From: Numida meleagris
Lineage: Eukaryota > Chordata > Aves > Galliformes > Numididae
Reading direction: 5' to 3'
DNA length: 64,000 nt
NCBI RefSeq assembly: GCF_002078875.1
Contig: NC_034410.1
Coordinates: 102,740,138-102,804,137 of the forward strand
The stretch's first letter is position 1, and every line of letters begins with the position of its first letter. Below the pieces are notes generated by a model. The model was not told where the DNA came from. It searched no databases and worked only from the letters and a program-made list of their open reading frames with translations. Positions 1 through 64,000 of the stretch are shown here, one piece after another. A program made the translations under genes and the position numbers.

Positions 1-78
1 GCAAGAGTTTTTGTTCCCGTTGCGGGTGGGGGAGGAAAGGGGATGTATGTGCGTATGTGTGTGAAGGTATATAGATAC

Positions 79-171
79 CTCCTTCGTAGTAATGTTGTGA
101 GGAATCCTCATAAGGCCTATCGTAGCCTTGTTCAGGATACGACGGTTGCTGATAACCGTAATCATTATGAC
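79..171 (-). CDS. SS18: SS18 coding exon 8 (31-codon alternative cassette)
   Basis: Minus-strand translation reads HNDYGYQQPSYPEQGYDRPY then EDSSQHYYEGG. The acceptor AG is at 173-172 and the donor GTATCT begins at 78. At 93 nt and phase 1-1, the exon can be skipped without changing frame. In human SS18 the shorter isoform lacks exactly this 31-residue segment, so the same alternative splicing is plausible here. It is the last exon visible; the following intron leaves the window. Confidence 0.94.
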
Positions 172-2299
172 CTACATCAATTCGACAAGAGACAGGAAGA
201 AACGTTAATGGCCTCTGAGTGAAACCCCAAGAATATTTCATTTCTCAGAAAAATGAAAAAAAAATGTCAACTGGATATACATGAAAAATATTTTTCAATT
301 GTATTAGCCAAAGATTTATTAATATGATTTTCTTTCATATTGAATTAACATGTGACAGGAAAAAAAAAGCTTAAAGCAGTAGTTTTAGCAACATCACAGC
401 AAAGGATGATCTTAACCTTCTGATAATCCTTGTTGGGGGAAAAAAAGTACTTTATCTTTCACTCAAAAAAAAAAAGAAAGCATTTAGGCCTTTCACATGT
501 AAATAACCTGAATTAAATTAGAATGAACAAAGAAAGCAATTATCATACTTTGTCTAACACCTGTTCTGCTGATCTCCAATTCGAAAGCATATGCTAAAAG
601 CAGTGTGAAATAGAACAAATAAAGCTCAATGAAGTTATGAATTACAGTCTACATTAAATCCTGCTTAGAAGTGACAGAAGAATAACATTCTCGAGGTCAT
701 TTTTTCCCTACAAACAGAATTCCTACAAGGCTTAGTGAACTTTTCCTCCAGTCCTGAGTAGAATCACTACAAATGAACTTTTCTATTCAGAGACTATAGG
801 CATCTCCGATTATGAAACCAATACATGCAGTAAGCACCCCACCTGTTTGCTGCTTTAAGAGAAAGCACATCTTACAGACAAAAAAAAAATCCTATCATGT
901 TGCTACTCTGGTCAAGAAATGAAACTGAAATTTTGCTTAAATCCTGAATAAAATTAGATCAGGTAGCTAGCATAGGAGAAAACAGTTTAAAAATAAGTAG
1001 TCTTTGTAATTAGTTCTGGAACTGTATAATACTTCATGGACTTAACCTAATAAAATAAACAATCATTAACACAACTCTTAACAATACAATCTCTAGTTGC
1101 ATAGAAATCTGATAATGAGGTAGTGATAAAGGACGAATCTTTAAATGGAATAATTATTGGTGAACTCCTCTGTGCTGCCACAGATCTCTCAGTGGTTATG
1201 TCCAACTGCCTTCACTATAGTAAATATATTGCAACCATTTAAACTTCATGTTGATAACATAAAAGTTCAAAAATGAAAGCTTAATAATTATGAGTTATGC
1301 ACACAGTGAAAGAACTTTGCACATATATCTCCAAAAATAACACATGTAAACTTATATAAGCATGGCTTGTTGTATCTTAAAATCAGTTTAACAGAAATGA
1401 AAATTCAGATAATTAACCTGTGCCCTTTTATTTGCAACAAGTAGTAGCTTTGACAACTACACTGCTTAGCTTTGTGTATGCTTTTTTTTTTTTTAAAACA
1501 TGAACATCTACCACATTCCCTGAACTTCTTAGGAAAGCATTACATTGCACACATGGCTCTCACAGTAGTTGTGACTCAACATTTTTGTTCTCCCAGTTTC
1601 TGCTCAGCCTAAAAACAGGTCAGTTGCAACTTTTCTAACTTATAACACAATTCAATGGCCTTTAGCACTCTAAATTCCATGAGGTAGGAGGACAAATTTA
1701 TGCAATTCCAAGTTATGGTCTTGTCTTGAAAGCCCTGGGGGGGGCATCTAAAGAGGATTCACAATTACAAGCTCCTCACGGCAGGGACCGTTTTACTCCT
1801 CTGTGAAAATTATGCTGAAGGCCCATACCAATAGCAGCAAGAACACACGAAAACTAAGCACTATGTTAAAAAATAGAATATTTGCAGAAAAACACATTTC
1901 TTAAGCAAGGTATTCCATTTCAGTAGAATCGTTATTAAAACGCTATCACCCCCTCTCTTATTTATAATGAAGTTATAACTTAATTCATCTCAATTATACT
2001 AGACATACTAAAGAGCCCTCCTTTTAGATACACCAATTACAGATTCTTCACTTTGAAATACTAAAACTGCTGTTTATAGTTTCAAATGTGAATATTACAA
2101 ATCGCATACTCTAAATTGTAAAATTAACTACTCATAGTAACTTAAACTGTATAAACAATTCTGAATTTGGAAGCTTTTGTAAATGTGAGGTATGATATTC
2201 CATTACTACTCTTGCCCCATTCCTTAATTTTGGGCATACGTCTGCATTAATATTGGGCAGGTATAGAAAAGGGGAAAGTCAACATTTATGAGAGATTAC
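172..2299 (-). other. SS18: SS18 intron 7
   Basis: AT-rich intron sequence of 2.1 kb with short A and T runs. I see no gene, no CR1 tail and no other repeat I can name. Confidence 0.85.
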
Positions 2300-2404
2300 C
2301 ATCAGGGTAATATTGCTGGTTCATGCCTTCTGGAGGACCTTGTCCACCATGACTGTATTGGTCCCCATAATAGTCTTCCTGGCCTGAGTACTGCTGTGGT
2401 GGGC
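2300..2404 (-). CDS. SS18: SS18 coding exon 7 (QPGY domain)
   Basis: The 105-nt phase 1-1 exon encodes PPQQYSGQEDYYGDQYSHGG and continues QGPPEGMNQQYYPDG. The acceptor AG is at 2406-2405 and the donor GTAATC starts at 2299. Tyrosine- and glutamine-rich repeats match the SS18 C-terminal domain. The donor is weaker than the others in this gene (GTAATC instead of GTAAGT). Confidence 0.95.
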
Positions 2405-3115
2405 CTGAAAAACCACAACCAGTCAATATGTAAATAACTTGTTTTCTCTATTATAAAGCTTGCTATTTTCTGATTTTACCATGAGAAATATTTCTCAAAT
2501 GTACTCCCCACCCATATCGTTGCATTTACGACAACATATGTAATCTCTTTGACTTAAAAAAAAATACATCTCTATATATTTTATACACACACACAAACAT
2601 ACAGTTGTTCGGCTGCATCAGATTGAGCACACATACATCAAACTTCAGTTCTGAGATCATTTTAGGAACACATGTATAACAGCACCAAGCATTAAAAATA
2701 AAATTACTCTTTTTCTAAAAGGACTGGGAAAAAAAAAGGACAAAATGAAAAAAGCAAGGCCGCAGAACACTGTTCCTTTTTTGTAACTGAGCAAATTCAG
2801 AACCAAGCAAGTACTTCACTCCTTTTCTATACCTATCATTTTAATATCAAAACAGAATCTGCATCAGCATGAGATGCGTATTTTTAGATACTTTCTGTCA
2901 GAAAGAACACAAAACAAAAGAAACTCTTGCCTTCAAATTTAATTGTGATATCAGTAACCTGCTGCTAAAAGAACCACAAAGAGTCTGCAAACAAAACCTG
3001 TAACTGGAACACCCAATGATTTCACTGAAATCTGGTGTAAGCAAGAAAGTGATTTAAAATAATTTTTAAGACAGTTAGTTAAAATCGATGTAAGAACACT
3101 GAAGTGAAGTCCTAC
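2405..3115 (-). other. SS18: SS18 intron 6
   Basis: A 711-bp AT-rich intron with a short CA-type stretch near 2583-2600. Nothing else is recognised. Confidence 0.85.
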
Positions 3116-3283
3116 CTTGCTGTGGCGGTCTGTATGGAGGAATCTGTCTCTGACCCATCATGTGATTGCCTTGGTTAACTTGGCCCATCATTCCCATTGG
3201 TGGCTGCTGTCCCTGGTAATGCTGGCCACCAGCTTGTGGCATATTGTATTGCTGGGAAGGAGGCTGCTGGTGCATCATTGGAC
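3116..3283 (-). CDS. SS18: SS18 coding exon 6 (start of QPGY domain)
   Basis: The 168-nt exon encodes PMMHQQPPSQQYNMPQ through QVNQGNHMMGQRQIPPYRPPQQG, the start of the Gln/Pro/Gly/Tyr-rich activation domain. The acceptor AG is at 3285-3284 and the donor GTAGGA begins at 3115. It is a symmetric phase 1-1 exon of 56 codons. In SS18 this low-complexity region drives self-association and co-activation. Confidence 0.96.
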
Positions 3284-6200
3284 CTATGAAAGAAAAGTAG
3301 CAAATATGTCTTCTGTAACTCAACCTTAAAAAGCAGATCAAAAAAGTCTCTATTTTTAGTTCTTTCACGTGGATCGGTTGTTTCTGCACCTATGCAAATG
3401 TACACAATGAACTCAGTAACCAAGTTATGAAAGAGAACTCATACCAAGTAGGACTGCTTTCTAGACCTTTTTTTCCCTTTGAACTACAGACACTAATTTA
3501 TTCATGCACAAATAACTGAAATGTTCTTCATTTTTGTATGTTTGTTTTAAAAAGAACCTGCAAAGAAAATATAGAAAAATACCTGATGGTGAAACCTTGG
3601 GAAGTTGTAGAAGCATTATTTAACATTGTGAACACTTTAGGGCATAGTTTTAATACACATTTAGTTGTTGTTATAGTCCATTAACAAACCACCTAGCTGT
3701 TATCACAAAACAAACAATTTTATTTAGCCTGTAAAGACAAACTGCTTGTACAACTGAGTCAGACAATCATGCAACAGGCATTATGCTGAAAGACCCACAG
3801 GAATATATGCTTTGCCTACCACACAATAGTCCCACACAGCCTAATACAAAAATCTTTCATACCGAGCTGCTGAAAATTTCTATAAGCCACAGAAAGAGAA
3901 CAAGAGAGATCAAGTACTGCTCATGTTTTATCAACCAAGAAAATCTGGTTAAGGCTGAACTTGGAGTCATGTTAACCACAAATGAAAACAGGCAGTTAAA
4001 GACTGACCCACTGACACAATATAGCAATGAAAATGATGATTGAGCCATTTTATGTGAATGTAGGTTATACTGATAGAACTTTTAATACAGAATAGCCTCT
4101 TCACTTCCTCAGAAGAGTTATCTCAGTATTAAAATCTGAAAAGAGTTGTGACAAGGAGCTAAAATTTTCAAACAATCTATTTTCATAATATGCCAACTGA
4201 AAAAAAATAATGCACATTGCACATTTTGTAAAGGTAATTATACAACAAAATAGAGAAAGTAATTAGTCTCATTAAAAAAAAAACAACAAATCATAGTATC
4301 AGACTAGAACAGCCACACCTTGTCTACATACCAAGAGAAAAAAGTTCTCATCTACTTGTACTGTATACTTGTTTCAGCCACTGCATTTCTTTTTTTTTTT
4401 TCTTTTTTTCTTTTTTAAATAACAAGGTGCTAGAGCACTAGCAGGAAGTCCTATGTAGGAACTGCAGTGCTACAAAACTAGCTAGGTACAGTCAGTACCA
4501 ACAATGGATTTACAGATGGAACAGAATACAAAGTCACTTACGTCCTCTCTGTGTGGGGTTACAAGAGAAAGTTAAGCCAAATTAATTAATGGTATGAATT
4601 CAAAGTGTGTTAGTTAAACCCATTAAACCCCTGTGTGGAACCTTTCAGTGAGAAGCGAAGTGGCCTTAGTTCCGTTAAGCTTAATTTTCCTCTGAAGATA
4701 AATATTGGCCACTCTTAAAATGATCTAGTTCTGTTTCTACTCTTCAGGGTGACGGTTTCCATGTTCCGATATTGAAGTATAAAAAAAAAGTTTCTATTTT
4801 GATACTATAATTATTTTTCACTTAAAAATATGTTTCATTTTGATCTTCTGAACAAGGAGGTAATTTAGATCATTCCGTTTCACTGCTTTTCTGTTTAGAG
4901 GTACTGAGAAAGATTAGGCAGCCTTTAAAAAAATAAAAACTTCTTGCCATAATATTCCTAGATCTCAAGAAAGCTTGTTAATTAACCATATTAATATTAG
5001 TCACAATACAGTGTGATAAAATGTGTTGGGTCCCCATGGTGCAATGTAGAGGTTTTCTGTTTGCTTTTTAAATTAGAACTTCATTAACGCTTTGTAGAGC
5101 CACAATGAGAATTCACTGCCCTGTATCAGACTGTGTATTGTGTTAATAACTGAGTGCCTGGCTTCCTTCCAGTTAGGTTCACAACTCTGTCTCACTACGA
5201 AGACACATAGGAGAACAACCATGGCCTCCATCATCTCACAAACTAGAACCATTTTACGCAGAAGTTTTGAGGGGCAGGGGAACTTTGAATTTGCTTTTTC
5301 TACATTATCATGTTCTGTTCAACCGCTCAGTTCGAACAGTCTTCTGCACCTACCAATAAAAAGCTTGTTCCTGTTCCAGCCAGTGTTTCATAAGGAGGAC
5401 TGATATACAAGAAAGAAAAGGTATGAACATTTAAGTAAAAATAGGTTGGTACCAGATCTTTTTAAAAATCCAGCTAATCCTGGGGCAATTTGCTGACAAG
5501 ACACTACCTAAGGAATCCGACAACCTAGCTGTCAGACACACAAAGCAAATGGAGAGAAAAAGAAAAGCAAACTAGAAGTGGGCCCTAGATAAACCTAACA
5601 AATTTGAGAAATGCACTGAGAATGAATGAGCTGCTCAAAAGTTTAGCAGTCTAAAATGACTCCTTAGCCTCGCCTTCTGCTGTAACTCAGACAACTGGTG
5701 GCAAATGCTACAAGAGACAAGAGTAACTGTTAGCGTAGTTGAAACTTCTGGAAGAGAAACAGAGCAATGAGAAACCACACTCATAAACAGCTCTGCTGTT
5801 CCAATCAAACAGCTAAGGGAAAAGCTGGCTATAATAAAAAGTAAAACAAGCTGTCGTTTCTCTTGTCTTCAAAACTATACACTTTTTGTTGCTAAAAAAG
5901 AGTCTCTTCTTGCAGCATTTCACAATGTGCACAGACATCCGTAAAGCAACTGGATACTCTCATCCAGAGTATCAGCAAAACACACCATGCCAGGTGCTAA
6001 ATCTCACCCTGGCGTCCACTGTTGGACAAACAAAATGTAAACCTAGCAATGCAGCAGCCCTCAGCAAAACTTTTTTTTGTTGTCATTGTTTTCCTTTAGG
6101 ATTAAAAAAAAAATACAGTAAATACTTGCTTTGAAACATACATGTTGATAACTCTCGCAAAAGCTAGCTCAGGAACTCTAGCAAAGGGTGAACTTAACTT

Positions 6201-8394
6201 TCATTCTTCTCAAGATTCTTGACAAAGTCTAGAATTTGGATGCCTTCATCAAATAAACCAAAAAGTAGAGGTGGTTGAAAGAGTTTCTCAAAAGACTTTC
6301 AGGATATATAGTTTTTGCTACTCCTAATGTTAGGCTGCAATTAAAGGCAGTAGAAACTTCACACTTGCTTTCTCTACAGTTTTTCTTAAACTGAACCATT
6401 GTTTAAGGTGTCACTGAAGGAAAATGAAAAACATAAAAACATGTCATTAAAAAAAAATCCATTATTTACCACTGTTGCCTTTCACGTCTCTTAAGGAACA
6501 AACGTGACAGAACCGTGACATCTGTTTATGTCTTTTATTTTTCATGATAGGAGAACAGCAGTGTCATCCACATCTGCTCAACAAAGCCAGCTGTAGCACA
6601 CCAGCACTTTAGAATTTAGAAGCAATTTTTTTGTTTTTCCTGAATATGTTATATGTCCAAAACTTTGAGATTGTCCTGCCTACTTCATGGCACCTGTAAA
6701 GCTACTATAAAGCAGTAAAAAAGCACTGGATGTTCCCATCTTTCTATTCCTTTCGCTCCATGGACAATGAAAGTAGATATGGGATTCCACACCAGCCTAG
6801 TCAGCTGTCTCTGTGATCTGTTCATATTTGCTTGTAATTCAAAGAGCTCTAAAACTGTTTGGATTTTTTTCTGAATTCATATAAATGAAATTGTCATTAC
6901 AAAAAAAATCTCAGCATCAGACTACACAACTGGTCTTCTGCAAGTAAGTGACTGAGTCAACACAACATTCTCACGTAGCGTTCAGCTGTTAAAAGGAAAC
7001 CAGTCCTGCTTTCACACCCCAAGCAATGTATAGTGCTCATTACATAATAACTGAGGGAGTTCAGCACTTGCTTCAAGCACTTCTTGCATGGGAATGGGAT
7101 CTAGCAAGAGAATCTGAGAAACAAAATCTCCGAGACTGTCAAACTGCTACTTTCTTGGTCCTTACTCTAAAAGCATTTGAGCTATGAATCTATGACTGTG
7201 AAAGATCTTTTCAATATAAATAGGTGGAATTTCCATATTAGTTTCAGGTTCCAGAAAATTGTGCTTACACCTCCCTTCTGAAAAGCCAAAAACTGGTAAG
7301 AGTTAAAGAACTGTATTCAACTTAAGTAGCTTCCCATACAGAAGTGGAAATGGATCCAGAAAAAAGAAGCTTCCTCCCCAGTCAATCAGCTCCTGTTGCC
7401 TCCTGTCTTTTCTGAAAAGGCAGCCAATATTCCATGCAGATGTCCCAGGTTGCTACAGCAGCTTTTTAATCGAGTCACCCACAGAATCTTCCCCTGAAAT
7501 ATTCTGCTTCTTAAGTCCAAAATGACTAAAACTCTTCTAAGTAGACTGACTACCTATGTGAAAACTGCTTCTCATTTAACACTTTTCTATGGCTAGCATT
7601 TTATAAAGCTAGTGTAAATCAATACAGAGCAGACCAAAAGGAAACCCCACAATGGGTTCCACACTATGTATTAAATTCCTTAATTAGCACTTTTTTGTTT
7701 TTTCTTACTGACCGCATATTTCTCAAAATGTGTACATACAGTAAGATATTTTGCTAGAAGCTGCACATAAAACATTATGTTAAACACTTAAAAGTTAGAC
7801 CAAACCTCTTCATGTGTTATAGAGTCATCTTCTTTTATATGATAGCAGGCTTCTTTTTCCTACAAGTCCTGGCCTCATTCACTAACAGTAGATATTATTC
7901 ACTGAAAAGCTATTCAGTATTTTGTTTCCTCCTAATTGTTCAGCATGAGATGCTGTGCCTATTCAAACACTGCTCTGAAGATAGAATTATTAATTTACTC
8001 ATGGGCTTTCTTATAGTATTCATAACTAAAATGCCTAAATCTTCATAATGAAAATACTTCCACAACGCTCCTGTGAAATCAGATGCCACAATAATCTCAC
8101 CATCCAACTCAATCCTTTACAGATCAGGAATCCATGCAAGGAAAGATTAAGGTCAAAGACATCTACTGATTTTTAATAGCCAACCTGAAATGCTAAGACT
8201 TTATCTTTTGGAGTATTTAGCATTATATTTAGTGCTGTTATTAACTGATAGAACTAGTAGAATCTCTTATTTTCAACAGAAAAGAAGTGTGATTATGAGT
8301 TCACAAATGCTTCCTAGCAGCAATACTGAAGTTCAGAAAATTTTGCTTCATTTCTGCTCCTGAATGGCAGCACACAGTCCTGACCAAGAAATCG

Positions 8395-8560
8395 GGAAGT
8401 CTCCATCCATTTATTACCTTGCAGGGGAGCTGTTAGGTCACAGGTTGAACTGCTGATTGAGCACCCATTGAAGGGGTGTGGCTGGCCCAGGTTGCTCAGG
8501 AAAACTGTTTGCACCTGTGCTCCCCACGTGACCAGAAGGGGTAGAGCCATGCGAGGCTCT
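8395..8560. repeat. Unclassified interspersed repeat, copy 1
   Basis: This stretch shares a series of blocks with 10365-10480: TGA-TGAGCACC, a GAAGG block, GCCCAGG/ACCCAGG, a CTCAGG block, CACCTG and GTGACCAGAAGG followed by GTAGAGCCA or GTGGAGCCA. It is more GC-rich than the intron around it. The layout suggests an old LTR or other dispersed element, but I cannot name the family. Confidence 0.4.
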
Positions 8561-9271
8561 TACAAGGGCCAGTGGGCTACTTCCTAAGAAGGAGTGTAGC
8601 ACAGCCAGAGAGACTCTTTACTGGTTGGGTGAGTTCAGTGCTTTTTTTTCTGCATATGACTATTGGCCTACCTGTAAATACTATACCTGCTATCACTAAG
8701 AACCTATCAGAAGCAATTTTGCTTCTTTGTGAGCAGAATGTACCTTTTTCTTTAACTGCATCCCAACACATTTCCTAGCTGCTCATTCCTGTTTCTTCAC
8801 TTAGATCAGAAGCCTGCAGTGACTGCATTTGGTTGAATCCCTGTGCTTAGCTGGACTGGATCTTGGCCACCTATTTTTATCTATCAGCATCTCACCACTT
8901 AAAACAGACTCATCTAACATTTTTTCCCTCCTGTCTAGGAGCCACACTAGAGGGAAGATACAAAAATGCTTCCACTGCTTTGCCACAAAATCTCAAAACA
9001 AATACAACTAAGAGGGTTAGGGTAACTAAGAGTAGTTGGCGGAGATAGAGGAAAGGTGTTAAGTAAACTTGTCTGGGAATATTCCTACATCAAAAAACTC
9101 AGCTACCAATACACTACAAGCATGCACAATTTCAGACATAAGGACATTTTCCCTCTCAGGTATTGTTCTATGTTAGTCAAATTTCAAATATTTTCATTGA
9201 AATAGCAAAACAAGCTTCCTGTTAAACTATGGTCCATTACTAATGAACCAGTTTCAAAGCACTCCTCTAAA

Positions 9272-9332
9272 GCAAGGGGGCTGGACTAGCTGACCTTAAA
9301 AGGTCCCTTTCAACACAAACCACTTCATGATT
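9272..9332 (+). repeat. CR1 3' tail fragment
   Basis: The sequence GGGGGCTGGACTAGCTGACC followed by AAAAGGTCCCTTTCAACACA is the characteristic 3' end of a chicken repeat 1 LINE, in plus orientation and therefore antisense to SS18. Confidence 0.7.
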
Positions 9333-10364
9333 TACACAAGAAATGCTCTACTTACTAATGTTTTTGTGCAACACTAATATTCTAAAGAATGCAGTTTTTA
9401 ACCCCGCTGTCCTAAATGGCTCTCCACTTCTGTGGAGCTCCCACAAAAAAAATTCAGCCTTAAAGTAAATGTAAGAACCTGAGCCTAAACAGACAAAATT
9501 AGAAGGACTTACTGAGACATTATGTGTGGGCAATACTATCAGCTCATGTTCTAACAAGAGATTTTGCTCTTCTTGAACCTATAATATGGTTAGACACTGC
9601 TTTATTTCCCCCAAGCCACTTCAGTATTATTATTTGTTCAGAACAGAAACCTTTTAAGTATTTTTCTGCTTAACTTCTAATGAGCAACTTCCAAGTTTGA
9701 TAGAGTACTGAAACTACAACAGGGGAATATTTTGAAGAAGAGTAAAGAATACTGTTCTGAGATGGAATAATCACTAGTCTTAAATTGTAAGATAGTCATA
9801 CAAAGTGCTTTCTGTGAAGCAAGTTAGTTGATGGCTCCTTCACAAAAACAGCTACATACTTATTGCTAACTCTCTGCAACTAAGAAATTTCAACCGAATA
9901 TATGCAGGGCTTTTATAAGCATCCCACAATGCTTACAAAATTACTCTATTGTGTATTGCAAAGAATACACAGGTAACTTAAGAGTTCTGAGAGTCAAAAA
10001 TATTTGCACTTGTAATGATTTCCTCCACTCTGTATCTACCTTTTTTAATTCTACTATTAAAATTTAAGAAAAATATCAGTAAGAATGTGGGCAACAGAAG
10101 ATTTATCATACCTACCACTTTCACTACTGCTAAGAAAGATGCAGAAATAGCTGGTTTATCTTGACTCATTTTTGGTTTCATATCAACTTCATCTTTCCTC
10201 TCAGTGATGTAATGATCAAACAGAACAGTAGAAATTGCTCTATTTGTACACCTCAGAAACTACTGGTATCTGTGTAACAAAGAGGAGCCTGAATCTCCAA
10301 TGAGACTACATTGTGATAAGAACCTATATCACTAGATGCAGTGGATATGCTAAGTCACAGCATG

Positions 10365-10480
10365 AAACAGTGACTGAGCACCTGGTGGGAAGGCAGGACC
10401 AACCCAGGGGAACTCAGGTGCATGCAACGCACCTGAGTGACCAGAAGGAGTGGAGCCAGGATCCACCTCTTCCCAGACCT
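10365..10480. repeat. Unclassified interspersed repeat, copy 2
   Basis: It resembles the repeat at 8395-8560 in the order of its blocks (TGAGCACC, GGAAGGCAGG, ACCCAGGGG, GAGTGACCAGAAGG, GTGGAGCCA). It also carries a perfect 9-bp inverted repeat with a 7-base loop at 10413-10437 (arms CTCAGGTGC and GCACCTGAG). The family is unknown to me. Confidence 0.4.
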
Positions 10481-11640
10481 CATTTAAAGGCTGACAGTGG
10501 AGATGAAGGTGTCTCTCCCAAGATCCCTGCGTACTGGAGGATTTCCAATGTTAAGCAGTTTTTCTTTGTTTCTGCATCCACAGGTGCTGCATTTGGGCTT
10601 GTCCTTGTTTCCTGCAGCTTAGGATTGTGCCACCCTGCTACTATTGCTGTACTTCCCACCACATTATAGCATTACAGCATTACACTACTTTTTTTTCCTC
10701 TAGATGACTAGAAAGAGAACCCTAAAAATAGAAAAAAACAAACAAAACCATGTTCTACAGCATCAAGAGACAAAAGACCTCAAGTCATACACTTCAGCTA
10801 ATAAGTCTAAGTTCATACAGACTTAAAAGGGAAAACACCACGCAAAACCCAAACCCAACTTGCTGTAAGCAGAAGTCTTGCTTCTACAGTATGTCTTCTA
10901 TTGGGTTGTATGCCTAGATTCAGTGTAGAAACAAACTAATAGCTAAGCAGAAAATACCTCTTGTTTGCTGACTTGAAGACGTCCATACAAAAAAGAAGTA
11001 TATATGCAATTTAAAGATTTGGTCTGCTGTGACTCTAATGCAATATTTTAATTCTCTGCTGTCCTTGCACTTCAACAAGGAGGACCACACTGTTAACAGT
11101 TCGTGCTATGTAAATATCCTAGATACAAAATTAGTTTCGAATTTTACTGTATACACAAGGACATCTGAAAACAGTAGGGAGTAGAGGATTGTTCCTGGTT
11201 CTGAATTTTATTTCTTACAATTAACAGACATTCTGAGCTAAAACAGCATGCAGGAAAGAACAAAGATTAATTAGGTAGAAAAATGTGAGGACTTCAATTT
11301 TTCAACTCACCCAAGAGACTGAAGAGTACAGATATATTTTTATCAACTCAAACAATAATAACAGTTAAAAGTGTCAAGTCTGGGAAAGTTAAACTGTAGT
11401 TTGAATTTACAAGCTACGAAAGCAGGTTTAATCCCATCTTCTCACAAAACACCAGAAAACAGTGTCTGCAAATATAAAAATTCATCAGCACATTGGAGAA
11501 TAGAGATGTAGAGTCCTACAAACATGGGAGCCCTACAAACGTGTGCATTTAGGGAAGGAAATCTACAAGAAAAGTTCTGTTAAGAAAAGTCTGAGTGAGA
11601 TGCTTCCTTTTTTGCAGAAGCAAACAAGCACCTCATTTAC

Positions 11641-11862
11641 CTTGGTTTGGTTGCATGTTCATGTTTGGTCTGGGACCATAGTTGCCCATTGGCTGTCCCT
11701 GGCTCATGGTCATCTGATTCTGCACTGGCATACTCTGTGAGGATGGCACTGAGTGATTATAGCCGCCCATCGACCCATGGCTACTTGAAGGCATGTTCAT
11801 GGAACTGTTTGTCATATTGAGTTGGTTAGGTCCAGGTCCTTGCATAGGCATATGGTTAGGTC
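11641..11862 (-). CDS. SS18: SS18 coding exon 5
   Basis: This 222-nt exon encodes residues about 129-203, from GPNHMPMQGPGPNQLNMTN to NYGPRPNMNMQPNQG. The acceptor AG is at 11864-11863 and the donor GTAAAT starts at 11640. It is a symmetric phase 1-1 exon (74 codons). The composition is rich in Met, Asn, Ser and Gln with no folded motif, in keeping with the disordered co-activator region. Confidence 0.96.
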
Positions 11863-14800
11863 CTTCAAAAAGAAAAGTAGGGGAGAAAAATGGTTCTATA
11901 TTAAGCACTATCCAACAGGCAAATACAGTCACACCAAATTACAAAACTAAATAAAAGCTATTAAATACAACGCATTTAAGAATATTTATCCTCTTTGCTC
12001 TTTTCAAGACACCTTACTGAAATAAACATGCAAGCTTATTTATCAAGGAAAGTGAAATGAGTAATAAGGGTTCAGCGCTCCTGCAGAAAAAGATAAGCAG
12101 AGATTGCTGAATTGTACAAAGACAGATCCACCACAAATGCAGGAAGGTCAGTAAACAGGATGACAACCATGACAGAGAACTACAATTAGCAATGCTGTCC
12201 ATTCAATTCAGTACTGTCTAACTGTGTTACACAGACAACAGAGAGGCAGGAGATCATCGCTAACCATGTAACCATCATGTTGAAGTAAAGCTAAGGTGAA
12301 AAAAAGCTCTAGACTGTGGTAACAAGCAACTATTACAGGACTGTGAGAAGACTACTTCCTCTATTTATTTTCTAAGGAAAGGAAGACACAGGATTAGTGC
12401 CAGAAAGTAACGGCATGGAAGTGTTTTTTTGTTTTTTTTTTTAATTTCTTCTTAAAGGAAGAAATTGCCTACAACAGATACTAGAGAGCTCACCAAGTAC
12501 ACAGTGGAATACGTTTTTGAAAACCAGTAATATAAGAAGTGGAACAGGGAAGACAGAAAGAGGGAAGTTGTTGAACACATAAACCAGCCCCTTAGGGAAA
12601 TTATTTTACACTTGATGTCTAGGGTAGCATCAAAACAGAAGAAAGCACTCAAGAAACAGTGGGCAAAGGAAATATCTGGCATGCGTATGCTCCGGGATCA
12701 AAAACAGAAGATTGTTAGTGTGGAGCTAGAGGAAGAGGACAGAGGTAAGCTAAGATAATAGTATGGAAAAAAACCTTGCAAATGAAAAATAAGAACACAT
12801 TTGAGAAGTAACTATTTAATACAGTTTGCCAATATACTTCAGGAGGTTCTCCTGCATATAAGGACACAACAGTTCATTTTTCTTATATGAACGAAATATG
12901 AAGAGTATGAAATGAGGAATATGAATGAAGGAGACAAGAAGTGCCTATCTGTCATTAAAGTAACTGCTTTAAATGCTTTACTAATTAGATCCTGTGTTGA
13001 ACTAAAGTTAGTGGAATAAATATCTTGCCTAACTAAACTGCTAATAGATAGCATCTTAGTCCTGAGACTAAACTGTAAGTGCATTAGAGACTACATTTTT
13101 AGGAAGCAAAGAAGAATTTGGGAGATCTTGTATGGAGACATACAAGCACCTATTATTCAGGAAGAACACCTACCACTGCCAAGGTAAAGGTCAGAGAACC
13201 CTAGAGCTGGTCTTATCTTTCAACTTTCTACTTATTAAACAAGCTGAAGAAATCAGGGAGATAATTTGACATCAGCAAAAACTTTTTTATCATCTCCTTC
13301 CAAATCCATGCACTACCCTTAATCTGCATCACAAATTCAATGAACGCAATTCTTCACACAGGATTTTTTTTTTCAGATAAAACCTATCATCTGTCACAGG
13401 TACAGATGCACCGAATTCCACTACAGGCTGAAAAAGGCTTGTCTTGACTGTCTTCACTGCTAAGGGGATACAGACACTTATCTGTCAGGGGAAGCAATTA
13501 AGGGTCTCAGCAGTACTTCAGGCTCTTTATTAGCCAGAACACAAATGTGAGAAAAATCACCCTTTGCCCTTTAGGTAATGGGAGAGGTCTGTGGCAGAAC
13601 TTTTCAGCAGCTCATGCACTGACTGTTACTGGAGAGCTCTTTTAATCATCCTATAAGCTGTTCCACCCATATTTAGTCCTCTGGAAGCCCCTACTTGGAT
13701 GAGGCCTACTAGAAATCCATAGCTGGCAATTTTAAAAGCCTAACTTTAATTTCTTCCAGTCAACTTGCAGTTTTTGACCCTGGATTCTCATGTCTTGCAC
13801 TGAACTCCTTTAGGACAGATCATCTCTTCAGTTATTTAAAGTTTTGTATCTGACTTCTATCATAAAGCGTCTTATGTAATTTTACACTAAGTGCCCTATA
13901 AAGAGAAAGCAAATGCATACACTGAATAAATAATTGCAAATATGTGCCTACAAAATATAGAAAGGCTCACATACAGGCAAACTAGCGAACACTAAAGGAA
14001 AAACAACATTCAGATATCTACTTAATGAGATGATTCTCTTTTCCCTTCTCCAGAGTGTAACTATGAAGCAATTTCAGCATGCCTTCCAAATATTAGAGAT
14101 ACCCTCATCCTAAGCTGTTTATCTTCACATCCTCAGAGACAACCTTAAACACAGAAGGGAAGGAACAGACATTCAAAAAAGGTATATGTTGGGAAGAAAG
14201 GCTAAATTAAAGCTTAGTTGGAAACTGTTTTTAAGCATTTGTCTAGGTGAATACCCAAACAAATCTATTTACCTTTCACATATCTTCATAAGCACTCTTT
14301 TCTTATTCTATCTAATTACAAAATATGTGTGTTTAAGGAGTGACTTTTCTCCCCTGTGGCCCTGCAGTGAAGTCATTATGCTCACATTGTGACTTAGTAA
14401 TCCTTCTCCTTGGAAAAGATCATTATAATAACAATAATATGATTACACTAGAGGGTCAAAGAGACTGATTTGTGAGAGGCAATGCTATTCTCCATGGGAG
14501 CTGATGGATCTTAGATGGATAGAAGACTCCTCAACCAGAATATCTCTGCCCTACTTAAGGAGTTAGCATATATTGTTCTTTCTACTTCCAAGCACGATCA
14601 ATGACCAACATGTACAACGAAACTGACTTCTCCTCTAGATCTATTATTTACTTCTTTCACAAGACTTTTGGATGCTATTAAGCTACTCTTTTCAGAAAAG
14701 CTGCTACTGTCAGGTCCATTTTATCAAGATTTGAGCACAAATTAGAAACCATAGCTATCATTATATTTTTAGCTGAAGTTTTGCATAGTTATATGCTGTG

Positions 14801-15799
14801 TTTATTGTCATGGAGTTTATCCTTGTGACCACTGAGAGGTGAATATACAAAGATCCTCTGATAGCAGTTTCCTTTCCTGGAAGAATCAATACCCTGAAGA
14901 GCTTTTGTATGAAAAGTTCCTCCATACAAAAGAACGAAGGGGTCCTGAACAAAAGCAATCCTGGGAATGTAATTTTAAGTTGAAAGCCAACTCTCACAGA
15001 AGAGGCAGTATGACTTTATGAGTGGAAATTCTGGAAAACAGCTTCTCTATAAAGAAGCATGCTTTTTCCAGGGCTCCCTCCTTTCTGATCTGACTGCTGA
15101 AGGGAATAGTTAGCCCAAAGCCTGTACTGGTAGGCATAATGTGGAATTTTATCATCTTGTTTCACTGCTTTGTTTTTGACTTCTCAAGCACTCTTCTTTT
15201 TATTACAAAACAGGATGGCATAAAAAAGACTTAAAATTTATACCTAGAACAATAATCTGGAGGCTGTTTCTTTACAAATCCCTTACCATTCAACATGTCT
15301 TCAATAATAAAGAACACAGAGGATTAGTGGCAACTGGTGACTTTCTGTACAAAGTGATCTAATTATTTTTTTCCCTTATATTTATGGAATTTTGAACGTG
15401 GGTAAAATGCATCTATTTTATGATTATCTAATTATTTAGTTGTGATGATTTCACATTATCTTTTTATGGAAGGATTTGCATTCACTCAGCCACAGGCCAA
15501 TACCTTTCCCCAATAAGCCTTCTAAAGCCAGCTGTACTGCATGGTTTCAAACAGACTAAATTTAGCCAGTTCTGTTCATCAGAGGAATGCTGTGTGTCAG
15601 CTACATCAAAGCCCAAGGGCAGCCTGATAAACACTGAATACAGGTCACGTAGCTCTGTAGCTAACAAACTCTAAGAGAGCTCGTACTCGGGGGCATTCAA
15701 AGCAGTTTTGTCATCAACAATCTAGTATCCCCTGAGCCCCCATGTCGTTCCAGTTGCTAAGCAACGCTGGTGTTAATGTCTTAGAGGAGAAAAACTTAC
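11863..15799 (-). other. SS18: SS18 intron 4
   Basis: A 3.9-kb AT-rich intron. I find no transposon, RNA gene or coding content that can be supported. Confidence 0.85.
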
Positions 15800-15953
15800 C
15801 AGGCATCTGGCCGTTCATCTGGTTCTGCATGTGTGGCGCAGGAGGGCCCCCACCTACCAGTCCATCTGAAGACATGTTGTGCGAGCGCGGGGGCGGAGGG
15901 GGGCCGCTCTGACTCATCCCTCCTGGACCCATAGGCATATTCTGTGTGGGTGG
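15800..15953 (-). CDS. SS18: SS18 coding exon 4 (Pro/Met-rich linker)
   Basis: The 154-nt exon encodes PPTQNMPMGPGG, then a polyproline run (PPPPPRSHN) and GGGPPAPHMQNQMNGQMPG. The acceptor AG is at 15955-15954 and the donor GTAAGT begins at 15799. It ends in phase 1, splitting a Gly codon. A few residues differ from the human protein as recalled (for example Ser for Asn after GGM, and Ser/Leu in the NMSSDGL segment); these are conservative changes in a disordered linker. Confidence 0.96.
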
Positions 15954-17214
15954 CTGGAAGGAGACAGTTTAGTCAAACAAGAGAAGCAGTTAGGCTGACA
16001 AATATATTATATGTACATATGGTACGGCAGTTGCCTATATCGCTAAAGCGGCGTATGAAAAAGCACTGAAAAGCATTTCTCGCTTTTTCTGGTATGTTTA
16101 ACTCAGTATTAATTTGGGCAAAACATTTAGTATTTCCATCAATTTTACATGAAGTATTGCAAGCAGACAGCACCACGGTACCTTCGAGCATTGCTTTAAA
16201 ATAAATAAAAACCAAATCAATGGCTCATTAAAAAATTATATCGGAACAATCTAAGACTGCTAGAATTACTCCCTCCCACACAAAGCTTTCCCTCAAAGCA
16301 GCGTTTGCTCAACAGAAAAATAACTCTCCCGTTATAATTCTCTCCTATCAACAATCTGTTGCTGTTAACAGACCTTGCACCAGGACAAAGCAGGTACAAC
16401 CAGAGATGAAAGCCTCTAAATGCTCATAGACGAACAAAAATTTGCACCTGGGTGTGGTAAAATGTTTGAGATCTCTTCTCCTCTCTCCCCTGAAGCACTG
16501 AAGGCCTAGTTCATAATTTTGTGCCAAACACCCCCTACAGACTGGAAGCACATTAGTGCTGGCCTCCAAAGGTCCAGAGACAGCTGCCTAGAAAGGATGT
16601 TTTTGGCAAATTTCCTAATGAAATTGTGAGGAAAATAACGGAATAACCTTGAGAGTTCAAAGAGAGAGAGCAAGAAAAACAACAAATACAAGGGGGAATT
16701 TACTATTAGGTTCTATACTCGGCAATGTAAGGAGGCACAGAAACTGCTAGTAGACAGCTTCGTTTTCCTGTTAAATTCTCCTGTGAGACTGCACTATTCT
16801 CTTCATGCACCTTAGCCAAATGCTTCCAGGGGAATAAAAATTATCTGAGCCAGTAAAAACACTGACCTCTGGCTTTTGAGGACCCTGTCTAAAAAGTTCA
16901 TGCAAAACCCCTTCCTGCGAGACAATGATGGGTGTATTTTTCCACAATTCTCTTCACAGAAAGAACCTAGAGAGAGAAATAAGTCTTTACCTAGAACAGC
17001 CCCCCTTATCACTAAACCTACCCATAAGGATGTTCATAATGACAAAGCATAATATGGTAAAAAGAGCAACTCTTTACACCTGAGTGTAAAGCAGGACCCC
17101 TTTTTTGCCCTGGAAATGGCAAAACCTGCAGTAGGAGCACTAAGCAGGAGGAGTCAGATCTCTCTGGTGACAGCAACAGGACCGAGGGAATAGCATGGAG
17201 CTGCATCAGAGGAG

Positions 17215-17410
17215 GGTCAGGTTGGGGGTTAGGAAAAGGCTCTGCACCAGGAGGGCGGTGGGCATGGCCCTAAGCTGCTAGAGTTCAAGGAGCATTTGGA
17301 CAGCACTCTCAGAAATATGATTTGAATTTTGGGTGGTCCTGCGTGGAGTCAGGGGGTTGGCCCAATGATCTTGTGGGTCCCTTCCAACTTAGGATGTTGT
17401 ATGGCTCTAA
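17215..17410 (+). repeat. CR1 3' fragment
   Basis: The segment has CR1 3'-region features in plus orientation: GGCTCTGCACCAGGAGGGCGG, GGGCATGGCCC, GAGCATTTGGACAGC, and the tail CTTGTGGGTCCCTTCCAACT. It is a 5'-truncated copy sitting just upstream of the mariner element. A related sequence in the opposite orientation occurs at 44181-44725. Confidence 0.8.
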
Positions 17411-17618
17411 TACACATAGATAATATAGACACGTATTCACTTCTTGGAGATAGGAAAGGAGGAAACAGTACTGATTTATTCTCTCAACATTTCTTCAAAT
17501 ACCTCAAGCAAGTATTATTTTCCCTGCAGTATTTTAAAAAATATCTCAAGAAATCAGAGAAAGGCTTTTCTGAGGAGGAGAAAGAAAGGAGATGAAGAAA
17601 AATTCAAGTACGTACCTA

Positions 17619-20600
17619 CATTGCTCTGAAAGCAATGCCTCCTATTTATTTCCATGGAAACTACAACAAAGAGCACAATAACACTACATGATAGAGCAAA
17701 TTCTCAGCTACAAAACACTATTTTTCATCAGTCACCACTATTAGTTCTGCATTTTTGCCAGTGATGCACAAGACCCTGCATGCCTCACTCGTAAAAATCT
17801 GCACACGTGGAGGTGACCCACTGTTTCATAGCTGCTATGATGGTGTTGTTGCTAGGAAAATGTCGCCCATGGGGCCTGGTGTTATCGTGTTGCAAGAGAA
17901 AGGCAGTCTTCTTCTCTGGCCTGACTCCGGAAGTTTGAGCCTTCAGCTTAGTCAGTATCATGATGGAGCAGATAGAGTTGATGGTTTGCCCGGGTTCCAG
18001 GAAATCCAGAAGGATCGCTTCTTTCCTAGCCCAGCAGACAGAGAACATCACTTTACAAACTGAGGGCTGCGTCTTCAACTTTTTTCTTCGATGGGGAATT
18101 CACATCTTGCCACTCCATGGACTGCTGTTTTGACTCTAGCTCATAGTGGTGACACCACATCTCGTCACTGGTAATGATGTGATCCAGATAAAAGTCATCT
18201 ACAGCCTTGTTCTTCCCAGACATCTGCTGGAATTATAATACAGCAGAAAGGGCAGTCCCGGAGGTTCCTAGAGTGTGTGGGAGACAACTTCCTGACACAG
18301 CCAACAAGGGGAAGCAAAATCCTGGACCTGCTGTTTGTTAACAGAGAAGGCCTTGTGGGGGATGTAAAGGTTGGAGGCCATCTGGGGCAAAATGATCATG
18401 AAATAATAGACTTCTCAGTCCCTGCTGAACCTCAGAGGGGAGTCAGCAAAACTGCATCCCTGGACTTCCAAAGGGCAGACTTTGGCCTCTTTCGGAGCAT
18501 GGTTGAGAGAGTCCCTTGGGAGGCAGTTCTAGAGGGCATGGGAGCCCAGGACGGCTGGGAATACTTTAAAGAAGTTATTTTAATGGTGCAGGAGCTGACC
18601 ATCCCCAAGTCACAGAAGACGAGCCATCGGGGTAGAAGACCGGTCTGGCTGAACAGAGACCTTAAACTGGAACTTGGGAACAAAAAGAAAGTTTATGGTC
18701 TTTAGAAGAGGGGGCAAGCAACTTATGAGGATTACAAGTATGTAGTGAAGCTGTGCAGGGAGAAAATTAGAAAAGCCAAAGCCCGGCTAGAACTGAACTT
18801 GGCCACTAAGGTGAAGAACAACAATAAATATTTCTATAAATACATCAACAGTAAAAGGAGGGCTAGGGAGAATCTCCATCCCTTGCTGGACACTGAGGGC
18901 AACACAGTGACCAAGGATCAGGACAAGGCTGAGGTACTTAATGCCTTCTTTGCCTCAGTCTATAATAGTAAGACTAGTTGCGCCCTGGGCACACAGCCCC
19001 TTGAGCTGGTAAGATGGGGATGGGGAACAGAATAGGCCATGCACAATTCACGATGAGATGGTTTTGGACCTGCTCCAAAAGCTGGATACTCACAAGTTCA
19101 TGGGGCCAGATGGATTGCACCCTAGAGTGCTGAGGGAGTTGGCTGCCAGGCCGCTCTCCATCATCTTTCGACAGTCCTGGCTAACAGGGAATGTCCTGGT
19201 TGACTGGAGACTAGCAAATATGATTCCCATCTTCAAGAAGGGCTGGAAAGATGATCCTGGTAGCTACAGACCTATAAGTCTCACCTCGGTGCCAGGGAAG
19301 GTTATGGAAGGGATAATCTCAGGAGACATCGTGGATCAGTTAAAGGTCAACCAGGGGATGAGGACCAGTCAGCACAGATTTATGAATGGTAGATCCTACT
19401 TGACAAACCTGATTTTGGTCTATGATAAGGTGACACTAAGTAGATGAAGGTAAGGCTGTCGATGTGGTCTGCCTGGACTTCAGTAAGGCCTTTGGCACTG
19501 TCCCCCACAGCATCCTTGTGGAGAAGCTGGCTGCCCATGGTTTGGATGGGCATATGCTCTGCTGGGTGAAACACTGGCTAGATGGTCGGGCCCAGACAGT
19601 TGTGGTCAATAGATTTAAATCCATCTGGCGGCCAGTCATGAGCAGTGTCCCCCAGGGTTCGGTGCTGGGGCCTCTTCTATTCAACATCTTTATCAATGAT
19701 CTTGATGAGGGGATTGAGTGCACCCTCAGTAAGTTTGCAGATGACACCAAGTTAGGAGGGCGTGTTGACATGCCAGAGGGGAGAAAGGCACTGCAGAGGG
19801 AACTGGATAGACTGCATTGATGGGCCAAGGTAAACTGTATGAGTTTCAATAGCGCCAAGTGTCGAGTCCTGCACTTTGGTCACAACAACCCCAGGCAACC
19901 CTACAGGCTTGGGGAGGAGTGGCTGGAAAGCTGCCTGACAGAAAGGGACCTTGGTGTGCTTATGGACAGTCGGCTGAATATGAGCCAGCAGTGTGCCCAG
20001 GTGGCCAAGAAGGCCAATGGCATCCTGGCTTGGATCAGGAACGGTGTGGTGAGCAGGACTAGGGAAGTCATCCTGCTCCTGTACTCGGCATTGGTGAGGC
20101 CTCACCTCGAGTACTGTGTTCAATTTTGGGCGCCTCAGTACAGAAAGGACACTGAGGTGCTGGAGCAAGTTCAAAGAAGGGCAACAAGGCTTGTGAAGGG
20201 CTTGGAGAATATGCCCTACGAGGAGAGACTAAAGGAACTGGGGCTGTTTAGTCTGGGGTAGACGAGGCTGAGAGGAGACCTTATTGCTCTTTTCAAATAC
20301 CTCGAAAGTGACTGCAGTGAGAGCGGGGCTGGTGCTTTCTCACTGGTGACAGGTGACAAGACAAAGGGAAATGGCCTCAAGTTGTGCCACGGGAGGTTTA
20401 GGTTGGTTATCAGGAAAAACTTCTTTACCGAAAGGGTTGTTAAGCACTGGAACAAGCTCCCCAGCGAGGTGATTGAGTCACCATCTCTGAATGTGTTTAA
20501 AAACCATTTGGATGTGGTGCTCGGGGACATGATCTAGTGGTGGGTTGTTATAGTATGGTTAGGTTGCAGTTGGACTTGATGATCTTGAAGGTCCTTTCCA

Positions 20601-21227
20601 ACCTGAGCAATTCTATGATTCTATGATTGTATTGGTTGAATACGTCCTGACAAACTTGCATGTGGTGTTCTTTCTCTTTCTGTGTGAGCATTCTTGGGAC
20701 CCACCTTGCACAAACTTGGATATTCCAATGTTGCCACCGTTGTTTCCAACAAACTGAAGTCAATATTCAGCTCCATGTACAGTTCCCTGGTTATAATTTG
20801 CCAATTGATGTGGATGAACTGATCAAGACACTCTTCATTTCGTGGTGCCACAGCTCTGCATGGCCATCCAGAACATGACTTGTCTTGCTGCATGTCACTG
20901 TCACCCCTGCTGAAACACACTACTTATTCCTCACTGTGCTCACATCCACCGTTTGGTCTCCACAAAAGTTCAGCAAGCATCAGTGAATGTCAATGAGTGC
21001 CATTTTTTCTGTATGGCAGAATTCAGTGACACACCTTTGCTTCATACCTCCACGTCAGAAACCATTACATCAGATCACCCCTTGGCTGCCATATATGACA
21101 CAGTAACAAAATGTAACAGAATACTGGTGGGAAGGTTCAACCACTACCACCATACCATCAACATCTGCCTCTGCTGCCATGGGCCAACATAATAAAACAG
21201 GAGGCATTACTTTTGGTGCAGCCCTCA
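17619..21227 (-). mobile_element. Mariner (Galluhop-like) DNA transposon, split by a CR1
   Basis: The two ends are imperfect inverted repeats (AGCAATGCCTCC on the left, GGAGGCATTACTTTTGGTGC on the right), each beside a TA dinucleotide, the usual mariner target. The transposase reads on the minus strand in two pieces. The N-terminal half is at 20920-20630, with TPRNEE-like (APRNEE) and RWVPRMLTQ motifs. The catalytic half is at 18227-17740, with TSDEMW (first Asp), LLDFLEPGQTINS and LLQHDNTRPH (second Asp). After the second Asp the sequence jumps to RHFPSNN, so the region that should hold the third catalytic Asp is missing. Several frame breaks are also present. The element is dead. Confidence 0.85.
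18241..20628 (+). mobile_element. CR1 LINE, 5'-truncated, inserted inside the mariner
   Basis: The element starts within the end of the endonuclease domain (GDNFLTQPTRGSKILDLLF; NDHEIIDFSV) and runs through the reverse transcriptase: [54 protein letters not shown] and the catalytic FADDTK near 19733-19750. It ends with the CR1 3' region and a short ATTCTATG-type tail at 20610-20628. About 2.4 kb is present. At least four frame breaks or stops (near 18705, 19035, 19447 and 19820) make it non-functional. Mariner sequence flanks it on both sides, so it jumped in after the mariner did. Confidence 0.93.
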
Positions 21228-24200
21228 TAATTTATCTAGAGGAGCTTCTGCGTATGCCAGCAACTCAAAGACCTGTGGGAATCCATTTAAGATTCTTGAA
21301 AATAATGTAAGGGAAAGGTCCAATGTAATCTTTCATTCATATACTACTGCATGAGGTAACTAGAAAGTAGTGAACATTATACTCTTTTCATAAGAAGTAG
21401 TAGGACTGATTCCAGGAACCACAAATCCCTCAGATTTGTGAACCTTACTCTCCAAGCTACAAGTATATTGATGAAACCAAATACAGAATGATAAAATTCC
21501 AAGAATGAAACACATGAGTTAGTAAACTGTCAGTACGGGGAAGTTATATCTTTTGACTCTATTCAAATTTTTCAGAAATACAAATAAAAAACACGTAGGT
21601 GTATATGCAACAAAAACTTCTTAATACAAATTTTTTTACAAAGCCTTTAGGCTAAGTACTGTATGTGGATGTACGCTTTCATTGATCAGAAACTACCCAA
21701 TTAGAAGAAAAAAGAAACACACAAGGTTCAAAGAATGAAGGAACATACAGAGATCTCTTGAAAATAATTAAGTGCCAACATTTTAAGATGTTGCAATATT
21801 AATTGTTGAATATTATGAAAGAAAGAATAAGCAGAACTAGTGCCAGGTGAAATGCAAATGGAAAAAAAGAAAGCCAATTACACTGAATTTTGAACCGTTC
21901 TTTCTTCTGAAAGAACAAACACTTACTGCAACTGATCTGGAAAAAGAAACTGACAACTACCTAGAGAGTTCTGTGGGACAAAAATAGAAAAATTCCATTA
22001 AAACCACTCAAAATACGTACATCTACTTTCTGATCATCTTCAGTGCTTGATTTAACAAAAGTCAGGTATAAAACACAAGAAATAAAATGCCATGGCATTT
22101 CTGATAATGATACATGTTTGGTTTGGGGAAAGCAATCACAAGAAGATACAATAAAAGCAAAAGGACTCCAAAGACAGGCAACCAATGATTAAAGACTTTG
22201 AATTTCTCTTACCTGAAACAAGTCAAAAATGACAGATTTTTATTTTTACAGAGAAAGGAAATGAACGTAAGAGGATATGTCAGAAATACAATTTAATGTA
22301 TGATCTACAGAAAATGTAGATCATCCAATTTATGCTTTAACAACAAAGAAAACCCCAGGAGAACAGTCAATAAATTGAGGAATAACATTAAATATATAAG
22401 ACACCATATAAATCACATAAGCCTGAGGAATTCATCAACACAAGACATCAGAACAAGGTTTAAATAGGATTTGGAGATAATTACACATACATATATGCAA
22501 TAGAAACAGAGTTACATTATATACAATATTTTTAAAGGGTGTTGTAAGCCTTCATGTCAGGGTCATAAACCAATCACTACCTGATAGCAATTAAAAAGAA
22601 GTGTCTCCAGCAGATATAATTATTCCCCTGTGAAATTCCTCCACAGCATCTTTCTACTTGCCGCAGACAGAAAAAAAGGAAGAAAAATTTGTTTTAAAAT
22701 GGCAATTTCCCTATTTCTATCACAGTTATTCCATGCTATGAGAGGTAGTATAACTTCTTTTAAATCATCTTTAATTAAAAGAAAGTAAACCTGGATCACT
22801 TAGTCTTTTTTTGAAATTGACTATCCCTGGTAATATGCAGTAAGCATGATAAAGACCTTCTAAAATACAAAATGACGACAATATTCAAAAGCTAAATACT
22901 TGAATAAAAAATGAAAATAAGAAAAAAAAACCCACACACTTTGCGAAAGCAAAGTGACTCAACTTAAACCCTATACATTCAGTCATTTGGATGAGATTAC
23001 ATCCAAATGTAGTTAGGCTGAAAGAACCAGAGCAAAAACTACTTTCTTGATTTTACTGAATAAGAGACAGGAATGAAAATTAAAATCTCCGTTAATTTTA
23101 TTCCAATTATGAAATACTATCAGTTAAGAAGTAAATTAAAGAATTAGAAGTAAGATAAGCATTAGACATAGCTTCACTTGCTAAACACTAATTTTTGGGT
23201 CACGTTCCCAAATACAGATTGCAATTTACAGCCACTATGAGCATCTATAATTTATCAGAGCATGACAAAAAACTTTCAACTATGCTGCCTAATTCTGGAA
23301 AGCTAAACTAGAGAAAGACTGAAATTGGCCTACAGTTACAAGTTAAAAAAGAGAGACAAGAAAAATAAACATTAGATTCTAGCTGACAGTTTTCAGCAAA
23401 CAAATCTTAAAAGTTATTTGAAAGCATAAACTCATAACAGCAGTTAAACTGCCTTTTACTGATGATTTTCTTTTAAGCAATAAAATAAATCAAATGCAAG
23501 ACATCAAACAAAAATGTGTTATGGTGGAACTGTACATCTGGAGCTTTTATCTATCATCTCTTTCCTACCCTATGCCAATATGCCAGATTTTTCTTACCAC
23601 CAATAGTAGGTTGAAACTTTTGATTATGTATCATAATGATGGAATACTAACTCAGTAGTTAAAAAACGTAAAGCAGTAAAAATGTACAAGTCAGGAAATA
23701 CTGTTCAGCATATGCTAAAACAAAGTATCGCTAATCAATACGCATAGCAATAGATATTTAAAGGACACTACCACAAATTCAATTTTCTTGAAATTCTCTC
23801 AGAATAACAATTACAAGCTACACGCAGTGCGAACATAGAAGTCTTCTAATCTTTCTAAGAGGAGCTCTAACTCGTGATTTAATCGATCATCTTTGTTTTC
23901 AGCTCTCAAATACCATTTTCTGCAAAGCAAAATATCCTATCCCAGGAGGTACTCTGGCCTGCTAATATCACATTGCTAATATCACAGCACCTGCCCCAGC
24001 CTCAAAGAACGGTACCCAGTTGATAGGTGCTGATGACACCTGCAGAACACTTACTGACATGTCAGAGTGGGAAATAAGATCATAAAGGAATATATTTCCA
24101 AGATCTGGAAACACTAAGATTCATTTAATTGGCTTATGACTCTTCCGTAAGACTCTTCTATTCTAGAGTCTTCTTGTACTGAGAATATCTTAAATGGAAA

Positions 24201-27200
24201 AAAAAAAAACAAAAAACAGAAAAACAACCTATATAAATTCTCCAAAAGTGTAATTCTTGGGGTAGGGGCGATTTCTATGTGAAAAAACATTTATATTTGT
24301 ACCTAAATTGAAAAGTTAATTACAAATGTAATTTATGCTAACATTATCAGAAGTAGTTGTGGCACCAGCAGTAAGGAATTCTAAATTTAGAAAGACAACC
24401 AATTCTTAAGTCTCAATTTGTATAAATATCTTCAATAATCAGAAAAACTCTGACTTAATATTTGAATAAAATGCTACAATATTTTATAATATACTAATTA
24501 TGCACTTTGTTCAAAGAGGAAACTGGAATTTTCAATTGTTTCAAACCGTATAAATGACAGCATAAAACTATTTCACCGTACAAATATTCCTTAACCTCAT
24601 TTTAAGGGCCAGAAACTTTAGCCCTAAAATACTTTGTCTACACAGAAAAAGCTCTTCTGATACTTGAAAAGTAATCACGCAGAATTCTTAACTCTTGATG
24701 TAACTAGAAATTATTTAAAGTGTAAGCTAAATAATCTGGTACAAATTCAGATGATTTTATTGTGAAAGATTAGGAATAAGTTAACTGTGGGCATTAACTC
24801 AGGGAATCTTCAGCTACTGGAACCAGACAAATTCAGAGGTACTCTGTAGCTCCCCCATAAAATGCTGTTTACATCAGATTTCTGTTCCATAACCATTTAT
24901 CTCCCGACTCTGGTTTTTAAGATGCTTTAAAACCTGGTCAAATATTTATAGATTTCTCTCACGTTTATTAACATAAGGGAAAAATTCCATCTCTAATTCA
25001 GCTAGCAGGCCTTAAGAAAACTCAACTAAAGCACAAAGAATCCTGCTCAACCTGATGTAAGTTTCATTAAGGAAACAGCAAAGCTGTACAGTCAGAAAGA
25101 CTTGCATCTGTACAAATAACATTGATACTACCAGAGTGCCTTGTATTGCTCTCAGCAAACTGGCCAGGGCTGAGACAGAAATGTTTTGTACAAATATTGT
25201 ACTGAAGGGAGGCAAATCACATCTTCAAGCACAGAAGTTACATTTTAGAGCATAACCTTAATCAAATTGGTCGTTGTGTTTTACTGATTTCTACATCAGC
25301 CACAGAAGTTGTAGGCAATGTCAGCAGCTTTTCTGTGCACAGTGCACTAGCTCCCCACGTGGACACACTTGATTAGCAATAAGTGCAGAGTAGCTTACAC
25401 AAGTTACAGCAATCCTCTTATTTCAAGTGGTCTATGAATCCACCTGTAACATGGTAACATCTTAAAGCCTCATGTTGTGGTAAGAACTTCTTCAGATAAG
25501 TACTGGTTGCACTCCTTGCAGCTGTTCTCCATTTCCCAATAGTAACCCAACTGCGCTGCTGACACAGTTATTCAAACAGTACTCCAGTTAATCTGAACTA
25601 AATCAGAATGAGAATATCCCCCTTTCTCCATAATTATGCCATTGATTTCTCCAGACAGGTTCATCATGCAAGAACAATGAATCATCACGCAGCAGAACTG
25701 CATCTGATGAGAGTACAGCACTGGTTATGTCAGCTTAACTGGGGAAGGGAATGGGAAACCTGTCCAACAGCCAAACTTCTGACATTTTAAAGCCTCTCTG
25801 GAGTAAAACAAACAACCTGGAAAAGTGGGTATAATGAGGATCCACAATCTGAAAAGTCTTTAGAAATGCACCACATCCAGTTCACTTTTGCTTAAGACGG
25901 ATGACTCTACTGGCCCCAAGAGATACAGCACAACTTACAGACTGGTGTTGTTACAGAGTCAACAAACAAACTAGGTGAGGAACAGCTCGCCAAACCTATG
26001 TTATAGGAAACTTGGCTCTTTGGACCTCAAGTTTTCTAAAATGCTTGTAATACTGACAGTTTTACCAGGCTGCCTCTTCAAGTTTCTTAGTTGTAGTCTT
26101 CCACGCACTGAGTAAAATAAATAAATAAAATCTGCCTGGTTATTTGTAGAACTAGTTCTTTTGACTAATATCTCACAACCACATTTTTACGTATGATAAA
26201 CATGAAGGCAATCAGTGTTGATCCAGGGGGTCAAAAACATCCAAAACCTCATGCAAACAAAGTGGATACAGAAGCTCAAGTGCTGGCCATGGAACAAAGT
26301 CAATTAATTGATGCAGACACACCAGACCTCTCTGTAAGGGCTTATACAGACAGATCACAGCACATTGTGTTTATGGCTGATTATTACAGTCATGCCTAAG
26401 AACTAGGCTACTGACAGTAATAAAGAATTACATCTCATCTTTAACAGACCCATATAACTGTACCACTTCAGGAAAAATCTCCTTTGACATTTCACTGGAA
26501 GTGTTTAGTCTTCAAAATCACACAAACACAGTGACAACACAGTGACAATTATTCAAATTGTGGTACTAAATGTCCCAAATTTCTCATTCCTTAGCAACAA
26601 AGATAGCTTAACTGGAAGCTACGTACATCATCAAAGGGGTCTTACCACTTGCATCTTTGGCTCACAAAACAGGACAAATATTTTTTGAGAGTTCCAAAAA
26701 GAATTAGAGGAAGGAACAATGTAAGAAACAATGTTCTTTAAGGAGGCTGGAGGCACAAATAAGTTAGCTATTACCAATTCAAGATTTGCACTACCTTGGT
26801 AATTTCTAGTAACAATGCAGAACACAAAGCTTAATTTACCTATGCCAAACAGAGCTGCTCCGGTTGCCTCTCATTCAAAGAACAGCTGGGAAATTATTCT
26901 CCTGTTTAAGTTACTCTAATGTGAAACTTCACAGCAAACAGAAGCATCTAAATTTCTTGTTTTAAAGAGCATAAACACTGACAGTGACAGAAATCCTCCT
27001 TAGAAAGTACCTGCACAACATGGAGAATATGAATGCCACACCATTCCTCCTTTTTTTTCTGAGAATTTAGCTTGGTTAGTGTTCCCGTCATCACCTCCTA
27101 TCTAGGGTTTGTCTTTCAGAAAGTATTCTAGAAGTTACTATATTTTTTGAAAACTGTTTTATAAACATTTGAGTGATTTTTCTTCAAAATTCATGCTCCA

Positions 27201-27938
27201 CTTCCAAATAAATAGCTCAGTTGCCTCATGACAGGAAATGCTGAATCTTTCCTTTACACCCTGTTGCCTATTAATTCAATTTACAGTTGACCTTGAGTTC
27301 CGCATGGACTTACATTCTGAAAGGCTCATCCAGAGTAACATACCCTACTGCTTTCAGTATCTATTTGGAAAATAAATTAACCCTATCATTCACTGTGTGA
27401 AGAATTAAGCCCAAAGCTCAAAGACTGATGCCAGCTGTGATCAAGAGGAAAGAAGATACCACTAACAGATTTTCCACTATCATACCATAAAGACTAGACC
27501 GTCTCAAACATTCAGGCTATAACTGGATACAAATCTCATTAATGTAGTATTCCTCTCACCCTTAGTAACTTGAGTTGTGTTTGCAAATTTTATTTTAAAT
27601 TATTGAAACTGTTATGGATGCTATTTCGCCTTTTTTTTTTCCTATTAGCATATATTTAAGGTCAATACTATGTTCAGAATGAAGGATACTTTAAAAAGAA
27701 AACAGTGTACACTCTGTGACTTTGGAGCCCTAGTAGTTCCAAGGTCTCCAAATTGTTTTTATAAGCTAGTTAACATCCCAAGTGCATTAGACGCATAAAT
27801 TAAATAGCAGCTATCTGAAAAGTACCAACGCATAGACTCCCATTCAGCCACCTGAAATCTTTTAACTACTAAAAAACAAAAAAACAAAAACCCTCCCCCT
27901 GCGAAAAATAGCAAAAAACAACTGTCTTCCAGTAAGAA

Positions 27939-27980
27939 AGTTTGGGGTCCCTTCCAACCTAAGTCATTCCACAACTCTAA
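27939..27980 (+). repeat. CR1 3' tail remnant
   Basis: GGGGTCCCTTCCAACCTAAG followed by TCATTCCACAACTCTA is the terminal segment of a CR1 in plus orientation. Only about 40 bp is recognisable. Confidence 0.6.
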
Positions 27981-29155
27981 GAAGCTTAAGGAAGAGGTTT
28001 AGTAGGGTGCTGGTAGTGTTGCTTAATGATTTTTAGGTCTTGATTCTGTTTCTTTGGAAGTAAACAGCATTCCAGTTTTTCTTGACAGTGTGTGTTTATT
28101 AAAAAAATGAACACCATTTTATATTAGAAATGCTTAGTACCAATAATGATTTGGACTGTGACAAGATGGGAACTACATCGTGAAAAACATAGATGGAAGA
28201 ATCACACAAGTTCTAGAATAAGGCTTGCTTTTGAGAGAAATTTCTCAAGCAAGAAAAAAAAATCACTTTATTGATTTTATTAATGTTTCAATATTATGAT
28301 ATCAAGAAAAAATGTTTTAATGAGATGCATACATTTTCCTGTAACTCAAGCACTGAGCTTTCTTGCAAGTCACTTCACACACAGAATTTAGTTTGCTAGG
28401 AGAGTAAACTCACTTTTATAAGCAAGTTAGTATGAATCATTAGCCTTCACCTTCATCACATTCCTGAAGTATGCACTAAAATAATGAGCTCTGTGAACTG
28501 GCTGAAGGCAAGCTGCATTGCGTAAGAGAAACTCCGAGAAACTTCAGTGTTTAAAAAGAGAAAAAATTTAATAGTTCTCTGTATCTGCGGGTTAAAAAAA
28601 ACACATTAACATGCACACACAAGTGTAGAACAAAATTTCCCCTCTATTTCTTTCAGAAAAGTTATCATCATGGGTTGCCCTCTTATAAATTCTTGGTAAA
28701 AAGCAGATGGACAGGAGAGGAAAAAGGCGTGAGCAGGTAAGTCTATTTTCGTTCAACAGTCGGCAATAACCTTTTAATGCCACTCTCTCAAGAAAACACA
28801 GGAACTAAAACAAACATTGGAGAGGGCAAGATGTAGTTTTAGATATCATGTAGTTTGGGACACATTACTTCCATGCACACTACTATTTTTGGGGGGTGGT
28901 CTTGGAAGTCCCACTAATGACCTTTAGTTGCATCTTTGTTCTCTGCAGTTTGAGGACACCAATATTCCGCTATTGATTCCCTTGAAATTAGACCAAAGGA
29001 AACCAAATATAGGTGTACAGCAAGGAACACAACAACAGCTGTTTTTGAGAAGTTTACTCAGAATGGTGGTGGTGAACAGATTTTCCACCGCTGTCCAGGG
29101 AAAGCACCTGTAAACTCAGTAAGAGTTTACAGGCCACAAAGTCAGTAAGAGTTTG

Positions 29156-29859
29156 TGGCTGGAAAGCTGCATGACAGAAAGGGACCTTGGTGTGCTTATG
29201 GACAGTCGGCTGAATATGAGCCAGCAGTGTGCCCAGGTGGCCAAGAAGGCCAATGGCATCCTGGCTTGGATCAGGAACAGTGTGGTGAGCAGGACTAGGG
29301 AAGTCATCCTGCCCCTGTACTCGGCATTGGTGAGGCCTCACCTCGAGTACTGTGTTCAGTTTTGGGCGCCTCAGTACAGAAAGGACATTGAGGTGCTGGA
29401 GCAGGTCCAAAGAAGGGCAACAAGGCTTGTGAAGGGCTTGGAGAATATGCCCTACGAGGAGAGACTTAAGGAACTGGGGCTGTTTAGTCTGGGGAAGATG
29501 AGGCTGAGGGGAGACCTCATTGCTCTCTTCAAATACCTGAAAGGTGATTGCAATGAGAGCGGGGCTGCTACCTTCTCAGTGGTGACAGGACAAGGGGAAA
29601 TGGCCTCAAGTTGCACCAGGGGAGGTTTAGGTTGGATATCAGGAAAAAATTCTTTACCGAAAGGGTTGTTAAGCACTGGAACAGGCTCCCCAGGGAGGTG
29701 GTTGAGTCACCTTCCTTGAATTTGTTTAAAAACCGTTTGGATGTGGTGCTCGGGGACATGATCTAGTGGTGGGTTGTTAGAGCAGTATGGTTAGGTTGCG
29801 GTTGGACTTGATGATCTTGAAGGTCCTTTCCAACCTGAGCAATTCTATGACTCTATGAA
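29156..29859 (+). mobile_element. CR1 LINE 3' segment
   Basis: This 704-bp copy begins in the C-terminal part of the CR1 ORF2 ([20 protein letters not shown]) and continues to the tail GAGCAATTCTATGACTCTATG. It is nearly identical to 19920-20628 over most of its length and in the same orientation, so both belong to one recent subfamily. The reading frame is open for about 150 codons and is then interrupted. A 12-bp direct repeat (CAGTAAGAGTTT) at 29117 and 29143 lies just before the 5' junction. Confidence 0.92.
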
Positions 29860-32711
29860 GAGGCAACAAAAGTTGCATCAACTGCAGACTTAGCCACTGC
29901 TCCCATCCTGTTCAGAAGACACTGTCTTAGCAATGCTGCTGTTGACATGCTGAGGCTGGTCAACTCAAGGAGATTAACCTCACATTTCCTTCATATTCTG
30001 ATGTGCAGGAAGCTCTCTTACAACAGAAGTCATACTTAATATTCAACGTTCATGATGCACACAATGGAAACAAGTACTTTATTATGACATTGGAGATTCA
30101 AAGTCTCTCCAGCTCTCTTTACTCACAGCCTGCAATGCTTACTTATCTGTTTCAACTTTTCCTTACTTACAGGCCCTTAAAAGCATCCCTCTGTGCAACA
30201 TGGTCGGTTCACTATAATTTTGCTTAACCTAAGTCTTATCTTGTTCTTTGCATGCAATATCAAGCTCATTTCAGAAAGGATGTACAATCATTTGATTACA
30301 ATAGTGCATTCTGAAAGATACAGTCCAGGAGCAAAGCAGCTTTTCTTTTTTTCTCATTTTTATATAAAATCCAACACACGTCCAAAACAAAAGAGAGGAA
30401 GAAGGCAGCAACTACCTTCAATAATCCAGGCAAAGTGCGAAAAAGAACACAGTACAAACATTTTTCCCAAATAATAATGAAGTGTTAAATCTATGGACTA
30501 TTGTGAGAGGATAAAATGAAGTTACAAAGCAAAACAACTCGGACCCGGTATTAAGTCTTTGTGAATCTGGTCATTTAGACCTTTTGCTCATTTTAAAAGC
30601 AGCAACCTATTTTCAATTTAATTTTGACACATAAAATATGTTATAGAAAGTAAATATTAAGTTCTGAAATTTCATGAGAGTGTACTTGAGTAAAATGAGA
30701 ACAAGATAAAATTCATACAACAAAAGAAATGTAGTTTACTAGGAGAGCAATCCTCCAGATATGCATAGATCAGATATAACCCAACTTCAGAAGCTGTCCA
30801 GAGGCTAGCCCTCTTAAATTACGTGGGAAGCTACTGCAACAACAATACCATGAAGTTTTTATACTCTACGACTATAAAAAAAAAAAGAAATTTTTAAATA
30901 GGTGGTGTTCACACTCATTATCTTTCTCTATATTACATTGCTGTCAGTCACAACACTTGAATTTAGTAAGATTGTTCAAATGCTGCCACAGAAGTGTGGT
31001 GAACTGAAACGTAACACTTCATAACCTTCCTTAGGTCTTAAGTGAAAAAAATAAATGAAGCACACTAGAAGAAGTTTACGTTATATTAAACAAGCAGTAG
31101 CTCACATGTTCCCAGATTCTCCTGGCTAAAATTCATTGTTAAGACAGCAACTGTTCAAAAAAATGATTTTTCCAAAAACTTAAATAGTTGTTCTTATTTG
31201 ATTAAGTTACCCCATTTCAAGCAAATCTTCAAAGATTTTACTTGGTAGGTGAGAGTGTCTACACTTCACTAAGACTGAACATCTAAATTTAATTTTGTAT
31301 TACCTTCATATTCCCTATCCAGTTATTCAAAGGAGAAAAAACGCTACACTATTTTGTCATTGCTGAAAAATATTCCTTACACTGAGGAGCAGAAATGTAC
31401 TTCAGTCCTGGTCTGCAAAAACCTTTCATGGCCCTATCCTCACTTTTTCCTTAAGAAGAGAATGTCACCACACTCAACTATAAGAACAGAGCTGTGCACC
31501 AGGGACTAGAATAAGGTCAAATTCATTTCCAGTTGTCATCAGAACCAGGATATGAATTAAGCCTCCAAGAACATATTAGTTGAGTAACACACACAGCCCT
31601 CTTAAAGGTTTCCTTCCCTTCCCCCACAGCTACAAGCTTGGATTTATAAAAAGAGAATCCTCTTCAGGCACAACAGGTTGGACATAATGAAGCACCGTTT
31701 CTATAGTCCTCTAGGCACCAACTTGAAAAGATGCTTCGCTAGTAGCAGTGATTGGAGAACACTTCTCCAGAGACCAAAGAAAAAGTAATTCAATTTCAGT
31801 TGGTAAGAACTAGTATCTAGGAATGGCTGTTTTATAGACATTCTTTTTAGCTTCATATTACAGAAATGAATCAAGACTATATTAATTCAAGAAAAGTCTT
31901 ATTACTAAAAAACAGAAGAACTTCCTTGTGTTACTCACAATGAACTCCCAGAGCTTTCCCATTAACACAAAAACACAACCAGATAGCAAGTTATTTTAAT
32001 GCTTACTGTATCTTTCCTCACCACTCCACGAACAATGAAAAGAGGGGAAAAACTGGTGGTATCTTATGAAATAAAAAAGTTCTGTGATACAGATTCAGAG
32101 AAAATACAGATTTTTTTTTTAAAGAAGCAAGTATTATCCAACAAATGCTTCATTTCTAAAGCTATGTGGTGTTTCTAGATAAGCCTATGCAACCTTATTT
32201 CTTAGAGGTTGCTTTATGATAAAGGAGAGAAGGAAAGAATTTAAGAGACTCACCTAAAGTACCTCAAAGCTGATATTTACCAACCCCATTCCATAAAGGC
32301 TAAAGAATGGACGATACTCCAGCAGAAAATAAGAAGTAAAATAAAACTAAATGCCTCCTTTTTCCCTCATGTAGGGGGAAGAAGAGAGCACTGCTGTAGG
32401 AGCTGATCAAGAGCCATACCAGGAGACTTCTTAGTTGAGAAAAAGAAAAGTCATCTATCAGCAAAGCCAGACAACCTGCATGCACAGCATGTTTAATCCC
32501 AGAATATCAGCCTTCAGTTAACTATGTCAGATTGCGAGCATAACGTAAGCAGTGTGATAATGAGACTTCAAATATGGCATGAAGAGACATTCTATCTTGT
32601 ATTCACTACAGAGTAAATTGTAGACTATTTGATCAGTTTTTCAAACATCTCCCCCTCCCCGTGAATCCAAATTAAATCTATTCCCTCCGTTTTATGCTAT
32701 TTTGTACTTAC

Positions 32712-32796
32712 TGCTGGTAGCAGAGACTGCATGTTCTGGTTGGAGTCAGCTATAGTAGCTAGATAAACCAAGTTTGTGTGGAGCATCTGCTGGTAT
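32712..32796 (-). CDS. SS18: SS18 coding exon 3 (end of SNH domain)
   Basis: The translation YQQMLHTNLVYLATIADSNQ followed by NMQSLLPA completes the SNH domain. The acceptor is GTAG at 32800-32797 and the donor GTAAGT starts at 32711. The exon is 85 nt, enters in phase 2 and leaves in phase 0 (residue 77). Next upstream in transcription is a 1.2-kb intron; the following intron 3 is the largest of the gene. Confidence 0.95.
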
Positions 32797-33978
32797 CTAC
32801 CAAAAAAAGGAAAAGAGGCCTTAAGTCACAATGACAATCTTGGAATTTAACTCTATGCATGTAAAGAAACAACTTCCAACAACTTACAAGAGTACCATTA
32901 TCAGAAATCCTACATCTTTTCCTCGCATTTCCCCATTTCCCAACCTTTCCCAGTTTCTCTGCCAAATCTGGCCTGTTTGTTCTCTCTACAGTTTTTGTCT
33001 CGCAAATTAAATCTAGAACACGGTGACTGTTCTCAACTGTTTCACTTCCTACCCTAAACAAAGTCACTAGGAGGCATTTAGAGTATGAGTGTGTCTGTTT
33101 GATGCAATTTCCAACAGAAACACTAGGAAAAGAGAGCTCTTTTTGTTATGTCCCTAGATGCAAGGTATCATATCAATATGAATCATGACCAAGAACAGCG
33201 TAAACATTTCATCAGGACCCTGGGCTTTGGATGTTCACTGTTGAATTGTTTTTCTGCTGCAGAACCAGATTCCAGAGTATCAACATCCAGCTCAGAGTCA
33301 AAAGAACAACCTTGTAAGCAGGAACAGAGTAAAAGTACGTAACTATAGGCTTGCATACAACTTAAAATAGTAACTGTGTGCTACACTCTACTCATATCAA
33401 TAGAAGTAATCCCCTGAAACAAAAATACCTACCATTTGTCACCCCAGCTTTCCCCCCAGATTACCAGTCTCTTAGAAAGGGCCTCAACAGCTACACTGTG
33501 ATACCCCATCTGTCATCACATGGTGGAATATTTGTCCAGGTCCACAGCTGTCTCACTCTGCAGAAACCTCACTAAACAACAGGTTTACACGGTATATTCT
33601 GGCAAGCCAAACTTAACATGGAGTTTGTTTGCTCTCAGGCAAGTGGTGAACAGCAGAAACATTACACCATTTTGAAAGGTCTGAGAAGAAAACTACCTCT
33701 TTCCAAAACTGAAATGACAATACAGAGGTTGATCTTTCAGTTACGCAGTCCCCATTTTTGTGTCATTATGCTATCAACTTGCAGTACTCAAATTGCAATG
33801 TTTCAGTGATGGAAGCGATAGTCATACAGCAAGGAAAAAAAAAAGAACTACATTATTGGCAGCAATAGTTTTCCACTTTTCTGAGCGTGGTCCTCCTTCA
33901 AGGTGAGCTAAATAAATCAACAACTGATCTAAGATGGAAATTCACCCAGTCCACAGTAGATTTGGATTAATGCCTTAC
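32797..33978 (-). other. SS18: SS18 intron 2
   Basis: A 1.2-kb intron between the two inner SNH exons. I see no repeat or gene in it. Confidence 0.85.
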
Positions 33979-34055
33979 TGAGAGCATTCAGATGTCTTTC
34001 CTTTGTTCTGGTAGTCCATTATACACTGAATAAGATGGTTATTTTCATCCAGCAT
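33979..34055 (-). CDS. SS18: SS18 coding exon 2 (SNH domain)
   Basis: Minus-strand translation reads MLDENNHLIQCIMDYQNKGK and continues TSECS, the core of the SNH domain. The acceptor AG is at 34057-34056 and the donor GTAAGG begins at 33978. The exon is 77 nt, starts in phase 0 and ends in phase 2, completing a Gln codon with exon 3. It is essentially identical to mammalian SS18 as known. It is too short and too split to stand out as an open frame on its own. Confidence 0.95.
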
Positions 34056-36985
34056 CTGAAACAATAAAGAAGTCTGAGGTAAGTTTAATATTCTTTATGG
34101 GAAAAAATAACTGAAGACAACTATGAGTCTTACTCTTCAAAGTATGATTTTTTTTTAAAACAAACAAAATCAGTATTCCAGAAAGCCCTGCTTTAACCAA
34201 TTACTTACATTCTTCTGCTCTTCCTCCTCAGTTTCATCACGTTCAGAATAAAGGTTTCAAGTCACTATGATAGCTACATTTATCAAGTACCCTATTCAAA
34301 TACCTATGTTTGATCTGCAAGACGTTCATAGGAAGTTTTCGGAGTTTTCCGTTTCTTCATTTGATCTCAACCAAAGAACAAACTTGGAAATTTGGGGCAT
34401 AAATTTTTCTTCTCCCTCTGAAGCCCACAGTTCAATAATAAAAGGCACTGTAATGGTTAACTGATAGAAACTGAGCTTAACAGACAAGACTGTTTCAAGG
34501 AAATGTGTTGGAAAGTTAGGCCACATTTACATTATAAATATTCTGTATAATTACACTTTCTTAAAATGCGGTTTAACTGGCACAATAGACAATATTTCAG
34601 AAGTGTCTGGGAATATGAACACATGTTAATTATTTTTCTGGGGAAAATGAAGTTCTAAAACCATGGGAAATTGCAGGTCTCGTAGCCTTCTGCAGGAAGT
34701 TCATGAAATAAAGATGTTCTATGCTAACAAACTGGAAAAAAAAATACAGCCCAGTTTCCTAGAGTTGCACATTCTCAGGCTCGTGTCTTGTCTTAACCAC
34801 TCACCTGCACTCTGATCAGACAGGAATAAGTAAAACCATGGTAAATCTGAGCTACCAACCAAGTTACCCAAGCCTGCTCAGTTAAATGGAAAATTTTACA
34901 TCAATTTCTTTCCTTGGTTCCTCTCAGTGGAAACAGTGTCACATCCTAAATCTGCAAATCTGGTCACCCCTTCCTTGCCCTTACAAGTGGGACGTGGCAC
35001 CCAGCTACTGAACTTCACAAAGCTAATACGATCTTAATCATCCTCGAGGCTCTTCCCTTCTTCCAAACACCGAATCAAAACATCCCAAGTTAGAACGTGG
35101 TTGAGATTAGCCAGAAGGTTTATGATTCTACAAGGGAAGCACAAACACTGTAATTACATCACTTCCAGTTCCCTAGGAATCCAACTTTAGCAAATTCTAC
35201 CAAAAAAAAGACAACTTTTTTTCTTTTATTCCTTTTGACTAATCCACTTCTATTATGAAGAAGGTCATAAACCTCATAACCTTATGCTGTCCACTCAGGA
35301 CTTACATCCAGATAAGAATAAAGCAAACAGGTGAGTCTTCCTAAATTCAAACCGGCAATTCACCAAAACACACTAGAACGGTCAGTGAGAAATTGTTCTT
35401 GCCTGAAATTGCTGGACCTTAAGCAGGAACCACAGACAGAACCACAATATCCCAAGTTTCAGAACTCCTGACACTACAATGAACTATATCTGCACACTCA
35501 TAAGAGGATCCTGGACACACTCCTACACTGGCACACTTCATATGTACTAACATCAAGTGTTAAAGAAATGCAGTGGCCAAATTCAACAGAAAAAGAGCTG
35601 GGGAAAAATCAATTAGTACAATTTATATAGGAACTAGAGTACTTGCAAGGAAAGCCTTGAATGAAGGCCCTCCTCAAGAAGTCTCCAACTCTCTAGAGAA
35701 AGGCAGCAAATGCTTAAAGCATGTTAGCATGTGGGGTGATGAAGCGCTGGCACGAGCTGCCCAGAGAAGCCGTGGAGCCCCATCCCTGGAGGTGCTCAAG
35801 GCCAGGTTGGATGGGGCCCTGGGCAGCTGAGCTGATGGCTGGCAGCCCTGCCCATGGCAGGGGTGGGACTGGGTGGGCTTTGAGGTCCCTTCCAACTTAA
35901 GCCACTCTACAATACAGGTAGACTTTGGAACTGCCAGTGAGACAGTTGTTCTCCCTACTGCTGCCATACAGGCTGGGGAGAAAAAAAAAAGGATAAGGCT
36001 AGGAGGAAAGCAAAGGAAAGCAAACAAGAAAGAATACAACTGTTTGCTTGACAGGACTGCAGGCACTGCTTTATGCAATTTATATCCAGCTGTTGCTGAT
36101 GGAAAATCAAAGTAGTTCTTTGAAGAAGTTACAGACGCCTGCCATCACAAGATAGCCCAGCTTCCAGCTGGATGGAGACACTTCCAAGACTTCTGACAAC
36201 TTACCCGCGTCAGTTACAGAGATTCTCCAGCTTTAGCTGCACCATGGTTCTGCCAGTACACTAACACCAAATTAGTGGCTTGACTACAGCATAAGAAAAC
36301 CCCATTTGTCTACATTCTCTACACACACTTCAGCGACCTACAACCTACAGGCAGCTTTCCACCCGGTGGGTATGCATTTCCCACCTTCACTTCTGAACCA
36401 CGCACTGCTGCACTACTGTGTAAGGCTGCACTGTAGCCCTGGGTCCTCCACGACGCCCTGAGCCTGCAACACCCTCCCTGCTGACACCCACGTTCTTTCC
36501 TAAGCCTGAAGCTGATTGTATCTGACGAGCTCCCACAAGAGGAGCTTGCCACCATGAGTGGGAGAGATTTCAGAGCAAGAGTTACGCTGGTGACAGCGAG
36601 GGCTTACGCTTAAATTCCAAAGCACAGCGCTGAACACAAGCACACTCCTTCACCTCCGACAACACGGAACGCCGAGGGTTACTGCAGACCACAGGCACAT
36701 TTCCCTCCCGCAGAGGCCCTGTCACGGCCGCCGGCTATAGCGCTTCCCTTTAAGCTTCAGGGGAGGGGCAAAGCGGGACAGGGCCTTACTTCGCGGCGGC
36801 CCCAGCACTCGCCCCGCGGAGGCCGAGCCTTCAGTTACGCAGGGCCCGGCCCGCTTCCCCTGACGGCCTCACACGGCCCTCACAGCGCGGCCAGGCCCAC
36901 CGCCCTCCGCCGCACCGGGGCCTCAGCCCCGCTCCGCTCCGCCCCGCCGTCCCCTCACGGCGCGAAGCCCCGGGCCCTCCCTCAC
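34056..36985 (-). other. SS18: SS18 intron 1
   Basis: A 2.9-kb intron. The part near exon 1 (from about 36.65 kb) is GC-rich and belongs to the promoter CpG island. One CR1 tail sits at 35738-35915. The rest shows nothing recognisable. Confidence 0.85.
35738..35915 (+). repeat. CR1 3' fragment
   Basis: Plus-strand CR1 tail: GAGCTGCCCAGAGAAGCCGT, GGAGGTGCTCAAGGCCAGG, GGATGGGGCCCTGGGCAGC, then GAGGTCCCTTCCAACTTAAG. It is the same family region as 37939-38348, in the opposite orientation. Confidence 0.85.
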
Positions 36986-37600
36986 CTTCTGGATGGCGGC
37001 CGGCGTGATCTCGCCCTTCCCCCGCTGCCGGGGGGCCGCAAACGCCACCGACATGTCGCGCCGCAGCCGCCAGCAGGGCTCAGCCCGGCCCAGCCCCCGC
37101 CCGCTCACGCGCACCCCGCGGCAGCGGGAGGCGGCCGCGATCCGGGAACAGGGCTGCGCGGTGGGCGGGGCGGCGGCCCAGCGGGACGGCCCACCCAGCT
37201 CCCGCCGGGGAAGGGTTAAGGTGGGCCGGGAGCTCCTCCCTGCTTTCCAGCAGTGAGAAAGAAGCCATGAGGAGGGTCGGGCGCTTTGACGAGTATGGGC
37301 AAAGCAGCGGGACCGAGAGTCGGCTGCGCCGTTCGAAAGCGGTCGCCCTGCGCCACGCCGACCTTCTCGGCCTCCCCTCTCTTTATCGCGGTGTTGGTAC
37401 GTTCCGACCCCACTCTGCTCAGCGCCGGACAGGCGGCAAAGTGGTACGGCCGGCAGAGGGGGAGATGGGAGCGCGGCGGCTCTCGCGTTACACGGGGCTG
37501 CTGTGCTCCCCGCGTGGCGGCAGTTGGTCGCGCCCAGGCAGCCCGCTCTGCCGGTGGGGCGGGGATGCGGCTCCGCGGAGTGCCGCCTAAACTGACAGGT
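36650..37600. promoter_or_regulatory. SS18: CpG island and SS18 promoter
   Basis: The sequence changes from AT-rich to strongly GC- and CpG-rich here. It covers SS18 exon 1, its 5' untranslated region and the flanking upstream DNA. A GC box (GTGGGCGGGGCGG) lies near 37160. No TATA box is evident on the minus strand, which fits a housekeeping CpG promoter. Long open frames on both strands here reflect GC-rich composition and carry no known protein signature. The exact transcription start cannot be read from the sequence. Confidence 0.75.
36986..37054 (-). CDS. SS18: SS18 coding exon 1 (residues 1-23)
   Basis: The ATG at 37054-37052 opens a 23-codon segment beginning MSVAFAAPRQRGKGEITPAA, which is the conserved SS18 N-terminus and the start of the SNH domain that contacts the BRG1/BRM ATPases. 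The exon ends in AAG at 36986, followed by a GTGAGG donor, phase 0. No ATG was seen on the minus strand in the roughly 200 bases upstream, so this start is clear. It lies inside a CpG island, as expected for a ubiquitously expressed gene. Confidence 0.96.
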
Positions 37601-37938
37601 GGAGAAACAGAAAAAGTAAAGAAAAAGTTGCAGGGGAGCAGCTGGTGCCGCCTGCCCCCGGCTCGTCTGCTCGCTCCTCAGGCTGGCTCCTTTCACAGCC
37701 CCGTTTGTACTAACAAGGCTTTTTCCTCTGTCTCCCACACACTTTACCCTCATAATGGCTATCATAGTTGTAGCAAAGCAAAAGCAAGAAGACTATAAAG
37801 AAACCTGTTTTGCTCAAGTTGACAGCCATCACAGTGACTCATGGTTACTATTCTATGCTCTTTGAGTGAGCTCGGTCACAACAGCTCTGCTTACAACTTA
37901 CGCTTTTTCTAAATATCACAGACAGTGAGGATTCCCTA

Positions 37939-38348
37939 GAATGAATCACAGTATACCTTCGGCTGGAAGTGACCTCAGTCCCACCCCGTGCCGTGGGCAG
38001 GGCTGCCCCCCACCAGCTCAGCTGCCCAGGGCCCCATCCAACCTGGCCCTGAGTACCTCCAGGGATGGGGCACCACAGCTTCTCTGGGCAGCTGTGCCAG
38101 CACCTCACTGCACTCTGAGTGAAAAGTTTCTCCCTGATATCTAACCTAAATCTCCTCTCTTTTAGTTTAAAGCGGTTTCCCCTTCTCCTATTGTTATCAG
38201 ACTGCATAAAACGTCAGTCCCCCTCCTGCTTTATAAGCTCCCTTCGGGTACTGGAAAGCCACAATGAGATCACCCCACAGCCTTCTCCAACCAAAACAAG
38301 CCCAGCTCCCTCAACCTGTCTTTTCTAGGAGAGATGCTCCAGCCCACT
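37939..38348 (-). repeat. CR1 3' fragment (antisense)
   Basis: The plus strand reads as the complement of a CR1 3' region: GGAAGTGACCTCAGTCCCAC, TGCCGTGGGCAGGGCTGCC, GGGCCCCATCCAACCTGGCC, then AAGTTTCTCCCTGATATCTA and the part ending CTAGGAGAGATGCTCCAGCC. The element is about 410 bp and 5'-truncated. Confidence 0.88.
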
Positions 38349-38684
38349 AGGAATTAAGAATGCAAGACAGCTGTGGAAAATGCTACCTCTTAGCCAGCTG
38401 CAAATAGAAAAACAAGGATTTAACTCTCTAGCAGAAGTATACACATGGCTCTTAGGAACTGGTGAAGTGTGTGAATGTGCCCCAAGGCAGCAGGCCCCTT
38501 CATTAACTGGAGGGTAAGCGTTCTCATGAAATACACTGAACACCAAGAACTCAGCAAAATGTTTTCCCACAAGTATAACTTATCTTGCTCTCATCCTCTG
38601 CTTACCCAGGTGCTGTTTGCAGAACATTTTGCAAAGGGGTATCTTGGTGATCTCAGTATTGGAGAAAATACTGCTTACGTGTCA

Positions 38685-38860
38685 TATAATGGCCTGGGTT
38701 AAAAAAGACCTCAAAGATCATCGAGTTTCAACCCCCTGCCGTGGGCAGGGTCACCAACCACTAGACAGGCTGCCCAGAGCCACATCCAGCCTTACCTTGA
38801 ATGCTTCCAGGAATGGAGCATCCAAAACCTCTCTGAACAACTTGTTCCAGTACATCACTT
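38685..38860 (-). repeat. CR1 3' fragment (antisense)
   Basis: GGCCTGGGTTAAAAAAGACC, ATCATCGAGTTTCAACCCCC, GGCTGCCCAGAGCCACATCC and GAACAACTTGTTCCAGT match the complement of a CR1 tail, more diverged than the copy at 37.9 kb. Confidence 0.85.
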
Positions 38861-41635
38861 GCTGTGTCAGCCACAGAAATACTGCTTTGAAGATCTAAAT
38901 GTTGCTCCATATTCTCCCACACTTTCATCTTGATGATGAGTAGAGGAGAAAAAATAGGCTTATGAGATTCTACAGATGAGGAATCATAAAATGAATGAAG
39001 TAACCACCCATCATATTTTGCAAAAATAGTCCAAATTAAATACGAGAAACTTTTGAGTACCTTCCTGTTTCCATACAAAATACGGGAGAATGGTGTATAG
39101 AATTCAACTGTATCTGTATAGAGGGAGATACGTGTGTAAGTTCATTCATTCCTAATAATTAAAACCACATTTTTTTGCCTAGTTTTGCCCGGCCATTAAA
39201 TTAAATCCATTTCTTTCCCTTTTCTTTGTGATGATTTTTCATTCCTATATTTAAAATGTTGGACTTCTATATTCATAAATAGCAACAGATCTAAAGAAAC
39301 ATTGGAAAAAGATTCCACAGCTCTATTTTAAAATCAGTATGTAAATAATGGCACAGATGCATACAAGTAAGGAAATAGATAGCTACAATGGAAATGTGCC
39401 ACATGTCTCAGAACACATAACCACAACAGGGTGTCTCTTTTATGACTTTCTTAATGCACTGCAATATGCCTAGATATCAAGGTATAGATAGTAGTAGTCT
39501 ATAGGTATAGATAGTAGTAGATATCATTACTCACAACTTTAACATTATTTAATTGTAATTTAGATGCATAAATCTAGATCATCACCAAGAGCTTCAAATA
39601 CAAATACTTTTCACTCAGATCTTTCTTCCACTTCTGTTCTAACTTTCATCTATGTATTATCCTTTTTGTTTATGTGTATTCGAGTATGCTTTATTGTTTT
39701 GAGATAGAAGAAACAGAGAAGGACAGGCCCTTTTCTGAAAGACTCTCTTACCTCACGCTTCCAACTCATACTTTTGGTAAGTAGTAGGTAAAGATACAGT
39801 CCCCGAGTCTGGGTCTTGAAAGTATTAACATTTAGTTCCTTGAGAAAGAAAGTGAAAGGAATAGAAGAAGAGTGGGTTTAGTCTTCTCAGGACTGAGTCA
39901 AAATTCCTCATCACAGGAGGGCTATGTTTTGGTTAGTTTCTGAGAAACATGCAATATTTGCAATGATCCACTCTTGGAACAATTCTGAGGGAAAAGAAAT
40001 TGTAAGCTATCTCCACTTTCTACCTATGTTTTCTGCCAATATTGTCTGAGTTTCCATAAATTCTCCGGAATAGAAGAGAAAGGTAAGAGAAGGAATCAGC
40101 AGACATTCCCTTCCACGAGCAGGCCAATACAGAATGTTGAATCATCATTATTTTTAAATTTCATAAATCTCAGATTTCATAATTGGTGTTTACTGAGCTC
40201 TTTAGAATACAAAGGACAGCACAAAATATTATGGTAGCTTGTCTGCTTACACTTGCTTGACTAAAGCTCTCAGTTGAGAATGTTTCCTGAGAATAATTCC
40301 TGAGAGTTTTGCCTTAAATAGAGACTTTAACATGTCGGTGACGGCACTTCATTTTGTGCATTCATTTCCAACTGACAAAAAAAAAAATCACTTTCCTTAC
40401 TCTAGTAAGTAAGATAGCTCAGGACCATCTGCTAGTAGGATGATAGGTTGAATTAAGCGTTTTTTTTTAGGGCACATCAGAGTGTTTCTGCATATTTTTT
40501 GTAACATCAGCAATACAATCAGGTAACAATTACAGCAAATCCCAAAGAAGCACCTTGTTTTGATAGATGAAGATGGAAGGCAGCAAAACCAACTATTGTT
40601 GGTTTAGTGTTTCTTTACCAACTGAACTTGGTGTCACCTCATGGCTTTGGTGGGATTTCCTACATGCCCAGTCTCCATGGGCATTCATGTTGCTGCAAAA
40701 TGGAGCTAACATCTGCCGGTTTAAATGGTTGAGTCTCAAAAATGATTTAGATTCTATTTAATAAGCAGTAATTTGTTATCAAAATACACAGCAATATTAA
40801 TGTGAGAGTAAATTATGGTTCCTAAAAGGGATTGCACTAACAGGGTAAATTTGTCTTGAATTTATTGTTTCAGCTTCTTGTCTGATACTTTCAATTTTTC
40901 CATTTATATTTTGCACTGGCTTTTGTATAGAATATTAATAAGAAGTAGCACCTGAAATGCAAGCCTCTACATTTAGATATAAAATGAAGTACTCAAAAAG
41001 CATTGCACACTACAATCATATTGGTGGTTCTGCCATGTTCCAGTGGGGCAGTAACAAAACCAGAAAAAAATCAACGTGATGCTAAATTTTTATTCTAGTG
41101 TCTGTCATTTTATATTGAAAATATAAATATTTAGAATAAGGGCACTCACATCATGTTCAGCAGTTTGCAGTAATGGGAGTAAGTGCAGCAGCTGAGTAGA
41201 GAAAATTTTTCTGTGTCCTGATTTTATTCTTCAAAAGGGAATCTCCAGCTAGTAGGAATGTATGCTATAAATAAAGAATAGCAGAACATCTAATCTAAGC
41301 CTCTTTGGAGCTGAAAATTCTTCAAGAATTCTTAGAGGTTAATATTTTATTTTAGAACATAGAAGCGAAGTTCTATAGTTCCTGATTTCTTTATTTTTCG
41401 AATGTCAAAAGCAAAGCAGAAATGATAAACCTGAGAAAGCATTGCCAAGTGATGCTGAAGAAAGGATATCAGTGTTCTTGAATATAACTTCATATTCTTA
41501 TCTATTTAAGGCAACTTCGACAGTTTGCAATGAAGATGTGTACTTTTCTGGAAATGCTTCTAGGGACTTTCACTTCTGCACCATCCTCAGCCTTTTGAAG
41601 TCTCATCAACATAAAGGACAGAGGAAGTGACTGAG
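38861..41635. other. AT-rich intergenic sequence
   Basis: No gene or repeat family was recognised. A short duplication (GGTATAGATAGTAGTAG) occurs at about 39481-39525. If PSMA8 exon 1 survived it would be expected in this general area, but I find no match. Confidence 0.7.
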
Positions 41636-41640
41636 CAGGT

Positions 41641-42331
41641 TGTCATGGTTTTGTGATTTTTCTTATTGGTATTCCACATCATAACATCATGTAGTGAATG
41701 TACCTGGTTCTCAGAAGAGAAGGACTACTACATTTCCCAGGGTACTTTTCTCCTCTGNNNNNNNNNNNNNNNNNNNNNNNNNNNNNNNNNNNNNNNNNNN
41801 NNNNNNNNNNNNNNNNNNNNNNNNNNNNNNNNNNNNNNNNNNNNNNNNNNNNNNNNNNNNNNNNNNNNNNNNNNNNNNNNNNNNNNNNNNNNNNNNNNNN
41901 NNNNNNNNNNNNNNNNNNNNNNNNNNNNNNNNNNNNNNNNNNNNNNNNNNNNNNNNNNNNNNNNNNNNNNNNNNNNNNNNNNNNNNNNNNNNNNNNNNNN
42001 NNNNNNNNNNNNNNNNNNNNNNNNNNNNNNNNNNNNNNNNNNNNNNNNNNNNNNNNNNNNNNNNNNNNNNNNNNNNNNNNNNNNNNNNNNNNNNNNNNNN
42101 NNNNNNNNNNNNTTAAATTGTAATTATATGGTATTATAGTGTGTTGTTTTGCATTCCGATATCTTATTTAGTAAATTAGTTTGTTTCTCCTCAGATTGTT
42201 GCCGCTGTTTTTTGCTCTCAGGGCCATCTCCTTACCCTTTTTTCCCTTTTCCCTTTTCCCACGGTGTGGGCCCGTGGGTCCCCCGTCCCCTTCGTCACAG
42301 AACCGGGCCGAACACCCGTAAACCACTGACA
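41641..42331. mobile_element. Solo LTR of an endogenous retrovirus, interrupted by an assembly gap
   Basis: The segment begins TGTCATGG and ends CACTGACA, so it has the TG...CA ends of an LTR with a 5-bp inverted terminus (TGTCA/TGACA). The 5 bases just before it (41636-41640) and just after it (42332-42336) are both CAGGT, a perfect 5-bp target-site duplication. The right part carries a T/C-rich and GC-rich stretch of the kind found around an LTR R-U5. Bases 41758-42112 are N, so the true length is unknown, and an internal retroviral region could be hidden there. No retroviral coding sequence is visible. Strand and family are not determined. Confidence 0.7.
41758..42112. other. Assembly gap (355 N)
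   Basis: A run of undetermined bases inside the LTR-like element. Apparent open frames across it are artefacts. Confidence 1.
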
Positions 42332-42559
42332 CAGGTACAGGATAGTACTTCTGCCTTGTCATCGGAATTGTAATCAACCACTTGCTGAAGGAATAAAGAA
42401 AAATAGTTATATCATGTGTAGTTTTCTTTCTCTGAAGAAAGACTGATCCCATGACCTACTTAAGACCTCCCTCATTCCTATGTCAGTGTTTTGCCAATAC
42501 TGCCCAGGATGCTTTTGTTCTTTGCCAAAAGTGCATATTGCTGACTCTCATTCATCTTC

Positions 42560-44175
42560 TCCACCTGGATCCCCGCATCCTATTCTTCTGGGCTGCTTTC
42601 CATCCAGTTGGCCCCTAGCATGTAGTGATACATGTGGTTATTCTTACGGAAGTGCAGTACTTTGCACTTCGCTTTGCTGAACCTAATGAGGTTCATGTCT
42701 GCCCATTTCTTCAACCTGTTGAAGTCCCTCTGAATGGCAGCAGTCACTACTCCCAGTTAAATAGTATTGGCCTTCATACTGACCCAGAGGTATGTCACTA
42801 CTGACTGGCCTGCTGGACTCCATACCGCTGAGAACAGCCCTATGAGCATGACAGTTCAGCTCGTTTTCAGTACATGACACTATGCACTTACCTAGTCTGT
42901 ACTTCATCCATATGTCTATGTTATGGGAGATACTGTCTGAAGTGTCGTAAAGGTTGGGATTAAAAAATCCTGTACTCTTCCCTCATTCACCAAACCTGTT
43001 GTCTCTTCACAGAAGGCTATCAAGTGGGTTATTGTGAAATTTACTCTTCACAAATTCATGCTGAGTATTCCCCATCACCTTCTTGTCCTTAATATACTTA
43101 GAAATGGTTTTCAGCATTATTTGTTCCATCCTCTCCCCAGGGATCAAGGTGAGGCTGAATGGCCTGTAGTCCCCTGGATCCTCCTTCTTGCCCTTCTTGA
43201 TGATGGGTGCCTCCCATCAGGCCCCGTGGACCTATGTAAGTCCACTTTGTTTAAATATTTCAATCCACTTTGTTTAAATATTTCTTAATCTAATCCTCTT
43301 CCACCAAGTTGTTCTTGCACCAGAATATCCCATGTGTCTCAAGGAGTGGCGGTTTCTGAAAGCTGGTCTTAAAGATTGGGGCAGGGAACGTATTGAATAC
43401 CTCAGCTTTTATGGTGTCTGTTGTCACAAGGCCCCTGCCCCATTCATCATTGGGCTCACATTTCCCCGAGTCTTCCTTTTGCTGCTGATCAACCCATGAA
43501 AGTCTTTCTTCTTGTGCTTCACAGCCCTCACCAGATTCAACTCCAGATTAGCTTTGGCTTTCCTAACTCATTCCCTGAATACTCAGACAGTGTGTGTATT
43601 CTTCCAAGATTCTTCCCCTGTCCTTGCTTTGACTATTTTTGTATTTGGGTTCTGTTAGGAATTCCTTGTTTATCCCTGCAGGCTTCCTTGTTCAGTTTCC
43701 TGCTTGTCAAGGTGGACCGTAATTGAGTTTGGAGGAGCTGATCTTTGAAAATTGGCCACCTTTCATGGATCCCTCCTCTCTCTAGGACCATATCTGAAGG
43801 GATTCTTTCAAGCAGGTCCTTGATCAGGCCAGATTCTGCTCTTCTGAAATCTCAGTTGTAATCCTGCTTTTTTTGCTTTGTTCCATCCTCCCAGGATTCC
43901 CACATCTCATGGTCAATGCAGCCAAAGCTGTTCAGGACCTTCCCATCCCCGGCAAATCCTTCCTTGTTTGTATGTGTGAGGTTCAGCTAAGCACCTCTCC
44001 TTGTTGGCTCTTTGATCATCTTTTTTAGGATTTTGTCATCAACACACTCCCCATGCCTTCTGCATGGCTTGTGCCTTGCTGTGTTGCACCATCAGACAGC
44101 AGGATGGTTGAAGTCCTCCATGAGGATCAGTGCAAATGTGAGACTTCTACTAACTGTCTGAAGAAGGCCTTCTAC
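42560..44175 (-). mobile_element. Old CR1 LINE, antisense ORF2 remnant
   Basis: The plus strand reads as the decayed complement of CR1 ORF2. Recognisable blocks, in order, are TTTGCTGAACCTAATGAGGT, TTCAACCTGTTGAAGTCCCT, a stretch complementary to the RT motif that reads PGERMEQIM, CTGTAGTCCCCTGGATCCTC, CATCAGGCCCCGTGGACCTA and GTTGAAGTCCTCCATGAGGA. Many indels and substitutions show great age. Near 43238-43284 a 24-bp unit containing CCACTTTGTTTAAATATTTC is duplicated in tandem. The left end is uncertain. Confidence 0.75.
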
Positions 44176-44180
44176 AGATG

Positions 44181-44725
44181 ATCATAGAATCATAAAACGA
44201 TAGAATATCCCAAGTTGGAAGGGACCCAACTCCTGGCTCCACACAGGACCACCCAAAATTCAAATCATATTTCTGAGAGCATTGTCCAAACACCCCTTAA
44301 ACTCCAACAGCTTGGGCCATGCCCACTGCCCTGGGCAGCCTGTTCCATGCCCACCACCCTCTGGTGCAGCAATTTTCCCTAACCCCCAGTTGCCCCTCCC
44401 TTGACACAGACCCATGCTGTTCCCTCTGGCCTGTCACTGCCACAGAGAGCAGAGCTCAGCGCTGCCCCTCTGCTCCCTGTGAGGAGCTGTAGGACACCAC
44501 GAGGCCACTCCTCAGTCTCCTTTGCTCTGGGCTGAACAAACCCAGGGACCTCAGTCACTCCTCATACACCTTGCCCTCTAGACCCTTCACCATCTGTGTA
44601 GCCCTACTTTGGGCACTGTCTAATAGTTTTATATCTTTCCTATATTGTGGTGCCTAAATGTGCACATAGTGCTCGAGGTGAGGCTGTACTGGTGCAGAGT
44701 AGAGCACCAGCTGTACTTCTTCCCG
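44181..44725 (-). mobile_element. CR1 3' segment (antisense), abutting the older CR1
   Basis: The tail ATCATAGAATCATAAAACGA at 44181 marks the 3' end. Then follow AAGTTGGAAGGGACCCAACT, GGGCAGCCTGTTCCATGCC and, farther 5' in the element, GTGCTCGAGGTGAGGCTGTA. It is about 545 bp long and younger than the remnant on its left. It shares a subfamily-like 3' region with the copy at 17215-17410. Confidence 0.85.
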
Positions 44726-44774
44726 ATTGCTACAGACACCCAGAACAAATTCACCAGTGTTGTTCTGCACCACT

Positions 44775-45257
44775 TGTTGTCACTAAGGTGCTGTACAAGA
44801 GAAATGGCACCACTGGTTATCAGTACTGACAAGGCTGTCTCTAATCTAGTTTCGGACAAATATAATTGAGTTGACTCCTCATCCATCCCAAAGCAGAGCT
44901 CCATACTCCATTTCTGCTGTGGTGTCACGTAAACAGCATTTGTGTTTGTTCTCTTCTCTCTGCTCATTTTTTATATACTCTATATATTGTGCTTTAAATT
45001 ATGGAAGAAAAATAACATTGCCATTTAAAACTGTGTTGTTTAACTTTCTATATGTGAGATTTCTCAAAGTCACTGTATATTTTATCAGAAACTCTTCAAG
45101 ATTAATTCTTTTGATAAATAAAAAACAATAAATTATACAACAAAATACAAATCAGGGAATACAGTTTTATTTGTCCAAAAATAGATTACAGAGAAAGTCT
45201 TGTCACTCTTAATAACCAGCAGTGTAATTTCTCTTATACAGCACCTCAGTGACAACA
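44775..45257. repeat. Imperfect inverted repeat, arms of about 95 bp
   Basis: The left arm (about 44775-44868) and the right arm (about 45163-45257) are reverse complements with roughly four bases in five matching. Shared words include GTTGTCACT, AGGTGCTGTA, AAGAGAAAT, CTGGTTAT and GGACAAATA. About 295 bp of AT-rich sequence separates them. It could be a foldback DNA element or two opposed copies of a short repeat. No transposase is visible. Confidence 0.65.
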
Positions 45258-45700
45258 AAACACAGCAAAGAAACAATATACTTAGATTCCTGTAAATAAC
45301 ATCTGTGAGTATTACTGTGCTTGAAACCAATTTGGGAAAATATACACTCACTGAAATTTTGTTGTATTGAGTGCACATTTATTGTTCTCTACTTTTAACG
45401 TCTGGTATTCTTGCTGCTTGCTTGCTTTTTTCCATTTTCCAAGTATTTTCAAGGATAAAATTATTGTGACTGTTGATCCAGTTGCAAGGTGAGGGTCTTC
45501 AACACTTCTTACACATGTTGCATATACATTTCACTCTTAGCTTGAAATGAGAGATACAGAAAATTCAGACTTTATAATATTTTAGAAGAAACCAAGATAT
45601 ACTTATGCTGAAGACATATATTGCATCATTGTTTGTACCGTGGTATTGGTTCTTCCAGGAGAGGCTCCATTTCCCTTCAGCCCCATTTCTGTATTTCATA

Positions 45701-45815
45701 TCACAGATTCATAGAATCAGAGAATCACAGAATTGTAGGGGTTGGAAGGGACCTCTAGAGATCATCGAGTCCAACCCCCCTGGAAAGCAGGCTCTGTAGA
45801 CCAGGCTGCACAGGT
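45701..45815 (-). repeat. CR1 3' tail (antisense)
   Basis: AGATTCATAGAATCAGAGAA, GGGGTTGGAAGGGACCTCTA and GATCATCGAGTCCAACCCCC form a typical CR1 3' end in minus orientation. The next part of the same element is probably at 46141-46330. Confidence 0.88.
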
Positions 45816-46140
45816 AAAATCTGTGCATAGTAATTTAGTCACCAGGACTGTGTAAGCCACAGGACTCACTGAAGGCCAAAACTTGTTTCCTTTGAAAGCT
45901 TACTCATTTATACATTTCTGTCCTGAGTAGTTCCATCATCAGTGGAAATAGCGTAGGTGTATATTTTCAAGAGCCAAAAAAGACTAAGATATTTTGAAAT
46001 GTTTCCTTTACCTAGTCCAAATTTCTAACATAGACTGTGCAGGTACAGGGAATGGTTGTTTGAAATGGTAACATCTATAATCTCTGTTACCTTACAGATA
46101 CATATATAGAAAATATGTACTGGTTAGGCAAAATATTGCT

Positions 46141-46330
46141 TAACCACTCCTTCCATGAAGAAATTCTTCCTAACATCTAATCTAAACCTCCCTGGTGCAA
46201 CTTGAGGCTGTTTCCTCACATCCTCGTGAGGATAAACTGGGTATTGCTCTGGTGTGCAAGGTGTCCTCATGCCTGCCTGGGAGGACCTGCCTGTGTGCTC
46301 ACAGGAGCAGCCCCACCAAAAGGTGCTGGG
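46141..46330 (-). repeat. CR1 internal fragment (antisense)
   Basis: AAATTCTTCCTAACATCTAA followed by TCTAAACCTCCCTGGTGCAA is the complement of the CR1 3' region that lies further 5' than the tail at 45.7 kb. The two pieces probably come from one insertion whose middle was lost or replaced. Confidence 0.7.
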
Positions 46331-47582
46331 AAGGGTCAGCTCTAGGAGAAACAGGTAGCAAAAACAAATAGATTTTGAGAAAGCAAAGGAAGGGACACTT
46401 ACATGCTATTTCAATCATGCTCGAGACTTTCAGCTCAAAATCCTAGTTAATCACTGATCACTGACATCATTTATCTTCTTCAGCCCATTGTCAGATTTGA
46501 CAAAGCACTGCTCAAAATTTTCTTTCCAAAATTTATAGATTTACATCTTCTAAGCAAAAAGTTTGATGAGGGGAAATACTAAGGTTCAAATCAACCACTA
46601 AAAACACTTTATGCTCTTTATCAACTTTATCTTCTTATCAGCTGTTGAGATGTTGACTTTAGCATCCTCTCCATTAGTCCTTCTTAGAATTTTCAAAGCT
46701 GCAGTCCTCATGTTGCTTTTTTTTCTACCAGCATGTGTGGAAGGAGCTTCTCATAAATGTCTGCAGTACATCACTGTCTACCTTCAAAACTTTTCCACAC
46801 TGAAATACCTATGAAACCAGGGGCAGCACTTAAGTCGCAATTTGGCATTATTCTGTAGCGAAGTAAACCTCACACCTAGACATTCTCAAAAGCCAGTTTT
46901 TTCCTGCAGCCACTCTACACTCACCTGTGGCCACACGTTCCCACTTTGTCTCCTGTAGCATCACTGTTACTCATCTGATCTTGTAGTGAGATGGTTAAAG
47001 AAGCTAAAATATCAGAAAAACAATTGCTTTTCTATATGACTAGTTTTATGCCTATTGTATTTCATGAATTGGAAGCAGATGACTTTCAATGTCAAAGCAA
47101 GGGAAGGCAATTACTGGGTCAGAAGAGTTGAGCAGAATCACCCTTCTTTGTCAGCAATTAACTTTTAGATTGAAGCTATAAACACCTAGTATACTGAGAA
47201 TACTCGTTATCACATTGATCTGTGATGTCTTGTTATATCCCTGCACCTATGTGTCTGTAACCACCTTATTTCCTTTATCTTCTACTTTGTTTGTAAGCAT
47301 TTTGTTCAGGGGCTGCATCTGTATTGACTTTGTAAACCACAACTTTTGCAACTTCGCAACTTTTTGCTGTGAGGTTTACCACAGTGTATCTTCTTTCCTT
47401 CCTAACAGATGCCAGACATTACTATTTACTGCTTGGAGAGGATTACACAGACTTCACAGAACTGTATGTCTAGGTCATTGTGAAAAGGCTTAGTATTATA
47501 ACATCTCAACGTAATATAAGTAAAGTTAATATTGAAAATAAGAGCAATGTCTTTATTTTGATATAATAGTTTGGAATTTTAG
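46331..47582. other. Intergenic sequence before the PSMA8 relic
   Basis: AT-rich DNA with no recognised repeat. If PSMA8 exon 1 once lay upstream, this would be part of its intron 1. I find no trace of exon 1 here. Confidence 0.65.
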
Positions 47583-47694
47583 TGCTGGATACAGCTGTGT
47601 TGGATGCACACGTTATCTGTCAACATCCTTCAGGAGAAAAGAATTGTAAGGAAAACATGTACACTTGATGATCATGTCTGGTTGGCTTTTGCAG
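47583..47694 (+). pseudogene. PSMA8: PSMA8 relic exon 2
   Basis: One frame reads LQEKRIVRKTCTLDDHVWLA followed by FAG. Over 25 residues ending there, 16 match the PSMA8 segment that ends in LDDHVCMAFAG. The exon ends GCAG at 47694 with a GT directly after it, the same junction and phase as in mammals. An AG at 47581-47582 follows a T-rich run and could be the old acceptor. The 5' third, which should encode the GTNIVVLGVEKK region, is degraded and shifted in frame; the exon is about 15 bases shorter than expected. Confidence 0.88.
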
Positions 47695-50040
47695 GTATTT
47701 TTCCTAGGTTTATTACTCTACAGTATGTTATCTTGCAGGTTTGGGGTATGAAAAAGGCCGCTCCTGTGAAAAGCATTGTGGAAACGAACACAGTGGTTTG
47801 GGAGCTTGGTATTAGGAAATCACTGAATCACAGAATGTCAGGGATTGGAAGGGACCTTGAGTTCCTACATGACTGATCTAAATATAGCAGAAGGATTCTT
47901 ATGAGGCCTGTGCAAAATATTGTGATCTTTAAAACTTGCTGATCCCTTGTTATCTTTTTAAAACATCTTAGACAGGTCTGTTTGCATCTCATCAGCAGAA
48001 ACAAGCGTGTTGGAGAATAGAAGCAGCTCTGGACTATCTGAAACTGCAATAAGCAGACTGGAGGGGTGGAGAAAGGCAAACCCAGAGAATGAATTCAGCA
48101 GAGCAAATTGAGATGATACTGGAAATAACCCTTGAGAATTTGAAGATAAGTTTGGACTTGAATCTGTGTTGTTGTCCTCCTCCTCTGCCCTAGGAACTAC
48201 TTCTTGATATGTCACTCTCATATATGAGTCACCTGCACCATATATGAAGTAACCCTTGTGAACATTTGCCTCCCCAGATATTATCTTTCTTCAGATGAGG
48301 ATTGAATGAAGGGAAAACTGCATGGAAACTCAGCAAACTGATTAGCAAAGCTGCCTGGAGCATGTATCTCATCTTAATGTACAGTTTCCTGGGACCTCTG
48401 AACTACCTGGTTGTGGCTAGTTGCCACTGCTAGACAAAGATACGTTCTTCCACTGTCCTAGCTGAGGTGGCTTTGCTGCCTGGGTGAAGCAGGGTAAGTC
48501 AGGCTGGAAGCCAGACTGGCAGAAAGATAAGCCAGGAAGAAAAGGTTTCCAGCAGGGTATTACCCAGGCTAGGCAAGAGACAGCTCAGACACAGGGAACT
48601 TGACTAGCAGTGACTTAGGTCAGCCTAAACTCACATACCTGGTGTTCTCCTGGGTGCCACTTTTTCCTCCTGTGTCTGCTCCAAGCTAGGCACTTGCATT
48701 TCCTCCCTGGTGCTGCCTCTGATGCTTGACTGACACCTTATGAGTTGACTGAAATCCTCCTAACTGTGTGAGGGTAAGTGAGAGTGAAGGAAGAAGTTTG
48801 GAACTCACATTTTTGGTGGTCAAACAATTACTATCACTCACTGAGACTGCAGTTTGATGTTAGAGAAAATTGTAATACCATGCGTGCAAGCTGCTACTGA
48901 AGAAAATTTAATCATCCATGAAAATTCACTGATTCATCAAAAAAAAGAATTCTTTTTTTGGTGAGTTGCCATGAAATTGCATGATTGTTAAATCCAGTTC
49001 AAGGGAAGCTATGGGAATGTATGTATAGAATTAGTTGGGAAGAAAAGAACTGCTGGTTTTTTGTGGCAAACTCCAGTTAGGTGGTGCTGCCAGGATGTGA
49101 AACTCTCCTCTTAGCTTGCTTTCAAAACGGATGAAAACTAAACTCAGCTTGTCAAAAAAATCAGTTATGAGGTGGGTCAACACCCGCATCTGGCTTAACA
49201 GCTGCAGAACAGCTTTTCCTGGCACAAAGAGAGAAGAAGTTGTAGTTAGGGACAGGAGATGGGGGATTTTCCTCTATTGATAGTGGTGTGTTCTTAGGTT
49301 GGCTGATATTGACCAAGCTATTCTCCTGGAAGGGTATTCCAAGGCACAGGAGCAATTTTCATCTGTTTTTAATAACTGGCTCAGCAAAATGAGTCCACTT
49401 TTTTTTCTAAATGCTTTAATTTTGGAAACCAGGTATTTTCACTGGCCGCACAAGCAGGCAGATTTGCAAAAGGATGGGAAGACGAAGAACTATGCCAGTG
49501 AGTGGATAACTGAATAGGAAACTGGGAAATCATACACCTCTTCAACTGGCTTTACTTTTAGGCAAATTAAAATGTGAAATTTTGCCTTGAATTTTCTACA
49601 GTAGTTTGTAATGAAGAAGAATAAGGACATACCTCAGCAACCCTCTCTTGTTACATGCTGTAATGGTGCTACCAGCCCAGTTTCATGATGCAGTGGGGTG
49701 GTACAATACAACAAACATGATGTATGGTACAGTAGGGAGCCAGCTATTTTTAATGTGTTTTTGGAGGATCTAAGTCCATATTTCATTTCCTAAGTGAACT
49801 TGCAGTAAACTTTAAAAAAAAAAAACAAAAAACTTTTATGGCCTGAATTTTATTTAAAATTTCTCAGAATGACAAAGTTACTTCTGCATGCCCTTTTAAA
49901 TCTGTGTTTCTGCCTTCACCTGTATTGCTTTTTCAGCAGTTTCTGATTTAAAGAAATCATTACAATAGTTTGCTTCTTGAATTTTAACTTTTTGTTAACT
50001 AATGAAAGAATCATTGTGATTTCTTTAGGATTATGCTTAT
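47695..50040 (+). other. Former PSMA8 intron 2
   Basis: Apart from a short antisense CR1 tail at 47819-47862 no repeat or coding sequence is recognised. The stretch is ordinary AT-rich DNA. Confidence 0.6.
47819..47862 (-). repeat. CR1 3' tail remnant (antisense)
   Basis: AATCACTGAATCACAGAATG followed by GGATTGGAAGGGACCTTGAG is the end of a CR1 in minus orientation. Only some 45 bp remain. Confidence 0.7.
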
Positions 50041-50138
50041 GTTGACCTGACTGCTAATGCCAGACTGGTGATTAATAACACCATAAACTGTCTCAGAAAC
50101 AGCTGAATACATCTCATACAACATTGCAACTCTTGCAG
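50041..50138 (+). pseudogene. PSMA8: PSMA8 relic exon 3
   Basis: The start reads DLTANARLVINNT, like GLTADARVVINRA of PSMA8. After a deletion of about 25 bases and a frame change, the end reads ETAEYISYNIATLA, like VTVEYITRFIATLK. In the first frame a TGA stop interrupts it (50104-50106). The donor GTAAGT at 50139 is perfect. The acceptor is not clear; an AG at 50027-50028 lies after a pyrimidine-rich stretch. Confidence 0.85.
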
Positions 50139-53100
50139 GTAAGTAGTTGGACACTTTTAGTCTTCTGTGTAAAAACTTCACGTGATCCTTAGTATTGAAA
50201 ACAAACCAGTTGTTTATATTTCTATCTGTGAAAAGAGGAAGTCAGGTTAAACTGTCTTTGCATGACTTCTTTAAAAAATGTGAGTATCCCTCAAGAAAAA
50301 AAACTCTTTGTCACAAGAAAATACTAGCTATTATCAGCTTTTTTATTTTAAAGAGCATCAACAAACATATCTGTCCCTTGTGTATAGATCTAGCGGAGAG
50401 CTTTCTTGTGTAACTTGGAAATGATCATGCAGAGAGAGGAACCAAAAAATATTACTGTATAAAAAAGTTGAGCTGAAACTGTAAACTTAAAAACAACAAT
50501 AAAATCTCTTTCAGAAGAGAGCAGTGTGAACAGCCAAACTGAAAGGAAAACTAGTAAATACATTCGTAATTTCTAATGTTGAAGTGCAACACCTGCAGTG
50601 GGCTGATTGATTGCAACCATCTGAGACACTCCTTTGAATCTGTTCACATCTGTGCCTGAGGTCCTGTTAAAGGATGACCTGATTAAGCTTTAATTTCTGT
50701 AGTCTCTGTGATTTTAACAGGGAATGCTTACTAAGGCAGAGGTAGAAACCTGTTATTTCTGTGTGACTTGAGTGGATTTGTGCAACTAGAATGCTAACTA
50801 CAAACTAACCTCTGATTATCAAAAATAATCTGTTGGTATATGAGAAATTAATAGCTCTGTGGTGAACATCCATATCTAGCCTTTTCAGTTTTGTGTTTTT
50901 CTTGTACGTTGGGCAAGCATCTTAATTTTATGGGATGCCTCACGGTGCTGGCCATAAAGCAATGGCTGTAGACCTTTGGGTATGTCTGTCTTGACTTGTG
51001 GGTTTTGATAGTAGTGGGAGTCCTGGGTTGTACCAGACAGATTCATCTAGTACCTAACAGTTTTGGAAGGTAACTGTCAATTTTATGTATATATATTTAT
51101 ATGTTCATGCATAAATGGACTGTATGGACAATCTCATCTGTGCAATAAAAGTGTTTGGGTAGTCAATACCTTTCTCAAAAGGTGGATGTTGAATTCTGGA
51201 TGAAATACCAGCAGGATTAGAAAATTAAAGTGAGCTAGGGAAAGTGTATATGGATTTGGAAATAAATTTATAATAAACTATAGCAAAGATATACGAATAG
51301 TTGTAAAAGCTTTACAAAGCTTGATGCTTTCCTCAAGAAATGGTAGCCTGTTCACACAACAAATAATAAGTAGATTCCACCTGAGATTTGTTTCTTAGTG
51401 ATTCTTTTGTTCGCTTGTTGCTTTTTATAGAAACTTTTCTTTGTGGATATTGAAAATTCTTATGCAAACTGTATTTGAAGGGACGCTAATAGCAACTAAG
51501 ATGTTGCAAGAGATTTTGTGCTAGTGGATTTTGAGTCATACCTTGCTCTTGATCACGGGTTTTGCAACTTACTCAGGCAGGACTGGGACACATATGGTAC
51601 AGGCTCCCTTGTGTGTAGAGAGTAAACTAAAAGATCTCCCTTCTGGAGGGGCAGCTGTACCACTGGAAAAAAAAAATAGTGAGAGAACTGATTTGGGTGA
51701 TTTTACTTAGGTTTTTAGACCAGCTACAGGGAAACGCTTGAATGTGTTGATTACTCATGGTAGCAATGTCCAAGAGTATGTATTTTATTAATCCTTACTA
51801 AAGGAAGGTAGACTGAGGTAGGGTTGAGGAAGAACTCTGGCTGAAGAAGTGGTTGCACCTGGCTACAGTCTGTACTTTGTGCTCAGATTATTTACCACTT
51901 GAATTTACTGGAGTAACTTCATGGCTGGCTTTGTGTCTACTGGCTGCCGAAGGCTCTTACAGTGCATGAGCTCATGGGGTTCATCTTCATTAGTTGACAA
52001 GACTGCCAAAGGCCAATTTCTGGCCCCAAGACCATGCTTTTGTACGAAGCTCTTCTCATCTCTGGAATAGAGCATCTGTATTCTGTCGGACTACTCCTGA
52101 CCGCAGCTCAGGCATTGTCTGGGGGAGGACTACTCAGGCTGAGTGAAAGGATGCCACAGACTACTGTAGCTATAGAGATAATGCAGCTTTAGTGTCTAGA
52201 CCTGTGCACTTGTAACTTTTCTGGCATAGGTGACTGAAAGCCGCTGCAGCAGATTGATCTCTCCACCACAGACAGAAGCAGCGTTCACCCATTCAGAATG
52301 CCTTGGCTTAATTCTCTTGAGCAGTATGATGCAGGTATCTTTTGCTCTTAGTAGGAGAAGAGGTGGGAGAAAGATAGTAAACCAACGTATTTTAATACTG
52401 TCTGTCCTTTGTTATGTGTAAATCAGGAAAAATTTCCTGTAAAATGGATTAAAACTCCCCAAACCTATAAGCATATGTGCAAAATCAAAAATCACATTTA
52501 CTTTGAGGCAAAGAACTGAAGGGTATAATGATCCTTTAAAGTCTTACACAAGTTGTATTTATGTTTCTGTGCACTTCATGAATTTCTTGCTATCTTTGGC
52601 CATCAGTGAAATAAAAAAATCAAAACAGAAAGTTAAATAGTGACTGTCACATCTGTATTGGCCTATCTTTGTTTCCAAGTGGATGGTTTTAATGCATAAG
52701 TTTTTCTCATTAATATGTTAGTTTTATCAAGGTGATATTTTTGTCCTTTTCCAACACATCTTAATGCCGCTGATGGCTTTAACATAGCTGCTAGTGTTGA
52801 CAAGTAAATAAGCACTTCATGTTGTCTTTACTTATGAAACTTTGTGGAGGAAGTTAGCTTTTACATCAATACCTTTCATAGGTCAGGTAGTAGCTATTCT
52901 TGATGTTACTATTTTCTCCTTGGTAGTTACAGACAAAAGGTAAGCAGAAGTACTAATTCCTTCTTTCTTCCTTTCTTACATAATGCATGGTTGTTTTTAT
53001 TTATTTTTTTCCACAAGGTGAGTGTGGAGTAGCAGAGCTAACTTTCTGATGCAAGTGGTAGTGTTTTTGTTTTATAATCTATTGTTTTGTACTGCGATGT

Positions 53101-54464
53101 GCCCATCACGCCTTGTTTTTGGTTCTCTGTCCTGCTGGGAACAGCCTGCAATTTCTTTTTATTCTCTATTTTTTGCATCAGGGGTGTAGTTAATTGGATT
53201 ACAGTTCATGTTCTCTGCTTGATTCCCAAGAGCAAGAAAGCAGGCAAGTCCTAGCCACCATCTGCTTTTCCCCTGTCCTGTGGATTTCTTTCATCTCTAA
53301 TGAACTCAGACCAAAACACAGAACACTGCTCTCATGAGCTACCATAATACTTCAAAGGAGTTTTTGAGCTGGCTGGACAAGAATTTTGGGACATGGAGAT
53401 AGACATTAAATAGATCAAGGAATGAGCCCCAGAAAAGCTGAGGACTTACTGAATCCAACATCTGTTTTACTAATAACAGTGTTGTAAATATGAAAAAGAT
53501 CCATGTACTTGTTTCACTGTAAACAGTTCAAGGCACCATTCTCACCATCTCATTGTAATGTGTGAAAATGTTGATGAAACCTTGACTGCAGGATTGGCAG
53601 TGGTATATTGGCAGTTGGGCAACAGTTGATTGATGAAGGAATGGTATGGGTGGAGATGTCTGTAATCAGCTCCTCTGTAAACTCAGATGAAATTTCTGCG
53701 CACCATTTAGTTTCCTGGCAAAAGAACTCATGCTAGGGTTTTACTATTCTTACGCTATTTTATTATTTTAGTTACTTGGTCTTATTAAACTTTAGAGAAG
53801 GGCAGGTAATCTTTGAATCACTACAAATATGTATTTGAGATATTGCAAGAAAAGACAACGGTTTAAACACTAGAAATCAGCTTTTCACATCAAACTACAC
53901 ATACACTCTTCAATTCACAAAGAGCTCCAATAGTAATTTAGATGTCAGTGAAACTGAAACAAGTTTTGAATTCCTTTTGAGGAAAATCCAGTTAACACTT
54001 TTAAAACCAGATGTAAAGAAATCAACCATGGCATTTGTAAAATCCCGAATATAGCTCTGCATTGGTTAGTGAAGTATTCTACATCCTGCTTACTCAGAAT
54101 GCTTCTCTCGTAAACAGAATTTGAGTTTCTTCAACTGTTGCTCATGGGACAGTGTTAAAGAGTTTCAAAATGTCTGTCCTTCACCTAGCACTATATCAGA
54201 AGTTTTAGCAAACACAGAATAGCTTGTGTGGTCTATTTAAAGGAAAAGATATGTGGCATGAAAAAGTTGAGAACTGCTGTTCTGATAGAGTATCTAGGAA
54301 CATAAATATAAGATCAAATCTTGAAATGTTATGAGACTTCAAGTATTGCATGATGATGGTGGGAGAATCCCATTATGAAATGTATACAAGTCTTTCTGAG
54401 ATTGATTACAGCAGGTCAGATTGTTCATGTTGTGGTGAGATACTGTCCTTTCTGTACTCCACAG
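50139..54464 (+). other. Former PSMA8 introns 3 and 4
   Basis: AT-rich DNA with a possible relic of exon 4 at 51569-51669. No CR1 or other transposon was recognised over these 4.3 kb, which is sparse compared with the flanks. Confidence 0.55.
51569..51669 (+). pseudogene. PSMA8: Possible PSMA8 relic exon 4
   Basis: Between exons 3 and 5 this stretch shows short matches in the right order: TACTCAG, ATGGTA, CCTTGTGTGTAG, GATCTCCCTTCTGGA and CCACTGGAAA. They correspond to the codons for YTQSNG, PFG, ALIVG, TDPSG and HAWK. It is about 18 bases shorter than the expected exon and has no open frame. The match is weak and could be chance. Confidence 0.3.
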
Positions 54465-54536
54465 GCCAATGTGATGCAAAATGGTATAAAAGCTTTTGGA
54501 AGAGGACAGCTCAAAAGGACACCATCAAAGGTAGAA
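54465..54536 (+). pseudogene. PSMA8: PSMA8 relic exon 5
   Basis: A clear acceptor (TCTGTACTCCACAG) precedes GCCAATG, matching the ANAIG start of this exon. Further on, SFWKRTAQKDTIKG resembles EFLEKNYTEDAIAS in an alternative frame. A GTAAGT donor follows at 54537. The exon should be about 123 nt and is only 72, so an internal deletion of about 50 bases is likely. It is close to the securely identified exon 6, about 110 bp downstream. Confidence 0.55.
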
Positions 54537-54644
54537 GTAAGTAATGTAGTACAGTGCATGTGGTAAATGCTTGAAGAAATGCTTGGATTTATTTCCGTTT
54601 TGAAAACGTAAACATACTTGGCTTAATGATTTAATTGTACATTG

Positions 54645-54710
54645 TGCTGTGAAATCTGGTAGAAAATAACACTGAACTTCCTACAATAAGGAGAAACCAG
54701 CTACTTATAG
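54645..54710 (+). pseudogene. PSMA8: PSMA8 relic exon 6
   Basis: The end of the exon reads NNTELPTIRRNQLLI, with 9 of 15 residues equal to the PSMA8 segment KNIELAIIRRNQPLK. It is followed by a GTATGT donor at 54711. Upstream, GTGAAATCTGGTAGAAAA matches the codons for VQSGGK but in another frame, so there is a frameshift; that frame also meets TAA and TGA stops. The acceptor AG is lost. Confidence 0.88.
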
Positions 54711-55444
54711 GTATGTGTTAATGACTTATTAGGAAACAAGGATAAAACTTTATACAAAAGCTTCTCATGACAGTTATTCCAGGTGACACCTGTGCATCCA
54801 GTCTGAAATATGAAATCTCTCCTAACATCTGCTGGTACAATGTTGGGTGGCTTTTATAGCGTCTCTGTAGATTGATAGCACTGGGAGCTATAGTGATTGC
54901 TGCTGATTTATAATAGTGTAAGACATTGCTGGGAATGTTTCATACAGGAAGCAATGTAGGAAGGCGTATGGCAACATGCTATTTGCACTGGTCATAAGAA
55001 GACATCATTGCTTTTGAAAATTATCAAAGTACTAGGAATGTTTTATCCTGTAGTAATCTGTTTCACAGCATTTCTGATATGCTGCAGTCCCTTCATAGCT
55101 TCTGTTTCTATTGCACGTGGAAAATGTAGACTTCAAAACATATTCAAAAACTAACATTAAAAATATTATCAGACTGTGCGTAGTTTGTTTTAGGGGTTTT
55201 AATTTTATTTTTTTGGAACTGCTGTATTTTCACTACTGACTTTATTGTGTGACAAAAAGAGAATACAGAAAATGCTGAGCTATCTAGGAGTTTACTGAGA
55301 TACTAAACAAACTCATCAGTATCAAATGACAAGATTATTGTTTTAGCTTGTAATTATTTCTGCTGTGTCTTGAAGAAGTCCTGCTCTAGACGTGAGACCT
55401 GATAAACAAAATATTTTGACTGTTTAAGAGAAATGAATATTGGC

Positions 55445-55992
55445 CAGTAATGTGTCCTTGCAGCAAGGAAAGCTAATGGTACCTTGGGCCAAGTATTGCT
55501 AACAGCACTGGTGAGGCCACATGTGGAGTGCTGGATCCAGTTCTGGGCTCCCCACTATGCAGGAGACGTGGACATGAATGTAGGCCACAGAAGTCCTGAA
55601 GGATTTGGAGCATCTCTCCTGTGAGGAGAGGCTTGGAAAGCTGAGGGTGTTCATTGTGGAGAAGAGGAGGCTTGGGGGGATTCTCATCAGTGTGAATAAA
55701 TGCCTGAAGGGAGGGTGCAAAGGAGGCAGAGGCAGACTCTATTGAGCGATGCCCAGTGACAGAACAAGAATCAGAAGTCACAAACTGGAACACAAGTGGT
55801 TTGCTCTGAACAACTGAAAGCATTTCTGTGGGGATGATGGAGCACTGACACAGGTTGTCCAGAGGCTGTGGAGTCTCCCCCTTGAAGATCTTCTGAAGCT
55901 GCTGGGACATGGGCCTGGGCACACTGCTTTGGGTGGCCCTGCTTGAGCAGGATCTCCAGAGATCTCTTCCAAATTCAGCCTGAGATTCTGTA
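55445..55992 (+). mobile_element. CR1 3' segment in former PSMA8 intron 6
   Basis: Plus-strand CR1 ORF2 C-terminal region and 3' end: AACAGCACTGGTGAGGCCAC, GGAGTGCTGGATCCAGTTCT, CTGTGAGGAGAGGCTTGG and the tail GGATCTCCAGAGATCTCTTC. Several indels show that it is old. It lies between the relic exons 6 and 7 and is the only sizeable CR1 in the sense direction of PSMA8. Confidence 0.88.
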
Positions 55993-57626
55993 GTAGTAGT
56001 GGAAGAAAAAAGAACATCTTCAAAACTGTTAATTGTTCCAGTTCATCACACTTCTTTCCCCAGCAACTCTCAGGTGTGGATTAGCTGTATGAAAGACAGT
56101 CCCCAGGAGAAAAAGGTAGATCCGAATTTACCCAGCCTAAATACAAGTACACAGCGTTTCCTATTAACTGTGTCTAGGACTTCAGTTTGAGTAACAAATT
56201 TCATCGAGTCTGCTTTGAGACCTGCTGTGCATTTCATCATACATTTGATCCTAAAACAGTATGGTAAGGGACCGTGACTTGGATGCTTAAGAAAACAGCA
56301 TAGGAAAAAAAAGGGAGGAGGAGCAATAATTAAATGCTTTCCCAAATACGTAAAGAAGTTAAATACGTAATTTGCTCTTCATTAATGTTTTTGACATCAG
56401 TCTAATTTTTTAGTTTTCCCATTTGCCTGAGGTTTAAAATGAGATTTCTGTCCCTTCAAGTATGAAAAATGGCGGAGGGTAAGGTGAAGAGAAATAATAT
56501 AATTCTTTTTTTCCTCATCATGAAAAGAATAAGAAATTAAGACCAGGTATTCTTTTTATTTGATCAAGTAATCTAGCTTGTTAGAAGCATCCATGAGTCC
56601 AAAAGAAGGAAACGAGATCACTGTTCAGATTCAGAAATAGGGTATTTCTGTGGTTTTATTCATTATGTGTTAAGGTTGAATCAAACTATGAATTACAGCG
56701 GAAGGCCAGATATTCAAGCACAGGAAGATAGAAGTTAAATGAGCACACCACACCACCAATAGTCTCCTGCAACTTAATGCTTTTGAGGAAAACATGGACA
56801 CAGACTTGCTTTTTGAAGAATTCGTCATTTACCCTGATAAAACTGATTTGCTATGTTCCTAATCACTAGTGGGTTTTGGGTAGTTTGGTTTTTCTTTGCT
56901 GTTTGTTTGCTTTGTTTTCTTCTTTCACATAGAAAAAATAATTTTGTGCAGTACATTTATTTTCCCAGCAAAGTTGGAATACTCACCAGAATGTTAATTC
57001 TTGACATTTTTTTTATTTTAAAAATTAAAATTTCTAATAGCTGGCATAACCACCTATGTAAAAAATAATAAAATGATTATTTTCACAAATATATAATGTT
57101 TTTTTAAATTTTGGGAAGTACTTCCTGGCATATAGTTCCAGCTGACATCTGAACTTAGGACTGTTTATGCTGTTTCCATCTACAGCAACAGAATTCCAAT
57201 CTCTGCTTAAGAATGTAGGAGAACACCAATGCAATTTTGATTTGTCTGCACCTGGTGTTCAGATATTAGCAGAGTAATTTGTTACAGCTTTTGCTCAGCC
57301 TCATCAGTGCTAGGATGCTCTTCAGTGAAATGGCTACTGGTTTGCAGTATAACAGAAGACTGCTTGCTGCACTACATTAATACTGGGAAGGAGATGTAGT
57401 CCCATTTAGTCCCTCTGGTAACTCTTCTGTTGGTTGCAGGCAGCATCTTATTTTACCGTCATCTGAGTCTTGTATCAGAATCAAGAAAATCTGGTTCTCA
57501 TGGTTGGCATCATTTTGAAATGCCTCACAAATATTTAGTAGCACTGTTTTTGCTATGGAACATAAATGAATAAATAGATTACAGCACTGCATATGGAAAT
57601 CAGGATTTTTTTTTTCTTATTCCTAG
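55993..57626 (+). other. Rest of former PSMA8 intron 6
   Basis: AT-rich sequence ending in the T-rich acceptor tract of relic exon 7. Nothing else is recognised. Confidence 0.55.
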
Positions 57627-57706
57627 TTTTTAGTGTAAAAGATGCTGAAATGCAAGTTTCAGAAACAGAGGGGAAAAGAATCTGAAAAGAAAGAAAAATA
57701 CCTGAG
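57627..57706 (+). pseudogene. PSMA8: PSMA8 relic exon 7 (C-terminal exon)
   Basis: A strong polypyrimidine tract and TAG acceptor (57606-57626) precede FSVKDAEMQVSETEGKRI, then a TGA stop and KERKI. This matches FSAKEVELYVTEIEKEKEE and the lysine/glutamate-rich tail of PSMA8. One base appears to be missing at the start, where a Met codon is expected. The lysine-rich end is still recognisable at the nucleotide level. Confidence 0.87.
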
Positions 57707-59602
57707 TCACAGAATAGTTGTGATGGCTGTTATGTTTTTGAAATTTAACAGGCAGTAGTTGCCTGTAGTTCATTTAGTTGCTGAATGAACTGGTTTCTTC
57801 CTAAGCTGAACTCTGTAGTTTTCCGGAAACCTAGGGGAGCTGCAGTTGTGCTAAACCTGATGTGCTTGTTCATCTTACACTGTTGAGATGCCTGTTCTTT
57901 TTTTTTTCTTGCACGTTATTTGTCACAAAAATTTATTACGATGTTTTCCAGGAGCTGATGGAAACTGCTTTCCTTTAGTGAATTTCACAGGAAAGCAAGT
58001 GGTATCCTTTATGACCTTTTAATACAGCTATATAATTCTTGAAATGTTAAATCTAAGTAAAAGAAAAGTAACATTGATTTATCTCAGTGTTCCATTAAGT
58101 ATGCATTTCTGCCTTATAACTAAGCCTTGAATACTGTGAATTGTATTTTCAGAGGCATTTTAATAGTTCCTATTTCTTGCAACTGCATATTTTTGGGTGC
58201 ATTTTCCTCCCTCTGGTTTATTCAGTTTCCTCCTCGGTTTTCCTGCTTTAAGACCTAGCTTGTGAGATGCATGTGTGCTTCCCTGACCTTCCAACCTCAT
58301 TAGATCACATCTGTGGTTCATGATGTTGCTTTGGGTTCCCCAGACCAGCCAACACACGTGCAGGTAAGGCTTACTTCTGTTTCATGTGGCTCATCTTGTG
58401 CCTAAGCTCTGTGTTCAGTAAGCTCACTTACTGTTAGTTACTCAGTATGGTCGAGCAAGCTTTATAGCTTAGAACAATATACAAGTATATGTCTAATTCT
58501 TTTGTTCTACCTTCCTGCTGTACTTTTGAATGTTTCATGAGGTTTAAAGCTGCAGTGCATTGTACCTCATGGAACAAAGAGTTTGACTTATGTAAGTGCA
58601 ATATTTGCTTTGGCATCTGTCAGCCTGAGGGTTCAAAAAGAAAAAGACATCTCCATAAAAGATCATCAGTCAAGAAAAAATAGGGCAGATTATGACACCA
58701 ACTATAAATTTTAAAAAAATCTACTCAATCTAATCGCTAACATGATATAAAGTCATGGTTATTTGAGGATATTAAACAGCCAGTCATAGTTTTACTTGGC
58801 TATTTTCATTAGTAAATAAATTAACATTTGCAGAAGTTATCCCATTACTTACTCTTTTTGGTCCTATCTTCTACTCATTAATTTCCAGCTGAGTCATTCT
58901 CATTCTTTCTTTTATTTGGTGTGAAACTTTATCTTCTCTGATTCTTATTAGTCTTATCTACAGTATCATGCTTCTTTCAGCATCTTTTTCTGAAGAGCTC
59001 ATCTTTGTTATTATTAAACATGTTTCATGGTAAACCTAGATGTGACTTTTCATTTCTCCCATTAAAATAATCTATTTTAACAAATGAGATTAAAAGGTCA
59101 CAAGTATTTCTTTCCTTTGTTTTGCATTTACATGCTTAAGTTATGTCTGTAGTGCTGCCAAGTCTGTCATTTAAGAAAAGCTTAAGGCAAATATTAAAAG
59201 TTTCCTATTCCAGCTAATTCACTGCTTGTACATAATTGATAATTTATCAATCAGAGAAAAAATACGAGTTTTGTAAAGAGGATTACTGACAGATTAAAAA
59301 CACTAAAGCATATTAGATGGATTTTATAGGGTTGTAGGAAACTATAACAAGGTGTTTGATGTGAAACTGCCTTCCAGTTTAAGGAGTTTATAAGGGTCTG
59401 TTGTTGGAAGAGTTAAAGCCTGCTGTCTGGACAGGAATTTTGTGGTATTCAGTCCTTTATCATAATACATTTTTACATTGTGGATAAAGGTCTCTTCCTT
59501 TTATTTCTTGTGCAGTTTCATAGCATAATAGATGCATCTGTTTATGTGTGAAGTGCTTATGGCACTTCAACTTAGCCCAGTATTTTTTTATCATTATTTT
59601 TA
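57707..59602. other. Intergenic sequence after the PSMA8 relic
   Basis: About 1.9 kb of AT-rich DNA. It may include the old PSMA8 3' untranslated region, but no marker for it is visible. Confidence 0.6.
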
Positions 59603-60139
59603 AGGTATGTACGTAATGCCTCCGATATATTTTCATAGAAACTACAGCAGATACAAAGAGCACAATAACACTGTTGTATAGAGCAAATTGTTAGCTTTTG
59701 TAGCTATTTTTCAACATAGTCACCACCATTAGCTATGTGTTTTTGCCAGTGATGAACAAGAGCCTGCATGCCACATTTGTAAGAATCTGCACCAGCGGAG
59801 GTGACCCACTGTCACTTCTGGTGAAATGCGCCATCCACACTTCACTGTGCTCACATCCTGAAAGTTTATGGAGACCAAACAGTGGAAGTGCCAATGAGTG
59901 TCAGTGGGTGCTGTTTTTTCTGCATGGAGGAATTCAGTGACACATCTTTGCTTCATGTGCACTTCCATGTCAGATGCCATTTTGTTAGACTGCCCCTCTG
60001 CTGCCATCTGTGACATAGCAACAAAATGTGATGGAATATTGGCAGGAACTTTCAACCTGCACTGCCATACCACCATCTGCCTCTGACATCATGGGCCAAC
60101 ATCATAAAATAGGAGGCATTACTTTTGGAGCAGCCTTTG
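59603..60139 (-). mobile_element. Internally deleted mariner (MITE-like) copy
   Basis: Both ends match the mariner at 17619-21227 (GTAATGCCTCC on the left, AGGAGGCATTACTTTTGGAG on the right). TA lies on each side, at 59601-59602 and 60140-60141. Only 537 bp remain. The left part breaks off at GTGACCCACTGT and the sequence resumes near the other end, so most of the transposase is missing. A stretch of about 27 bp at 59859-59885 is inverted relative to the other copy. The element cannot move by itself. Confidence 0.85.
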
Positions 60140-60802
60140 TAATATTTCTAAATCCTCTCTACTTTGTTCAGAGGAGTTTTCTTCTTTATTATCACTGTGT
60201 TACACCTTCTCCTGTGTTGTCTTCCATGTTACTCCCTTTGCTCCTTTTGCAGTCTTGGGATGTTTTCTCTCACTATGCTGTGCTTTCTGCTCTCTGTCGT
60301 CCCACTGTGGTTCAGCCAGCTTTTGTGCATATTCTTTGTCTTCAGCTGTTTCTTTTCGTCTTGTCCAGGTATGATTTCACTCCTGAGCACTCTTGTTGTG
60401 GTCTCAGGGATTCCTTCAGAAGATGAATGGCCCCAAGAAAAGAAAGCTTGACCTTAAGTAATGAGCCTACTCCATTCTTCCCTGAAGTCCTAGCAGAGCA
60501 GAATTTGTTCTGTGCACAGCATGCCTTTCTGTGCATCATATTCCTTCTGTCACCGGTCACTATTGGTTTTGAATGCTGGAACAGAAATTTCTCCATCTTC
60601 TGTGAGCATCCTTCAGCATGTGGGAGGTAACTCATGCCCAAGCTGTTACCTTAGGCATGGAACACAGGCTCATACATGTAAGTAACTGTAATTTAATTTG
60701 CTCAGATTTGGCAGATCTGTAAGGGGTGTGGAGACTGCCTCCTCCCTGATGTATCCCATGGCCTGCTCTTCCAGGGTCTTCTTGTGCTTTGAAACTGTAA
60801 CC
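60140..60802. other. Intergenic sequence, nothing recognised
   Basis: T- and C-rich on the plus strand in its first half. No gene or named repeat is supported. Confidence 0.6.
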
Positions 60803-61090
60803 ATTCATAGAATCACTAAGGTTGGAAAAGACCACCAAGGTCATCTAACCCAACCATCAGCCCATCACCACCATGCCCAACGATGTCCCTCAGTGCCACA
60901 TCTATCCTGTTCTTGAACACTTCCAGGGACAGTGACCCCACTACCACCCTGGGCATCTTGTTCCAATACCTCACCATTCTTTCTGAGTAGAATTTTTTTC
61001 CTAATATTCAACCTGAACATTTCCTGGCACACCTTAATGACATTCTCTCTCCTTCTGTTGCTGTTACCTGGGAGAAGAGGCTGACCCCCA
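60803..61090 (-). repeat. CR1 3' fragment (antisense)
   Basis: ATTCATAGAATCACTAAGGT, GGAAAAGACCACCAAGGTCA, CAACCATCAGCCCATCACCA and CAATACCTCACCATTCTTTC form a CR1 3' region in minus orientation, from a subfamily distinct from the copies at 18-30 kb. Confidence 0.87.
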
Positions 61091-61825
61091 CTTTGCTACA
61101 ACCTCATTTCAGGCAGTTGTTGAGAGTGATAAGGTCTTCCCTGCTGCTTTCCTGCTGCTGCTTCTCCAGAAGATGCTCTGTTGCTGCTCCCTCTGTGGGA
61201 TTTTGGTCTCGGTTTCTTCTGGAAGAGCAGGGGAATGGCTGAGGCAAGGGGAAGGGGAGCTGAGGTGATGACAGTGAGGAGACGCTGTGCAAGAGAGCAA
61301 GCACTGTGCTTAGATCCTAAATGCTTACAATCCTGTATGTAGGAATATGTATCTCTGGCACTGTCTGACCTAGTATGTTGCAAATGAAGGTGGGACAGTA
61401 GTGCTTTCTGCAATCTGTTACAGCTGCCAGTGTAACCGTGGTGCAAGTAGGGTAGGATGAGCTTGAGGTGCGTAAATATTGAGCCAGTCTCTGTGGTGTG
61501 TCTTTGTGTAGCCACTGCCTGTAGCAGTGTGGGAGAGCATGGCTTGACCTTGCTAGATGTGAAGCTGTGGCCACGTGCCTGTAGTTCTGAGTGCTCTGTA
61601 GTGCACTGCTCTGTTTCAGCTTCTGCTGACAGCATTGTAAAACAGTAACACTGTGAAATTGAACAAGCTCGTGAGTGGAAATGGGTGAGGGGTGTTTGTC
61701 TTCCTCCTGCAGTGGGATGAACTGTGAGCAGCAGTGCACGGAGCCATCTCTCAGGGCATGGAAGAGAGTTCTTTTCTTTTTACACATTCTATTCACGTTT
61801 TACATGATTTTCATTGTATTCTCAA
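61091..61825. other. Intergenic sequence upstream of TAF4B
   Basis: Moderately GC-rich DNA. Open frames on the minus strand here show no protein family signature, and I do not call a gene. Confidence 0.6.
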
Positions 61826-61912
61826 GGGATACATCCAGGCAACCTGCTCTAGCAGAGGAGTTGGACTAAGTGATCTCTAGAGGTCCTTTCCAACCACTGC
61901 GATTCTGTGAAG
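61826..61912 (+). repeat. CR1 3' tail
   Basis: CTAGCAGAGGAGTTGGACTA followed by GTGATCTCTAGAGGTCCTTT and CCAACCACTGCGATTCTGTG is a standard CR1 tail in plus orientation. Confidence 0.85.
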
Positions 61913-62719
61913 AGATGTATTTCCTCTATACGTTTCTACCTGAAAAATGTTGAAAAGGATGAGTAATATGAGTTGAAATAAAACTTCCTTTTTTGCCTTC
62001 CTTGCTCTTTGCTGCACATTGTGCTTTTTGTACCACTGTAACAAATCACACGCCAAGCCCTGACTTCTGCAATTGCACTGCACTCACCTTGAGCAGGTGA
62101 GCAGAGCTCCTTCAGCTTTATAGGCATAGGCAAGCTTCAGAACCCAGTGAAACACAGCCCTAAAATAGCTGAAGGTCACGCCGCCATCCCTAGCAGAGCA
62201 GCACAACCCGACGACTGCCTTTCTGAAACAACTTTCAGCGTGCGGCGGGAAGTGCCAGCAAGGGCCGCGGTTGTTTCCCAAGGGCAGCCGTGCGCCCGTC
62301 CCCCGCTGCCTCTGCTCAGGCCGGGCACAGAGGCAGTAAGGGACGGCCCCCAGCTTCTGCTGGGGCCGAGTAGGCGGCAACACGAGACGCTCCCTCGGGA
62401 GCGGGGTGCCCTTAGAGGACAGCAGGCAGCACCCAAACCCCTGCAGCGCCACGGGGCGCCTCCAGCCCCGCCCCGTGACGCGGCCCGGCGCGGAGCCTGG
62501 GCGCCTGCGCGTCCTCCGCATGGCGCTATAAACACGGCGGGCGGCGGCCGAGCGCGGGCCCTGAGAAGCACGGGGCAGGGCTGGGCTGGGCTGGGCGCCG
62601 CCGCAGTAGGACGAGCCGGCGGCCCAGGCCCGCCCTCCGCCCGCCCTCTCTCCCTCCCGCCGGCAGGGGAGGCCGGGCCCACGTGGGGCCGCTGAGCGGT
62701 AGGCGGCGGCGGGGTGACC

Positions 62720-62761
62720 ATGTGTGCTGGGCGGCGTGCCGCCGGCCGGGACAGCGCCTGA
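62720..62761 (+). other. Upstream ORF 1 in the TAF4B 5' leader
   Basis: A 13-codon frame from ATG at 62720 to TGA at 62759-62761. The ATG has A at position -3, a favourable context. It is in the same frame as the TAF4B start but closes before it. It matters only if transcription starts upstream of 62720, which the TATA-like box suggests. Confidence 0.5.
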
Positions 62762-62771
62762 GCGCTGAGCG

Positions 62772-62843
62772 ATGCTGCGGGGCGGCGCGGGGCCCTACGC
62801 GACCCGGCCGCCCCCCTCGCCTTCCCTTTCGCCTTCTCCATGA
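62772..62843 (+). other. Upstream ORF 2, stop overlaps the TAF4B start
   Basis: A 23-codon frame from ATG at 62772 whose TGA (62841-62843) overlaps the TAF4B ATG (62840-62842) as ATGA. The upstream ATG has G at -3, while the TAF4B ATG has T at -3. This arrangement is typical of translation by termination and re-initiation or by leaky scanning. Confidence 0.55.
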
Positions 62844-63107
62844 GCGCTCCGGCGGCGGCGGCCCCCGTCAGGCTGATGCCCGGCGGGCACCCGGAGCAGC
62901 CGCCCGCCGGCTCTCCCGCCGGGGGCTCGGCTCCCGCGTGCGGCAGTCCCGCCGCCAAGGTGCCCGGCTGCCCGGCACCCTCCGCTCCCTCCGCGGGGCC
63001 CCCGGCGGTGCGGGCGGCTGCTGCGGGGGGCCCGCGGCCGGTGGTGGTGCCCAAGGGACCGCCCGCCGCCACCATCCAGCTGCCGGCCAACTTCCAGCTG
63101 CCCCCAG
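62840..63107 (+). CDS. TAF4B: TAF4B coding exon 1 (TFIID subunit 4b, N-terminus)
   Basis: TAF4B is a TFIID subunit, a paralogue of TAF4, enriched in gonads and needed for germ-cell gene expression in mammals. The exon encodes 89 residues plus one base of the next codon, starting MSAPAAAAPVRLMPGG. It is rich in Ala, Pro and Gly and ends in TIQLPANFQLPPG, the conserved TAF4-family motif (human TAF4B has TIQFPANLQLPPG at the same exon end). The donor GTGAGT begins at 63108, phase 1. The TAFH and histone-fold domains would be in later exons outside the window. The start is the first ATG in this frame after an in-frame stop at 62759. TAF4B is preferred over TAF4 because of the linkage to SS18. Confidence 0.9.
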
Positions 63108-64000
63108 GTGAGTGCGCGCCCCGAGCCGCGGGGCCACACGCGCGTCCTCCTGCTTCGTCGCTCCGCGTGGGCAAGTGGGAGCTCAGGCAGCTGGGTGCGA
63201 TGGGGAAAGTTGGGATGAGTGCCCCAGGAGTTGGGAGCGGGTCGCTTTTCTGCCTGCGAGGCGGGTGGGTGAGGTGGGGTGTTCGTCTGCCTTGCAGACG
63301 TGGAGATCACAGGCTGCTCGAGTCGGACACTGTTAGGGGTGCTCGCAGCACCTGAGGTGGATGCAGGGTGGATGTGGAAGCCGCTGTGTAGGGCAACTTT
63401 TCGTGTTCCACGCGAGCTGTTACAGAGGAGTTCTTTTTGCTGTGGTGGCCAACCAGGCCCCTGCGAGCCCTTCGTGGAGCAAAACATCTCTCTGCATAAG
63501 GTGTGCAGTGAGAACGCTTGAAGTTCTTTTCTTTCTTTAACGCGTGTGTGGGAAATATGCTTACGGACATACTTCATGGAGCAGCAAAGAGAACACTGGT
63601 GCAGCGCCCATACAGCAGTGGTAGCGGTAACTTACAGCTTGGGATGGTACCAGAGACTGCCCAGGTGTTCCTACCTGCACTACAGTGACTGATACCACTA
63701 CTCTTACTCTGTTGAGGTATGCAATTGCCTAGTGCTATTGCTGCTGTAATTATTTTCTGCCAGGACAGCTCCTTTGTTGGAGCATCTTTCTCAGTTACTT
63801 CCAGGTAGGATGCTGCCTGAACGGAGGTCTGACTGTATGTTCGGTCCTGTGCTGCTGCTGCTTCTGCATGTTTGCATTTCCTCTTTTTGTTTCTCTTTCA
63901 TTTTTCTTTCATTATTTTTTCCGTTTCTTTTCTCAAAGACACGTGCCTCTTTGGGAGTTGTTAATATAAGGGAAAATAAAGTCTTTAATAAGTAAGTTTT
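63108..64000 (+). other. TAF4B: Start of TAF4B intron 1
   Basis: GC-rich at first, then ordinary sequence to the end of the window. No further exon or repeat is recognised. Confidence 0.8.

What the first reader, a model, noticed from the sequence alone, without database searches (positions are those of the whole stretch)
47583..57706. PSMA8, the testis-specific proteasome alpha4s gene, survives here only as a broken relic
Exon relics 2, 3, 5, 6 and 7 (and perhaps 4) lie in order, on the expected strand, between SS18 and TAF4B. The protein traces are strong (LDDHVWLAFAG, LTANARLVIN, TIRRNQLL, FSVKDAEMQVSE). Frameshifts, stops and deletions make an active product impossible from this copy. In mammals PSMA8 is needed for male meiosis, so its loss means the germ-cell proteasome of this lineage must work with PSMA7 or another subunit. 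I do not know of a published description of this loss.
Basis: partly seen in the sequence, partly recalled or inferred. Interest (0 to 1): 0.88.

Follow-up and report, generated by a model that had tools for sequence, protein, structure and literature searches.

The report
Dead PSMA8 gene in a bird
A chicken-like bird carries the decayed remains of PSMA8, a proteasome gene that male mice need for making sperm, still lying between its old neighbours; that birds lack this gene was already published, and the ruin adds its address and a rough age.

Summary
The relic is real. Five exon remnants of PSMA8 (exons 2, 3, 4, 6, 7) lie in order on the + strand at 47573-57698, between SS18 (minus) and TAF4B exon 1 (plus). 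A spliced, frameshift-tolerant alignment to turtle PSMA8 scores 246; 100 shuffles of the region reach at most 79 and 60 shuffled proteins at most 85. Introns persist, so it is no retrocopy. At 11 sites separating PSMA8 from PSMA7 it carries the PSMA8 residue at 8. Frame breaks and stops disable it. TAF4B exon 1 marks the bird as a galliform near chicken and king quail. Codon decay (d 0.26, 0.19-0.345) suggests loss near or before the chicken-songbird split. The loss in birds is already in print (Zhang et al. 2019, PMC6662770, passages), so that novelty claim fails; my paper searches found no description of the relic itself. Whether an intact copy lies elsewhere is untested: the genome search did not complete (11 calls).

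The parts
77..37054 (-). SS18, upstream neighbour, transcribed away from the relic (start codon near 37054)
   Evidence: tblastn with recalled human SS18: 98.7% of 75 aa at 11863-11639, exon 1 at 37054-36977, further exons down to 172-77
41758..42112 (.). run of 355 N between the SS18 start and the exon 2 relic; exon 1 could lie here
47573..47694 (+). exon 2 relic (turtle PSMA8 residues 36-77): two bases short between 47602 and 47613 (aligned as two frameshifts); GT donor kept at 47695-47696
50047..50138 (+). exon 3 relic (LTANARLVIN ... TAEYISYNIATL): 92 bases where turtle residues 78-118 would take 123, frame broken; GTAAGT donor kept at 50139
50946..51069 (+). exon 4 relic (SNGCRPLGMSVL / LVGFDSSGSPGLYQTDSSST*QFWK): frameshift near 50994, stop at 51055-51057, possible further stop at 50955-50957; GT donor kept at 51070
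54463..54476 (+). tentative start of exon 5: AG acceptor followed in phase by ANVM (turtle ANVI); 31 of 1000 shuffles do as well or better
   Evidence: (no free match above chance)
54646..54710 (+). exon 6 relic (AVKSGRK / NTELPTIRRNQLL): one frameshift; GT donor kept at 54711
57627..57698 (+). exon 7 relic (FSVKDAEMQVSETEG...): polypyrimidine tract and AG acceptor at 57625-57626, in phase with exon 6; stop at 57683-57685 in the frame of its first residues, about ten residues early
62840..63107 (+). TAF4B exon 1 (from its start codon), downstream neighbour; also shows what kind of bird this is

Best explanation
This is the in-place, intron-bearing (unitary) pseudogene of PSMA8, the gene for the testis-specific proteasome subunit alpha4s, in a galliform bird close to chicken and king quail. 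Shown: position, order, strand, retained introns and donor sites, PSMA8-type residues, frame breaks or stops in five exons. Inferred: the gene went out of use long ago, probably before or around the split of chickens from songbirds, and drifted neutrally since; it makes no alpha4s protein; and male meiosis in these birds runs on 20S proteasomes containing the ordinary alpha4, PSMA7.
For: Chain score 246 against at most 79 in 100 DNA shuffles and 85 in 60 protein shuffles; tblastn hits in order; exon 3 confirmed apart; SS18 and TAF4B flanks, with a table in PMC3436827 that lists KCTD1, PSMA8, SS18, TAF4B and ZNF521 as genes of one cluster (passage); PSMA8 residue at 8 of 11 sites that separate PSMA8 from PSMA7, PSMA7 residue at 1, neither at 2, and best identity to turtle PSMA8 (91 of 147, against 74 to 78 of 147 for six PSMA7 proteins); 65 of 103 codons whose residue never varies among 12 references still code for it, d 0.26 (0.19-0.345); simulated neutral decay through the same procedure returns d without clear bias (20 runs at each of 7 values); loss in birds stated in print (passages).
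Against: Exon 1 was not found and exon 5 is at most a trace, while simulated decay at d 0.27 leaves 6.7 of 7 exons visible on average, so larger deletions must be assumed. All 4 donor GT sites of the clear exons with a downstream intron are kept; at this decay chance alone would keep all four about one time in seven (my arithmetic), so a spliced non-coding transcript is not excluded. Turtle PSMA8 guided the alignment, which leans the residue count towards PSMA8. The review PMC12650242 calls alpha4s 'evolutionarily conserved across vertebrates' (passage). No search of the rest of the genome was answered.
Confidence: 0.93

Rival explanations
1. The remnants come from an old retrocopy or duplicate of PSMA7, not from PSMA8 itself.
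For: Exon 4 alone scores slightly better with human PSMA7 (35.0 against 31.6 bits for its larger piece).
Against: The clear pieces are 0.8 to 3.6 kb apart, with donor sites kept; position between SS18 and TAF4B; 8 of 11 diagnostic sites are PSMA8-like and 1 is PSMA7-like; exons 2 and 6 score better with PSMA8 (39.7 against 37.0 and 19.2 against 16.9 bits).
Confidence: 0.02
2. PSMA8 moved: an intact copy works elsewhere in the genome and this is only the abandoned original.
For: Not excluded: the search of the window's own genome did not complete (11 calls).
Against: Zhang et al. 2019 report Psma8 absent from birds (passages).
Confidence: 0.04
3. The locus has been re-used as a spliced testis long non-coding RNA that keeps the old splice sites.
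For: 4 of 4 donor GT sites kept, exon 7 keeps a polypyrimidine tract and AG.
Against: At the expected starts of exons 3, 4 and 6 no AG stands in place; keeping 4 donors is not far from chance at this decay; no RNA data at hand.
Confidence: 0.05
4. The disabling changes are assembly errors in a living gene.
For: There is one N run nearby (41758-42112).
Against: 38 of 103 otherwise invariant codons have changed, with losses in each of the five exons; sequencing errors do not do that.
Confidence: 0.01

Closest known systems
PSMA8 (alpha4s) of turtles and mammals
   Same: Residues and exon order; in mammals the same neighbours SS18 and TAF4B (cluster named in PMC3436827; human order recalled)
   Different: Here disabled; turtle (P0045) and mammal records are full-length proteins
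Published absence of Psma8 in birds (Zhang et al. 2019, PMC6662770)
   Same: Same conclusion for birds as a group
   Different: The passages I saw state absence only; the physical remnant, its lesions and its decay are added here. The paper's supplement was not seen
Loss of immuno- and thymoproteasome subunits and PA28 alpha/beta in birds (PMC12650242 and PMC13022661, passages)
   Same: Loss of a tissue-specific proteasome part in birds
   Different: Those concern immune, thymic and cap subunits; this one is the alpha-ring subunit of the testis

Membership tests
Unitary pseudogene of PSMA8 | Lies at the orthologous position between SS18 and TAF4B, same strand as TAF4B | tested here: met
   cluster with these genes named in PMC3436827; human order and strands recalled
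Unitary pseudogene of PSMA8 | Sequence similarity above chance, exons in order | tested here: met
Unitary pseudogene of PSMA8 | Closer to PSMA8 than to PSMA7 | tested here: met
   8 of 11 diagnostic sites; 91 of 147 identical to turtle PSMA8; exon 4 alone leans the other way
Unitary pseudogene of PSMA8 | Coding capacity destroyed | tested here: met
   frame breaks in exons 2, 3, 4 and 6, stops in exons 4 and 7
Unitary pseudogene of PSMA8 | Every exon traceable (not strictly required) | tested here: not met
   exon 1 not found, exon 5 tentative; deletions are common in old pseudogenes, so I do not count this as a defining failure
Unitary pseudogene of PSMA8 | No working copy elsewhere in the genome | not tested
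   The genome search gave no answer
Unitary pseudogene of PSMA8 | No protein-coding transcript in testis | not testable with these tools
   no RNA data
Processed pseudogene of PSMA7 | No introns | tested here: not met
   clear pieces are 0.8 to 3.6 kb apart, with GT donors

The most novel reading that the evidence does not exclude
PSMA8 died once, before the chicken-songbird split or in the ancestor of all birds. Together with the published losses of immuno- and thymoproteasome subunits this leaves birds with no tissue-specific 20S proteasome known from other vertebrates, so that bird male meiosis, unlike that of mice, runs on the constitutive PSMA7 proteasome.
Probability: 0.55. Interest if true: 0.5.

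Novelty: new member of a known kind. Interest (0 to 1): 0.36.

Why it matters
In mice PSMA8 loss stops male meiosis and leaves males infertile (PMC6662770 abstract opening, PMC6726247 passages). If no copy lies elsewhere, a bird line that lost the gene and still breeds shows that the requirement is not universal among animals that once had it. The relic turns 'not found in bird genomes' into a documented death with an address and a rough age, and rules out, for this bird, that an intact gene in its old place was merely missed in an assembly gap.

Tried and rejected
Exon 1: no match above chance in 37301-47572. Exon 5: best free match below the shuffle mean; kept only as tentative for its acceptor. 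A chain alignment with a low join penalty added many short chance pieces, so the penalty was raised; even then two pieces that I judge chance stayed in. A PSMA7 retrocopy was rejected for the introns. Paper searches for a description of the relic: PSMA8 with birds, pseudogene, gene loss, avian, chicken, reptiles, and two wider ones (one search was for substitution rates): none found in the listings, in a library that lacks most subscription journals; supplements could not be opened. Passages of PMC8947704 and PMC7498267 added nothing on birds and PSMA8. A tandem repeat scan of 37000-64000 gave one array, at 43241-43284, which I take as unrelated.
Full report
What was checked. The finding says that PSMA8, the gene of the testis proteasome subunit alpha4s, is a broken relic between SS18 and TAF4B. 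I aligned human PSMA8 (recalled; matched in full by PDB chain 9tmn_D) and turtle PSMA8 (P0045, Lepidochelys kempii) to the window.

The relic is real. tblastn places exon 2 at 47616-47699 (E 2.8e-6), exon 4 at 50958-51069 (two joined pieces, E 3.7e-5), exon 3 at 50035-50143 (two pieces, E 0.53) and exon 6 at 54668-54706 (E 7.7), all on + and in order. A frameshift-tolerant chain alignment with turtle PSMA8 also finds exon 7 at 57626-57698 and extends exon 2 to 47573; it scores 246 on the + strand, 62 on the minus strand and 54 for the reversed protein. None of 100 dinucleotide shuffles (mean 56.7, maximum 79) or 60 shuffled proteins (mean 60.0, maximum 85) comes near. The chain includes two pieces that I judge to be chance (40987-41076 and 48338-48443), so its score is a little inflated. 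Tested alone with larger gaps allowed, exon 3 scores 62.8 at 50047-50134 against a maximum of 48.2 in 60 shuffles of its interval.

What is not there. Exon 1 cannot be found between SS18 and exon 2 (36.4 against a mean of 35.9 in 24 shuffles), though a 355-base N run at 41758-42112 could hide it. Exon 5 has no free match above chance (25.8 against a mean of 30.0 in 60 shuffles). An AG followed in the expected phase by ANVM (turtle ANVI) at 54463 is a candidate, but 31 of 1000 shuffles do as well or better.

Which gene. SS18 lies upstream on the minus strand, from its start codon near 37054 down to 77, and TAF4B exon 1 downstream on the plus strand at 62840-63107. A table in PMC3436827 lists KCTD1, PSMA8, SS18, TAF4B and ZNF521 as genes of one cluster (passage). 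The clear pieces are 0.8 to 3.6 kb apart, so this is not a retrocopy. At 11 aligned sites where six PSMA8 and six PSMA7 proteins share no residue, the relic has the PSMA8 residue at 8, a PSMA7 residue at 1 and neither at 2. Over 147 aligned sites it matches turtle PSMA8 at 91, the other five PSMA8 proteins at 83 to 86, and the six PSMA7 proteins at 74 to 78. Two points lean the other way or weaken this: the alignment was guided by turtle PSMA8, and the larger piece of exon 4 scores better with human PSMA7 (35.0 against 31.6 bits).

How it is broken. Exon 2 is two bases short between 47602 and 47613 (aligned as two frameshifts). Exon 3 has 92 bases where turtle residues 78-118 would take 123. 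Exon 4 has a frameshift near 50994 and a stop at 51055-51057, and perhaps one more at 50955. Exon 6 has a frameshift. Exon 7 stops at 57683-57685 in the frame of its first residues, about ten residues early. GT donors survive after exons 2, 3, 4 and 6 (4 of 4), and exon 7 keeps a polypyrimidine tract and AG acceptor in phase with exon 6; at the expected starts of exons 3, 4 and 6 there is no AG. At this level of decay chance alone would keep four donors about one time in seven (my arithmetic).

Which animal. The TAF4B exon 1 peptide is identical to Gallus gallus at 85 of 90 columns and to Excalfactoria chinensis at 87 of 91, against 63 of 87 for zebra finch, 65 of 94 for swan goose and 60 of 100 for ostrich (five birds compared). 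In the full list of 54 relatives the four rows of Gallus and Excalfactoria stand far above the rest (E 1e-36 or better, then 6.5e-17). The window is from a galliform, most likely of the pheasant family, and its peptide is identical to neither of these two. No galliform outside that family is named in the list, so the family is a likelihood, not a result.

How old. Of 103 relic codons whose residue never varies among 12 vertebrate PSMA8 and PSMA7 proteins, 65 still code for it; maximum likelihood gives 0.26 substitutions per site since the loss of constraint (0.19-0.345 with kappa 4; 0.245 and 0.27 with kappa 2 and 6). Simulated neutral decay, with an indel rate that I assumed, passed through the same alignment returns the input value without clear bias (20 runs at each of 7 distances). 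At d 0.27 the simulation recovers on average 6.7 of 7 exons, 144 invariant codons and a chain score of 339 (5-95%: 252-417); the real locus gives five clear exons, 103 codons and 246. So either larger deletions took exons 1 and 5 (or the N run hides exon 1), or decay is somewhat deeper than 0.26. Nam et al. 2010 (PMC2911116, passages) give 0.172 substitutions per fourfold site on the chicken line since its split from songbirds (taken as 90 million years) and 1.91e-9 per site per year. By that rate the loss is about 136 million years old (99-181); by the fastest intron rate quoted in PMC2946954 (3.9e-9, passage) it is about 67 (49-88). I read this as loss near or before the chicken-songbird split, with moderate confidence; the rate of this locus was not measured.

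What is known. Zhang et al. 2019 (PMC6662770; [quoted passage not shown] So the loss in birds is published. I did not find the relic itself described in the listings of eight searches; the supplement of that paper could not be opened. Passages of two reviews say that birds lack immunoproteasomes and thymoproteasomes (PMC12650242) and PA28 alpha/beta (PMC13022661); neither mentions a PSMA8 loss in the passages I saw, and PMC12650242 calls alpha4s conserved across vertebrates, which does not hold for this bird's locus. PSMA8 is annotated in a salamander (P0050, Pleurodeles waltl), so 'amphibians' in Zhang et al. seems not to hold for all.

What it means. Inferred, not shown: the spermatocyte proteasome of these birds uses PSMA7 as its only alpha4. 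A swan PSMA7 (P0056) looks ordinary by eye beside human PSMA7. The main open hole is the rest of the genome: the search of the window's assembly did not complete, and the protein database rows are cluster representatives (120 listed of 2836 and of 6719), so an intact bird PSMA8 hidden in the 63-member turtle cluster is not excluded.

Noticed in passing
18178-20537 and 29123-29719, + strand: Two remnants that look like CR1-type retrotransposons (label recalled). 19440-19820 matches reverse transcriptase RVT_1 at E 8.4e-17; 18178-18705 and 29123-29719 match no Pfam family (only these pieces were scanned).
   Followed up: partly
45740 and 47841: Short motifs like the 3' end of bird CR1 elements (motif recalled), the second lying just after the exon 2 relic, in the old intron.
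   Followed up: no
41758-42112: 355 N; assembly gap or withheld stretch, cannot tell.
   Followed up: no
P0050 (protein, not in window): A salamander has an annotated PSMA8, against the published statement that amphibians lost it (statement).
   Followed up: no
62840-63107: TAF4B exon 1 evolves fast and tells bird groups apart: 94-96% identity to chicken and king quail, 60-72% to zebra finch, swan goose and ostrich.
   Followed up: yes
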